From: an uncultured Eubacterium sp.
Lineage (GTDB): Bacteria; Bacillota; Clostridia; Lachnospirales; Lachnospiraceae
Length of the DNA stretch: 41,530 nt
Assembly: GCA_945939115.1 (NCBI GenBank)
Contig: CAMEVC010000022.1
Span: forward strand, 1 to 41,530
Direction: 5' to 3'
Shown piece after piece: positions 1 through 41,530 of this stretch (positions are counted from its first letter, which is position 1; every line of letters starts with the position of its first letter). The position numbers were made by a program, and so were the translations under genes. The notes under the pieces were generated by a model. The model was not told the DNA's origin. It did not search any database and worked only from the letters and a program-made list of their open reading frames with translations.

Positions 1-2
1 CG

Positions 3-80
3 GTGGAGTATGTGAGGTTAATGCTTAGCGGGGAAATGCAGGTGTGGCTGGATGCGTTGGATGATTGTTCCGTATGGTGA
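3..80 (+). CDS. C-terminal 25 codons of an unidentified protein (partial)
   Basis: An open frame runs from the window edge to a TGA at 78-80. It encodes 25 residues ending in LDALDDCSVW. The composition is protein-like, with acidic and hydrophobic residues alternating, and the frame stops just as the iteron array begins. The last codons overlap the first repeat unit. In this place one would expect a replication, mobilization or regulatory gene of the element, but the tail is too short to assign. It could also be a chance open frame. Confidence 0.4.
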   Translation: MEYVRLMLSGEMQVWLDALDDCSVW

Positions 81-280
81 GTCACAAAGTGGAGCACTTT
101 TCTAAAAGGTGCGTCAAAAAGTGGCGTCATTTTTGAAAAGATGGGTCAAAAAGTGACGCACCTTTTCAAAACGGTAAATTCTCCGGCAAAAAAGGTGAGT
201 CACAAAGTGGAGCACTTTTCAAAAAAAGTGAGTCAAAAAGTGGCGTCATTTTTCAAAAAGGGAGACGAAAGTGACACACC
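76..280. repeat. array of about 32-bp imperfect palindromic repeats (iteron-like)
   Basis: Five near-complete units start at about 76, 108, 140, 194 and 226, and a partial sixth starts at 259. Each unit reads roughly GGTGMGTCAMAAAGTGGMG followed by a T-run and an A-run. The core is an inverted repeat: GTGCGTCA, a 5-nt A-rich spacer, TGACGCAC. Steps are 32, 32, 54 and 32 bp. Thirty-two bp is close to three helical turns and 54 is close to five, so all cores face the same side of the helix. A 22-bp spacer (172-193) interrupts the array. This is what an iteron cluster for a replication initiator, or a set of operators, looks like. It lies about 250 bp upstream of the relaxase. Confidence 0.7.
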
Positions 281-420
281 TGTTGATAGAGGATTTCCGG
301 TTGGTGCGGCATAAAAAATACTTCCCAGAGGGAGCACCAACATATAGCTGTGAATACCGGCTACTGGCAGTAGATTTCACCAAATGCCGGTAGGAGCAGA
401 TGTATCCGAGATCAAGCGAC

Positions 421-475
421 GGAACGCTTGCCCCGTTTGTGTTTGGGGTACCCCCAAACCAATAAGGGGACATTA
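421..475. other. candidate origin of transfer (oriT) hairpin
   Basis: An 8-bp perfect inverted repeat, GTTTGGGG (441-448) and CCCCAAAC (452-459) around TAC, is followed by AATAAGGGGA. It lies about 70 bp upstream of the leader ORF and 130 bp upstream of the relaxase start. Relaxase nick sites commonly sit beside such a hairpin just upstream of the mob gene. I cannot place the nick, and the sequence does not obviously match the classical MobV nick consensus, so the role is inferred from position and structure. Confidence 0.45.
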
Positions 476-528
476 CTTTAGGGGAAGAGAAAGAGACGTG
501 GAAACCCAAAGAAAGGAGGAAGACGACC

Positions 529-594
529 ATGAGCAGAGATTTCTTAAGGAAACTGTTGATTAAACTGAATACAGATAAGAAGAGAGGGATTTGA
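529..594 (+). CDS. 21-codon leader ORF translationally coupled to the relaxase
   Basis: ATG at 529 is preceded by a strong AAAGGAGGA (512-520) at good spacing. The frame encodes a basic peptide beginning MSRDFLRKLL and ending TDKKRGI. Its TGA (592-594) overlaps the ATG at 591 in an ATGA arrangement. The downstream relaxase ORF has no ribosome binding site of comparable quality of its own, so terminating ribosomes may restart there. It could be a coupling leader that holds relaxase level down, or a degenerate small Mob accessory gene. No family was recognised. Confidence 0.5.
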   Translation: MSRDFLRKLLIKLNTDKKRGI

Positions 595-2048
595 TGACAG
601 GCAAGAAAGAAAAGACCATAAGTGGTGCAATGTACAGCGCACCTAATCTGGAGCACAATCTTAGAACGCATATTCCACCCAACTCCGTAGAGGAACGGCG
701 CCATTTAAACTGGGTATATACCAATGATACAGAGATTACTCTGCAACAGGTATATGAGAAGTTATTTGCTAAGCCGTATAAAGAGTGGCGGGATAGGGAG
801 ATTAAGAAAGGGCGCGGAAAAAGATTTCCACCGACCTATTATGAGAAGATTGAGAAGGATAAGCAGAAGCACCTTTGTTATGAGATAATCTGGCAGATAG
901 GGGATATGCGGAACACAGGTTTCATATATACGCCGGATGATGCGCATCGTGCGCAGGATTTGCTGGATGAATTTGCAAAGTATCTGTTGGAACTGCCGGA
1001 GGTATGTGTGGTAACGCAGAAAGAGTTGGATGATCCTAGCTGGAAGCCACCTTTTGAGGCTGGTCTGATTGTTCACCACATGGTTTATCACGGGGATGAG
1101 AATTCTCCCCACATTCATATGACCTATATTCCATACACAACCAACTCCTCAAAGGGAGCACCAATTCAGAATGCATTTGCACAGACTTTCAAGGATTTGG
1201 GGTATCCCACAACCATGAAGCAGGCTGTAACTGAGAGCGGTGATTTAGTCTGGCAAAAAGATGAAGACGGAAATCTGAAACCACAGATGAAGCGTGATCG
1301 TTATGGTGGAGCTGATTGGGTGGAAACACAGAAAGCAATCCTTCAGGATATGATGCTGAAAGAGTTTGGTTGGGAGCGTTTTTATAAAGGCTCCAATCCC
1401 AGAGGAAATCTTCTCTTGTCGGACTACCGTAGGGAGAAAGCGGCGGAGATGGCAAAGGAAGAGGAACGGAAACTTGAGAATATTAAGGATAAGGTTGCAA
1501 CCGGACAGGCTACTATTCAGGCACAGGTTGAGCAGTTGGAGATGATGCTGGAGTCTCTGGATAAGGGAGCAGAGGCAGAGAGGCAGTTGTCAGTCAGAAT
1601 CACGGATAAGAATTCTGAACTGGATGATGTACTGCGGAAACTGGCAGATAAAAGTACCGAGCTGGATGAAGTGAAGCAGGACCTGACGGATAAAAAGAGT
1701 GAGGTTCGGGAGCAGGAGCAGAAGCTAACATTTATCAAGGAAGATGTGGACGAGACGATTCAGAAAGCAAAGTTTGCAGAAGAACTTATCGATTACTTCA
1801 GGAATACTAATTCCGGTGACCGGGAGAAAGCATACTTTGAAAAGATGCTGGACCTTAAATACGAGAATGAATGCTTGAAGCAAGAGAATCAGGAGCTGAA
1901 ATCTGAGAACCGGAGTTTGAGGGCGAAGCTGGAAAAGGCATATGATTTCATGAGGCAGTTTACAATTAACGGAATGAATATGCTGGAGCATTTCCTGCGG
2001 AGTATTGGCGAGTGGGTACAACAGAAGGTGGCTGGAATGAGTAGGTAA
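591..2048 (+). CDS. MobV/Pre-type relaxase (plasmid recombination/mobilization enzyme)
   Basis: The 485-aa protein should nick and covalently bind one DNA strand at oriT to start conjugative mobilization. The N-terminal half has the features of the Mob_Pre family. The metal-binding motif reads HGDENSPHIHMTYIPY (about residues 167-182), which fits HxDE-x2-PHxH. After about residue 285 the protein becomes a long charged heptad-rich coiled coil (about 285-450), also usual for MobV proteins. The start at 591 overlaps the stop of the leader ORF; an internal Met at residue 14 is an alternative. A hairpin terminator follows at once. The gene is more G+C-rich than the defence genes downstream, so it probably belongs to the element backbone. 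No coupling protein is present, so transfer machinery must come from elsewhere. Confidence 0.85.
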   Translation: MMTGKKEKTISGAMYSAPNLEHNLRTHIPPNSVEERRHLNWVYTNDTEITLQQVYEKLFAKPYKEWRDREIKKGRGKRFPPTYYEKIEKDKQKHLCYEIIWQIGDMRNTGFIYTPDDAHRAQDLLDEFAKYLLELPEVCVVTQKELDDPSWKPPFEAGLIVHHMVYHGDENSPHIHMTYIPYTTNSSKGAPIQNAFAQTFKDLGYPTTMKQAVTESGDLVWQKDEDGNLKPQMKRDRYGGADWVETQKAILQDMMLKEFGWERFYKGSNPRGNLLLSDYRREKAAEMAKEEERKLENIKDKVATGQATIQAQVEQLEMMLESLDKGAEAERQLSVRITDKNSELDDVLRKLADKSTELDEVKQDLTDKKSEVREQEQKLTFIKEDVDETIQKAKFAEELIDYFRNTNSGDREKAYFEKMLDLKYENECLKQENQELKSENRSLRAKLEKAYDFMRQFTINGMNMLEHFLRSIGEWVQQKVAGMSR

Positions 2049-2056
2049 AAGGTGGG

Positions 2057-2090
2057 GAAGGAGCGCGAGGGCGCTCCTTCGTCGTTTGTA
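2057..2090 (+). terminator. intrinsic terminator after the relaxase
   Basis: A perfect 10-bp stem, GAAGGAGCGC (2057-2066) and GCGCTCCTTC (2071-2080) with a GAGG loop, starts 8 nt after the relaxase stop. The following U-tract is weak (GTCGTTTG), so termination may be partial. Confidence 0.7.
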
Positions 2091-2166
2091 ATAGTATGTA
2101 TGTTGGATAGGTTGGATATACGTTTCAATGATGATTTTAAAAGAGGTATATGCTTAATGTTTGTGT

Positions 2167-2195
2167 TGATTTTATCAATGAATACATTTATAATA
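2167..2195 (+). promoter_or_regulatory. promoter of the restriction/defence operon with an overlapping operator
   Basis: TTGATT (2167-2172), a 17-bp spacer and TATAAT (2190-2195) make a near-consensus sigma-A promoter. A small palindrome, TTGAT-TTT-ATCAA (2167-2179), covers the -35 box and is a natural target for the HTH protein encoded just downstream. Transcription would start near 2202, only about 16 nt before the ATG, with AGGAGG at 2206-2211. Confidence 0.75.
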
Positions 2196-2217
2196 TTAGT
2201 GTTAGGAGGATAGCTAT

Positions 2218-2427
2218 ATGACGATATCTGAACAAATTAAAATCTTGTGTGTTAGATGTAATATGAGTGAGGCTGAACTGGCACGTAGATTGGGTAAATC
2301 TCCACAAAGTTTTAATGCAAAGATGAAGAGAGAGAGCTTTACCATTGATGATTTAAACGAAATTGCAGAAGCGGTTGGGGTAGAGTTTAAAAGAAATTTT
2401 ATTTTAACGAATGGAGAAGAAATATAA
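2218..2427 (+). CDS. small XRE-family HTH protein, probable controller of the R-M operon
   Basis: The 69-aa protein is almost entirely one helix-turn-helix domain. SEAELARRLGKSPQSFNAKM (about residues 18-37) is the classical HTH, followed by a fourth helix with NEIAEAVGVEF. Start ATG 2218 has AGGAGG 6 nt upstream. The stop TAA overlaps the ATG of the methyltransferase (TAATG). In many R-M systems a small XRE protein of this size (C protein) represses its own promoter and times nuclease expression after entry into a new host. The palindrome on the -35 box agrees with that role. I saw no classical C-box, so it may be a plain autorepressor. Confidence 0.75.
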   Translation: MTISEQIKILCVRCNMSEAELARRLGKSPQSFNAKMKRESFTIDDLNEIAEAVGVEFKRNFILTNGEEI

Positions 2428-3503
2428 TGAAGTCGAAAGTGATCAAGGAATTTAGACTAGGAGAATTGTTTTGTGGTCCGGGGGGACTTGCTTATGCAGC
2501 AATTAATTCCCAGATAGAAGATTCAGAGTATCGAATTATTCATAAGTGGGCAAACGATTACGATTTAGATACCTGTAAAACATATACTAGAAATATTTGT
2601 CCTTCTGAGCCTGATTCGGTGATTTGTGGAGATGTACGTAAATTGGATATAGAACCGTTGGGAGATATTGATGCGTTAGCCTTTGGATTTCCATGCAATG
2701 ATTTTTCGGTTGTAGGCGAGCAAAAGGGATTTAATGGAACATTTGGACCGTTGTATTCATATGGGATAAAGGTATTAAAACGATATAAACCATTATGGTT
2801 TTTGGCGGAAAATGTAGGTGGATTAAAAAGTGCAAATGAAGGTAAGGCATTTGAAAAAATCAAAAAGGATATGATTGAAGCAGGATATAGAATATATCCT
2901 AACTTATATAAATTTGAGCAATATGGTGTACCGCAGGCACGGCATAGAATGATTATTGTGGGCATTAGGGCAGATTTACCATATGAATTTAAAATACCTA
3001 GCCCTGAACCATATAAAAATGTAGATGTAACTTGTAAAACGGCATTAGAAGTACCCAAGATACCTCAAAATGCAATGAATAATGAATTAACAAAGCAATC
3101 ACAACAGGTTGTAGAAAGGTTAAAATATATTAAGCCGGGACAGAATGCATTTACGGCTGATATTCCTGAAGAATTGCAGTTGAAGGTTAAGGGAGCCAAA
3201 ATTAGTCAGATATATAAACGATTGGATCCAACAAAACCTGCATATACAGTAACTGGCTCTGGCGGTGGGGGAACACATATTTATCACTATGCGGAACCAA
3301 GAGCATTAACAAACAGGGAAAGAGCAAGATTACAGACTTTTCCTGATGATTATGTTTTTGAAGGAAGCAAGGAATCTGTAAGAAAACAAATAGGTATGGC
3401 TGTTCCTCAAAAAGGAGCTAGAGTAATTTTTGAAGCAATTCTGAAAACATTTGCAGGAATTCCATATGAGAGTATTGAAGCATATACAGGGAATGATGAT
3501 TAG
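2427..3503 (+). CDS. DNA (cytosine-5-)-methyltransferase of a type II R-M system
   Basis: The 358-aa protein shows the ordered motifs of C5 methyltransferases. Motif I is ELFCGPGGLA (about 13-22). Motif IV is GFPCNDFS with catalytic Cys90. Motif VI is AENVGG (Glu128), motif VIII is VPQARHRMI (about 168-176), and motif X near the C-terminus has QIGMAVP in place of the usual GNAVP. It transfers a methyl group from AdoMet to C5 of cytosine in the recognition site and so protects host DNA from the nuclease encoded 10 bp downstream. A single m5C enzyme can protect both strands only if the site is symmetric, so a palindromic site is likely. Recognition cannot be read from sequence. Confidence 0.92.
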   Translation: MKSKVIKEFRLGELFCGPGGLAYAAINSQIEDSEYRIIHKWANDYDLDTCKTYTRNICPSEPDSVICGDVRKLDIEPLGDIDALAFGFPCNDFSVVGEQKGFNGTFGPLYSYGIKVLKRYKPLWFLAENVGGLKSANEGKAFEKIKKDMIEAGYRIYPNLYKFEQYGVPQARHRMIIVGIRADLPYEFKIPSPEPYKNVDVTCKTALEVPKIPQNAMNNELTKQSQQVVERLKYIKPGQNAFTADIPEELQLKVKGAKISQIYKRLDPTKPAYTVTGSGGGGTHIYHYAEPRALTNRERARLQTFPDDYVFEGSKESVRKQIGMAVPQKGARVIFEAILKTFAGIPYESIEAYTGNDD

Positions 3504-3513
3504 AGGTGATTGA

Positions 3514-5040
3514 ATGCAAGATTATTGGTGGGTTACACGTCCGAAAAGAAAACTTAATCCTATCCCAGAGGAGTTGGCGGCTTTTTGCAGTACAGCTCTT
3601 GGAAAAAAATGGACGAGGAATAGAGATTCTCACATTGAGTTTGAAGTGGAACTGGAACAGACAGGAACAAAACGTGTTGGAGAACGTCGGGATGCCTCTG
3701 GTTCTGGTGGAAGAACCCATGCGGCTATGTTATATAGTTTGGGATTATGGTTTGAAAAGAATGACACTGTGTTTTTAACTCTTGCAGGTGAGGCAATTAT
3801 GGAAGGAAAATCACCTGTTCCAGTTTTGAAGAAACAGGTGTTGAGGTTTCAGTATCCTTCCGCATATTCAGCCTCTGTGAAAGTGGCTCCCCGTTTTAAA
3901 ATCCGACCATTTTATTTCTTGTTGAAATTACTTTTGGATGAAAGATTATTAATATTGTCACAAAGAGAAATTGCTCTGATTGTTGCAATTCAAGCCGAAA
4001 ATGAATCTGATAAGTGCTATAATGAAGTTGTTGAAAGAATATTACAGTACCGTTCGTATGGGGATGAAATATTTGAAAGCGACTATTTAGAAAAGCATAA
4101 TGCGTCAGAAGGTAATTTGATGGATGTGGCTAATACGATGATGAATTGGCTCGATTATACACAACTTGTATATCGTGAAAAAGGAATAATCGGAATACCA
4201 GATGAAAAACGAGGAGAGGTTGAAGGATTAGTAGCAAATATACCATCATTTATACAGTATCCTGTAGAAAATGATGTGTATCAAAGAAAATATGGGGTTG
4301 ACCCATGGCATCAAAAGGACACGAGGAATCTTTTAAATACAACGGCTATTTCAAGCAAAGTAATAGATAGAAATAGAATTCTGCGTGCGTTTTTTAATTA
4401 TTCATCTTTAAGGCCCGTTAGTAGAATTGATTCGGAAGTAGTAGATTATATTTGCAACATATCGGGCACAGACCCTCGATTTACCGAGAGTGTTCTAATC
4501 GAAACGTATCCACATGGTGCTGTGGGTGGATATTTGAGCCATTATCGTGATATGGCTTTTCAGGGCAGAGATGAAGCTGTAGATTTTGAAAAAGCAACAA
4601 CCAGTTTGTTTCAAGATATATTTGGGTATGAGGCAATTCATTTGGGACAGACTGGGTCAAAATCAGCACCAGATGTTCTGCTGATTTCAGATGCAGAGGG
4701 CTATCAGGCAATTATAGATAATAAAGCTTACAGCAAATACAGTATTAGTGGAGACCATCATAATAGAATGGTACATAATTACTTAGAGAATATCAGTAAT
4801 TATAGTTCATGCAAACATCCGATAGGGTATTTTACATATATAAGTGGAGGATTTGTGCCGCACATAGATAGACAGATTATGGATGAAGTAAACGCTTCGG
4901 GTGTTCATGGTTCTGGTATAACAGTTTCAAACCTAATTATGCTTATTGAAGACCATATGGAGAATCCATATTCTCATGCAGAGTTGCGTAAGATATTTGG
5001 ATTGGATAGGCAGATTATGTTGTCGGATATACATCATTAA
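3514..5040 (+). CDS. AlwI-family type II restriction endonuclease
   Basis: The 508-aa protein begins MQDYWWVTRPKRKLNPIPEE. This matches the start of the AlwI/BstNBI/PleI/Bsp6I nuclease family (tryptophan-rich strand, then an arginine-rich turn and IPEEL). VLKKQVLRFQYPS (about 110-122) and the following RPFYFLLKLLLD helix also agree with the family. A PD-(D/E)xK site is visible near the C-terminus: Pro386-Asp387 in SAPDVLL, and Asp402-Asn403-Lys404 in IIDNKAYSKY. Here D-x-K replaces the more common E-x-K. Start ATG 3514 has GAGGTG upstream, 10 bp after the methyltransferase stop. The pairing with a lone m5C methyltransferase recalls Bsp6I (GCNGC) more than the type IIS members, but the target is unknown. 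Confidence 0.8.
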   Translation: MQDYWWVTRPKRKLNPIPEELAAFCSTALGKKWTRNRDSHIEFEVELEQTGTKRVGERRDASGSGGRTHAAMLYSLGLWFEKNDTVFLTLAGEAIMEGKSPVPVLKKQVLRFQYPSAYSASVKVAPRFKIRPFYFLLKLLLDERLLILSQREIALIVAIQAENESDKCYNEVVERILQYRSYGDEIFESDYLEKHNASEGNLMDVANTMMNWLDYTQLVYREKGIIGIPDEKRGEVEGLVANIPSFIQYPVENDVYQRKYGVDPWHQKDTRNLLNTTAISSKVIDRNRILRAFFNYSSLRPVSRIDSEVVDYICNISGTDPRFTESVLIETYPHGAVGGYLSHYRDMAFQGRDEAVDFEKATTSLFQDIFGYEAIHLGQTGSKSAPDVLLISDAEGYQAIIDNKAYSKYSISGDHHNRMVHNYLENISNYSSCKHPIGYFTYISGGFVPHIDRQIMDEVNASGVHGSGITVSNLIMLIEDHMENPYSHAELRKIFGLDRQIMLSDIHH

Positions 5041-5077
5041 TGAATGTAAATATAGAGATATGAACGGAGAATAAGGA

Positions 5078-7249
5078 ATGAGCGAACCAAAGAGAACAGG
5101 GTTATTACAATTATTAGGAAATAGTTTAGGTTGTCAATTTGTAATTCCGGTGTATCAAAGAAATTACACATGGGCGGCAGAACGAGAAGTTAAGCAATAT
5201 TTTGATGATTTACAGAGTGTTTTAAAAGGTGATTATAAAAATCATTTTATGGGAATTATAATTTATCTTGAAAAAGCCATTGACTTTAGTTCAAGGGAGT
5301 TTTCTATCATTGATGGTCAGCAAAGATTAACGACTACATTTTTGATTATATATGCCATAAAGCAAATGCTGGTTAATTGCAATGATACTGAAAAGGTAAA
5401 GCAGTTGGAGGGGCAATATCTGACGAATCCATATCATAATGATAAAATAAAATATAAGCTCAAACCCTTGGTGTCAGATGATGATGTGTATAGATGTATT
5501 GTAGAAGATAGGATGGGTGATATCACAGATAAAGAATCAAATGTTTTGAAAAATTATCAGTATATTGGCAATCGTTTAAACGAGCTGTTATTACAAGGTT
5601 ATGATGCGAATGCTATATTAATGGCACTAGACAAATTATATGTGGTATGTGTTCCTATTTCAGAGGAAGATAATGCTCAAAAAATATTCGAAAGCATAAA
5701 TGCGACAGGCGTAAAACTTACATCAGCAGACCTGATTAGAAATTATCTTCTGATGGATTTGCAAAGTGATGTGCAGGAAAAATATTATGCAGATTATTGG
5801 AAGAAGCTTGAAGATAATGTATCCGCAGATTCTAAGACCTTAGAATTGTTCTTCAGAATGTATTTAGCTATAAAAACATATAATTTGGTTCCTAAAAACA
5901 ATGTTTATAGAGAATTCGTAAAATGGATTGAGGAACATGATACAAATATAAAGGTTTTGTTTGAAGATCTATTGGAATATGCAAAAATATTTAATCTGCT
6001 TATGAATGAGGATATAAATAAGATTGATAAAGAACTCAAAGATGCAATTGTTGATTTTAGAAAAGTGAATTCAGATTTACCGATGGCAATTGTTATGGAG
6101 TTCTATAGAATATATCGTAAAGGTTGTATTACTATTGATGTTTTAGGAATGCTAATATGCGCTATCAATACATATATGATTCGTAGAAGTTTATGTGATA
6201 TGAATTCACAAAATATTTCTAAACTATTTCCTACGGTGTTAAAGAAGGTGCTGGATAAGTGTAATGATGATTATACAGATGTACTAAGACATTTGAATCA
6301 GGAAATGGTGGGAAATATGGCATCTACAAGTGGTAGCTATATGCCAACAGATAAACAGATGATGGAAATGTTGTATAATGCTAATGTTTACAAGAGACCG
6401 GCGCTTAGAATTGTATTGGATAGATTGGAGTTACATAATAATCCGGCTCCGGTTGATTTGAGTCATTTAAGTATAGAGCATCTGATGCCACAGACACCTA
6501 CGGAAGAATGGTTGGAAGAATTGGATACAGATATGGAAACATATTTGGAAAACCTACACAGAATAGGAAATCTTACTCTTGCCGCAAAGAAGGACAATAG
6601 TAAAATGGGGAATCTTATGTGGGATTACAAGAATGAAGTGTTAAAAGAAACTGCTCATTTAAAATTGAATCTTCAACTAATGGAAATTGATAAATGGGAT
6701 ATGGCAAGAATTGATAGCAGAACCAAGGAACTGATTGAAAAAATATGTGTTATTTATCCGTATCCAGAGGTGAGTGTTACTCAGAAAATAGATGACAGCG
6801 TTGTTGATGAAATGACAGCACTTGATTTGTGTGTTGAAATGGCCATTGATGAACAACCGATAACCTGTATTAGAAAAAGAAGAACTTTCAAAACGGAGGA
6901 TAATAAAAAAGGATATACCATTGTGTCTTCCAAAATGTATCCTCAAGGGGATAAGGAAAAATATTGGTTTGGATATCGTGATAAACGATTTGAGGATATT
7001 GAAGCTTGTGATGAACAGTATATGATTTTGGGATGTAGAAACAAAACCCTTTCGGTTGTCAGATTCCCAAGAGCATTTATTGAGCAGAACCTGAGTATGC
7101 TAAATTCTTCCGTGGATAGTGAAACAGGCGAAATATCTCATTATCATATTGTCATTTTCAAAAATCCAGACGGAAAAATGACAATGCTTCTTTCAAAACC
7201 GGTATTACGGGAAATAGATATTTCGGAATATGTGATTGGTGAGATATAG
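5078..7249 (+). CDS. GmrSD-like DUF262/DUF1524 protein (modification-dependent nuclease)
   Basis: The 723-aa protein carries an N-terminal DUF262 domain with IPVYQRNYTW (about 23-32) and the NTP-binding motif IIDGQQRLTT (about 77-86). A DUF1524 HNH-type nuclease follows, with EHLMPQ (Glu467-His468) and HRIGNLTL (His494, Asn498). This is the single-chain layout of GmrSD/BrxU type IV enzymes, which cut phage DNA carrying modified (often glucosylated) cytosine. About 150 residues after the nuclease domain form an extra β-rich C-terminal region (after about residue 575) that I do not recognise; it may read the DNA modification. The gene follows the nuclease gene by 37 bp in the same operon. It would complement the classical R-M pair by acting on modified phage genomes. 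Confidence 0.82.
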   Translation: MSEPKRTGLLQLLGNSLGCQFVIPVYQRNYTWAAEREVKQYFDDLQSVLKGDYKNHFMGIIIYLEKAIDFSSREFSIIDGQQRLTTTFLIIYAIKQMLVNCNDTEKVKQLEGQYLTNPYHNDKIKYKLKPLVSDDDVYRCIVEDRMGDITDKESNVLKNYQYIGNRLNELLLQGYDANAILMALDKLYVVCVPISEEDNAQKIFESINATGVKLTSADLIRNYLLMDLQSDVQEKYYADYWKKLEDNVSADSKTLELFFRMYLAIKTYNLVPKNNVYREFVKWIEEHDTNIKVLFEDLLEYAKIFNLLMNEDINKIDKELKDAIVDFRKVNSDLPMAIVMEFYRIYRKGCITIDVLGMLICAINTYMIRRSLCDMNSQNISKLFPTVLKKVLDKCNDDYTDVLRHLNQEMVGNMASTSGSYMPTDKQMMEMLYNANVYKRPALRIVLDRLELHNNPAPVDLSHLSIEHLMPQTPTEEWLEELDTDMETYLENLHRIGNLTLAAKKDNSKMGNLMWDYKNEVLKETAHLKLNLQLMEIDKWDMARIDSRTKELIEKICVIYPYPEVSVTQKIDDSVVDEMTALDLCVEMAIDEQPITCIRKRRTFKTEDNKKGYTIVSSKMYPQGDKEKYWFGYRDKRFEDIEACDEQYMILGCRNKTLSVVRFPRAFIEQNLSMLNSSVDSETGEISHYHIVIFKNPDGKMTMLLSKPVLREIDISEYVIGEI

Positions 7250-7276
7250 GGTGTAACTAGAAAAGAGGTGTTTTGG

Positions 7277-8119
7277 GTGCCCATTATTACAAAAAAAGAA
7301 GAAGGATTATTTTTGCTTCTGTATAACCGTAATGGTTATGTGTTAGATTTTACTAATAATACATTTGATGTATTTACTACAGCAAGTGTAGGAGAAGCTT
7401 TGCAGACAAAATATGGGTTGTCAAAAGGTAAATCATTGGTTACTTATCTTAATGAAGCCTCTGATGCAGATAGAACAAAGTTACTTTTGGATTTATTTCA
7501 TCATTATGAAGATGAGATGGAATATGAGTATAATCCCGACTATGAAGATTTTCTATGGCCTGGAAATTCGAGATATGATGAAAAATATGCAAAGATATAT
7601 TTAAGATGCAAGGAAATTATTGACAGACTAGATGGCGGTACCGTTGCTATAGCAAAGACAGCTGAAACTTTAAAATCAAAATTTTCTAGTGAGTATTTGT
7701 CGAAGCAGATTGATTTAATGGTACAAATGCAGACAGAAAATCCAACTAACGCCATAGGAATGGCAAAAGAGCTAATTGAAAGTTGCTGTAAAACTATATT
7801 GGATGAAATGGGTGTAACTTATTCTAAAGATGACGATGTTCCACAACTGGCAGGTAAAACAATGGATGTACTCAATCTGCTTCCGGCGAATGTACAGCCT
7901 ACAGACAGAGGAGCCGATGCAATCAAGGCGGTGTTGGGAAGTTTAAGAGCTATTCCAACAAAGCTTGCTGAGATTAGAAATCCCTTTGGGAGTGGTCATG
8001 GTAAGAGTGCTTCGTTCCAGGGACTTGAAGTAAGACATGCAAAATTGGCTGTTGGAAGCAGTATCACGTTTGTAGATTTCATTTGGAACACCTACGAAAG
8101 CTCTAAAACTGTAAAGTAG
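7277..8119 (+). CDS. abortive-infection protein with C-terminal Abi_C (HEPN) domain
   Basis: The protein has about 280 aa. The C-terminal half matches the Abi_C domain: AKELIESCCKTILDEMG (about 160-176), a VLGSLRAIPTKLAEIRN helix, then GSGHGKS and the RHAKLAVGSS helix. Arg234-x6-His241 fits the HEPN ribonuclease motif, so host or phage RNA cleavage on infection is plausible. The N-terminal 130 residues are unassigned and acidic (HHYEDEMEYEYNPDYEDF). GTG 7277 is preferred over GTG 7268 because AAGAGGTG (7263-7270) then lies 6 nt upstream. It sits 27 bp after the GmrSD-like gene and 14 bp before the next gene. Trigger and target are unknown. Confidence 0.78.
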   Translation: MPIITKKEEGLFLLLYNRNGYVLDFTNNTFDVFTTASVGEALQTKYGLSKGKSLVTYLNEASDADRTKLLLDLFHHYEDEMEYEYNPDYEDFLWPGNSRYDEKYAKIYLRCKEIIDRLDGGTVAIAKTAETLKSKFSSEYLSKQIDLMVQMQTENPTNAIGMAKELIESCCKTILDEMGVTYSKDDDVPQLAGKTMDVLNLLPANVQPTDRGADAIKAVLGSLRAIPTKLAEIRNPFGSGHGKSASFQGLEVRHAKLAVGSSITFVDFIWNTYESSKTVK

Positions 8120-8133
8120 GAAAGGATAAAGAA

Positions 8134-9570
8134 GTGGATAAAATTGAATTATCAAAACACATAAAACAAGGTGATACATTTTATACGCCTTATACGGATC
8201 CAAATGGATTAGGAGCAACATTATCCATTTCCAGTTGGGCCAACTGCTGGTTACCAGAATTTCTCTGGATAGGATTGATTGTCAAAAAACAAGGAAGAAA
8301 AAAAGGCCTTGAAAGTTTATATCATATCATTGAAGATTTAAAGCGCGATGACATGGCAATTCCACAGCTTTCAAAAATTTTCGAACTATCCGGGGAACAA
8401 CAAAAAAAGTATTGGTCAATAGTAACACGGTATGTAGAGGGAAATATATTGTTGCCTTTAACCGTGGTAATTACGCCAGATATAAATGAAACATTTTATG
8501 ATTTCTTTTTTGATTTTTCTATGAGTGTTGATGATAATATTTCAGAACTTTTAGATATCGCCAAGGAAACTAATAGATTTCATGATGAGTTGAGCACCGA
8601 TATATGTTTTATAGTTGATTGGTTTTATGTACTGAAGGGTAAACTGCATATTTCTAGCGAAATAGATATACTTCCTACTGCGTTATCTGAGTATTACAAA
8701 CACAATCATAAAGATGAAGTTATGAGAGCGTATAGACCTATTATCAGATCGACCTTTCAAGGTTTGTGCAATTTAGATTGCAGTAAAGAGTTTTCTGAGA
8801 GAATATGGAAAGTGTTGGGAAAGATTTCGGAATGTAATCCTTTGGTAATAGTATGGGATGAGGAAGCGTCAATGGACTTTTACAAAATTGCAAATCAAAC
8901 AATTGAATATTTCTCTGCTAACAACGAAGATAAGAAGATGGAAAGTAAATATGCCGTAATTATGGGGATGACTTGTTATATTTATAAAATATATCAAGAA
9001 ATTGTGGAAAAACAGATGCAAAACGGTATTGCAGGAAGAATACTGTTTAGAACAATGTTGGAGACATACATCAATTTAAAATATATGATGCAGCAGGAAA
9101 GTGAAGTGTCAGATATTTATGAAAGGTTTAAAGCATATGGTAATGGTAAGTATAAATTAGTAATGGCAAAGTTACGAGAGGAAAAATATACTGTTTCAGA
9201 CGATTCACAGATTGATGAAAAAATAATGGAATTAATAGTGAATGAGGATATGGATGAAGCTTTTGTCAATATGAGTGTTGGTTATTTTGATAAAACAGGT
9301 GTTAGAACGAAATTTCATAAGTGTGGAGAAGATGAACTATACGAAATTTATTATGAATACGCCACCAATTATGCACATGGAATTTGGGGTGCAATTAGAG
9401 AATCATCCATGTTAATTTGTGATAACCCAGCACATACATATCATTGTGTTCCAGATTATCATATGGACCAGAATTTACGTAGCGTACTTGGTGATTGCGA
9501 AATGGTTATGAAGAAAACTTTTGATGCCATTGCGGCTTATATTGAGCTCCCGGATTTTTATACCATATAG
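8134..9570 (+). CDS. DUF5677-domain protein of the defence operon
   Basis: The 478-aa protein has a C-terminal half (about 275-470) that resembles DUF5677. It contains GRILFRTMLETYINLKYMM (about 298-316), then YERFKAYGNGKYKL, and later YEYATNYAHGIWGAIRES (about 410-427), a helical arrangement reminiscent of HEPN proteins. NYAHG supplies a conserved histidine. The N-terminal 250 residues, rich in aromatic and acidic residues, are unassigned. DUF5677 proteins are often found near phage-defence genes, but their biochemistry is not settled. Start GTG 8134 follows AGGAAAGGA (8118-8126). Only 14 bp separate it from the Abi_C gene, so the two may work as a pair. No membrane segment is visible. Confidence 0.65.
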   Translation: MDKIELSKHIKQGDTFYTPYTDPNGLGATLSISSWANCWLPEFLWIGLIVKKQGRKKGLESLYHIIEDLKRDDMAIPQLSKIFELSGEQQKKYWSIVTRYVEGNILLPLTVVITPDINETFYDFFFDFSMSVDDNISELLDIAKETNRFHDELSTDICFIVDWFYVLKGKLHISSEIDILPTALSEYYKHNHKDEVMRAYRPIIRSTFQGLCNLDCSKEFSERIWKVLGKISECNPLVIVWDEEASMDFYKIANQTIEYFSANNEDKKMESKYAVIMGMTCYIYKIYQEIVEKQMQNGIAGRILFRTMLETYINLKYMMQQESEVSDIYERFKAYGNGKYKLVMAKLREEKYTVSDDSQIDEKIMELIVNEDMDEAFVNMSVGYFDKTGVRTKFHKCGEDELYEIYYEYATNYAHGIWGAIRESSMLICDNPAHTYHCVPDYHMDQNLRSVLGDCEMVMKKTFDAIAAYIELPDFYTI

Positions 9571-9593
9571 TTGAATTTAAAGGGGGAACATTG

Positions 9594-10664
9594 ATGGTTG
9601 AGTTAAAGCCTGTAAAGCGAATTATGAATGATTATAGGGTTTTGCTTGAGAGATATGAAGCAAATTTAGCAAATTTTTCTATTGCAGATTATAAAAGATT
9701 AATTGGCGATGTAAAAATGTTTTGGTACCGAAACCGAAAAAGTATAGACTATTTTATATCTCATATTACAGAAGATGATAAAGTGGCTTTTCTTGCAGGA
9801 GCAGTTCGTCTAGATATTGTGAGTAATGGACATTATGAATATGTTTTGGTGGGGGAAATCAGACTGATTAATGAACCGTTGTTAAAAATGGCTACGTTCT
9901 ATAAAGGTGCAGAAGATGAAATTAATTTTGAGTATACAAATAGATATGTGAAGGAATGTATTCAAGATGTATTGCTTTTGCTTAGAGAGTATACTGATGA
10001 TTTTTATATTTTACCAATAGAATATATTACAGTTAATGACGGAGATGAGTATCATTCAGTATTATCCAAAGCGGCTGATAATATGATTCTTTCAATGTTT
10101 TCGACAGAATATAATAGTATTAAGGATTTTTATGCAAATAACAAGACGTATGAAGATATTGAAAATAATTTATTGCCACAGATAAGAGAGCAGTTAGTAT
10201 TTGATGGGCTGGAAGATGTTAAGATGCCATTAAGAGATAGGTGTACTAATTATTTAAAATCTAATGGTCATATTATGCCTATTATGAAAAATATGAATGA
10301 AGCACAGTTGTTTTATTTACTCGTAGTGCAGTTTTGTATGCAGGCGATAGGAATTGTAATGACTATGGATGTACATCATATGATTCCATTTATTAGAAAC
10401 GATGTTGTTTTTCAGTATTTTACTATGCTTTCTCAGTCGAGTTTATCAAGCGAATTTACAGAACAAAAATATTTGAATACATATATTTCTTATGTTGTTC
10501 AGAAGGCTTTCGATTTTTCGGATAAGGAATATAGTTTTGTTAAGACACATATGGGAAATGGAAAGATGATTGAGGCGATTATTAATTCGATTGAAGAAGG
10601 AAGACTTCCACTCCCGGGAGAAATTGTGAAGTATGTTGAAAGTTATATGAACTCTATCGAGTGA
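9594..10664 (+). CDS. unrecognised 356-aa protein of the defence operon
   Basis: I do not recognise a family. The protein looks soluble and mostly helical. Residues about 1-70 are basic and helical, with the run WYRNRKS. A β-rich stretch (about 75-120, HYEYVLVGEIRLINEPLL) follows. A central region with LLPQIREQL and QLFYLLVVQFCMQAIGIVM (about 240-260) could form a hydrophobic helix pair or one membrane-associated helix. Start ATG 9594 has AAGGGGG upstream at good spacing; TTG 9591 is less likely. It follows the DUF5677 gene by 23 bp and precedes the HTH gene by 14 bp, so it is probably co-transcribed and part of the same module. It may be an effector or sensor, but nothing in the sequence proves it. 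Confidence 0.6.
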   Translation: MVELKPVKRIMNDYRVLLERYEANLANFSIADYKRLIGDVKMFWYRNRKSIDYFISHITEDDKVAFLAGAVRLDIVSNGHYEYVLVGEIRLINEPLLKMATFYKGAEDEINFEYTNRYVKECIQDVLLLLREYTDDFYILPIEYITVNDGDEYHSVLSKAADNMILSMFSTEYNSIKDFYANNKTYEDIENNLLPQIREQLVFDGLEDVKMPLRDRCTNYLKSNGHIMPIMKNMNEAQLFYLLVVQFCMQAIGIVMTMDVHHMIPFIRNDVVFQYFTMLSQSSLSSEFTEQKYLNTYISYVVQKAFDFSDKEYSFVKTHMGNGKMIEAIINSIEEGRLPLPGEIVKYVESYMNSIE

Positions 10665-10678
10665 AAGGAGATTATCTC

Positions 10679-10993
10679 ATGTACAAACCCATTGACCAAC
10701 AACGAACCGGACAAAAACTAAAAATCATGTTCAAACTGGCAGGCTACGATGTAAAGTACATCCAAGAGTACTTGAATCTCTCCTGTCCTCAGCCGATTTA
10801 TCGTTGGTTTAAAGGTCAGAATCTGCCAACGGTAGAGAAACTTTATGCCCTAAGTATTCTCCTTGGTGTGCATATGGAAGAACTGCTGGTTTTGCAGGGA
10901 CAGCCTATGAATATAGGCTTGTATAAGGTGGCGCAGGAGTCGAAGGACAAGCGTCTTTTATATTACGCTCAATGCTTGCAAAGGGTAGCATAA
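10679..10993 (+). CDS. XRE-family HTH regulator
   Basis: The 104-aa protein begins MYKPIDQQRTGQKLKIMFKL and has an HTH of the form VKYIQEYLNLSCPQPIYRWF followed by KLYALSILLGVHMEELL. AAAGGAG (10664-10670) lies 8 nt before ATG 10679, which decides this start over the in-frame GTG at 10661. Its base composition is more G+C-rich than the preceding defence genes and closer to the relaxase. Such XRE proteins are common backbone regulators of Lachnospiraceae mobile elements, so it may mark the right edge of the defence cargo. It could also be the last gene of the operon and repress it. Confidence 0.75.
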   Translation: MYKPIDQQRTGQKLKIMFKLAGYDVKYIQEYLNLSCPQPIYRWFKGQNLPTVEKLYALSILLGVHMEELLVLQGQPMNIGLYKVAQESKDKRLLYYAQCLQRVA

Positions 10994-11036
10994 GTGTTTT
11001 GGACTATCCGTCCAATGACAAAGACTTGACTTTGAG

Positions 11037-11090
11037 ATATCCTTTTATCAGGACCTCTGAATGGGTTCTGGTAAGAGGATATTTTTATTT
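11037..11090 (+). terminator. strong intrinsic terminator at the end of the defence operon
   Basis: A 19-bp stem pairs 11037-11055 with 11064-11082. Sixteen positions are Watson-Crick and the other three are G·U pairs in the RNA. An 8-nt loop closes it and ATTTTTATTT follows. That all three imperfections are wobble pairs supports an RNA hairpin on the plus strand. It separates the 2218-10993 operon from the next gene. Confidence 0.85.
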
Positions 11091-11107
11091 GGGAGAGGAG
11101 GATTGTC

Positions 11108-11671
11108 ATGGGAACCAATTATTATTTTATGAGCAGGAATAAGGAACTGATGCAGACTTATTTTGCTGAGAAGTCGGAGTGGGGTGTGCTTGGCGAGGAG
11201 TATACCATCGTGGATGAGCCATATCTTGGTTATCGGTGTCACCTGAATAAATTAAGTTGCGGATGGCGGCCCTTGTTTCAGAAACATAGAGTGTTTGATA
11301 GTTTTCGGAAGCTGGAGGCGTTTTATCGGGAGCATCAGGCGGATTTGGAGATTTATGATGAATATAGGAGGCAGTATTCGTGGGAAGAATATCTTGAGAC
11401 GGTTTACGAACATAGCCGGTGTCATCCGGAACCGGTGAAGTGGGTGCATGAAGTAAACCCTATGTCTCCGGATAAGAAGCCCCACCTGCGAACGGTGGGA
11501 TGCAGTGAAGAGGAGGCGGAGCTTTATAGTCCTTTTAATCATATAGAGTATGAAAAGACGCTGCAGAAAGCAAGGCAGAAATTCGGTGTGCATGAGCGAG
11601 AGTATGGGGATATAAAGTATTGGAATGATCCGGAATATTTGTTTGATTGGACGGAAGGGGAGTTTATGTAG
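11108..11671 (+). CDS. hypothetical protein of mobile elements (MGTNYY start)
   Basis: The 187-aa protein begins MGTNYYFMSRNKELMQTYF. Small proteins with an MGTNYY start are frequent hypothetical proteins of phages and integrative elements, but no function is established. The protein is acidic and rich in aromatic residues (many Tyr and Trp) and has no membrane segment. ATG 11108 follows GGGAGAGGAGG at good spacing. It lies alone between the defence-operon terminator and the AbiE operators. Composition matches the relaxase and the 10679 HTH gene, so I take it as element backbone. Confidence 0.6.
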   Translation: MGTNYYFMSRNKELMQTYFAEKSEWGVLGEEYTIVDEPYLGYRCHLNKLSCGWRPLFQKHRVFDSFRKLEAFYREHQADLEIYDEYRRQYSWEEYLETVYEHSRCHPEPVKWVHEVNPMSPDKKPHLRTVGCSEEEAELYSPFNHIEYEKTLQKARQKFGVHEREYGDIKYWNDPEYLFDWTEGEFM

Positions 11672-11737
11672 GTATAAAGCAAGCAAAAGAATAACAAGTG
11701 TCAATTCCGCAAACACTATAGCATAAATGCAGATTTA

Positions 11738-11861
11738 AGTAAAAGTACACACGAAAACGGATGGTGTGTATTTTTACTAAAATATTTGTTGACGAAGTAT
11801 CTGTGTAATGCTAAAATTTAAGTAAAGATACACACAAACTATAATTGTGTGTATAAACGCT
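11738..11861 (+). promoter_or_regulatory. abiE promoter with two long palindromic operators
   Basis: TTGACG (11789-11794), a 17-bp spacer and TAAAAT (11812-11817) form the promoter. Two operators flank it with the same geometry, 15-bp arms around 11 nt. One pairs 11738-11752 (AGTAAAAGTACACAC) with 11764-11778, 14 of 15 matching. The other pairs 11821-11835 with 11847-11861, about 10 of 15 matching, and covers the start of transcription. AbiEi antitoxins are known to repress their own promoter by binding inverted repeats, so these are the likely sites. Confidence 0.75.
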
Positions 11862-11880
11862 TAAATGGAGTTGGTGGATT

Positions 11881-12423
11881 ATGGTTTTGACATATAAGCA
11901 ATGTATAGAGAAATATGGTAGCGACCATATGTTGAAAAAAGAAATAGCGGAAGGGAATCTTTTTCAAAAGGAGAAGGGCATTTATTCCTTAAACAGAACT
12001 TGTTCTGAGCTGGAGATTATCAGTGCGAAATATCCGAAGGCTGTATTTACCGGTGAGAGTGCTTTTTATTATCATGGATTAACGGATGTGATTCCTGATT
12101 TTTATCATTTGGCAACCGTCAGAACCGATGGCAGAATTAAGGATGAACGGGTGAAGCAGACATTTTTGAAAGAGGATATTTTTGATATGGGACAGGTTAA
12201 GATATCATATCATAACACGGAAATATGCATTTACAACTTGGAAAGAATGCTGATTGAGCTTGTGAGATTCCGCGGTAAATTACCATTTGATTATTACAAG
12301 GAGATTATTGGATCGTACAGGAATCGTGTGGAGACTATGGATATTGCAAAGGTAGAAGAGTACGCAGCCAAGTTTAAGCATTCGGATAAAATGATGCAGG
12401 TTATTGAGTTGGAGGTGTTGTAA
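11881..12423 (+). CDS. abiEi: AbiEi antitoxin/repressor of a type IV toxin-antitoxin system
   Basis: The 180-aa protein has the AbiEi layout. An N-terminal winged-helix region contains KKEIAEGNLFQKEKGIYSL (about 20-38). The antitoxin domain follows, with YPKAVFTGESAFYYHGLTD (about 51-69) and later NLERMLIELVRFRGKLPFDYY. The family neutralises the AbiEii nucleotidyltransferase without binding it and represses the operon. Its TAA overlaps the ATG of the toxin gene (TAATG), as expected for coupled antitoxin/toxin production. Two palindromic operators lie directly upstream. I am confident of the family because the partner gene also matches. Confidence 0.87.
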   Translation: MVLTYKQCIEKYGSDHMLKKEIAEGNLFQKEKGIYSLNRTCSELEIISAKYPKAVFTGESAFYYHGLTDVIPDFYHLATVRTDGRIKDERVKQTFLKEDIFDMGQVKISYHNTEICIYNLERMLIELVRFRGKLPFDYYKEIIGSYRNRVETMDIAKVEEYAAKFKHSDKMMQVIELEVL

Positions 12424-13220
12424 TGAACTTGCTGGATGAAGTAGATAAAATAAAAAAAGACGGATACAGCGAAGCAAATGCAGAAGCAAAGCTGTGTCAG
12501 GATATTATTATAAAGGCAATTTCGCAGAGTAGTCTGAATAGAAATGTCACCATTAAAGGTGGTGTAGTTATGCGTAGCCTGTCCAAGAATGCAAGACGTG
12601 CCACGCAGGATTTAGACTTGGATTTCATTCGATTTTCCATATCGGAAGAATCTATAGGTATATTTATTGAAAAGCTGAATTGTATAGATGGGATTCGATT
12701 GCGGATGTCAGCACCCATAGAGGAATTAAAACATCAGGATTATAAAGGCAAGCGTATTCATATTGAGATATCCGATGATTTCGACAATGTACTTTCGTTG
12801 AAAATGGATATTGGTGTACATAAGGACTTGGATATTGAACAGGAAGAGTATTGTTTTGATGTGTGTTTTCAAGAGGATTCTGCCAGTGTGTTAATCAATT
12901 CATGCGAGCAGATGATTACTGAAAAATTAAAATCTTTGATGCGTTTCGGAATCCGGTCTACCAGATATAAGGATGTATTTGATATCTGCTATTTGTCTGA
13001 TTTGGCAGATATGGAGAAGCTTAGATTCTGCATACAGAAGTACATATATGCTGACACTACAATTGATGTAAGTGATGCGGATGAAATTCGAAGAAGAGCA
13101 GAAAGGATTTTTACCAGCAGTACATACAAAAAGCAGGTGGAGCGCTCCAAGAAGAATTGGCTTGATATATCAGTGGACGAGGTGCTGAAGAAGGATTTGG
13201 AGTTCCTTTATACAATATAG
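12423..13220 (+). CDS. abiEii: AbiEii nucleotidyltransferase toxin
   Basis: The 265-aa protein carries the AbiEii/AbiGii nucleotidyltransferase signature. Lys45-Gly46-Gly47 (IKGGVVMRSL) is followed by RRATQDLDLDF, with Asp63, Asp65 and Asp67 as likely metal ligands. A later helix reads TRYKDVFDICYLSDL, typical of the family. Related toxins transfer nucleotides, in studied cases to tRNA acceptor ends, and stop growth during phage infection. The gene overlaps abiEi by one base. The catalytic residues look intact, so the toxin should be active if expressed. Confidence 0.87.
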   Translation: MNLLDEVDKIKKDGYSEANAEAKLCQDIIIKAISQSSLNRNVTIKGGVVMRSLSKNARRATQDLDLDFIRFSISEESIGIFIEKLNCIDGIRLRMSAPIEELKHQDYKGKRIHIEISDDFDNVLSLKMDIGVHKDLDIEQEEYCFDVCFQEDSASVLINSCEQMITEKLKSLMRFGIRSTRYKDVFDICYLSDLADMEKLRFCIQKYIYADTTIDVSDADEIRRRAERIFTSSTYKKQVERSKKNWLDISVDEVLKKDLEFLYTI

Positions 13221-13237
13221 CGAAAGGGGAATCAGTA

Positions 13238-13820
13238 ATGCTATACAAATATATAAAGGATCATTATAAACAAGCGGAGCCCATTTTTCTTTCTGATTTG
13301 TTAAGAATGAATATTACCGAGCCGGATATAAAACAACAACTGAAAGAACTCTGTGAAAAAGGTTTGTTGCAACAATACGATGAAGAAGTATATTTCATTC
13401 CCAAGAAGTCAAAATTAAACCTCGCTGTTGGTCCGAATGCAGACATGGTGGCAAGATATCGTTTCATTTCCAAAGGGGATAATGTAGATGGTTTCTATGC
13501 AGGTTCCTTATGTGATTGAGATTGTAAGCAACAATGTTTTAGATGATGGAGAAGTTCTGATTGGAAACAGAAGATTTGATGTAAGAAAGCCGGTTGTACC
13601 GATAACAAAAGAGAATGTGCATGTATTGCAGATGCTGGATCTGTTGGTAAAGCCTAATGCATAACTTGATTGTAGTTATGAAGAGGCTAGAGAGAAATTG
13701 GCGGAGTACATATCTGTTTGTGGAATTGCAAAGAGTGATGTGGAGTTATATATCAAGGAATATCCTAAGTCTACGCTTAAATATTATTATGAATTAGGAT
13801 TAGACCATGTACTTGTCTAA
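13238..13820 (+). pseudogene. decayed DUF6088/AbiEi-like antitoxin gene
   Basis: The first 93 codons (MLYKYIKDHYKQAEPIFL onward) read like the start of DUF6088 proteins: a winged-helix domain, YFIPKKSKL, then DGFYAG. After FYAG the frame breaks. The next frame continues as MQVPYVIEIVSNN, in which QVP...EIVSNN fits the domain after GLTTQ. The break falls on TATGCAGGT (13496-13504), which reads FYAG in one frame and MQV in the other, so a short internal segment was probably lost between two small direct repeats. A second lesion is an in-frame TAA at 13662-13664. Beyond it the same frame stays open (LDCSYEEAREKLAEYI) to 13820. It may be the leftover antitoxin of a second, lost AbiE-type pair. 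Confidence 0.75.
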
Positions 13821-13878
13821 TATTTTTCTACCCCAAAAGATATAAGATGGGGTAGAAAAATAAGTGGTGGGGTAGAAA
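13821..13878. repeat. perfect 15-bp palindrome plus a third half-site upstream of an RNA promoter
   Basis: TATTTTTCTACCCCA (13821-13835) and its exact reverse complement (13848-13862) are separated by 12 bp. A third copy of TGGGGTAGAAA lies at 13868-13878. The last copy ends 4 bp before the -35 box at 13883. The hairpin has no U-tract, so I favour a protein-binding site over a terminator, although it could also stop readthrough from the pseudogene. Confidence 0.6.
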
Positions 13879-13882
13879 GTAG

Positions 13883-13911
13883 TTGACGCAACTTCATAAT
13901 TGCCATATTAT
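13883..13911 (+). promoter_or_regulatory. promoter of the predicted 210-nt RNA
   Basis: TTGACG (13883-13888), exactly 17 bp, then TATTAT (13906-13911): five of six matches at each box. The -35 is identical to that of abiEi. Start of transcription is expected near 13918. No credible coding ORF follows before the terminator at 14098-14128. Confidence 0.65.
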
Positions 13912-13917
13912 TATCTG

Positions 13918-14128
13918 CAGAGAGGTCTCCATTAACCTTATGGTTCCGAGCCATAGAAGAGATGAACATTAAAGAAAACATTATGTAATAGATTGGGCTG
14001 GTCGAAAGACCCGGGTCCATCAGCAGATGGGGAGGTTCCCCATCAATACTACATAATATGTTTGGAATTGCGGCGGACGTCTGCGGACTATGCCTAAGGG
14101 AGTTGGATGCGTCCGGCTTCCTTTTTTT
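13918..14128 (+). ncRNA. predicted structured small RNA of about 210 nt
   Basis: The segment has a near-consensus promoter at its 5' end and a strong intrinsic terminator at its 3' end, and no ORF longer than about 10 codons. Inside are stable hairpins. GGTC-GAAA-GACC (14000-14011) has a GNRA tetraloop. CCATC-AGCA-GATGG (14017-14030) competes with GATGGGG-AGGTT-CCCCATC (14026-14044), since both use 14026-14030. A near-palindrome, GCGGACGTCTGC, lies around 14073-14084. No known RNA family was recognised; it is not a tRNA, T-box, 6S or RNase P RNA by eye. It may be a regulatory RNA of the mobile element or a remnant of one. Decisive evidence would be RNA-seq coverage between these ends. Confidence 0.55.
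14098..14128 (+). terminator. intrinsic terminator of the predicted RNA
   Basis: GGGAGTTGGA (14098-14107) pairs with TCCGGCTTCC (14112-14121) in ten consecutive base pairs (three are G·U), closed by a TGCG tetraloop and followed by seven T residues. Confidence 0.85.
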
Positions 14129-14137
14129 AATGCTTTG

Positions 14138-14178
14138 ACTAAAGGTACACACAAGAACAACCTGTGTGTACTTTTACT
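14138..14178. promoter_or_regulatory. third AbiE-type palindromic operator
   Basis: ACTAAAGGTACACAC (14138-14152) and GTGTGTACTTTTACT (14164-14178) are inverted copies (13 of 15) around 11 nt. Arm length, spacer length and core (GTACACAC/GTGTGTA) equal those of the two operators at 11738-11861, but no gene starts nearby. It may titrate AbiEi, or be left from a second abiE-like promoter. Confidence 0.65.
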
Positions 14179-14189
14179 TTAGCTGTATC

Positions 14190-14552
14190 ATACCCCTCTC
14201 CCCGTCCATTTTCGGTTCGACCACCTACCCTCAAATAAGCCGTGATACATCTGCAAAATAGTCCCTTGTTCGACCACCTACCTACTAATCAACGAAGGTC
14301 GAACGAATTTCCAAAAGAATCATTTTACATTCCGGTTCGCCCATGCTACAATATCCCCAGGTGGACGAAAACGGTGTCGCTCGGGCGCGGACAAAAGGGG
14401 CGTGATACACATAGTGTTTCCCCGAAAACGTGATACGAATCCGATACACTTCCCCCGGAAAAAGGCTAAATAATAGGTAAAATACCCATAAAATGAGTCA
14501 GAAAACGGCAAAATCCGTAACAAATAAGTTTCTAAATACGACCAAATCAGAC
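14190..14552. repeat. non-coding right end of the element with short direct repeats (putative recombinase arm sites)
   Basis: I see no gene in this stretch. GTTCGACCACCTACC occurs twice in direct orientation (14215-14229 and 14268-14282, 53 bp apart), with related inverted pieces GGTCGAAC (near 14297) and AGGTGGACGA (near 14359). A second motif, CGTGATAC, occurs at 14241, 14401 and 14429, with a GATACA variant near 14443. The repeats lie within 340 bp of the tuf-tail junction, where arm-type binding sites of a tyrosine integrase or excisionase sites are expected. They could also be iterons of a replicon. Confidence 0.55.
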
Positions 14553-14606
14553 CGTGAGGGTGGACGTACAGTAGGTTCAGGTGCCGTTGCTACAATCATC
14601 GAGTAA
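14553..14606 (+). pseudogene. tuf: displaced 3' end of tuf (EF-Tu), probable attR of the element
   Basis: The frame CGT GAG GGT GGA... encodes REGGRTVGSGAVATIIE and a TAA at 14604-14606. This is the C-terminus of bacterial elongation factor Tu. The sequence before 14553 (AAATCAGAC) does not encode the residues that normally precede it (FAI), so only the last 17 codons are present and there is no start. Integrases that target gene 3' ends leave such a tail on one side and restore the gene on the other. I infer integration into tuf, with the complete copy left of this window and the tail as the attachment core. The window does not show attL. Confidence 0.82.
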
Positions 14607-14619
14607 ACGCGTACTAAGA

Positions 14620-14743
14620 GTACAGTGCGAGAATAAATATAAAAGACCTCAGTGCGAGCTTGCTCGTAACTGGGGTCTTTTGTATTTATTCTCATAGAGC
14701 GCGATAGCGCGTAGAGACTGACGAAGTCAGGCTCGCACTGTAC
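14620..14743. repeat. cloverleaf-like palindromic element A downstream of tuf
   Basis: A perfect 12-bp outer stem, GTACAGTGCGAG (14620-14631) and CTCGCACTGTAC (14732-14743), encloses three hairpins. The first (14629-14693) has an 11-bp base stem, then 12 of 13 paired positions (14641-14653 with 14669-14681) and a CGAGC/GCTCG tip. The second is GCGC-GATA-GCGC (14699-14710). The third is CTGAC-GAA-GTCAG (14718-14730). The first hairpin, with AAAAGACC and GGTCTTTT arms, could double as the tuf transcription terminator. Its 3' two thirds recur at 14907-15014. Confidence 0.75.
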
Positions 14744-14754
14744 GAAAGCAATGA

Positions 14755-14887
14755 GATAAGCGCCAGTTAAGGCGATAATAATAGGGACTCCAAGTTTGCT
14801 TGGAAGTCCCTATTTTATTGCCTTTGCGGGCATTTAACGAATGCCCGCGACCGAGGAAATGCGAAGCATTTTCGAGGTGCGCTTATC
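14755..14887. repeat. cloverleaf-like palindromic element B
   Basis: The outer stem GATAAGCGC (14755-14763) and GCGCTTATC (14879-14887) again encloses three hairpins. The first, long one pairs 14769-14789 with 14805-14824 (one gap, one mismatch) and has a CCAAG/CTTGG tip. The second is a perfect 9-bp hairpin, GCGGGCATT/AATGCCCGC (14826-14848). The third pairs AAATGC with GCATTT around GAA (about 14857-14871). The sequence differs from element A but the architecture is the same: outer stem, one long and two short hairpins. Confidence 0.7.
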
Positions 14888-14906
14888 GGAGTGTGGGGAT
14901 TAAGGT

Positions 14907-15014
14907 GCGAGCATGCTTGTAACTGAGGTCTTTTGTATTTATTCTCATAGAGCGCGATAGCGCGTAGAGACTGACGAAGTCAGGCTCGCACTGTACGAAA
15001 GCAATGAGATAAGC
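14907..15014. repeat. partial direct copy (A') of element A
   Basis: This segment repeats 14654-14761 at a 253-bp offset with only about four differences. It lacks the left arm of the outer stem and the left half of the long hairpin. A-B-A' looks like a tandem A-B duplication that later lost its end. Confidence 0.85.
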
Positions 15015-15059
15015 CCCTGGAAGAGAATTCTTATATTATTATTCATTACTAGTGTTTTT

Positions 15060-15130
15060 ATTATCGGCAAAAATAACTGAATTCTATCATAAAAAATAGA
15101 TTTATTGCCGATAATATGTTATACTATATT
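15060..15130 (+). promoter_or_regulatory. fic promoter with a palindromic operator
   Basis: ATTATCGGCAA (15060-15070) and its exact reverse complement TTGCCGATAAT (15105-15115) are 34 bp apart. TTATTG (15102-15107), 17 bp and TATATT (15125-15130) give a plausible promoter, so the right half-site overlaps the -35 box. The HTH at the N-terminus of the Fic protein could bind here. Confidence 0.55.
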
Positions 15131-15172
15131 CAATTACAAGAAATCCAAAACAGAAGTAATGGAGGTAAATCT

Positions 15173-16069
15173 ATGGGATATCTATCGGTTGCTCAAATTG
15201 CAGAAAAATGGGACATGTCTGAACGTAGCGTGAGAAACTACTGTGCCAAGGGACGCGTAAATGGAGCATTCCTTACCGGAAAGACATGGAATATTCCGGA
15301 AGATGCCAAGAAGCCGGAACGTTCCAATAAGAAGAAAGAACAGCCCTATACACTTTTAGATATCTTAAAGGAACAGAAGGCAAGTAAATATCCGGGCGGA
15401 ATTTATCACAAAACACAAATTGATTTAACCTATAATTCCAATCACATGGAAGGAAGCCGTCTGACACACGACCAGACCAGATATATTTTTGAAACCAATA
15501 CAATTGGAATTGAAAATGAGATAATTAATGTGGATGATGTTATTGAAACAGCAAATCATTTCCGGTGCATTGATGTGATTATCGATAATGCTAAAGCAGC
15601 ATTGACTGAGAAGTTTATCAAGGAGCTGCATTTGACTTTAAAGAATGGTACAGCAGATTCCAGAAAAGATTGGTTTGCTGTTGGTAATTACAAGAAGTTG
15701 CCCAATGAAGTGGGCGGAATGGAAACTACTCTTCCGGAAGATGTGCCTGGAAAAATGAAAGAACTGTTGGAAGAATATAATTCTAAAGAAGTTAAGACTC
15801 TGAATGATATTTTAGAGTTTCATGTAAAGTTTGAAAAGATACATCCTTTTCAGGATGGCAATGGTCGCGTGGGAAGATTAATTATGCTTAAAGAATGTCT
15901 GAAATGCAATATTGTACCATTCATCATTGAGGACAATTTGAAATTGTATTATTATCGTGGCTTAAAGGAATGGGATCATGAAAATGGGTATTTGACAGAT
16001 ACTTGTCTGGCAGCACAGGACAAATATAAATCCTGCCTTGATTACTTCCGAATTAAGTATGACCAGTAA
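15173..16069 (+). CDS. Fic-domain AMP-transferase with N-terminal HTH
   Basis: The 298-aa protein starts with an excisionase/MerR-like helix-turn-helix (SVAQIAEKWDMSERSVRNYC, about residues 5-24). A Fic domain follows with the catalytic motif HPFQDGNGRVGR starting at His224. An inhibitory motif of the (S/T)xxxE(G/N) type, SNHMEG (Ser89 to Gly94, Glu93), lies before the Fic core, which makes it a class II, self-inhibited Fic protein. These enzymes usually transfer AMP to hydroxyl side chains; targets differ and none can be named here. ATG 15173 is chosen over 15116 because TGGAGG lies 6 nt upstream and the earlier ATG falls inside the promoter. It is the first host gene right of the junction. 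Confidence 0.85.
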   Translation: MGYLSVAQIAEKWDMSERSVRNYCAKGRVNGAFLTGKTWNIPEDAKKPERSNKKKEQPYTLLDILKEQKASKYPGGIYHKTQIDLTYNSNHMEGSRLTHDQTRYIFETNTIGIENEIINVDDVIETANHFRCIDVIIDNAKAALTEKFIKELHLTLKNGTADSRKDWFAVGNYKKLPNEVGGMETTLPEDVPGKMKELLEEYNSKEVKTLNDILEFHVKFEKIHPFQDGNGRVGRLIMLKECLKCNIVPFIIEDNLKLYYYRGLKEWDHENGYLTDTCLAAQDKYKSCLDYFRIKYDQ

Positions 16070-16116
16070 AATCTGGATAATTATAATGCGATATGTTATA
16101 CTGACCTGAAATTGTG

Positions 16117-17523
16117 ATGTCTAATCAAATTGCAACAAGTAAAATAAATAGAATGAAGGTGCAGACGGTGGAAAGCGTTAATAAAGGAAATTTTGGCGAG
16201 GGTAAAATCAGTTCTCTGATTTTATCCCAGGCCATACCTCTTACATTAGCCCAGCTGGTTCAGGTAATATACAATGTGGTTGACAGAATGTATATCGGGC
16301 ATCTGTCCGGGGATGAGGCAGGAGCGGCATTGACAGGAGTGGGAGTAACATTTCCGGTAATAACCCTTATTGCAGCCTTTACTAACTTGTTCTCCACAGG
16401 TGGCACTCCTCTCTGCTCAATTGCCAGGGGGAAAGGCGATGAGAACAGGGCAAAGAGAATTGAGGCTCTGACACTGACAATGCAGATAGTTATGGGGCTG
16501 GCTCTCATGGTGGTTCTCTATATCGTGAGAAAACCGGTACTTTATGTGCTGGGTGCAAGTGACATAACCTATATATATGCTGAAAAGTATCTGTCAATAT
16601 ATCTGCTGGGAACGGTATTTATGATGATAGGTACCGGAATGAATGGCTTTATTAATCTTCAGGGATTCCCCAAAATGGGAATGCTGACTACAATCATTGG
16701 TGCAGGAATCAATATACTCCTTGACCCGTTGTTTATATTTGTGCTGGATATGGGAGTCACAGGAGCGGCAGTTGCCACATTTATATCACAGTTTGCTTCC
16801 TGCTGTTTCGTATTAAGATTTCTCTTTGGTAGAAAAACAATAATAAAGATTTCTGTAAAGGATTTATTTAAGTTTGATTTCAGGCTTCTTAAAGACATGG
16901 TTACACTGGGACTGTCCGGATTCATTATGGCGGCAACAAACTGTGTAGTGCAGGCTGTATGTAACGCCACACTGTCAATCCATGGTGGAGACATATATGT
17001 GGCTGTAATGACAATCATTAATTCTATAAGGGAAATGATAGGTCTTCCAATTAACGGAGTGACAAGCGGAAGCCAGCCAGTGTTAAGCTATAACTATGGA
17101 GCAGGAAAGAAGGAAAGAGTTAAAAAGGGAATAAAGTTTGCCAGTATTGTTGCCCTTTGCTATACATTTCTGTTCTGGGTACTTGTCCTTTGTTTTCCAA
17201 CCTCATTTATAAAAATATTCAGTTCGGATGAAAGCATTCTGGAAGTGGGAAGAATGCCTGTTGTTGTTTATTTTATGGGCTTCATAACCATGACACTGCA
17301 GTTCTGCGGGCAGTCTACCTTCGTTGCACTGGGCAGGTCAAAACAGGCAATATTTTTCTCCCTGTTCCGTAAGATAATTATTGTGGTTCCTCTCACCCTG
17401 ATTCTGCCCAATGTGGCTAATCTTGGGGCTATGGGAGTATTTCTTGCCGAACCCATATCTAACTGCATAGGCGGCCTTGCAAGCTATCTGACTATGTATT
17501 TCACGGTTTATAGAAAATTATAA
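16117..17523 (+). CDS. MATE-family multidrug/metabolite efflux transporter
   Basis: The protein of about 468 aa has twelve hydrophobic segments in the two-bundle MATE pattern. Family landmarks include PLTLAQLVQVIYNVVDRMYIGHL in the first segment, GFINLQGFPKMGMLTTIIGAGINILLDPLFIF after segment 5, and PVLSYNYGAGKKERV at the start of the second bundle. It would exchange sodium or protons for cationic compounds at the cell membrane. The start is uncertain. ATG 16117 has a poor ribosome binding site, while GTG 16168 has AAGGTG at 16156-16161 and would remove 17 residues without touching the first membrane segment. A bidirectional terminator follows the gene. Confidence 0.88.
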   Translation: MSNQIATSKINRMKVQTVESVNKGNFGEGKISSLILSQAIPLTLAQLVQVIYNVVDRMYIGHLSGDEAGAALTGVGVTFPVITLIAAFTNLFSTGGTPLCSIARGKGDENRAKRIEALTLTMQIVMGLALMVVLYIVRKPVLYVLGASDITYIYAEKYLSIYLLGTVFMMIGTGMNGFINLQGFPKMGMLTTIIGAGINILLDPLFIFVLDMGVTGAAVATFISQFASCCFVLRFLFGRKTIIKISVKDLFKFDFRLLKDMVTLGLSGFIMAATNCVVQAVCNATLSIHGGDIYVAVMTIINSIREMIGLPINGVTSGSQPVLSYNYGAGKKERVKKGIKFASIVALCYTFLFWVLVLCFPTSFIKIFSSDESILEVGRMPVVVYFMGFITMTLQFCGQSTFVALGRSKQAIFFSLFRKIIIVVPLTLILPNVANLGAMGVFLAEPISNCIGGLASYLTMYFTVYRKL

Positions 17524-17578
17524 AATTATTGGAAAAAGTATAAGTAGTAAATCTATGTGATAATAGCGGTGAAACTAT

Positions 17579-17612
17579 AAGAAAAAAGCAGCCTGGAAGC
17601 TGCTTTTTTCTT
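17579..17612. terminator. bidirectional terminator between MATE and the sensor kinase
   Basis: AAGAAAAAAGCAGC (17579-17592) and GCTGCTTTTTTCTT (17599-17612) form a perfect 14-bp stem with a 6-nt loop. It has T-runs on both strands and serves the two convergent genes. Confidence 0.88.
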
Positions 17613-17637
17613 ACATACATATGTATAGATGATGGAT

Positions 17638-20592
17638 TTATTTCAGGAATTCTGCCAGGGTGGCAAACATTTTCTCGATGTCAAGAGGTTTGGCAATATG
17701 TCCGTTCATACCTGCTTCTCTGGCATCATTCAAATCTTTTTTGAATACGTTGGCAGTCATGGCAATAATCGGAATGTTTGCCTTAACTGGGTCGTCAAGG
17801 CTTCTGATAGTCCTGGTTGCCTCGTATCCATTCATGACAGGCATCTGCACATCCATAAGAATTAATTCATATAGGGATGCAGGTGACTCCTTGATGATAT
17901 TAACAGCGTCCTGTCCGTCAACAGCTGTATCAATGATAAAACCAACTTCCTTAAGAATAGTTGCGGCAATTTCCCTGTTAAGCTCATTATCCTCAACTAG
18001 GAGGAGGCGCCTGCCTTTAAACGTGTTAACATCATATGAAGCTGGCTCGTTCTCTTTGTCAGCAGATTCCATCTCAGCATATCTGTGAGGCGTGCATATG
18101 GTGATTCTTGTTCCCTTATTAGGTTCACTTACAATATCAATAGTACCATTCATAAGGTCTACAAGCTTCTTAACAATTCCAAGTCCCAGACCAGTTCCAT
18201 GAATCTTGCTTACTGTAGAAGAACGTTCTCTTGAGAAGCTTTCGTATACATGACTGAGGAATTCTTTAGACATACCAATTCCGTTATCTTCACATACGAA
18301 TTCCATAATACAGTCATCATCAGATTTACCAGGCAGCTGTGTGAAACTGAATCTGATATTGCCACCGGAAGGGGTGTATTTAATTGAATTACTAATAATG
18401 TTAAGGACGATTTCGTTAATGTGGTTTTCGTCTTCATATATGTAAGGAGATGGAATGTTAGCACTTCCTTCAATGGTGAGGTTTTTCTTCTTTGCCTCAC
18501 TCTCCACCATAATCATAGTCTTTTCGACTATAGAAGAGATATCAACAGGGACTTCTGTTATATTAGTTTTTCCATTCTCAATGCTTGCCATCTCTAATAC
18601 GTTATTAATAAGTCCCAGAAGCTGTTCACTTGCCACATCAATGTTGGAAAGATATTCATTTAGCTGGTCAGCATTGTTGATATTTCTCTTTGCCAGTTCT
18701 GTAAATCCAACAATGGCATTCATAGGTGTCCTGATATCGTGGGACATGTTGAAAAGGAACTGGGATTTGGCTTTACTTGCAATTTCAGCCTGTTCCTTGG
18801 CTGCTGACATTGCCATGGTCTGTTCAACCTCTTCATCTATGCAGTGTGACAGGGAGATACAGAACAACTCACCAGTTTTACTCTCCATAAATATGACTTT
18901 CTTCTCAATCCAGTGGAGAGTATTGTCATATCTTACATGCCTGAATCTCATGCTGACTTCCTTTTTTCCTGCCTCAAATGCCTTGATTAAAGCCTGGCGG
19001 GTAAATTTTGTCCTGTAGTCAGCACGCTGCAGGTTGTCAGAAATGGTAGAAACAGTAATATTTACAAGGTCATCAATAGTTGCCGGAGAGAACTCCTGTT
19101 CAATAAGCTCGCCATTGTTAAATGCTACGTGAACTGTATTCTTTGTAAGATTAGACTCAAGTATTAAAGGATACACTGTTGTGGCAGCAGCAACAATAAG
19201 CTGCAGTTCAGTCTGTCTCTTGACACGTTCGTTGGTAATATCTGTAATATCTCGGATACTAATAAGCATATGCGGTTCTTCGGCATTGGTGTTGTTGATT
19301 GTATATCTGTTGTGAAAATGACGGATATAACCATTAACATACACATCATATTCAATGTGGTATTCTCTCTGGTTTGCCAGAACCCGCTTAAGTTCATTAA
19401 GCTCTGTGGCAGCCAGGAATCTTCGCTTGTCAGAGTCTATTATGTTCTTTCTTGCAAATTCATTAACACTGTGGGTGTAGTCATAATTACCACCTGCCCA
19501 GTCCTCAATCTTGTTTTCCGAGCTGCTGTTAAGGTGGAATTGTTCTTCCTGCTCTGTATTAAGGTTTACATCTATCAGACAGATAAAGTCATCTGTAACG
19601 CTCCATAATACTGAGTCCACTTTCATCTTAGCTGTGGAAAGGGCGTTTTCATGTACCTGCTGCTTCTGTGTATACAGGAAAACAACAAGATTGATTATAA
19701 ACAGTCCAAATACTGAAGAGAAAAGCATAATATCCCTCTTATTAGATTCGGATAAAATGATATGTGAAGCATCTGATGGATGAAACTGAACCAGAGACCA
19801 TTCTGTCCCAGCTATTGGTACAACATTTCCTACAGATATACCTGAACCTCCGTTATAGTAGAAGTTATGATGACGTTGCTGTACAACGGCGTCTCTGATA
19901 TCAGCCCTGTCAGGAATGTCTTTTTCAATAAGGAAATCAAAGAAGTTAGTGGCATTCAGGGAAACATCTGTAGAATTACCATTATAATATCCAAGGATTG
20001 TTCCGTCTTTTCTTACCATATAGGAAAGAAGAGGATATCCATATACATGGTTTTCAAGAATATCGCTGATTGTTTCTTCTTCAAGGAAACCTACAAGGAT
20101 ACCACATATTTTGTTATCAAAATAAACTGGGGAATAGAAACCTATGAGTGTTTCTCCAATAAGAATCTTAGAGGAAAGGACTTCTGCAATACCGGTTTCA
20201 CCTCTCATTCCCCGCTGAAAGTACTCTCTGTCAGAGCAGTTGGCAATCTGCCCACTGCTGGTAAAATCACTGCCATCTGGAGCCATAAAGCGGATATAGT
20301 CAAAGCTTGTATTATCCTCAAGATTCTTAAGCAGTTCCAGGTCAACCTCAGGGCGGTCAAGAGAGGTTCCGTAGAGATATGCAAGTTCCGTAATGGTAGA
20401 AAAACCTGTAGAAAATATGTTGCTGACATTCTCTGATGTCAGTGTGGAAATCTGCTCAGTATACTGGTCAATAAGGTTAAGGTGGCTTTTCTGGCTTCTG
20501 AACATGAAATAACACAGAATACTGATAATGGCTATTGTGAGCAGTATCAGCCATGAAACATTTATAATAAACCTTTTTTTGTATTTTTCCAT
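17638..20592 (-). CDS. membrane-bound hybrid sensor histidine kinase (dCache-like, PAS, HisKA, HATPase, REC)
   Basis: The 984-aa protein has an N-terminal membrane helix (about 12-32) and an extracytoplasmic Cache-like sensor of about 250 residues (with DYIRFMAPDGSDF and FYSPVYF motifs). A second membrane helix (about 290-310) leads to two PAS-like regions. Near the C-terminus are the H-box FNMSHDIRTPMN (His about 618), the N-box LNIISNSIKY, the G boxes DNGIGM and GTGLGLGIV, and a receiver domain with VEDN, the acceptor Asp in LMDVQMP (about 914) and a KPLD lysine. ATG 20592 is preferred over 20601 because GGGAG then lies 9 nt upstream. No separate response regulator is adjacent, so output probably passes through another protein. 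The ligand is unknown. Confidence 0.88.
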   Translation of the reverse strand: MEKYKKRFIINVSWLILLTIAIISILCYFMFRSQKSHLNLIDQYTEQISTLTSENVSNIFSTGFSTITELAYLYGTSLDRPEVDLELLKNLEDNTSFDYIRFMAPDGSDFTSSGQIANCSDREYFQRGMRGETGIAEVLSSKILIGETLIGFYSPVYFDNKICGILVGFLEEETISDILENHVYGYPLLSYMVRKDGTILGYYNGNSTDVSLNATNFFDFLIEKDIPDRADIRDAVVQQRHHNFYYNGGSGISVGNVVPIAGTEWSLVQFHPSDASHIILSESNKRDIMLFSSVFGLFIINLVVFLYTQKQQVHENALSTAKMKVDSVLWSVTDDFICLIDVNLNTEQEEQFHLNSSSENKIEDWAGGNYDYTHSVNEFARKNIIDSDKRRFLAATELNELKRVLANQREYHIEYDVYVNGYIRHFHNRYTINNTNAEEPHMLISIRDITDITNERVKRQTELQLIVAAATTVYPLILESNLTKNTVHVAFNNGELIEQEFSPATIDDLVNITVSTISDNLQRADYRTKFTRQALIKAFEAGKKEVSMRFRHVRYDNTLHWIEKKVIFMESKTGELFCISLSHCIDEEVEQTMAMSAAKEQAEIASKAKSQFLFNMSHDIRTPMNAIVGFTELAKRNINNADQLNEYLSNIDVASEQLLGLINNVLEMASIENGKTNITEVPVDISSIVEKTMIMVESEAKKKNLTIEGSANIPSPYIYEDENHINEIVLNIISNSIKYTPSGGNIRFSFTQLPGKSDDDCIMEFVCEDNGIGMSKEFLSHVYESFSRERSSTVSKIHGTGLGLGIVKKLVDLMNGTIDIVSEPNKGTRITICTPHRYAEMESADKENEPASYDVNTFKGRRLLLVEDNELNREIAATILKEVGFIIDTAVDGQDAVNIIKESPASLYELILMDVQMPVMNGYEATRTIRSLDDPVKANIPIIAMTANVFKKDLNDAREAGMNGHIAKPLDIEKMFATLAEFLK

Positions 20593-20700
20593 CGGTAACA
20601 TCTCCCATAAGTTGTAAAAACTTGGTAATTATATAATTTTACCACGTTTAATGAGGGATGTCCATAAAATGGAAACTGAAAGAGTATGTATGAAGATGTG

Positions 20701-20729
20701 TTGACATTCGGAGAAAACAAGCCGATACT
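20701..20729 (+). promoter_or_regulatory. promoter of the SurA_N-like gene
   Basis: TTGACA (20701-20706), 17 bp, then GATACT (20724-20729). GAGGTG at 20737-20742 serves ATG 20751. Confidence 0.6.
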
Positions 20730-20750
20730 ATATATAGAGGTGATGGTTAT

Positions 20751-21452
20751 ATGGATGGAAAAAATAAACGGTTTACCCATGTGGTTCTGCCTGTTATAAT
20801 TCTTATTGTAGTGGTGGTTCTGCTTGGTATATATGCTTATTCAAGGATTTCAAAGCCTGCATATAATTTCAATGATAACCTGGATGTTACGGTTCTGTCT
20901 GTTAACGATGAGAGTGTAACCTTCAGGGAACTGGGATATTATATAGCATATGTGGAGAAGACCTTTGACCAGATGGCGAGAAGTTATAATCCTGATAACC
21001 CTGCTGATTTCTGGAAAACACATTTCAGTGCCGGAGTGAACAGTACATTTACTGATGATTATGCGAAATCAATGGTAAGGGAATTATACATATATGACTA
21101 TATCATGGAAAAAGAGGCTGGCACCAGGGGAGTAGCACTTACTGATGCTGAAAAGTCAGCAGCGGTAAAGTCTGGTGAAGAGGAATATGCTAAATTAACC
21201 GAAAAAGGCAAAGCTGCTCTTGGCATTACAAATGAACTGGTTGTGGCATATTTCTTAAGAAGAAGGCTTGTGGAAAAATATGTGACCCAGGCTGCAGAAG
21301 AGATAAAAAACAATGGTTTCGAGGGGGATGTGTCTGCACAGCTTAATTATAATGGAGAGTTCTATCTCAACCAGATTAAGAGCAGATATCAGGTGAAATA
21401 TGACCAGAAGCAGTGGGATAATATGCCAATGGGAAAGATTACAATTAATTAG
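20751..21452 (+). CDS. membrane-anchored extracytoplasmic protein with SurA_N-like domain
   Basis: The 233-aa protein has a basic N-terminus (MDGKNKRFTH), one membrane anchor (about 10-30) and a helical outside domain. SVNDESVTFRELGYYIAYVE (about 50-69) and LTDAEKSAAVKSGEEEYAKL resemble the N-terminal chaperone domain of SurA/PrsA-type foldases. No PpiC/parvulin domain follows, so it would be a chaperone-like or orphan protein rather than a prolyl isomerase. Related short proteins are common in Lachnospiraceae, without a clear role. It stands upstream of the HAD phosphatase gene with a 100-bp gap and could be co-transcribed with it. Confidence 0.55.
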   Translation: MDGKNKRFTHVVLPVIILIVVVVLLGIYAYSRISKPAYNFNDNLDVTVLSVNDESVTFRELGYYIAYVEKTFDQMARSYNPDNPADFWKTHFSAGVNSTFTDDYAKSMVRELYIYDYIMEKEAGTRGVALTDAEKSAAVKSGEEEYAKLTEKGKAALGITNELVVAYFLRRRLVEKYVTQAAEEIKNNGFEGDVSAQLNYNGEFYLNQIKSRYQVKYDQKQWDNMPMGKITIN

Positions 21453-21554
21453 TTGAACAATATGTTGACAGATGCGATTAATTAGTTGGATAGTATTCCA
21501 ATGATTCAATTTCACTTTATTCAAATAATATTAAGAAACAGGATAAAGATAAGG

Positions 21555-22214
21555 ATGAAGAAATTAGTTATATTTGATTTAGACGGAACATTACTTAATA
21601 CATTAAATGACTTGGCTGACAGCGTGAATTATGCCCTTACATACTACGGCATGCCGGTAAGAACAGTGGAGGAAGTCAGAAGCTTTGTAGGAAATGGGAT
21701 TGGAATGCTGATTAAGCGTGCTGTGCCCTATTATACAGATGAGGCTGTGATACAGGAAGTGCTTGAAACCTTCAAGGTGTACTACAGCAGTCACTGTATG
21801 GATAAGACTGCTCCTTATGTGGGAATTCCGGAAGCACTGAAAATACTTAAAGATAACGGACTAAGGCTGGCTGTAGTATCTAATAAGATTGACCATGAGG
21901 TAGTAAGACTCGTTAATCATTTCTTCCCGGATACCTTCGATGAAGTGGTAGGAGAAAGGGAAAATGTAAGAAGAAAGCCTGAGCCAGACAGCGTTAACCA
22001 GGTGCTTTCCAGTCTCTCCATAGGAAGGGATGAGGCTGTGTATGTTGGAGATTCTGATGTGGATATAGCAACAGCCGCCAATGCTTCTATGGATTCCATT
22101 CTTGTAAGCTGGGGATTCAAGGGCAGGACAGCCTTAGAAAGTTATGGCGCTAAGGTTATTGTGGATGTTCCAAGAGAGATTCCTTATGTTCTTCTTGAAC
22201 AAAATGTTCAATAA
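21555..22214 (+). CDS. HAD-family phosphatase, phosphoglycolate phosphatase-like
   Basis: The 219-aa protein has the HAD motifs in order: FDLDGTLLNT (motif I, nucleophile Asp8), VVSNK (motif II), RRKPEP (motif III lysine) and VGDSDVDI (motif IV). An α-helical cap follows motif I, as in the Gph/PpaX subfamily, which removes phosphate from small molecules such as phosphoglycolate or pyrophosphate. ATG 21555 starts directly with MKKLVIFDLDG; the upstream in-frame extension to 21486 is not protein-like. A terminator hairpin follows. Confidence 0.85.
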   Translation: MKKLVIFDLDGTLLNTLNDLADSVNYALTYYGMPVRTVEEVRSFVGNGIGMLIKRAVPYYTDEAVIQEVLETFKVYYSSHCMDKTAPYVGIPEALKILKDNGLRLAVVSNKIDHEVVRLVNHFFPDTFDEVVGERENVRRKPEPDSVNQVLSSLSIGRDEAVYVGDSDVDIATAANASMDSILVSWGFKGRTALESYGAKVIVDVPREIPYVLLEQNVQ

Positions 22215-22216
22215 TT

Positions 22217-22282
22217 AAAGATAACAAAGGCAAAGGAGCCAATGGCATCAGTGGATGCTTTGGCGACTTTGCCTTTGTCTTT
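22217..22282. terminator. bidirectional terminator between the HAD gene and putP
   Basis: AAAGATAACAAAGGCAAA (22217-22234) pairs with TTTGCCTTTGTCTTT (22268-22282) with one small bulge. The A/T-rich ends suit both converging genes. The loop of about 33 nt can itself fold (GCCAATGGC). Confidence 0.65.
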
Positions 22283-22305
22283 CATATGAAGTTAGGTGTT
22301 GGTGG

Positions 22306-23826
22306 TTATGACCTTGCTTCTTCGAATTCTTTAACAATTGATTCATCAGGCTTCTTAGTAAGGAGGCTGACAACAACGATGAATACCAGTGATACGATGA
22401 ATGCTGGTAAGAGCTCATAGATGTTGAATGCACCGCCAAGAGGTCTTACAAGGAATTTCCAGATAAATACGAATGCACCACCTGATAAGATACCGGCAAG
22501 TGCTCCGGCAAGTGTTGTTCTCTTCCAGAATAATGAGCAGAGGATAACAGCACCAAAAGCACCGCCAAATCCAGCCCATGCGAAGGATACAATCTTGAAT
22601 ACACTTGAGTTAGGGTCTCTTGCAAGGAAGACACTTATTATTGAGATTACAACTACAGTAATTCTTGCAACGAGAATGCTCTGCTTCTCTGAAATCTTTA
22701 CTCCGAAGAAATCCTTTAAAAGGTTTTCAGAGAATCCTGAAGAGGCTGCTAACAGCTGGCTGTCTGCAGTTGACATTGTAGCTGCAAGAATACCGGCAAG
22801 GATAACACCTGCTAAAAGAGCTGTAAGTAAACCATGCTGGCTTAATATATTGGCGATGGCGATAATTACTGTCTCGCTGTCTGCAAGGCTTACCATTGCA
22901 CCAGATTTTGACATTGCAAGTCCGATTACACCGATGAAGATTGCTACTGCCATTGCAAATACAACCCATATGGAAGCGATTCTTCTTGAAAGTGTAAGTT
23001 TCTTCTCATCCTCAATTGACATGAAACGAACAAGAATATGAGGCATTCCGAAATAACCAAGTCCCCATGCCATGGTTGATATAATTGAAAGGAAACCATA
23101 TGGCGAGCTTGTATTGCTTGCTGCATCATATGTTGCATTTAATGATAAATAACCTGGAAGAGCAGAAGCATTAGCTGCAACTGCGTCAAAACCGCCTGCT
23201 GAACTTACACCATATACAACGATTGTAATAAGAGCAATTGACATTACAATACTCTGTAAAAGGTCTGTTGTACATACAGCCCGGAAACCACCGAGAATTG
23301 TATATGTTATAATAACAAGAGCAGATACCACCATGGCAGTCATATAAGGGATGCCGAAAAGTGAATTGAAAAGCTTGCCGCATGCTGCGAAACCTGAAGC
23401 TGTGTATGGCACGAAGAAAATAATGATAATAAGGGCTGCAAGACCAGTTATTATATTTCTCTTATCATGGTAACGCTTTGACAGGAAATCAGGAACTGTG
23501 ATTGCTCCTAAATTGCTTGAATAGCGGCGAAGTCTCTTTGAAACGAAAAACCAGTTAAGCCATGTACCGATACCAAGACCGATGGCTGTCCAGGCTGCAT
23601 CGCATATACCGGAAAGGTATGCAACGCCAGGCAGACCCATTAAGAGCCAGCTGGACATATCGCTTGCCTCAGCACTCATGGCAGTAACGATAGGCCCCAT
23701 CTTTCGTCCTCCAAGATAGAAATCGTTAGTGTTGGAATTGTTCTTAGAAAAACGTATTCCGATAATAACGGTTACTGACAGATATAATACGATTGCGATG
23801 ATAATTCCAATCTGTGAAATAGTCAT
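22306..23826 (-). CDS. putP: sodium/proline symporter
   Basis: The 506-aa membrane protein belongs to the sodium:solute symporter family and matches PutP along its length. FYLGGRKMGPIVTAMSAEASDMSSWLLMGLPG near the N-terminus contains the GG-R turn and Ser/Asp residues that bind sodium and proline. TYTILGGFRAVCTTDLLQS and STADSQLLAASS are further family signatures. It imports proline with sodium, as nutrient or osmolyte. ATG 23826 (MTISQIG) has AAGGAGG upstream and is preferred over the longer frame to 23871, which would run into the upstream palindrome region. Confidence 0.92.
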   Translation of the reverse strand: MTISQIGIIIAIVLYLSVTVIIGIRFSKNNSNTNDFYLGGRKMGPIVTAMSAEASDMSSWLLMGLPGVAYLSGICDAAWTAIGLGIGTWLNWFFVSKRLRRYSSNLGAITVPDFLSKRYHDKRNIITGLAALIIIIFFVPYTASGFAACGKLFNSLFGIPYMTAMVVSALVIITYTILGGFRAVCTTDLLQSIVMSIALITIVVYGVSSAGGFDAVAANASALPGYLSLNATYDAASNTSSPYGFLSIISTMAWGLGYFGMPHILVRFMSIEDEKKLTLSRRIASIWVVFAMAVAIFIGVIGLAMSKSGAMVSLADSETVIIAIANILSQHGLLTALLAGVILAGILAATMSTADSQLLAASSGFSENLLKDFFGVKISEKQSILVARITVVVISIISVFLARDPNSSVFKIVSFAWAGFGGAFGAVILCSLFWKRTTLAGALAGILSGGAFVFIWKFLVRPLGGAFNIYELLPAFIVSLVFIVVVSLLTKKPDESIVKEFEEARS

Positions 23827-23860
23827 GTTCTTCCTCCTTAAATATAGCATATATGAAAAT

Positions 23861-23928
23861 TCGCCATGCATAATTATGCATGGCGATTCAGCCTGTTAAA
23901 GTCTATCATATATAGGGGGATATGTCAA
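23861..23928 (-). promoter_or_regulatory. putP promoter and 26-bp perfect palindrome in its leader
   Basis: On the minus strand, TTGACA (23928-23923), 17 bp and TAGACT (23905-23900) place the transcript start near 23893. A perfect 26-bp palindrome (23861-23886, arms TCGCCATGCATAA) follows at about +7 and lies 34 bp before the start codon. It could be an operator blocking the promoter or, as RNA, a hairpin that limits or protects the message. Confidence 0.6.
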
Positions 23929-24066
23929 TGTTAGCTTATAGAACTATGCAGCCTGGGATTATAAAAACTTTTTATAAATCTATTGTTATCTATTTATAAT
24001 AAGATTATTATTGTGAACAGGATGTAAATGTAATATATTATACTTCATGTGGGATAGAGATTGCGT

Positions 24067-24402
24067 ATGATGAACAGGAAAGAATTATTAGAATATGGAT
24101 TGTCATTTCCGGGGACATATCAGGATGCTCCCTTTCATGACCCGAACTGGCAGCTTGTCAGGGTTAAGAAGAACAAAAGGGCATTCTTATGGACATATGA
24201 TAGAAATGGACAGCTGAATATTAATGTAAAAGTGAATCCGGAGTGGAGAGATTTCTGGAGGGAAGCTTTTGACGCGGTTATTCCGGGGTATCACCAGAAC
24301 AAGGAACACTGGAATACGGTAATTATAGACGGTTCTGTTCCAGATGAGGATGTTAAGCGGATGATTGCAGAAAGCTATGATCTGGTAAAGGACAGACACT
24401 GA
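24067..24402 (+). CDS. YjbR/MmcQ-family protein
   Basis: The protein of about 111 aa has the YjbR (CyaY-like fold) pattern. It starts with MNRKELLEYGLSFPGTYQDAPFH, carries KVNPEWRDFWRE in the middle, and ends with PGYHQNKEHWNTVIIDGSVPDEDVKRMI. Members are described as possible DNA-binding proteins and act in no defined pathway. ATG 24067 or 24070 is the likely start; the TTG at 24061 is less likely. It is followed 85 bp later by the EamA gene. Confidence 0.8.
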   Translation: MMNRKELLEYGLSFPGTYQDAPFHDPNWQLVRVKKNKRAFLWTYDRNGQLNINVKVNPEWRDFWREAFDAVIPGYHQNKEHWNTVIIDGSVPDEDVKRMIAESYDLVKDRH

Positions 24403-24486
24403 TTATAGAAAATCGTGATTGGAAATGAGAAACATTACAGGGGAAATATAGTTGTAAAAATCGGACATCAGAGGAGAGGGATAAAT

Positions 24487-25428
24487 ATGAGAGTGGAGAA
24501 TATGGACAATAGTAAGATGAAAAAGAGAAATATTAAAAGTCCTGCTATACTGGTGCTTACAGCACTGATATGGGGATTTGCATTTGTGGCGCAGAGCGTG
24601 GGAATGGATCATGTGGGGCCATTTACCTTTAACTGTGTAAGGAGCATACTTGGTGGTCTGGTGCTTATACCGGTTATTCTTGTAATGGACAGGATTGGAC
24701 ATAAAAAAGGTATTGAAGACAATGACCAGAAAACAGCCGAAGATAGTAGTCAAAAAACTGACAAAGACAGGGCTACCCTTATTAAAGGTGGAGTTTGCTG
24801 CGGTGTTGTTCTCATGGCGGCAAGCTCCCTGCAGCAGATTGGAATCATGACTACATCTGTGGGTAAAGCCGGATTTCTTACGGCATTGTATATAGTTCTG
24901 GTGCCGGTGCTTGGTTTGATTATTGGTAAAAGGTGCAGCTGGAGATTGTGGATAAGTGTGGCAATGGCTCTTGCTGGATTCTATCTTTTGTGTATAAAGG
25001 ACGGATTTTCTATTGAAAAGGGGGATATCTGCCTCCTTTTATCAGCCCTGCTTTTTTCTGTGCATATTATTGTTATTGATTATTTTTCTCCTAAAACAGA
25101 CGGTGTGAAGATGTCCTGCATACAGTTCTTTGTATGTGGACTTGTATGTGGCGTGTTCATGCTGATATTTGAAGATTTCAACATTGCAAGTGTAATGGCT
25201 GCCGGAATTCCTATTCTGTATGCAGGAGTCCTTTCATGCGGTGTGGCATATACATTACAGATTATTGGACAAAAAAATTACAACATCACCATTGCCTCTC
25301 TCATATTAAGTCTGGAATCAGTATTCTCCGTACTGGGAGGATGGCTGGTTCTTCATCAGACACTAAGCATAAGAGAGGGTATTGGATGTGTTGTAATATT
25401 TGTGGCAGTAATTCTTGCCCAGTTATAA
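24487..25428 (+). CDS. EamA-family (drug/metabolite superfamily) transporter
   Basis: The 313-aa membrane protein has ten predicted helices in two EamA repeats. ALIWGFAFVAQSVGMDHVGPFTFNCVRSILGG is the typical start, and ALYIVLVPVLGLIIGKRCSWRLWISVAMALAGFYLL closes the first repeat. An insert of about 25 charged residues (HKKGIEDNDQKTAEDSSQKTDKDR) lies in the loop after helix 2, which is unusual. ATG 24487 has GAGGAGAGGG upstream and is preferred to the frame extending to 24415. The substrate is unknown; relatives export amino acids or nucleotide-like compounds. Confidence 0.85.
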   Translation: MRVENMDNSKMKKRNIKSPAILVLTALIWGFAFVAQSVGMDHVGPFTFNCVRSILGGLVLIPVILVMDRIGHKKGIEDNDQKTAEDSSQKTDKDRATLIKGGVCCGVVLMAASSLQQIGIMTTSVGKAGFLTALYIVLVPVLGLIIGKRCSWRLWISVAMALAGFYLLCIKDGFSIEKGDICLLLSALLFSVHIIVIDYFSPKTDGVKMSCIQFFVCGLVCGVFMLIFEDFNIASVMAAGIPILYAGVLSCGVAYTLQIIGQKNYNITIASLILSLESVFSVLGGWLVLHQTLSIREGIGCVVIFVAVILAQL

Positions 25429-25463
25429 GTAATGTTTAAGAATCAGTATTTGAAATGGTATGT

Positions 25464-26351
25464 CTATGAGTTATTTGCTGAGAATATGTCAGCCACTTCA
25501 CTGATTGATATGTAGGCTTTAGGGTCAATGTCGTGGACGGTATTCTTCATTTTTCCAATCTGGAAACGGTTAACCACGAAGTAAATCATGGTTTTATCAG
25601 AGTTTGAATAGTAACCATGGGCTTTAATTGTGGTTATTCCATTTTCAAAGGTTTCAGATAAGGCACGGCAGACCTCGGTAGGTTTTGAAGTAATAATAAA
25701 TGCTGCTTTGGAACGGTCGAAGCCCTCTACGAAGAAGTCTACTGTCTTTAATGCGGCTGCGTAGGTAACGATGGAGTACAGTGGAAGAATCCAGCTGTTA
25801 ATCACGAATCCGCATACTATATAGAGAATTACATTGTATATCATTACAAATGTTCCAAGGCTTAAGCCCAGCTTCTTTGCAAACATCACTCCGATAATGT
25901 CTATTCCGTCAATGGCTCCTCCAAAGCGGACAGCCATACCGCTTCCACATCCGGATATTATTCCGCCAAATATGGCGCACAGGAAAAGGTCACTTCCTGC
26001 CAGTGGAGAAACGATACTTACATCAACAGGCAGAACATCAGTAATTATCCATGCTGCAAGGGAATATATACATACTACATATATGGAGTATATTGTGAAT
26101 GCAGCGCCCTGTTTCTTAAGTCCCAGAATGAAGATGGGGATGTTAAGAAGGATAAGGATAAGGGAAAGACTGCACCATTCAGGTGTTACCTGGGAAATAA
26201 GCATTGAAGTTCCTGATATGCCGCTATCATAAAGCTTTACCGGAGCCAGGAAAACAATTACACCAAATGCGTTGATTATGCCTGCCAGTGTCAGAAATAA
26301 GAAATTGGCAGGTTTTAAAGTGCGTAGGACGTTTAATATCTTTTCTTTCAC
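25464..26351 (-). CDS. YitT-family membrane protein (DUF161 + DUF2179)
   Basis: The 295-aa protein has about five membrane helices in its N-terminal 200 residues, including GIINAFGVIVFLAPVKLYDSGISGTSML and the conserved loop GMAVRFGGAIDGIDIIGVM. The cytoplasmic C-terminal domain (about 215-295, HGYYSNSDKTMIYFVVNRFQ) is DUF2179, with a ferredoxin-like fold. GTG 26351 is the start; AGGAGG lies 6 nt upstream. The function of the family is not established. It is transcribed divergently from argJ. Confidence 0.87.
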   Translation of the reverse strand: MKEKILNVLRTLKPANFLFLTLAGIINAFGVIVFLAPVKLYDSGISGTSMLISQVTPEWCSLSLILILLNIPIFILGLKKQGAAFTIYSIYVVCIYSLAAWIITDVLPVDVSIVSPLAGSDLFLCAIFGGIISGCGSGMAVRFGGAIDGIDIIGVMFAKKLGLSLGTFVMIYNVILYIVCGFVINSWILPLYSIVTYAAALKTVDFFVEGFDRSKAAFIITSKPTEVCRALSETFENGITTIKAHGYYSNSDKTMIYFVVNRFQIGKMKNTVHDIDPKAYISISEVADIFSANNS

Positions 26352-26389
26352 ATTGAACCTCCTAAATATTTATTCAAATATATTGATTA

Positions 26390-26422
26390 ATTATAGCATA
26401 GCGGATTTAAATTTGCTATAAT
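26390..26422. promoter_or_regulatory. overlapping divergent promoters of yitT-like gene and argJ
   Basis: ATTATAGCA (26390-26398) and TGCTATAAT (26414-26422) are a perfect 9-bp inverted repeat. Each arm is an extended -10 box (TGCTATAAT), one for each strand. With 17-bp spacing, the -35 region of each promoter falls on the -10 region of the other. Polymerase could then occupy only one direction at a time. Confidence 0.6.
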
Positions 26423-26467
26423 AGACCCAATTTCAATGGATATTATACATTTTAGGAGGAATTTGCC

Positions 26468-27712
26468 ATGAATATGACAGAATTTGATGGCTTTAAGTAT
26501 GTGGACGGCGGTGTGTGCGCTGCTAAAGGATTTGTTGCCAACGGACTTAATTGCGGAATTAATCCTGATAAAAACAAGAACGATTTGGGAATGGTATATT
26601 CAGAGACTCCATGTAACGCAGCAGGAGTGTATACACAGAATAAGGTGAAGGGCGCTCCTGTAATTGTTACGAAGAGACATCTAAAGGAAAGTGGCGGAGT
26701 GGCAAGAGCAGTGCTTGTTAATTCCAAGAATGCCAATACATGCAACTTTGACGGAGAGGATATTGCTGAGGAGGCATCAAAGCTTGCTGCCAAGGAACTG
26801 GGAATCAGACCATGTGAAGTTATTGTAGGTTCCACAGGCGTTATTGGACAGAGACTGTCTATTGAGCCATTTAAGAAATATATGAAACCTCTTGTAGAGG
26901 GGCTTTCCAGCGATGGCAATGACAGGGCTACCTATGCAATTATGACTACTGATACTACTTACAAGCAGGTTGCAGTTGAATTCCAGATAGATGGAAAGGT
27001 GTGCCGTCTGGGAGGCATGGCAAAGGGAAGCGGCATGATTCATCCTAACATGGCTACTACCCTTAATTTTATCACATCGGACGTAGCTATCTCTTCTGCC
27101 ATGATTCAGAAGGCATTAAGAGATGTTGTTAAGGTTACATATAACTGCTTAAGCATTGATGGTGATACTTCTACTAATGATACAGCAACAGTTATGGCTA
27201 ACGGTCTGGCTGAAAATAAAGAGATTACCGGTGAGGGAGCTGACTATGATACATTTAGACAGGCTCTGTATATTGTAATGATGAACATGACAAGGATGCT
27301 GGCAGCAGACGGCGAGGGCGCAACCAAGCTTATTGAGTGCAGCTGTAAGGGAAGTCCTGACCAGGATACTGCCATTATTGTGGCAAAATCAGTTATCCGT
27401 TCACCTCTTCTGAAATGTGCTATATTCGGCGAGGATGCTAACTGGGGAAGAATTCTGTGTGCAATAGGTTATGCAGAGGCAGATTTCGATATTGACAAGG
27501 TAGATGTGTGGATGGCATCATCTGCCGGTTCAATCAAGGTATGTGAGAATGGCTCTGGTGTTGAGTTCTCAGAGGAAGAGGCTGCTAAGATACTTGCAGA
27601 GGATGAGATTATGATTAATATTGACTTAAAGCAGGGCAGCGCAGAGGCAAAGGCCTGGGGCTGTGACCTGACATACGATTATGTGAAGATTAACGGAGAT
27701 TACAGGTCTTAA
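26468..27712 (+). CDS. argJ: bifunctional ornithine acetyltransferase / N-acetylglutamate synthase
   Basis: The 414-aa protein moves the acetyl group from N-acetylornithine to glutamate in arginine synthesis. It has the autoprocessing site of the family: GMAKGSGMIHPNMATTL, with cleavage expected between Ala196 and Thr197 to give α and β chains, Thr197 becoming the nucleophile. The usual ATML is ATTL here. SSAMIQKAL, NDTATVMANG and GEDANWGRILCAIGYA are further conserved blocks. ATG 26468 follows AGGAGGAATTTGCC. No other arg gene is adjacent, which is unusual for a cyclic-pathway argJ. Confidence 0.95.
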   Translation: MNMTEFDGFKYVDGGVCAAKGFVANGLNCGINPDKNKNDLGMVYSETPCNAAGVYTQNKVKGAPVIVTKRHLKESGGVARAVLVNSKNANTCNFDGEDIAEEASKLAAKELGIRPCEVIVGSTGVIGQRLSIEPFKKYMKPLVEGLSSDGNDRATYAIMTTDTTYKQVAVEFQIDGKVCRLGGMAKGSGMIHPNMATTLNFITSDVAISSAMIQKALRDVVKVTYNCLSIDGDTSTNDTATVMANGLAENKEITGEGADYDTFRQALYIVMMNMTRMLAADGEGATKLIECSCKGSPDQDTAIIVAKSVIRSPLLKCAIFGEDANWGRILCAIGYAEADFDIDKVDVWMASSAGSIKVCENGSGVEFSEEEAAKILAEDEIMINIDLKQGSAEAKAWGCDLTYDYVKINGDYRS

Positions 27713-27733
27713 TATATCAAGGCGTTTTATTTG

Positions 27734-27761
27734 GCTGCATGCATGATTTCATGGATGCAGC
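27734..27761 (+). terminator. hairpin between argJ and the LysR gene
   Basis: GCTGCAT-g-CATG (27734-27745) pairs with CATG-g-ATGCAGC (27750-27761), giving 11 pairs and one mismatch around ATTT. The following sequence (TATTAATATTT) is only moderately T-rich, so this is a weak terminator or a processing hairpin. Confidence 0.5.
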
Positions 27762-27790
27762 TATTAATATTTCAAGGAGGATGTAAGAAT

Positions 27791-28702
27791 ATGACTCTTA
27801 CACAATTAAAATACGCCATAACAGTGGCTGAATGTGACTCTATGAATGAGGCTGCCAAGGAGCTATTTATATCACAGCCCAGCCTGTCATCATCTATAAA
27901 GGATCTGGAGACAGAAACAGGAATTCAGATCTTCAGAAGGACTAACAGGGGAATATCCCTGACTCCACAGGGAGAGGAATTCTTAGGCTACGCAAGACAG
28001 GTTGTGGAGCAGTATGAGCTGATGGAAGCCAAATATATCGACAAGTCCCAAGTTAAGAAGAAATTCTCTGTGTCCATGCAGCATTACACATTCGCTGTTA
28101 ATGCATTTATGGAGATGGTCAAGCAGTTCGGAATGGATGAATATGAGTTTGCGGTCCATGAGGAGAAAACCCACGAGGTTATTGAGGATGTCAGGGATTT
28201 CAGAAGTGAGATTGGAATACTCTATGTAAATGATTTTAACCGGCGTGTCCTTGATAAGCTGTTTGCAGAATATGGACTGGAATTTACTCCATTGATGGAA
28301 TGTGGAATATACGTATATATGTGGAAAGGACACCCTCTGGCGGGGAAGGACATAATAAGGATAGATGAGCTGGAGGAGTATCCATGCCTGTCATTTGAAC
28401 AGGGTACAAATAATTCTTTCTATTATGCAGAAGAGGTTCTGAGTACATACGAATATAAGAGACTGATTAAGGCTAATGACCGGGCGACCCTTTTAAATCT
28501 TATGGTTGGACTTAACGGATATACTCTGTGTTCAGGAATTATATGTGAGGGACTTAATGGGGATGAGTACTGCGCTGTAAAGCTTGACAGTGATGAGAAG
28601 ATGACAATCGGATATATTAAGAGAAAGGACGTTGTTATAAGTCCTCTGGGACAGAAATATCTTGAAGAGATAGGAAGATATAAGGACAGCGTATTGGATT
28701 AA
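27791..28702 (+). CDS. LysR-family transcriptional regulator
   Basis: The 303-aa protein has the LysR N-terminal HTH (MTLTQLKYAITVAECDSMNEAAKELFISQPSLS..., residues 1-60) and a two-lobed periplasmic-binding-like effector domain. AAGGAGG (27774-27780) precedes ATG 27791; the frame upstream to 27731 crosses the hairpin and is not coding. The next gene, on the same strand, is cysK with its own strong promoter, and LysR proteins of the CysB/CysL kind control cysteine synthesis. A link to cysK is therefore plausible, but LysR regulators are usually divergent from their targets. Confidence 0.88.
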   Translation: MTLTQLKYAITVAECDSMNEAAKELFISQPSLSSSIKDLETETGIQIFRRTNRGISLTPQGEEFLGYARQVVEQYELMEAKYIDKSQVKKKFSVSMQHYTFAVNAFMEMVKQFGMDEYEFAVHEEKTHEVIEDVRDFRSEIGILYVNDFNRRVLDKLFAEYGLEFTPLMECGIYVYMWKGHPLAGKDIIRIDELEEYPCLSFEQGTNNSFYYAEEVLSTYEYKRLIKANDRATLLNLMVGLNGYTLCSGIICEGLNGDEYCAVKLDSDEKMTIGYIKRKDVVISPLGQKYLEEIGRYKDSVLD

Positions 28703-28720
28703 AAGAATTTAAAATATGTG

Positions 28721-28855
28721 TTGACATTATATTTTTTCATGATATAATCAATTCATATAAAACCTACAAGACAAGTAGGAGATAACAAAGCGGAGCACTT
28801 CAGTGGAAAGAATAATAGTGATTAAGCCGCTTAATATGGAATGGAGGATATATTT
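28721..28855 (+). promoter_or_regulatory. cysK promoter and structured leader
   Basis: TTGACA (28721-28726), 16 bp and TATAAT (28743-28748) are consensus boxes. The leader of about 100 nt contains CCTAC/GTAGG (around 28763-28779), and AAGCGG with CCGCTT (about 28788-28832) enclosing CACT/AGTG. I see no T-box signature (no GGGTGGAACCGCG) and no known riboswitch core. Confidence 0.65.
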
Positions 28856-29791
28856 ATGGGAAAGATTATTGAGAGCGCATTGGAATTAATTGGAAATACA
28901 CCACTTCTTAAAGCGGACAGATACGCTAAGGCAACAGGAGCGACTAAAGCTAATATTCTTGTAAAGCTGGAGTACCTTAATCCGGCAGGCTCTGTAAAGG
29001 ACAGAGTTGCACTATCTATGATTGAGGATGCAGAGAAGTCAGGAAAGCTTAAGCCTGGCGCAACAATTATCGAGCCAACTTCCGGTAATACTGGTATTGG
29101 TCTTGCCGCAGTAGCTGCAACTAAGGGATATAAGGCAATTCTTACTCTTCCAGAGACTATGAGTGTGGAGAGACGTAATCTTTTAAAGGCTTATGGTGCT
29201 GAGATTGTTCTTACTGAGGGCGCTAAAGGTATGAAGGGTGCCATTGCTAAAGCAGAAGAGTTAAGGGATTCAATTCCTGGTTCTATTATTCTTGGACAGT
29301 TCGTTAACCCTGCAAACCCAGCAGTACATAAGGCAACAACTGGTCCTGAGATATGGGAGCAGACAGATGGAAAGGTTGATATATTTGTAGCCGGTGTTGG
29401 TACAGGTGGAACTGTAACAGGTGCAGGCGAATATCTTAAGTCACAGAATCCAGATGTTAAGGTTGTTGCTGTTGAGCCAGCTACAAGCCCTGTATTATCA
29501 AAGGGTACACCTGGAGCCCACAAGATTCAGGGTATTGGTGCCGGATTTGTTCCAGATGTACTTAATACTAAGGTGTATGATGAGGTAATCGCAATCGAGA
29601 ACGATGATGCTTTCAAGGAAGGAAAGCTTTTTGCAGTAAGTGAGGGTGTTCTTGTAGGTATTTCTTCTGGTGCAGCATTAAAAGCTGCAGCTATCTTAGC
29701 TGAAAGACCAGAGAATGCAGGAAAGAATATTGTTGTAATCCTTCCTGATTCAGGAGACAGATATCTTTCAACTCCACTGTTTTCAGAGTAA
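28856..29791 (+). CDS. cysK: cysteine synthase (O-acetylserine sulfhydrylase)
   Basis: The 311-aa PLP enzyme joins sulfide to O-acetylserine to give cysteine. The PLP lysine is Lys48 in NPAGSVKDR. The substrate loop is [12 protein letters not shown], the phosphate-binding loop is [12 protein letters not shown], and GISSGAAL lies near the C-terminus. All match CysK rather than cystathionine β-synthase. ATG 28856 has TGGAGG 9 nt upstream; the in-frame ATG at 28841 overlaps that site. The SulP transporter and LysR gene in the neighbourhood fit sulfur assimilation, but they are not one operon. Confidence 0.95.
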
Positions 29792-29833
29792 ATAAGTGTC
29801 CTGATTAAGTTTTGGAATATCTTGTGATAATAT

Positions 29834-29890
29834 TTCGCCAGATGGATTCATGCCTGCATGGAAATCCATTTGGCGAATTTTGATTTTTGA
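29834..29890 (+). terminator. intrinsic terminator after cysK
   Basis: TTCGCCAGATGGATT (29834-29848) pairs with AATCCATTTGGCGAA (29863-29877) in 14 of 15 positions, the remaining one being G·U. CATG/CATG extends it inside the loop. TTTTGATTTTT follows. Confidence 0.88.
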
Positions 29891-30016
29891 GTGGTGTAGT
29901 TCCTGTAAAAATGTGATATACTCCTCTTGTGTATCATAATGAGGGACAAAATACCTTATGACCCTCATATCATAAGATGCGAGTCATGCTAAAATGTAAT
30001 GAGAAAGTGAGAGAGA

Positions 30017-30748
30017 ATGAAAAGTACAAAGATTGTAAAAATGATATTTATGGCTATGATGATTGCCATTGGTGTTGTGATTTCACCTATTTTAAGAGTA
30101 GAAGGAATGTGTCCTATGGCACATTTTATTAATGTGACCTGTGCAGTAATGCTGGGACCATGGTACGCTTTCCTGTGCGCCCTGTGCATCGGAATACTTA
30201 GAATGATATTCATGGGAATTCCACCTCTTGCACTTACAGGAGCCATATTCGGAGCATTTTTCTCAGGGCTGTTTTACCGCCTTTCAAAAGGAAAACTGGT
30301 GTGTGCCTTTGCGGGAGAGGTTTTAGGAACAGGAATAATCGGGGCAATTGTGTCTTACCCGGTAATGACATTTATATGGGGAAGAACGGGGCTTACATGG
30401 TTTTTCTATGTGCCTTCCTTCATTGCAGGAACATTAATAGGGGGAAGCATTGCATTTATATTTCTTAAGCAGCTCCAGAAAGCAAAGGTTCTTGCCAGAT
30501 TTCAGGAAAGCCTGGGAAGCCTTGTATATGAGGGTGGCAATGTGGTGGCCAATGATGCCCTGGCAATCGCGTTTATGGGATTTATCGGCTATCTTGTAAC
30601 AGTTATATTAGTGAAGAATTTCCTGCCCGGTGCAGGGGGCATTGTTCCTTATATAAAATATATAGTGCTGCTTTCCTTCGTGGCAGTGGCAGTTGTATAC
30701 TGGTTTATTAAAAATAAAGCTACAAAGGCAGAAGCGAAAAAAGGATAA
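30017..30748 (+). CDS. thiW: ThiW, thiazole-specific S component of an ECF transporter
   Basis: The 243-aa membrane protein starts with ThiW signatures: MIAIGVVISPILRVEGMCPMAHFINVTCAVMLGPWYA and RMIFMGIPPLALTGAIFGAFFSGLFYR. It would bind hydroxyethylthiazole or a thiamine precursor and work with shared ECF ATPases encoded elsewhere. ThiW proteins are usually near 160-180 residues; here about 80 more residues follow, with an amphipathic stretch (QLQKAKVLARFQESLG) and one or two extra membrane helices. thiM lies 69 bp downstream. I found no TPP riboswitch upstream (no CTGAGA motif between 29890 and 30017). Confidence 0.85.
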   Translation: MKSTKIVKMIFMAMMIAIGVVISPILRVEGMCPMAHFINVTCAVMLGPWYAFLCALCIGILRMIFMGIPPLALTGAIFGAFFSGLFYRLSKGKLVCAFAGEVLGTGIIGAIVSYPVMTFIWGRTGLTWFFYVPSFIAGTLIGGSIAFIFLKQLQKAKVLARFQESLGSLVYEGGNVVANDALAIAFMGFIGYLVTVILVKNFLPGAGGIVPYIKYIVLLSFVAVAVVYWFIKNKATKAEAKKG

Positions 30749-30817
30749 ATATCTGTCTGTGGCTGGATTATATTGATTAATATTACAGCAATCTGAATGT
30801 ATAGAAATGAGGCATGT

Positions 30818-31720
30818 ATGGACCTTAATTTTATCAAAGGCTTTGACAGCCTGAAAAAAGAAAGACCACTTATTCACTGTATTACAAGTCCTATTGCTAT
30901 TAATGACTGTGCCAATGCAGTGCTGGCAGTGGGAGCCAGTCCCATTATGGCAGAGCATCCAAAGGAAGTGGCAGAGATAGTAAGAAGGGCAAAAGGATTG
31001 TCGGTAAGCCTTGCCAACATCACAGATGTGCGGGCTGAATCTATGGGGATTGCTCTTGAAGCTGCCAGACAATCCGGGGTAAAAAGTGTTATAGACCTTG
31101 TTGGAATTACATGCAGCCAGTTCAGAAAGGAACTGGCTTTATCCTATATCAACAGTTACCATCCTGATATAATCAAAGGTAACGCTTCTGAAATCCGTGC
31201 ACTTTTTGGAGATGGCAAGGTAGAAGCTGTGGGAGTAGACGTGGCAGAAAAGGACAGGATTACAGCGGATGATGATACAAGACTTAAGGATATGGGAGAA
31301 ACAGTAAAACAGCTTGCCCTAAGGTATGGATGTGTTGTTCTGGCGACAGGGGAAGTTGACCTTGTAAGTGATGGGCGTGAAGTATACGGATTGCGTAACG
31401 GAACTGAAAGGCTTGCCTCCATCACAGGAACAGGCTGTATACTCACATGTCTTACAGCCTGCTATTTAAGCCAGGTAAAACCTCTATATGCAGCCATGCT
31501 TGCCACATCAGTCCTTAATATATCAGCACAGCTGGCAGAGGAAGAACTTATACTTATGGCGAGAAATATCCCAGAGTCCATGAAAGTTGGTATTACGAAA
31601 ACATATGCTGGACCAGAAGTTCAAATAGGTCAGGGCAGCTTTAAAACAGCCCTCTTTGACCAGCTTTCGCTCATAACGTCAAAAGGGATGGAAGAGGCAG
31701 TTATAATTAAAGAGATATGA
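30818..31720 (+). CDS. thiM: hydroxyethylthiazole kinase
   Basis: The protein of about 300 aa phosphorylates the thiazole moiety of thiamine for salvage. ThiM signatures are PLIHCITSPIAINDCANAVLAVGASPIMAEHP (start), IIKGNASEIRAL, ATGEVDLVSDG and SITGTGCILT with the conserved cysteine. The family is usually near 270 residues, so the C-terminus is about 30 longer. ATG 30818 with GAGG 5 nt upstream is favoured over ATG 30797. It pairs functionally with ThiW upstream. Its stop lies only 3 bp from the stop of the convergent methyltransferase gene. Confidence 0.93.
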   Translation: MDLNFIKGFDSLKKERPLIHCITSPIAINDCANAVLAVGASPIMAEHPKEVAEIVRRAKGLSVSLANITDVRAESMGIALEAARQSGVKSVIDLVGITCSQFRKELALSYINSYHPDIIKGNASEIRALFGDGKVEAVGVDVAEKDRITADDDTRLKDMGETVKQLALRYGCVVLATGEVDLVSDGREVYGLRNGTERLASITGTGCILTCLTACYLSQVKPLYAAMLATSVLNISAQLAEEELILMARNIPESMKVGITKTYAGPEVQIGQGSFKTALFDQLSLITSKGMEEAVIIKEI

Positions 31721-31723
31721 TGT

Positions 31724-32626
31724 TTACTTTGTATGATTTCCCTGAAATCTTCCAGATGCTCCGCATGGCAGAACCAGTCCGTTAGAAGTAACAGGAAGAC
31801 CTACCTCCTGGGAATCCACAATTCCATTGAAACTCTTTAATTCTGTATTCAGCATATAGCTTAACACTGCCGGCTGAAGACCGGTTGTGTATGAGTTAAT
31901 AAGGAAGAAAAGAGGCTCATCAGACAGAAGGGAAGCACATTTCTTAACGAGAGGATGAATACACTCCTCGATTTTCCATATTTCTCCCTTGGGACCACGT
32001 CCATAAGATGGAGGGTCCATAATAATTCCGTCATAGTGGTTTCCCCTGCGGATTTCTCTTTCTACGAATTTCACACAGTCATCAACAATCCAGCGGATTG
32101 GCTTGTCAATAAGGCCAGATGAAGCGGCATTCTCCTTTGCCCATGCAACAATGCCCTTAGAGGCATCTACGTGGGTAACATTAGCACCGGCAGCAGCACA
32201 GGCAAGAGTTGCTCCTCCGGTATATGCAAAGAGGTTTAGAACTTTAACTGGCTTTTCTGGATCTGCCTTTACACGGTCAGATATTAACCTGCCAAACCAG
32301 TCCCAGTTAGCTGCCTGTTCAGGGAATACGCCTGTATGCTTGAAGCTGAAAGGCTTTAAGTTGAATGTGAGTTGCTGCTCAAAGGATGGGCTGTTATAGT
32401 GAATCTGCCACTGCTGTGGAAGGTCAAAAAATTCCCATTCTCCTCCGCCTTTAGAACTTCTGTGGTAGTGGGCGTTCATCCTTTTCCAGCCAGGTTCCTT
32501 TTTTGGTGTGTCCCATATAACCTGTGGGTCTGGACGAACAAGGGTATAATCACCCCATTTTTCCAGCTTTTCTCCATTAGATGTATCTATAACCTGATAT
32601 TCTTTCCAATTGTCCGCTATGAACAT
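31724..32626 (-). CDS. class I SAM-dependent methyltransferase (RlmI/RlmK-like)
   Basis: The protein of about 300 aa has an N-terminal β-rich region and a Rossmann methyltransferase domain with VLNLFAYTGGATLACAAAGANVTHVDASKG (AdoMet-binding motif I and acidic loop). The substrate motif DPPSYGRGPKGEIW follows, the D-P-P-[FSY] type seen in 23S rRNA methyltransferases of the RlmI group. Unlike RlmI it lacks an N-terminal PUA domain. ATG 32626 is chosen because GGAG lies 7-8 nt upstream; ORF extension to 32647 includes that site. The likely substrate is rRNA, but this is inferred. Confidence 0.85.
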   Translation of the reverse strand: MFIADNWKEYQVIDTSNGEKLEKWGDYTLVRPDPQVIWDTPKKEPGWKRMNAHYHRSSKGGGEWEFFDLPQQWQIHYNSPSFEQQLTFNLKPFSFKHTGVFPEQAANWDWFGRLISDRVKADPEKPVKVLNLFAYTGGATLACAAAGANVTHVDASKGIVAWAKENAASSGLIDKPIRWIVDDCVKFVEREIRRGNHYDGIIMDPPSYGRGPKGEIWKIEECIHPLVKKCASLLSDEPLFFLINSYTTGLQPAVLSYMLNTELKSFNGIVDSQEVGLPVTSNGLVLPCGASGRFQGNHTK

Positions 32627-32824
32627 AATATTCTCCATTTCTTGCACGATTTTCCTTATTATACCTCATGGCTGGGATTGTGCCAATACTGTATTTGTGA
32701 TAATATGACTGTATAAGTGTGCATATTGTGAACAATAAGGGACAGATGAAAGTGTGCAAAAAGCATGATTAATAAATGAAATAATTAATATAAATTTGTT
32801 GTCTGTCCGAGAAATGAGGATAAT

Positions 32825-35038
32825 TTGAAGAATAGATTTAAGAATTACAAAAAGGAATATTTAATTAATGATATAATCTCAGGAATTGTTGTGGCTTTAA
32901 TTTCCATTCCTATATCAATGGGTTATGCCCAGGTCGCAGGACTGCCGGTAGTATATGGATTGTACGGTTCACTTTTTCCTGTGCTTATTTTCGGCCTTTT
33001 GTCTACTTCTCCACAGTTTGTATTTGGAGTGGATGCAGCACCGGCAGCACTGGCAGGAGGAACTCTTGCAGCTCTCGGAGTGGCTTCGGGCAGTGATGAG
33101 GCTTTGCGTGTAGTTCCTGTCATTACATTTATGGTGGCAGTGTGGCTTCTTATATTAAGCCTTATTAAAGCGGGAAAGCTGGTTAATTATATATCTAAGC
33201 CTGTGCTTGGCGGATTCATATCTGGAATTGCAGGTACTATTATACTGATGCAGGTGTCAAAGCTTTTTGGCGGTGCCTCTGGAACAGGTGAGATTGTGGA
33301 ACTGGTGGCTCATATTATCACACAGCTGCCACAGTTTAACCTTCTATCATTTGTAATGGGTGTGGGTACAATAGTGATTATTCTTGTGTTCAAGAAAATT
33401 GTTCCTAAGTTCCCGATGTCAGTTGTAATGCTTGTGGTGGGAGCTTTGTCTACTGCTGTTTTCCACGTGGACAGATGGGGAGTAAAGCTTCTTCCTCAGG
33501 TGGAACCAGGACTTCCTGGATTTAAAATGTTTGATTTGTCTGTAGTTGCAGAAAACCCGGAAGATATTCTTATGAGCAGTCTTACAATAGCCATTGTCAT
33601 TGTGGCATCTACCCTTCTTACAGCCAATAATTATGCAATTAAGAATGATTATAAGATAAATAATAACAGGGAGATTCTTGCTTACAGTGCCGCAAATCTG
33701 TGTGCTGCATTTAACGGCTGCTGTCCTCTTAACGGAAGTGCTTCAAGGACTGCCATTGCCGAGCAGTTTGGTGTTAAGAGCCAGGTTATGTCAGTTGTGG
33801 CAGCTATATCAATGGTTCTTATTCTGCTGTTTGGAACAAGCTTCATTGCTTATCTTCCTGTTCCTGTTCTTACTGGTATTGTTCTTGCCGCATTAATAGG
33901 TGTGCTGGAAACAGGCATGGCAAAGAAGCTGTGGAGAACAGATAAGGCAGAATTTTCTATATTTATGGCGGCATTTGCCGGAGTTCTTATATTTGGAACA
34001 ATATACGGCGTGCTGATAGGCGTTATTCTTTCGTTTGTATCTGTGGTAATTAAGGCGGCAGCTCCACCAAGGGGCAGGATGGGTGTGATTCCGGGAGAAA
34101 TCGGATTCTATGACCTTAAAAGAAACAGAAGGGCTCACCCAATCAAGAATACAGTCATATACAGTTTCAGCAGTTCTCTTTTCTTTGCCAACATCGGAAT
34201 ATTCCAGGAGGATATTGAGAAGGCAGCAGATGAGGAAGGGGTAAACACAATCATAGTGGATGCCGGTGCTGTGGGAAATGTGGATATTACTGCGGCAGAC
34301 AGGCTTGTGATTCTTGCCGATAAGCTTAAGAAGAAAAATGTGAAGTTCTACATAACAGAACACGGAGGAGAGGTTAATGACCAGTTAAGGAAGCTGGGAG
34401 CAGGATGCCTTGTGGAAAATGGCGTTGTGAGACGTACTATTTCCCTGGCTCTCCGTGATGCAGGCATAGTAAGACCATATCCTCTGGAGGACAGAGAGGG
34501 GGCAACTCCATTTGACACAGTACTTGAGAGGAATGACCATCTGGCTGAGTTTGAGTGGGCATTTGGCGATGAGGCAGAAGAGAAGATGGAACAGATGGCT
34601 GTGGAAGTGGCAGGAAGGATTGCTGAGAAAATTAATGATGGAACATTTGATAAGGTTCCAGAGGCTATAAAGGATGCAGAAGGATTGTCTTTCTGGGGCA
34701 GAATCGGTCTCTTTGATGAGAATGAGCTGTTGGACAGAATTGAGATGCATATGTCTGAAATTGTGAAGCGTGGCAAGGTTACCCAGGAGAAGCTTGAAGA
34801 GGTTATTGAGAAGCGCCGCGAAATCGTAGAGCACAAGCTGGAACAGATTAATCCTGATGCGTTAAAGACACTGTATTCCCACAGAAGAAAGCTGTACGAG
34901 CATTTTAAGGAAGAAAACTCTAAAGCGTATGAGCATGTGGTGGAATTGAGAAAGAAGCATTTTAAGAATCTTGAACAGACAGACCCGGAGCTTGCGAGAA
35001 AGCTTATGAAGATGTATGGATATGATGATGAGGAATAA
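32825..35038 (+). CDS. SulP-family anion transporter with STAS domain and long C-terminal extension
   Basis: The 737-aa protein has a SulP membrane domain of about 420 residues. It begins NDIISGIVVALISIPISMGYAQVAGLPVVYGLYGSLFPVL and contains NGCCPLNGSASRTAIAEQFG. A STAS domain follows (about 438-548, HPIKNTVIYSFSSSLFFANIGIFQEDI and VDAGAVGNVDITAADRL). It probably carries sulfate, bicarbonate or another anion. About 190 further residues (549-737) form a charged helical tail rich in Glu/Lys, ending LMKMYGYDDEE, which ordinary SulP proteins lack. The apparent start is TTG 32825 with GAGGA 4 nt upstream; no ATG precedes the first helix. The ABC-F gene starts 3 bp after its stop. Confidence 0.88.
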   Translation: MKNRFKNYKKEYLINDIISGIVVALISIPISMGYAQVAGLPVVYGLYGSLFPVLIFGLLSTSPQFVFGVDAAPAALAGGTLAALGVASGSDEALRVVPVITFMVAVWLLILSLIKAGKLVNYISKPVLGGFISGIAGTIILMQVSKLFGGASGTGEIVELVAHIITQLPQFNLLSFVMGVGTIVIILVFKKIVPKFPMSVVMLVVGALSTAVFHVDRWGVKLLPQVEPGLPGFKMFDLSVVAENPEDILMSSLTIAIVIVASTLLTANNYAIKNDYKINNNREILAYSAANLCAAFNGCCPLNGSASRTAIAEQFGVKSQVMSVVAAISMVLILLFGTSFIAYLPVPVLTGIVLAALIGVLETGMAKKLWRTDKAEFSIFMAAFAGVLIFGTIYGVLIGVILSFVSVVIKAAAPPRGRMGVIPGEIGFYDLKRNRRAHPIKNTVIYSFSSSLFFANIGIFQEDIEKAADEEGVNTIIVDAGAVGNVDITAADRLVILADKLKKKNVKFYITEHGGEVNDQLRKLGAGCLVENGVVRRTISLALRDAGIVRPYPLEDREGATPFDTVLERNDHLAEFEWAFGDEAEEKMEQMAVEVAGRIAEKINDGTFDKVPEAIKDAEGLSFWGRIGLFDENELLDRIEMHMSEIVKRGKVTQEKLEEVIEKRREIVEHKLEQINPDALKTLYSHRRKLYEHFKEENSKAYEHVVELRKKHFKNLEQTDPELARKLMKMYGYDDEE

Positions 35039-35041
35039 GGG

Positions 35042-36898
35042 ATGAACATATTAAATGCAGAGAAGGTTAGTAAAAGCTATGGCGAGAAGGTGCTGTTTTC
35101 TCGGGTGACGCTGGGTGTTAATAAGGGTGATAAAATAGGCGTAATCGGTGTTAACGGAACCGGGAAGTCAACATTTTTAAAGATTGTGGCAGGAGTCAGT
35201 TCACCTGATGAAGGGCAGGTTGTTATGGGAAGAGATGTGACTGTCACGTATCTTGCCCAGGCACCGGATTTTGCTAAGAACGATTCTATCCTTGAGTATG
35301 TGCTTCGTGGCAAACCTGATGCAACAGAGGCGGAGGCTAAGAAGATTCTTACAAAACTGGGGATTAATGATTTTGATGCGGATATCAATACTCTTTCGGG
35401 AGGGCAGAAGAAAAGAATTGCCCTGGCAAAGACTCTTGTAAGCCCTGCAGAGGTTCTGATACTGGATGAGCCTACTAACCATCTGGACAGTGATATGGTT
35501 ATGTGGCTGGAACAGTTCATTAAGGGATTTAAAGGGGAACTGCTGGTAGTTACCCATGACAGATATTTTCTTGATAATGTGACTAACAGAATCGTGGAGC
35601 TGGATAAGGGGAAGTTGTACAGCTATGATACAAATTATTCCGGTTTCCTTGAATTAAAGACCCAGAGGGAGGAGGATTTAAGGTCTACAGAGGCAAAGAG
35701 AGCCAATATTCTGAGGCGTGAGCTGGAGTGGATTAAAAGGGGATGTCAGGCAAGGTCTACCAAGCAGCAGGCTAGAATTGACAGGTATGAGGATATGAAA
35801 GAGGCTTCCAGACAGGCAAGGGCAAGCTTTGATAACAAGCCCCTGGAGATGACATCCATATCTACAAGACTGGGTAAGAAGACTGTTGAACTGAATAACA
35901 TTACTAAAGGATTTAACGGGAAAAAGGTAATAGATGATTTTTCATATATATTCTTAAGGGATGACCGTATAGGTATAATAGGAAGAAATGGATGCGGCAA
36001 ATCAACTCTTATGAAAATTATTACTGGACAATTGATGCCTGATTCTGGAACTGTAGAGATAGGTGATACAGTAAGAATTGGTTACTTTATGCAGGAGAAT
36101 GAGCCTCTTGACAATTCTAAGACAGTTCTTGAGTTTGTAAGGAGTATTGGTGAATATGTAAACACTGTAAATGGTAAAGCTACTGCATCACAGATGTGCG
36201 AAAAATTCCTGTTTGGACCTAAAGCACAATGGACACCTATATCCAAGCTGTCAGGAGGGGAGAAGAGAAGGCTGTATCTTCTAAGCGTACTTATGAGTTC
36301 TCCTAATGTACTTATTCTTGATGAGCCTACCAACGACCTGGACATAGAGACATTGGAGATTCTGGAGGAATATCTTGACGGTTTTTCCGGAATTGTCATA
36401 GTTGTTTCCCATGACAGATATTTTCTGGACAGGGTTGTGGACAGAATATTTGCTTTTGAGGAGGGCGGACATCTTAAACAGTATGAGGGAGGCTTCTCTG
36501 ATTATTATGAGAAAGCAGTTTCTTCTATATTATATAATGAAGAGAATTCGTCAAAGAAAGAATACAAATCCCAGGGCCAGGATGCCGGAAAGAAACAGGA
36601 TGGTGATGCAACAACAGGGTGCAGAAACCCAAAGTATGTCAAGGACAGAAGCAACCAGTTAAAATTTACTTATGCCCAGCAGAAGGAATATGAGACTATT
36701 GATGACGATATTGCAAAGCTGGAGGCAGATATTGCAAGACTTGACGAAGAGATTGCGGCCAATGCCACTTCTTACAGCAGACTGAATGAGCTGATGGAGG
36801 AAAAGGCTGCAAAAGAAAAAGAGCTGGAAGAGAAAATGGACAGATGGGTTTTTCTAAATGATCTGGCAGAACAGATTGTACTAAAAAAAGAACAATAA
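35042..36898 (+). CDS. ABC-F family ATPase (Uup-like ribosome-associated)
   Basis: The 618-aa protein contains two ABC domains and no membrane segment. Domain 1 has GVNGTGKST, LSGGQKKRIALA and LILDEPTNHLDS; domain 2 has GRNGCGKST, LSGGEKRRLYLL and LILDEPTNDLDI. The linker between them (about 215-290, KRANILRRELEWIKRGCQARSTKQQARI) is the P-site tRNA interaction motif of the family. A C-terminal coiled coil (about 545-615) is Uup-like. ABC-F proteins act on the ribosome to relieve stalls or antibiotics. ATG 35042 follows TAAGGG and lies 3 bp after the SulP stop, so the two genes are coupled. Confidence 0.92.
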   Translation: MNILNAEKVSKSYGEKVLFSRVTLGVNKGDKIGVIGVNGTGKSTFLKIVAGVSSPDEGQVVMGRDVTVTYLAQAPDFAKNDSILEYVLRGKPDATEAEAKKILTKLGINDFDADINTLSGGQKKRIALAKTLVSPAEVLILDEPTNHLDSDMVMWLEQFIKGFKGELLVVTHDRYFLDNVTNRIVELDKGKLYSYDTNYSGFLELKTQREEDLRSTEAKRANILRRELEWIKRGCQARSTKQQARIDRYEDMKEASRQARASFDNKPLEMTSISTRLGKKTVELNNITKGFNGKKVIDDFSYIFLRDDRIGIIGRNGCGKSTLMKIITGQLMPDSGTVEIGDTVRIGYFMQENEPLDNSKTVLEFVRSIGEYVNTVNGKATASQMCEKFLFGPKAQWTPISKLSGGEKRRLYLLSVLMSSPNVLILDEPTNDLDIETLEILEEYLDGFSGIVIVVSHDRYFLDRVVDRIFAFEEGGHLKQYEGGFSDYYEKAVSSILYNEENSSKKEYKSQGQDAGKKQDGDATTGCRNPKYVKDRSNQLKFTYAQQKEYETIDDDIAKLEADIARLDEEIAANATSYSRLNELMEEKAAKEKELEEKMDRWVFLNDLAEQIVLKKEQ

Positions 36899-36904
36899 AT
36901 TTTA

Positions 36905-36933
36905 TTGCATTTGCAGATGAGTTAATGTATACT
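36905..36933 (+). promoter_or_regulatory. S10 operon promoter
   Basis: TTGCAT (36905-36910), 17 bp, TATACT (36928-36933). It starts 7 bp after the ABC-F stop; transcription should begin near 36940. Confidence 0.65.
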
Positions 36934-36939
36934 ATCACT

Positions 36940-37184
36940 TGCTGTGACATTGATAGCTATGAAGCGTGAGGTTGCTGCGTTTGCAGGTTTTTCCGTGGAG
37001 CGAATGTCAAGGCCGGTTATCCGGCTAACAAACTGGCGACAAGTCACTGTACCAATAATCATCTGCATTTGCAGAAATGACACGTTAGTTTCTGGGATGT
37101 GAATCCTCGATACACGTGGGAGTGTGTACAGTCACCGCTTGTCGTACTTACAAAACAAAGTGCGAAAAGGAGGCGACTTTTTTT
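36940..37184 (+). promoter_or_regulatory. structured 5' leader of the S10 ribosomal protein operon
   Basis: The leader of about 245 nt has several consistent pairings. TGACATT (36945-36951) pairs with AATGTCA (37003-37009) and encloses CTGC-GTTT-GCAG. GCCGG-TTAT-CCGGC lies at 37012-37025. CGACAAG (37037-37043) plus ACTGT (37046-37050) pair with ACAGT (37128-37132) plus CTTGTCG (37138-37144). Ribosomal operons are usually autoregulated by one of their products through such a leader. No family was assigned, and no terminator is visible before rpsJ. Confidence 0.6.
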
Positions 37185-37502
37185 ATGGCAGCAAATCAGG
37201 TAATCAGAATTACTCTGAAGGCTTATGATCATCAGTTAGTAGATCAGTCAGCGAAGAAAATCATCGAAACTGTTAAGAAGACAGGAGCTAGTGTGAGTGG
37301 TCCAGTACCTCTTCCAACTAAGAAGGAAGTTGTTACAATCTTAAGAGCTGTTCACAAGTACAAGTATTCAAGAGAGCAGTTTGAGCAGAGAACTCACAAG
37401 AGACTCATCGATGTTTTAACACCTTCACAGAAGACTGTTGATGCATTATCTAAATTAGAGATGCCAGCTGGTGTATTCATCAATCTTAAGGTTATGAACT
37501 AA
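37185..37502 (+). CDS. rpsJ: 30S ribosomal protein S10
   Basis: The 105-aa protein matches S10 over its whole length ([39 protein letters not shown], then [15 protein letters not shown]). It sits in the 30S head and also serves antitermination as NusE. ATG 37185 follows AAAAGGAGGCGAC with a run of T. It is the first gene of the S10 operon; a 197-nt gap precedes rplC. Confidence 0.98.
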
Positions 37503-37699
37503 TCATTTCCTTACATTTTTCATTATTTTAAGAGCATTAATCCTAAGGGTTTAATATAGAAGTAACAGGCAGTGGTGCAGGTTCCACTTATATTAGCTGT
37601 TCTAGGATGACAGGATGCGCTGTGTATGCCACTGGCGCCCGGCATTAGTTTGCAGGACACATCATCTTGTCCGCTGTAGATTAAACAGGAGGAAAATCA
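37503..37699 (+). promoter_or_regulatory. rpsJ-rplC intergenic region with alternative hairpins
   Basis: This gap holds no gene. AGTGG (37571-37575) can pair with CCACT (37584-37588), or CAGTGG (37570-37575) with CCACTG (37629-37634); the two pairings exclude each other. GGACA (37655-37659) and TGTCC (37668-37672) form a hairpin close to the rplC ribosome binding site (AGGAGG at 37688-37693). It may be a second regulatory leader inside the operon. Confidence 0.45.
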
Positions 37700-38335
37700 A
37701 TGAAGAAGGCAATTTTAGCTACAAAAGTCGGAATGACTCAAATCTTCAACGAAGACGGTGTTTTAACACCTGTAACTGTTCTTCAGGCTGGTCCTTGTGT
37801 TGTTACACAAGTAAAGACAGTTGAGAATGACGGTTATGATGCAGTTCAGGTAGGTTTCGCTGATATTAAAGAGAAGTTAGTCAGCAAGCCTGTAAAAGGA
37901 CAGTTTGACAAGGCAGAAGTTCCTTACAAGAGATTTGTAAGAGAGTTCAAGTTTGAGAATGCTTCTGAGTATTCAGTTAAGGATGAAATTAAGGCTGATA
38001 TCTTTGCAGCAGGAGACAAGGTTGACGCAACTGCTATTTCAAAGGGTAAAGGTTTCCAGGGCGCAATCAAGAGATTGGGTCAGTCAAGAGGACCTATGGC
38101 TCACGGTTCTAAATTCCACAGACATCAGGGTTCAAATGGATCAGCAACAACACCTGGTAGAGTATTCAAGGGAAAAGGAATGCCTGGACATATGGGTTCA
38201 AAGAGAATCACAATCCAGAATCTCGAAGTAGTAAAAGTTGATGTTGAAAACAATATTATCTTAGTTAAGGGTGCTGTACCTGGACCTAAGAAATCATTAG
38301 TAACACTGAAAGAAACAGTAAAGGCTGCTAAGTAG
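37700..38335 (+). CDS. rplC: 50S ribosomal protein L3
   Basis: The 211-aa protein matches L3: it starts [20 protein letters not shown] and has the loop [19 protein letters not shown] that reaches the peptidyl transferase centre. AGGAGG lies 6 nt before ATG 37700. It follows rpsJ after an unusually long, structured gap. Confidence 0.98.
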
Positions 38336-38363
38336 TTTTTGCTAAGGAAGGAGGACCACACAG

Positions 38364-38984
38364 ATGGCAAAAGTATCTGTTTACAATATTGATGGCAAAG
38401 AAGTTGGTTCTATAGAGTTAAATGATGCTGTATTTGGCGTAGAGGTTAATGAACACCTTGTTCACCTTGCAGTAGTTAACCAGCTTGCTAATAAACGTCA
38501 GGGAACACAGAGCGCTAAGACACGTTCAGAGGTTTCTGGTGGCGGAAGAAAACCATGGAGACAGAAGGGAACTGGTCATGCAAGACAGGGTTCTACAAGA
38601 GCTCCACAGTGGACTGGCGGCGGAGTTGTATTTGCACCAAAGCCAAGAGATTATTCATTCAAGATGAATAAGAAAGAGAAGAAGATTGCTCTTCTTTCAG
38701 CTTTATCATCAAAGGTTAATGACAGTAAGATCGTAGTTCTTGACAGCTTCAATCTTGATGAAATCAAGACAAAGAAGTTCGCAGAGGTTATGAACAACAT
38801 TAAGGTTTCTAATGCACTTTTCGTAATCGAAGGCGAGAACAAGAACGTAGTTCTTTCAGGAAGAAATATTCCAACAGTTAAGGTTTCAGCAACTAACGAA
38901 ATCAACACATACGATGTATTAAAGTATGACACATTAGTAGTTACTAAGGCTGCTGTTGAGAAACTTGAGGAGGTGTATGCATAA
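38364..38984 (+). CDS. rplD: 50S ribosomal protein L4
   Basis: The 206-aa protein has the L4 signatures [39 protein letters not shown] (the extended loop lining the exit tunnel) and [14 protein letters not shown]. In several bacteria L4 is the autoregulator of the S10 operon, so it is the natural ligand to test for the leader. The stop overlaps the rplW start (TAATG). Confidence 0.98.
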
Positions 38985-39283
38985 TGGCAAACGTACAGTA
39001 TTATGACGTAATCATGAAGCCTGTTATCACAGAGAAGTCTATGGCAGATATGGCTTTCAAGAAATATACATTTTTAGTACACCCAGAAGCTAACAAGACA
39101 ATGATCAAGGAAGCTGTAGAGAGAATGTTTGATGGAGTTAAGGTTCAGAACGTTAACACATTAAACAGCATTGGTAAGAAAAAGAGAAGAGGCAGAACAG
39201 AAGGAACAACTGCCAAGACTAAGAAAGCTATCGTTCAGTTGACAGAGGATAGCAAGGATATTGAGATCTTCCAGGGTCTTTAA
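38984..39283 (+). CDS. rplW: 50S ribosomal protein L23
   Basis: The 99-aa protein matches L23 ([38 protein letters not shown]). L23 lies at the exit of the peptide tunnel and docks trigger factor and SRP. It overlaps rplD by one base, which couples their translation. Confidence 0.97.
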
Positions 39284-39335
39284 TTATCCACTGGTGTAGA
39301 CAACAATATTACACAACTCGAAAGGAGAAAAAATA

Positions 39336-40178
39336 ATGGGAATCAAAACATATAACCCATATACACCTTCCAGAAGAAATATGACTGGATCTGATTTCTC
39401 AGAAATCACAAAGACAACTCCTGAAAAGTCATTAATCGCTTCTAAGAAGAAGACAGCTGGTCGTAATAACCAGGGTAAGATCACTGTTAGACACCATGGT
39501 GGTGGAAACAGACAGAAGTACAGAATTATCGACTTCAAGAGAAATAAGGAAGGTATTCCAGCAAAAGTTATTGGTATCGAGTACGATCCTAACAGAACAG
39601 CTAACATCGCATTAATCTGTTATGCAGATGGCGAGAAAGCATATATTTTAGCACCTCAGGGATTAACAGACGGAATGACAGTTCAGAACGGTTCTGGTGC
39701 AGAAGTAAGAGTAGGTAACTGCTTACCACTTTCTGAGATCCCTGTTGGTACACAGATTCACAACATTGAATTATATCCAGGCAAGGGCGGACAGCTTGTT
39801 CGTTCAGCTGGTAACTCAGCTCAGTTAATGGCTAAGGAAGGTAAGTATGCAACACTTCGTTTACCTTCAGGTGAGATGAGAATGGTTCCTATCGTTTGCC
39901 GTGCAACAATTGGTGTTGTAGGTAACGGAGACCACAGCCTGATTAATCTTGGTAAGGCCGGACGTAAGAGACATATGGGTATCAGACCTACAGTTCGTGG
40001 TTCAGTTATGAACCCTAACGACCATCCACACGGTGGTGGTGAAGGTAGAGCACCTATTGGTCGTCCATCACCAATGACACCTTGGGGCAAGCCTGCTATG
40101 GGTCTTAAGACTCGTAAGAAGAAAAAGCAGTCTAACAAGTTGATTGTCAGAAGAAGAGACGGTAAGGCTATTAAGTAA
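39336..40178 (+). CDS. rplB: 50S ribosomal protein L2
   Basis: The 280-aa protein matches L2 throughout: [26 protein letters not shown] near the start, and [26 protein letters not shown] near the end, with the conserved histidine loop [13 protein letters not shown]2 is an early 23S rRNA binder needed for subunit joining. AAAGGAGA precedes ATG 39336. Confidence 0.98.
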
Positions 40179-40219
40179 TTATTAATTAAGATTTCAAGAT
40201 TATAAGGAGGTTTGAACCT

Positions 40220-40495
40220 ATGGCTCGATCACTTAAAAAAGGACCATTCGCAGATGAGAGCCTGCTCAAGAAGGTAGACGCTATGAACGCTGCCAATGAC
40301 AAGCAGGTTATTAAGACATGGTCACGTCGTTCAACTATTTTTCCACAGTTTGTGGGACATACAATAGCTGTCCACGATGGAAGAAAGCATGTTCCTGTAT
40401 ATATTACAGAGGATATGGTTGGCCACAAGCTCGGTGAGTTCGTTGCAACAAGAACTTACAGAGGACATGGTAAGGACGAAAAGAAGAGTAGATAA
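40220..40495 (+). CDS. rpsS: 30S ribosomal protein S19
   Basis: The 91-aa protein matches S19 ([61 protein letters not shown]). It contacts the A-site finger and S13 in the 30S head. AAGGAGG precedes ATG 40220. Confidence 0.98.
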
Positions 40496-40528
40496 TATAA
40501 ACCATTAATTGAAAGGAGGCTGTAATCC

Positions 40529-40915
40529 ATGGCAAACGGACATAGATCCCAGATTAAAAGAGAAAGAAATGCCGTTAAGGATACAAGACCAAGCGCAAAG
40601 TTATCATACGCTAGAGTATCAGTGCAGAAAGCATGTTTCGTTTTGGATGCTATCAGAGGTAAGAGCGTAGAAGAGGCTCTCGCTATCGTAATGTACAATC
40701 CAAGATATGCTTCATCACTTATAGAGAAGCTTATTAAGTCAGCAGCAGCTAATGCTGAGAATAACAATGGTATGGACCCAAGCAAGTTATACATCGAAGA
40801 GTGTTATGCTAACAAGGGACCTACAATGAAGAGAATCAAGCCTAGAGCACAGGGTAGAGCTTATAGAATCGAGAAGAGAATGAGCCATATCACTGTAATA
40901 CTCAATGAAAGATAA
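40529..40915 (+). CDS. rplV: 50S ribosomal protein L22
   Basis: The 128-aa protein matches L22 (SYARVSVQKACFVLDAIRGKSVEEALAIV, then KSAAANAENN and GPTMKRIKPRAQGRAYRI). The β-hairpin near residue 90 reaches into the exit tunnel and is a site of macrolide-resistance changes. The sequence there looks ordinary. Confidence 0.98.
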   Translation: MANGHRSQIKRERNAVKDTRPSAKLSYARVSVQKACFVLDAIRGKSVEEALAIVMYNPRYASSLIEKLIKSAAANAENNNGMDPSKLYIEECYANKGPTMKRIKPRAQGRAYRIEKRMSHITVILNER

Positions 40916-40917
40916 TT

Positions 40918-40953
40918 CCGGATGTGCTTTTAATTAAGCGCATCTCCGGATGG
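40918..40953 (+). other. hairpin between rplV and rpsC
   Basis: GATGTGCTT-TTAATT-AAGCGCATC (about 40922-40945) with CCGG flanks on both sides forms a stem. One pair is G·U and there is no T-run after it. It may be a processing or stability element inside the operon. Confidence 0.45.
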
Positions 40954-40995
40954 CTTTTGGAAATATTTTTCCTAAAGATTAGAAAGGAGATTTAA

Positions 40996-41530
40996 ATGGG
41001 ACAGAAAGTTAATCCTCATGGTTTAAGAGTCGGCGTTATCAAAGATTGGGATTCAAAATGGTACGCAGAAGAGACTTTTGCTGATAACCTTGTAGAAGAT
41101 TATAACATCAGAAAATTCCTTAAGGAAAAGCTTTATGCTGCAGGAATTTCTAAGATTGAAACAGAGAGAGCTTCAGACAGACTTAAAGTAATTATCCATA
41201 CTGCTAAGCCAGGTGTTGTTATTGGTAAGGGTGGTGCTGAGATAGAGAACTTAAAGAAGCAGGTTGAGAAGCTTACATCTGCTAAGAAGTTAAGCATTGA
41301 TATCAAGGAAATAAAGAGACCAGACAGAGATGCTCAGCTTGTTGCAGAGAATATTGCACAGCAGTTAGAGAATCGTATCTCATTCAGAAGAGCTATGAAG
41401 TCATGCATGAGCAGAACAATGAAGCAGGGTGTTAAGGGTATCAAGACAGCTTGTTCAGGACGTTTAGGCGGAGCAGATATGGCTCGTACAGAGTTCTATA
41501 GCGAGGGTACAATTCCTCTTCAGACACTTC
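40996..41530 (+). CDS. rpsC: 30S ribosomal protein S3 (5' part; runs off the window)
   Basis: The first 178 codons are present. [24 protein letters not shown] is the S3 start, and the KH domain GxxG loop is visible in [21 protein letters not shown]3 lies at the mRNA entry channel. AAAGGAGA precedes ATG 40996. The gene is cut by the window edge. Confidence 0.97.

Follow-up and report, generated by a model that had tools for sequence, protein, structure and literature searches.

Tyrosine-integrase elements that insert into the 3' ends of rplL, rpsI, rpmG, lysS, guaA and rpmE are described among the streptococcal ICEs and integrative and mobilizable elements (IMEs) in the accessible parts of two studies (PMC4701971, PMC5357655). 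The elements considered here resemble those in that a conserved essential gene is targeted at its 3' end, the product is kept or little changed and the tail of the gene forms a direct repeat; further likenesses are tandem accretion, a size of about 10 kb and, in some, MobV relaxases (PMC4701971, PMC5357655). They differ in their target, which is tuf, and in their hosts, which are mostly Lachnospiraceae. Integrases of the Tn916/Tn1549 type share the Arm-DNA-bind_4, SAM-like and catalytic domains with the integrases of the sister elements described below, and the solved proteins 6emy, 6emz and 6en0, which we take to be Tn1549 Int, matched the latter at 52–54 bits. According to PMC4701971, Tn916 has little target specificity and lacks direct repeats, whereas a single site is used by the tuf elements, with a tuf tail left behind.

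A literature search, with most subscription papers and all supplements beyond its reach, turned up no paper in which tuf serves as an integration site. The word tuf was absent from the main texts, as far as accessible, of PMC4701971, PMC5357655, PMC9092696, PMC6907783, PMC5704250 and PMC12884075, and "elongation factor" from those of the first two. As tyrosine-integrase elements at 3' gene ends are known and no tuf report was found, the element is of a known kind and its target may be undescribed.

The window analyzed here (41,530 nucleotides) is the entire contig C22 of G000, the genome of an uncultured Eubacterium sp. of the Lachnospiraceae; other genomes (G), contigs (C) and loci (L) are given by our own handles. 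We conclude, with a probability of about 0.92, that an orphan tuf tail in the window is the attR of a tyrosine-integrase element, probably an IME, inserted in the 3' end of tuf. The features are as follows.

1–14552, no strand: right part of the integrated element, unlike G015 5' of 14553; left end and expected integrase beyond the contig start.
591–2048, plus strand: MobV/Mob_Pre-like relaxase gene, by comparison with the L104 and L095 genes.
2427–5040, plus strand: predicted type II restriction-modification, C5 methyltransferase (2427–3503) and endonuclease (3514–5040), by Pfam and PADLOC (MTase_II, REase_II).
5078–7249, plus strand: GmrSD-type protein (PADLOC Orf5/HEC-06), by Pfam and PADLOC.
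7268–8119, plus strand: AbiJ-like protein with an Abi_C domain, by Pfam and PADLOC.
8134–10664, plus strand: DitA (8134–9570) and DitB (9591–10664), by PADLOC (E 3.7e-180 and 4.7e-109).
11881–13220, plus strand: AbiEi (11881–12423) and AbiEii (12423–13220), by PADLOC.
14242–14437, plus strand: candidate integrase arm sites GTGATACR at 14242, 14402 and 14430, a repeated motif.
14553–14606, plus strand: orphan tuf tail, attR, the original chromosomal tuf end, by 100% identity to the complete tuf end and flank of G015.
14553–14563, plus strand: CGTGAGGGTGG, the most likely crossover stretch, from the shared right-end boundary and the G307 attL/attR comparison.
14607–14700, plus strand: native tuf 3' flank on the chromosome side of the insertion, 100% identical to the DNA directly 3' of the complete tuf of G015.

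Positions 14553–14606 encode the C-terminus of EF-Tu in frame (REGGRTVGSGAVATIIE and a stop; 17 codons plus the stop). The frame is open for merely 24 codons 5' of 14553 and these are not EF-Tu, which confirmed the isolated tail behind unrelated DNA described by the initial annotation. A 20-base piece of the tail occurred once in the window against 0.00 expected (100 shuffles, ≤3 mismatches).

The search for an empty site compared 61 genomes, 33 of which had a match, and revealed in G015 a complete tuf end and 3' flank identical to window positions 14552–14700 (100% over 149 bases). In G015 the tuf frame stays open over 381 codons 5' of the tail; the two sequences are 20–23% alike 5' of base 14553 and identical 3' of it. 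Thus a relative lacking the element has tuf running straight into 14607 and onward, as the initial annotation had proposed for an insertion into the tuf 3' end, and the junction carries both marks of such an insertion, a relative with an empty site and a gene-end repeat. Downstream gene order was also the same: 14 window ORFs 3' of the tail were compared, and the 10 lying inside the fetched G015 stretch all matched at 93.8–100% protein identity (one was cut by the edge of the stretch and three lay outside it). G012 likewise had a full tuf followed by a flank 94% similar to that of the window. The window tail shares its letters and its flank with the empty site and is thus the original tuf end of the chromosome.

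Several RNA elements were found on the chromosome side. A Clostridiales-1 RNA (RF01699) match lies just 3' of the tail at 14623–14740 (51.2 bits, cut-off 48), and a second, weaker one (34.9 bits) at 14757–14885; the matches fall inside a duplication (14652–14764 and 14905–15017, 96% identical), and the G015 flank also reaches here. Further downstream of the insertion, an S10-Clostridia ribosomal leader precedes the S10 operon (36951–37042).

The remainder of tuf sits in an assembly gap of G000, since contig C2, which carries fusA, stops 11 codons into tuf. EF-Tu domain 3 had no match in the G000 assembly at E ≤ 0.001, and no tuf body, attL or integrase belonging to the window element was found in it. 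The replacement tuf end of the window element would sit at its opposite (left) end, which is missing from the assembly. The initial annotation expected, to the left of the contig, a full tuf ending in the same codons and close to an integrase; this was seen in relatives (L104, L101, L239; a full tuf at 54 of 77 loci) and not in G000 itself.

A second orphan tuf tail, intact and with a 3' flank differing from that of the window, is present in G000 on contig C46 (L043; about 4199–4252, minus strand), behind a window-type right end. Its flank contains a terminator-like hairpin followed by EAL/GGDEF, phosphatase and C39-like genes (assigned by reading). C46 may thus be another piece of a tandem array of the same insertion type, with more elements between tuf and the window element, a reading that we put a little short of even odds. 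Arrays do occur in L238, L239, L201 and the complete genome G276, whose single contig C1 (3.37 Mb) carries three tails and two integrases in succession, and C46 has both the related right end and the intact tail. Against this, the phosphatase and C39-like genes lie directly 3' of tuf in G002, G011 and G019 (65–73% DNA identity), so that C46 could be a second tuf locus, and every tuf body is missing from the G000 assembly. The G015 matches to these two genes were on contigs other than that of tuf.

The part of the element that lies in the window (1–14552) had no conjugation genes among its named ORFs and probably belongs to an IME. The product of 591–2048 had no Pfam match at E ≤ 0.001; it was 31% identical to the L104 Mob_Pre protein across 204 aa, and the gene was 93% identical in DNA to its L095 equivalent, whose product reaches Mob_Pre at E 0.044. 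The row of genes behind it likely consists of predicted phage-defence systems. Two further observations concern the right side of the element. The whole stretch 13238–13815 was 70% identical in DNA to an ORF of 218 aa in L095; the window ORF ends at 13519 (93 aa) and is apparently a shortened copy. A DUF3800-XI RNA (RF02975, 62.6 bits) lies at 13994–14041, close to the right end; among 13 related loci scanned it was present in L097 alone, on the opposite strand.

The full structure was observed in relatives, in the general order tuf, terminator, HTH gene, tyrosine integrase, relaxase, cargo and orphan tail. L104 of G307, about 9 kb, consists of tuf, an HTH gene (on the opposite strand, assigned by reading), integrase, AAA protein, Mob_Pre relaxase, cargo and orphan tail. 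Sisters of the window element are L095 (G346), with a 370-aa tyrosine integrase followed by the relaxase gene, a window-type right end and a tuf tail, and L238 (G318), whose integrase is 97% identical to that of L095 and lies 1,297 bases 3' of an orphan tuf tail. The integrases of the sister elements have Phage_integrase, SAM_3 and Arm-DNA-bind_4 domains. The start of the window aligns about 130–160 bases 3' of the L095 and L238 integrase frames, which places the missing integrase immediately left of the window; it would be of the L095/L238 type. In L095 itself, the integrase lies about 130 bases ahead of the position that corresponds to window base 3. A screen of viral contigs for the L095 integrase together with the window relaxase gave pattern matches and no relatives.

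The initial annotation had favoured a tyrosine over a serine recombinase on account of the long coding core. The choice of recombinase agrees with the tyrosine integrases of the sister elements; the core, though, does not coincide with the long coding repeat. There was no evidence for a serine recombinase.

The element might alternatively be integrated yet immobile, a defence island whose integrase is lost or broken, and we consider this unlikely though far from negligible. Relatives with damaged or missing integrases exist: the frame is interrupted in L102 (G203, about 12.6 kb), shortened in L052 (G026, about 4.6 kb) and was not seen by motif screen in L103 (G069). The integrases found in G000 were distant, the best being 47% identical to that of L095. 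However, the contig ends right where the integrase reading would start, and the sister elements have open integrase frames. We infer that the window element still excises and that its relaxase mobilizes it.

In three element types, the right ends of one type were alike up to the base before CGTGA, with divergence inside or 3' of the tail, and right ends of unrelated elements break off at that base too. This shared boundary base and the empty site, together with integrases 3' of tuf in many genomes, make it highly improbable that the tail was left behind by homologous recombination or by duplication of part of tuf, even though EF-Tu copies are known to recombine and the accessible part of PMC3478194 describes plasmid integration by homologous recombination beside EF-Tu and proposes this origin for genomic islands there; we rejected it.

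For site-specific insertion, the left end was informative in relatives. The attL regions of G203 and G026, which belong to different genera, were 77–85% alike 5' of the tail and 97–100% alike from the first tail base into the element. Left ends near-identical across genera with differing tuf bodies show that the element supplies a replacement end. The replacement end proposed by the initial annotation thus exists in relatives, as an imported attL tail and terminator, and the tail in the window itself is the original end of the host. A terminator-like hairpin was found within 110 bases 3' of all 53 full tails (a raw count; native tuf is expected to have one too).

The attL and attR tails of G307 first differ at base 12, which puts the exchange within about the first 11 tail bases. 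The actual overlap may be shorter than 11 bases, given that the tails of the window and of C46 differ as early as base 6. The remainder of the coding repeat stays similar, presumably since EF-Tu has to retain its C-terminal end. Candidate arm sites were seen near the ends: four of the 15 RTGATACR matches of the window fall within 14100–14552 (that at 14184 on the minus strand), and among window-type ends the motif was present at the left in L238 and L095 and at the right in the window, C46, L095, L096 and L097, all as raw counts. L104 has paired CGGTGCCAA repeats at both ends, also candidate arm sites.

A mechanism can be proposed on these grounds. The circular form would carry the final codons of EF-Tu with a stop, followed by a terminator, and the integrase would recombine CGTGARGGTGG, the first bases of this copy, with its counterpart in the host tuf. 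That gene would then read into the element-borne tail and terminator, so that EF-Tu stays complete, and the tail of the host gene itself would end up at the far end, in the window at 14553–14606.

To define how general the arrangement is, the genome contigs of a named collection were scanned with an integrase alignment (A2); the scan yielded 242 relatives, and 77 distinct loci were kept. A tuf tail lay upstream, on the same strand and within 10 kb, in 65 of the 77, with a full tuf in 54; four loci had a tail downstream only (L174, L193, L203, L211). No tail was found in eight, seven of which had less than 2.5 kb of upstream sequence and one (L164) 10 kb. A second method found 53 full and 45 orphan tails, intact in 53/53 and 44/45 cases in a search that favours intact copies. 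In a midpoint-rooted tree of 90 integrases, whose rows were picked by similarity, 88 were split at 100/99 from two relatives that adjoin guaA instead of tuf; 74 of the 88 had tuf upstream, six had it downstream only, seven were on short contigs and one had none. The lineage, which we call tuf-specific, sits 3' of tuf on the same strand at 65 of the 77 loci. The two guaA-adjacent integrases, L107 (G196, assigned by motif) and L243 (G000 C4, assigned by ORF reading), are of the same type and about 47% identical to that of L095. In L243 (C4, 8142–11232) the integrase and the guaA-like ORF converge, with about 155 bases between their ends.

Among the named hosts that have a tuf tail are Blautia wexlerae, B. 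glucerasea, B. caecimuris, B. schinkii, Fusicatenibacter saccharivorans, Parablautia muri, Velocimicrobium porci and Eubacterium plexicaudatum. In a sample of 397 genomes of the family of the window, the tail pattern was present in 312 and, by a count made by eye, at least twice in 49, some of which may have true second tuf genes. Window-type right ends numbered at least nine others among the matches listed, with two candidates scored per genome. Five of those listed had an intact tail (G346 C189, G346 C218 by a short match, G265 C3, G000 C46, G114 C15). In G088 the last tail codons diverge and the stop comes later, in G130 C8 the first tail codon is changed, in G130 C51 the contig ends before the tail, and in G256 no tuf tail followed the right end.

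The attL and attR tails differed in protein in 9 of the 24 loci having both, which may reflect import or the decay or drift of the orphan copy. From these differences it can be speculated, as a long shot, that a tuf-dedicated lineage repeatedly rewrites the tuf end, replacing the last codons, stop and terminator, and that the element may adjust EF-Tu output or the C-terminus in its own favour, with defence genes building up in arrays 3' of tuf.

The tuf gene is essential and strongly expressed. It is therefore a bold landing site, and one from which it can be seen how exactly an element has to restore the gene that it enters. Related elements in many gut bacteria land in tuf and supply a replacement gene end; such insertions may explain assembly breaks at tuf, and the lineage provides naturally occurring integrases for a conserved target in gut anaerobes. 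Since it recurs in the Lachnospiraceae, forms arrays and here carries defence genes, the 3' end of tuf makes a predictable target when searching for mobile defence genes.
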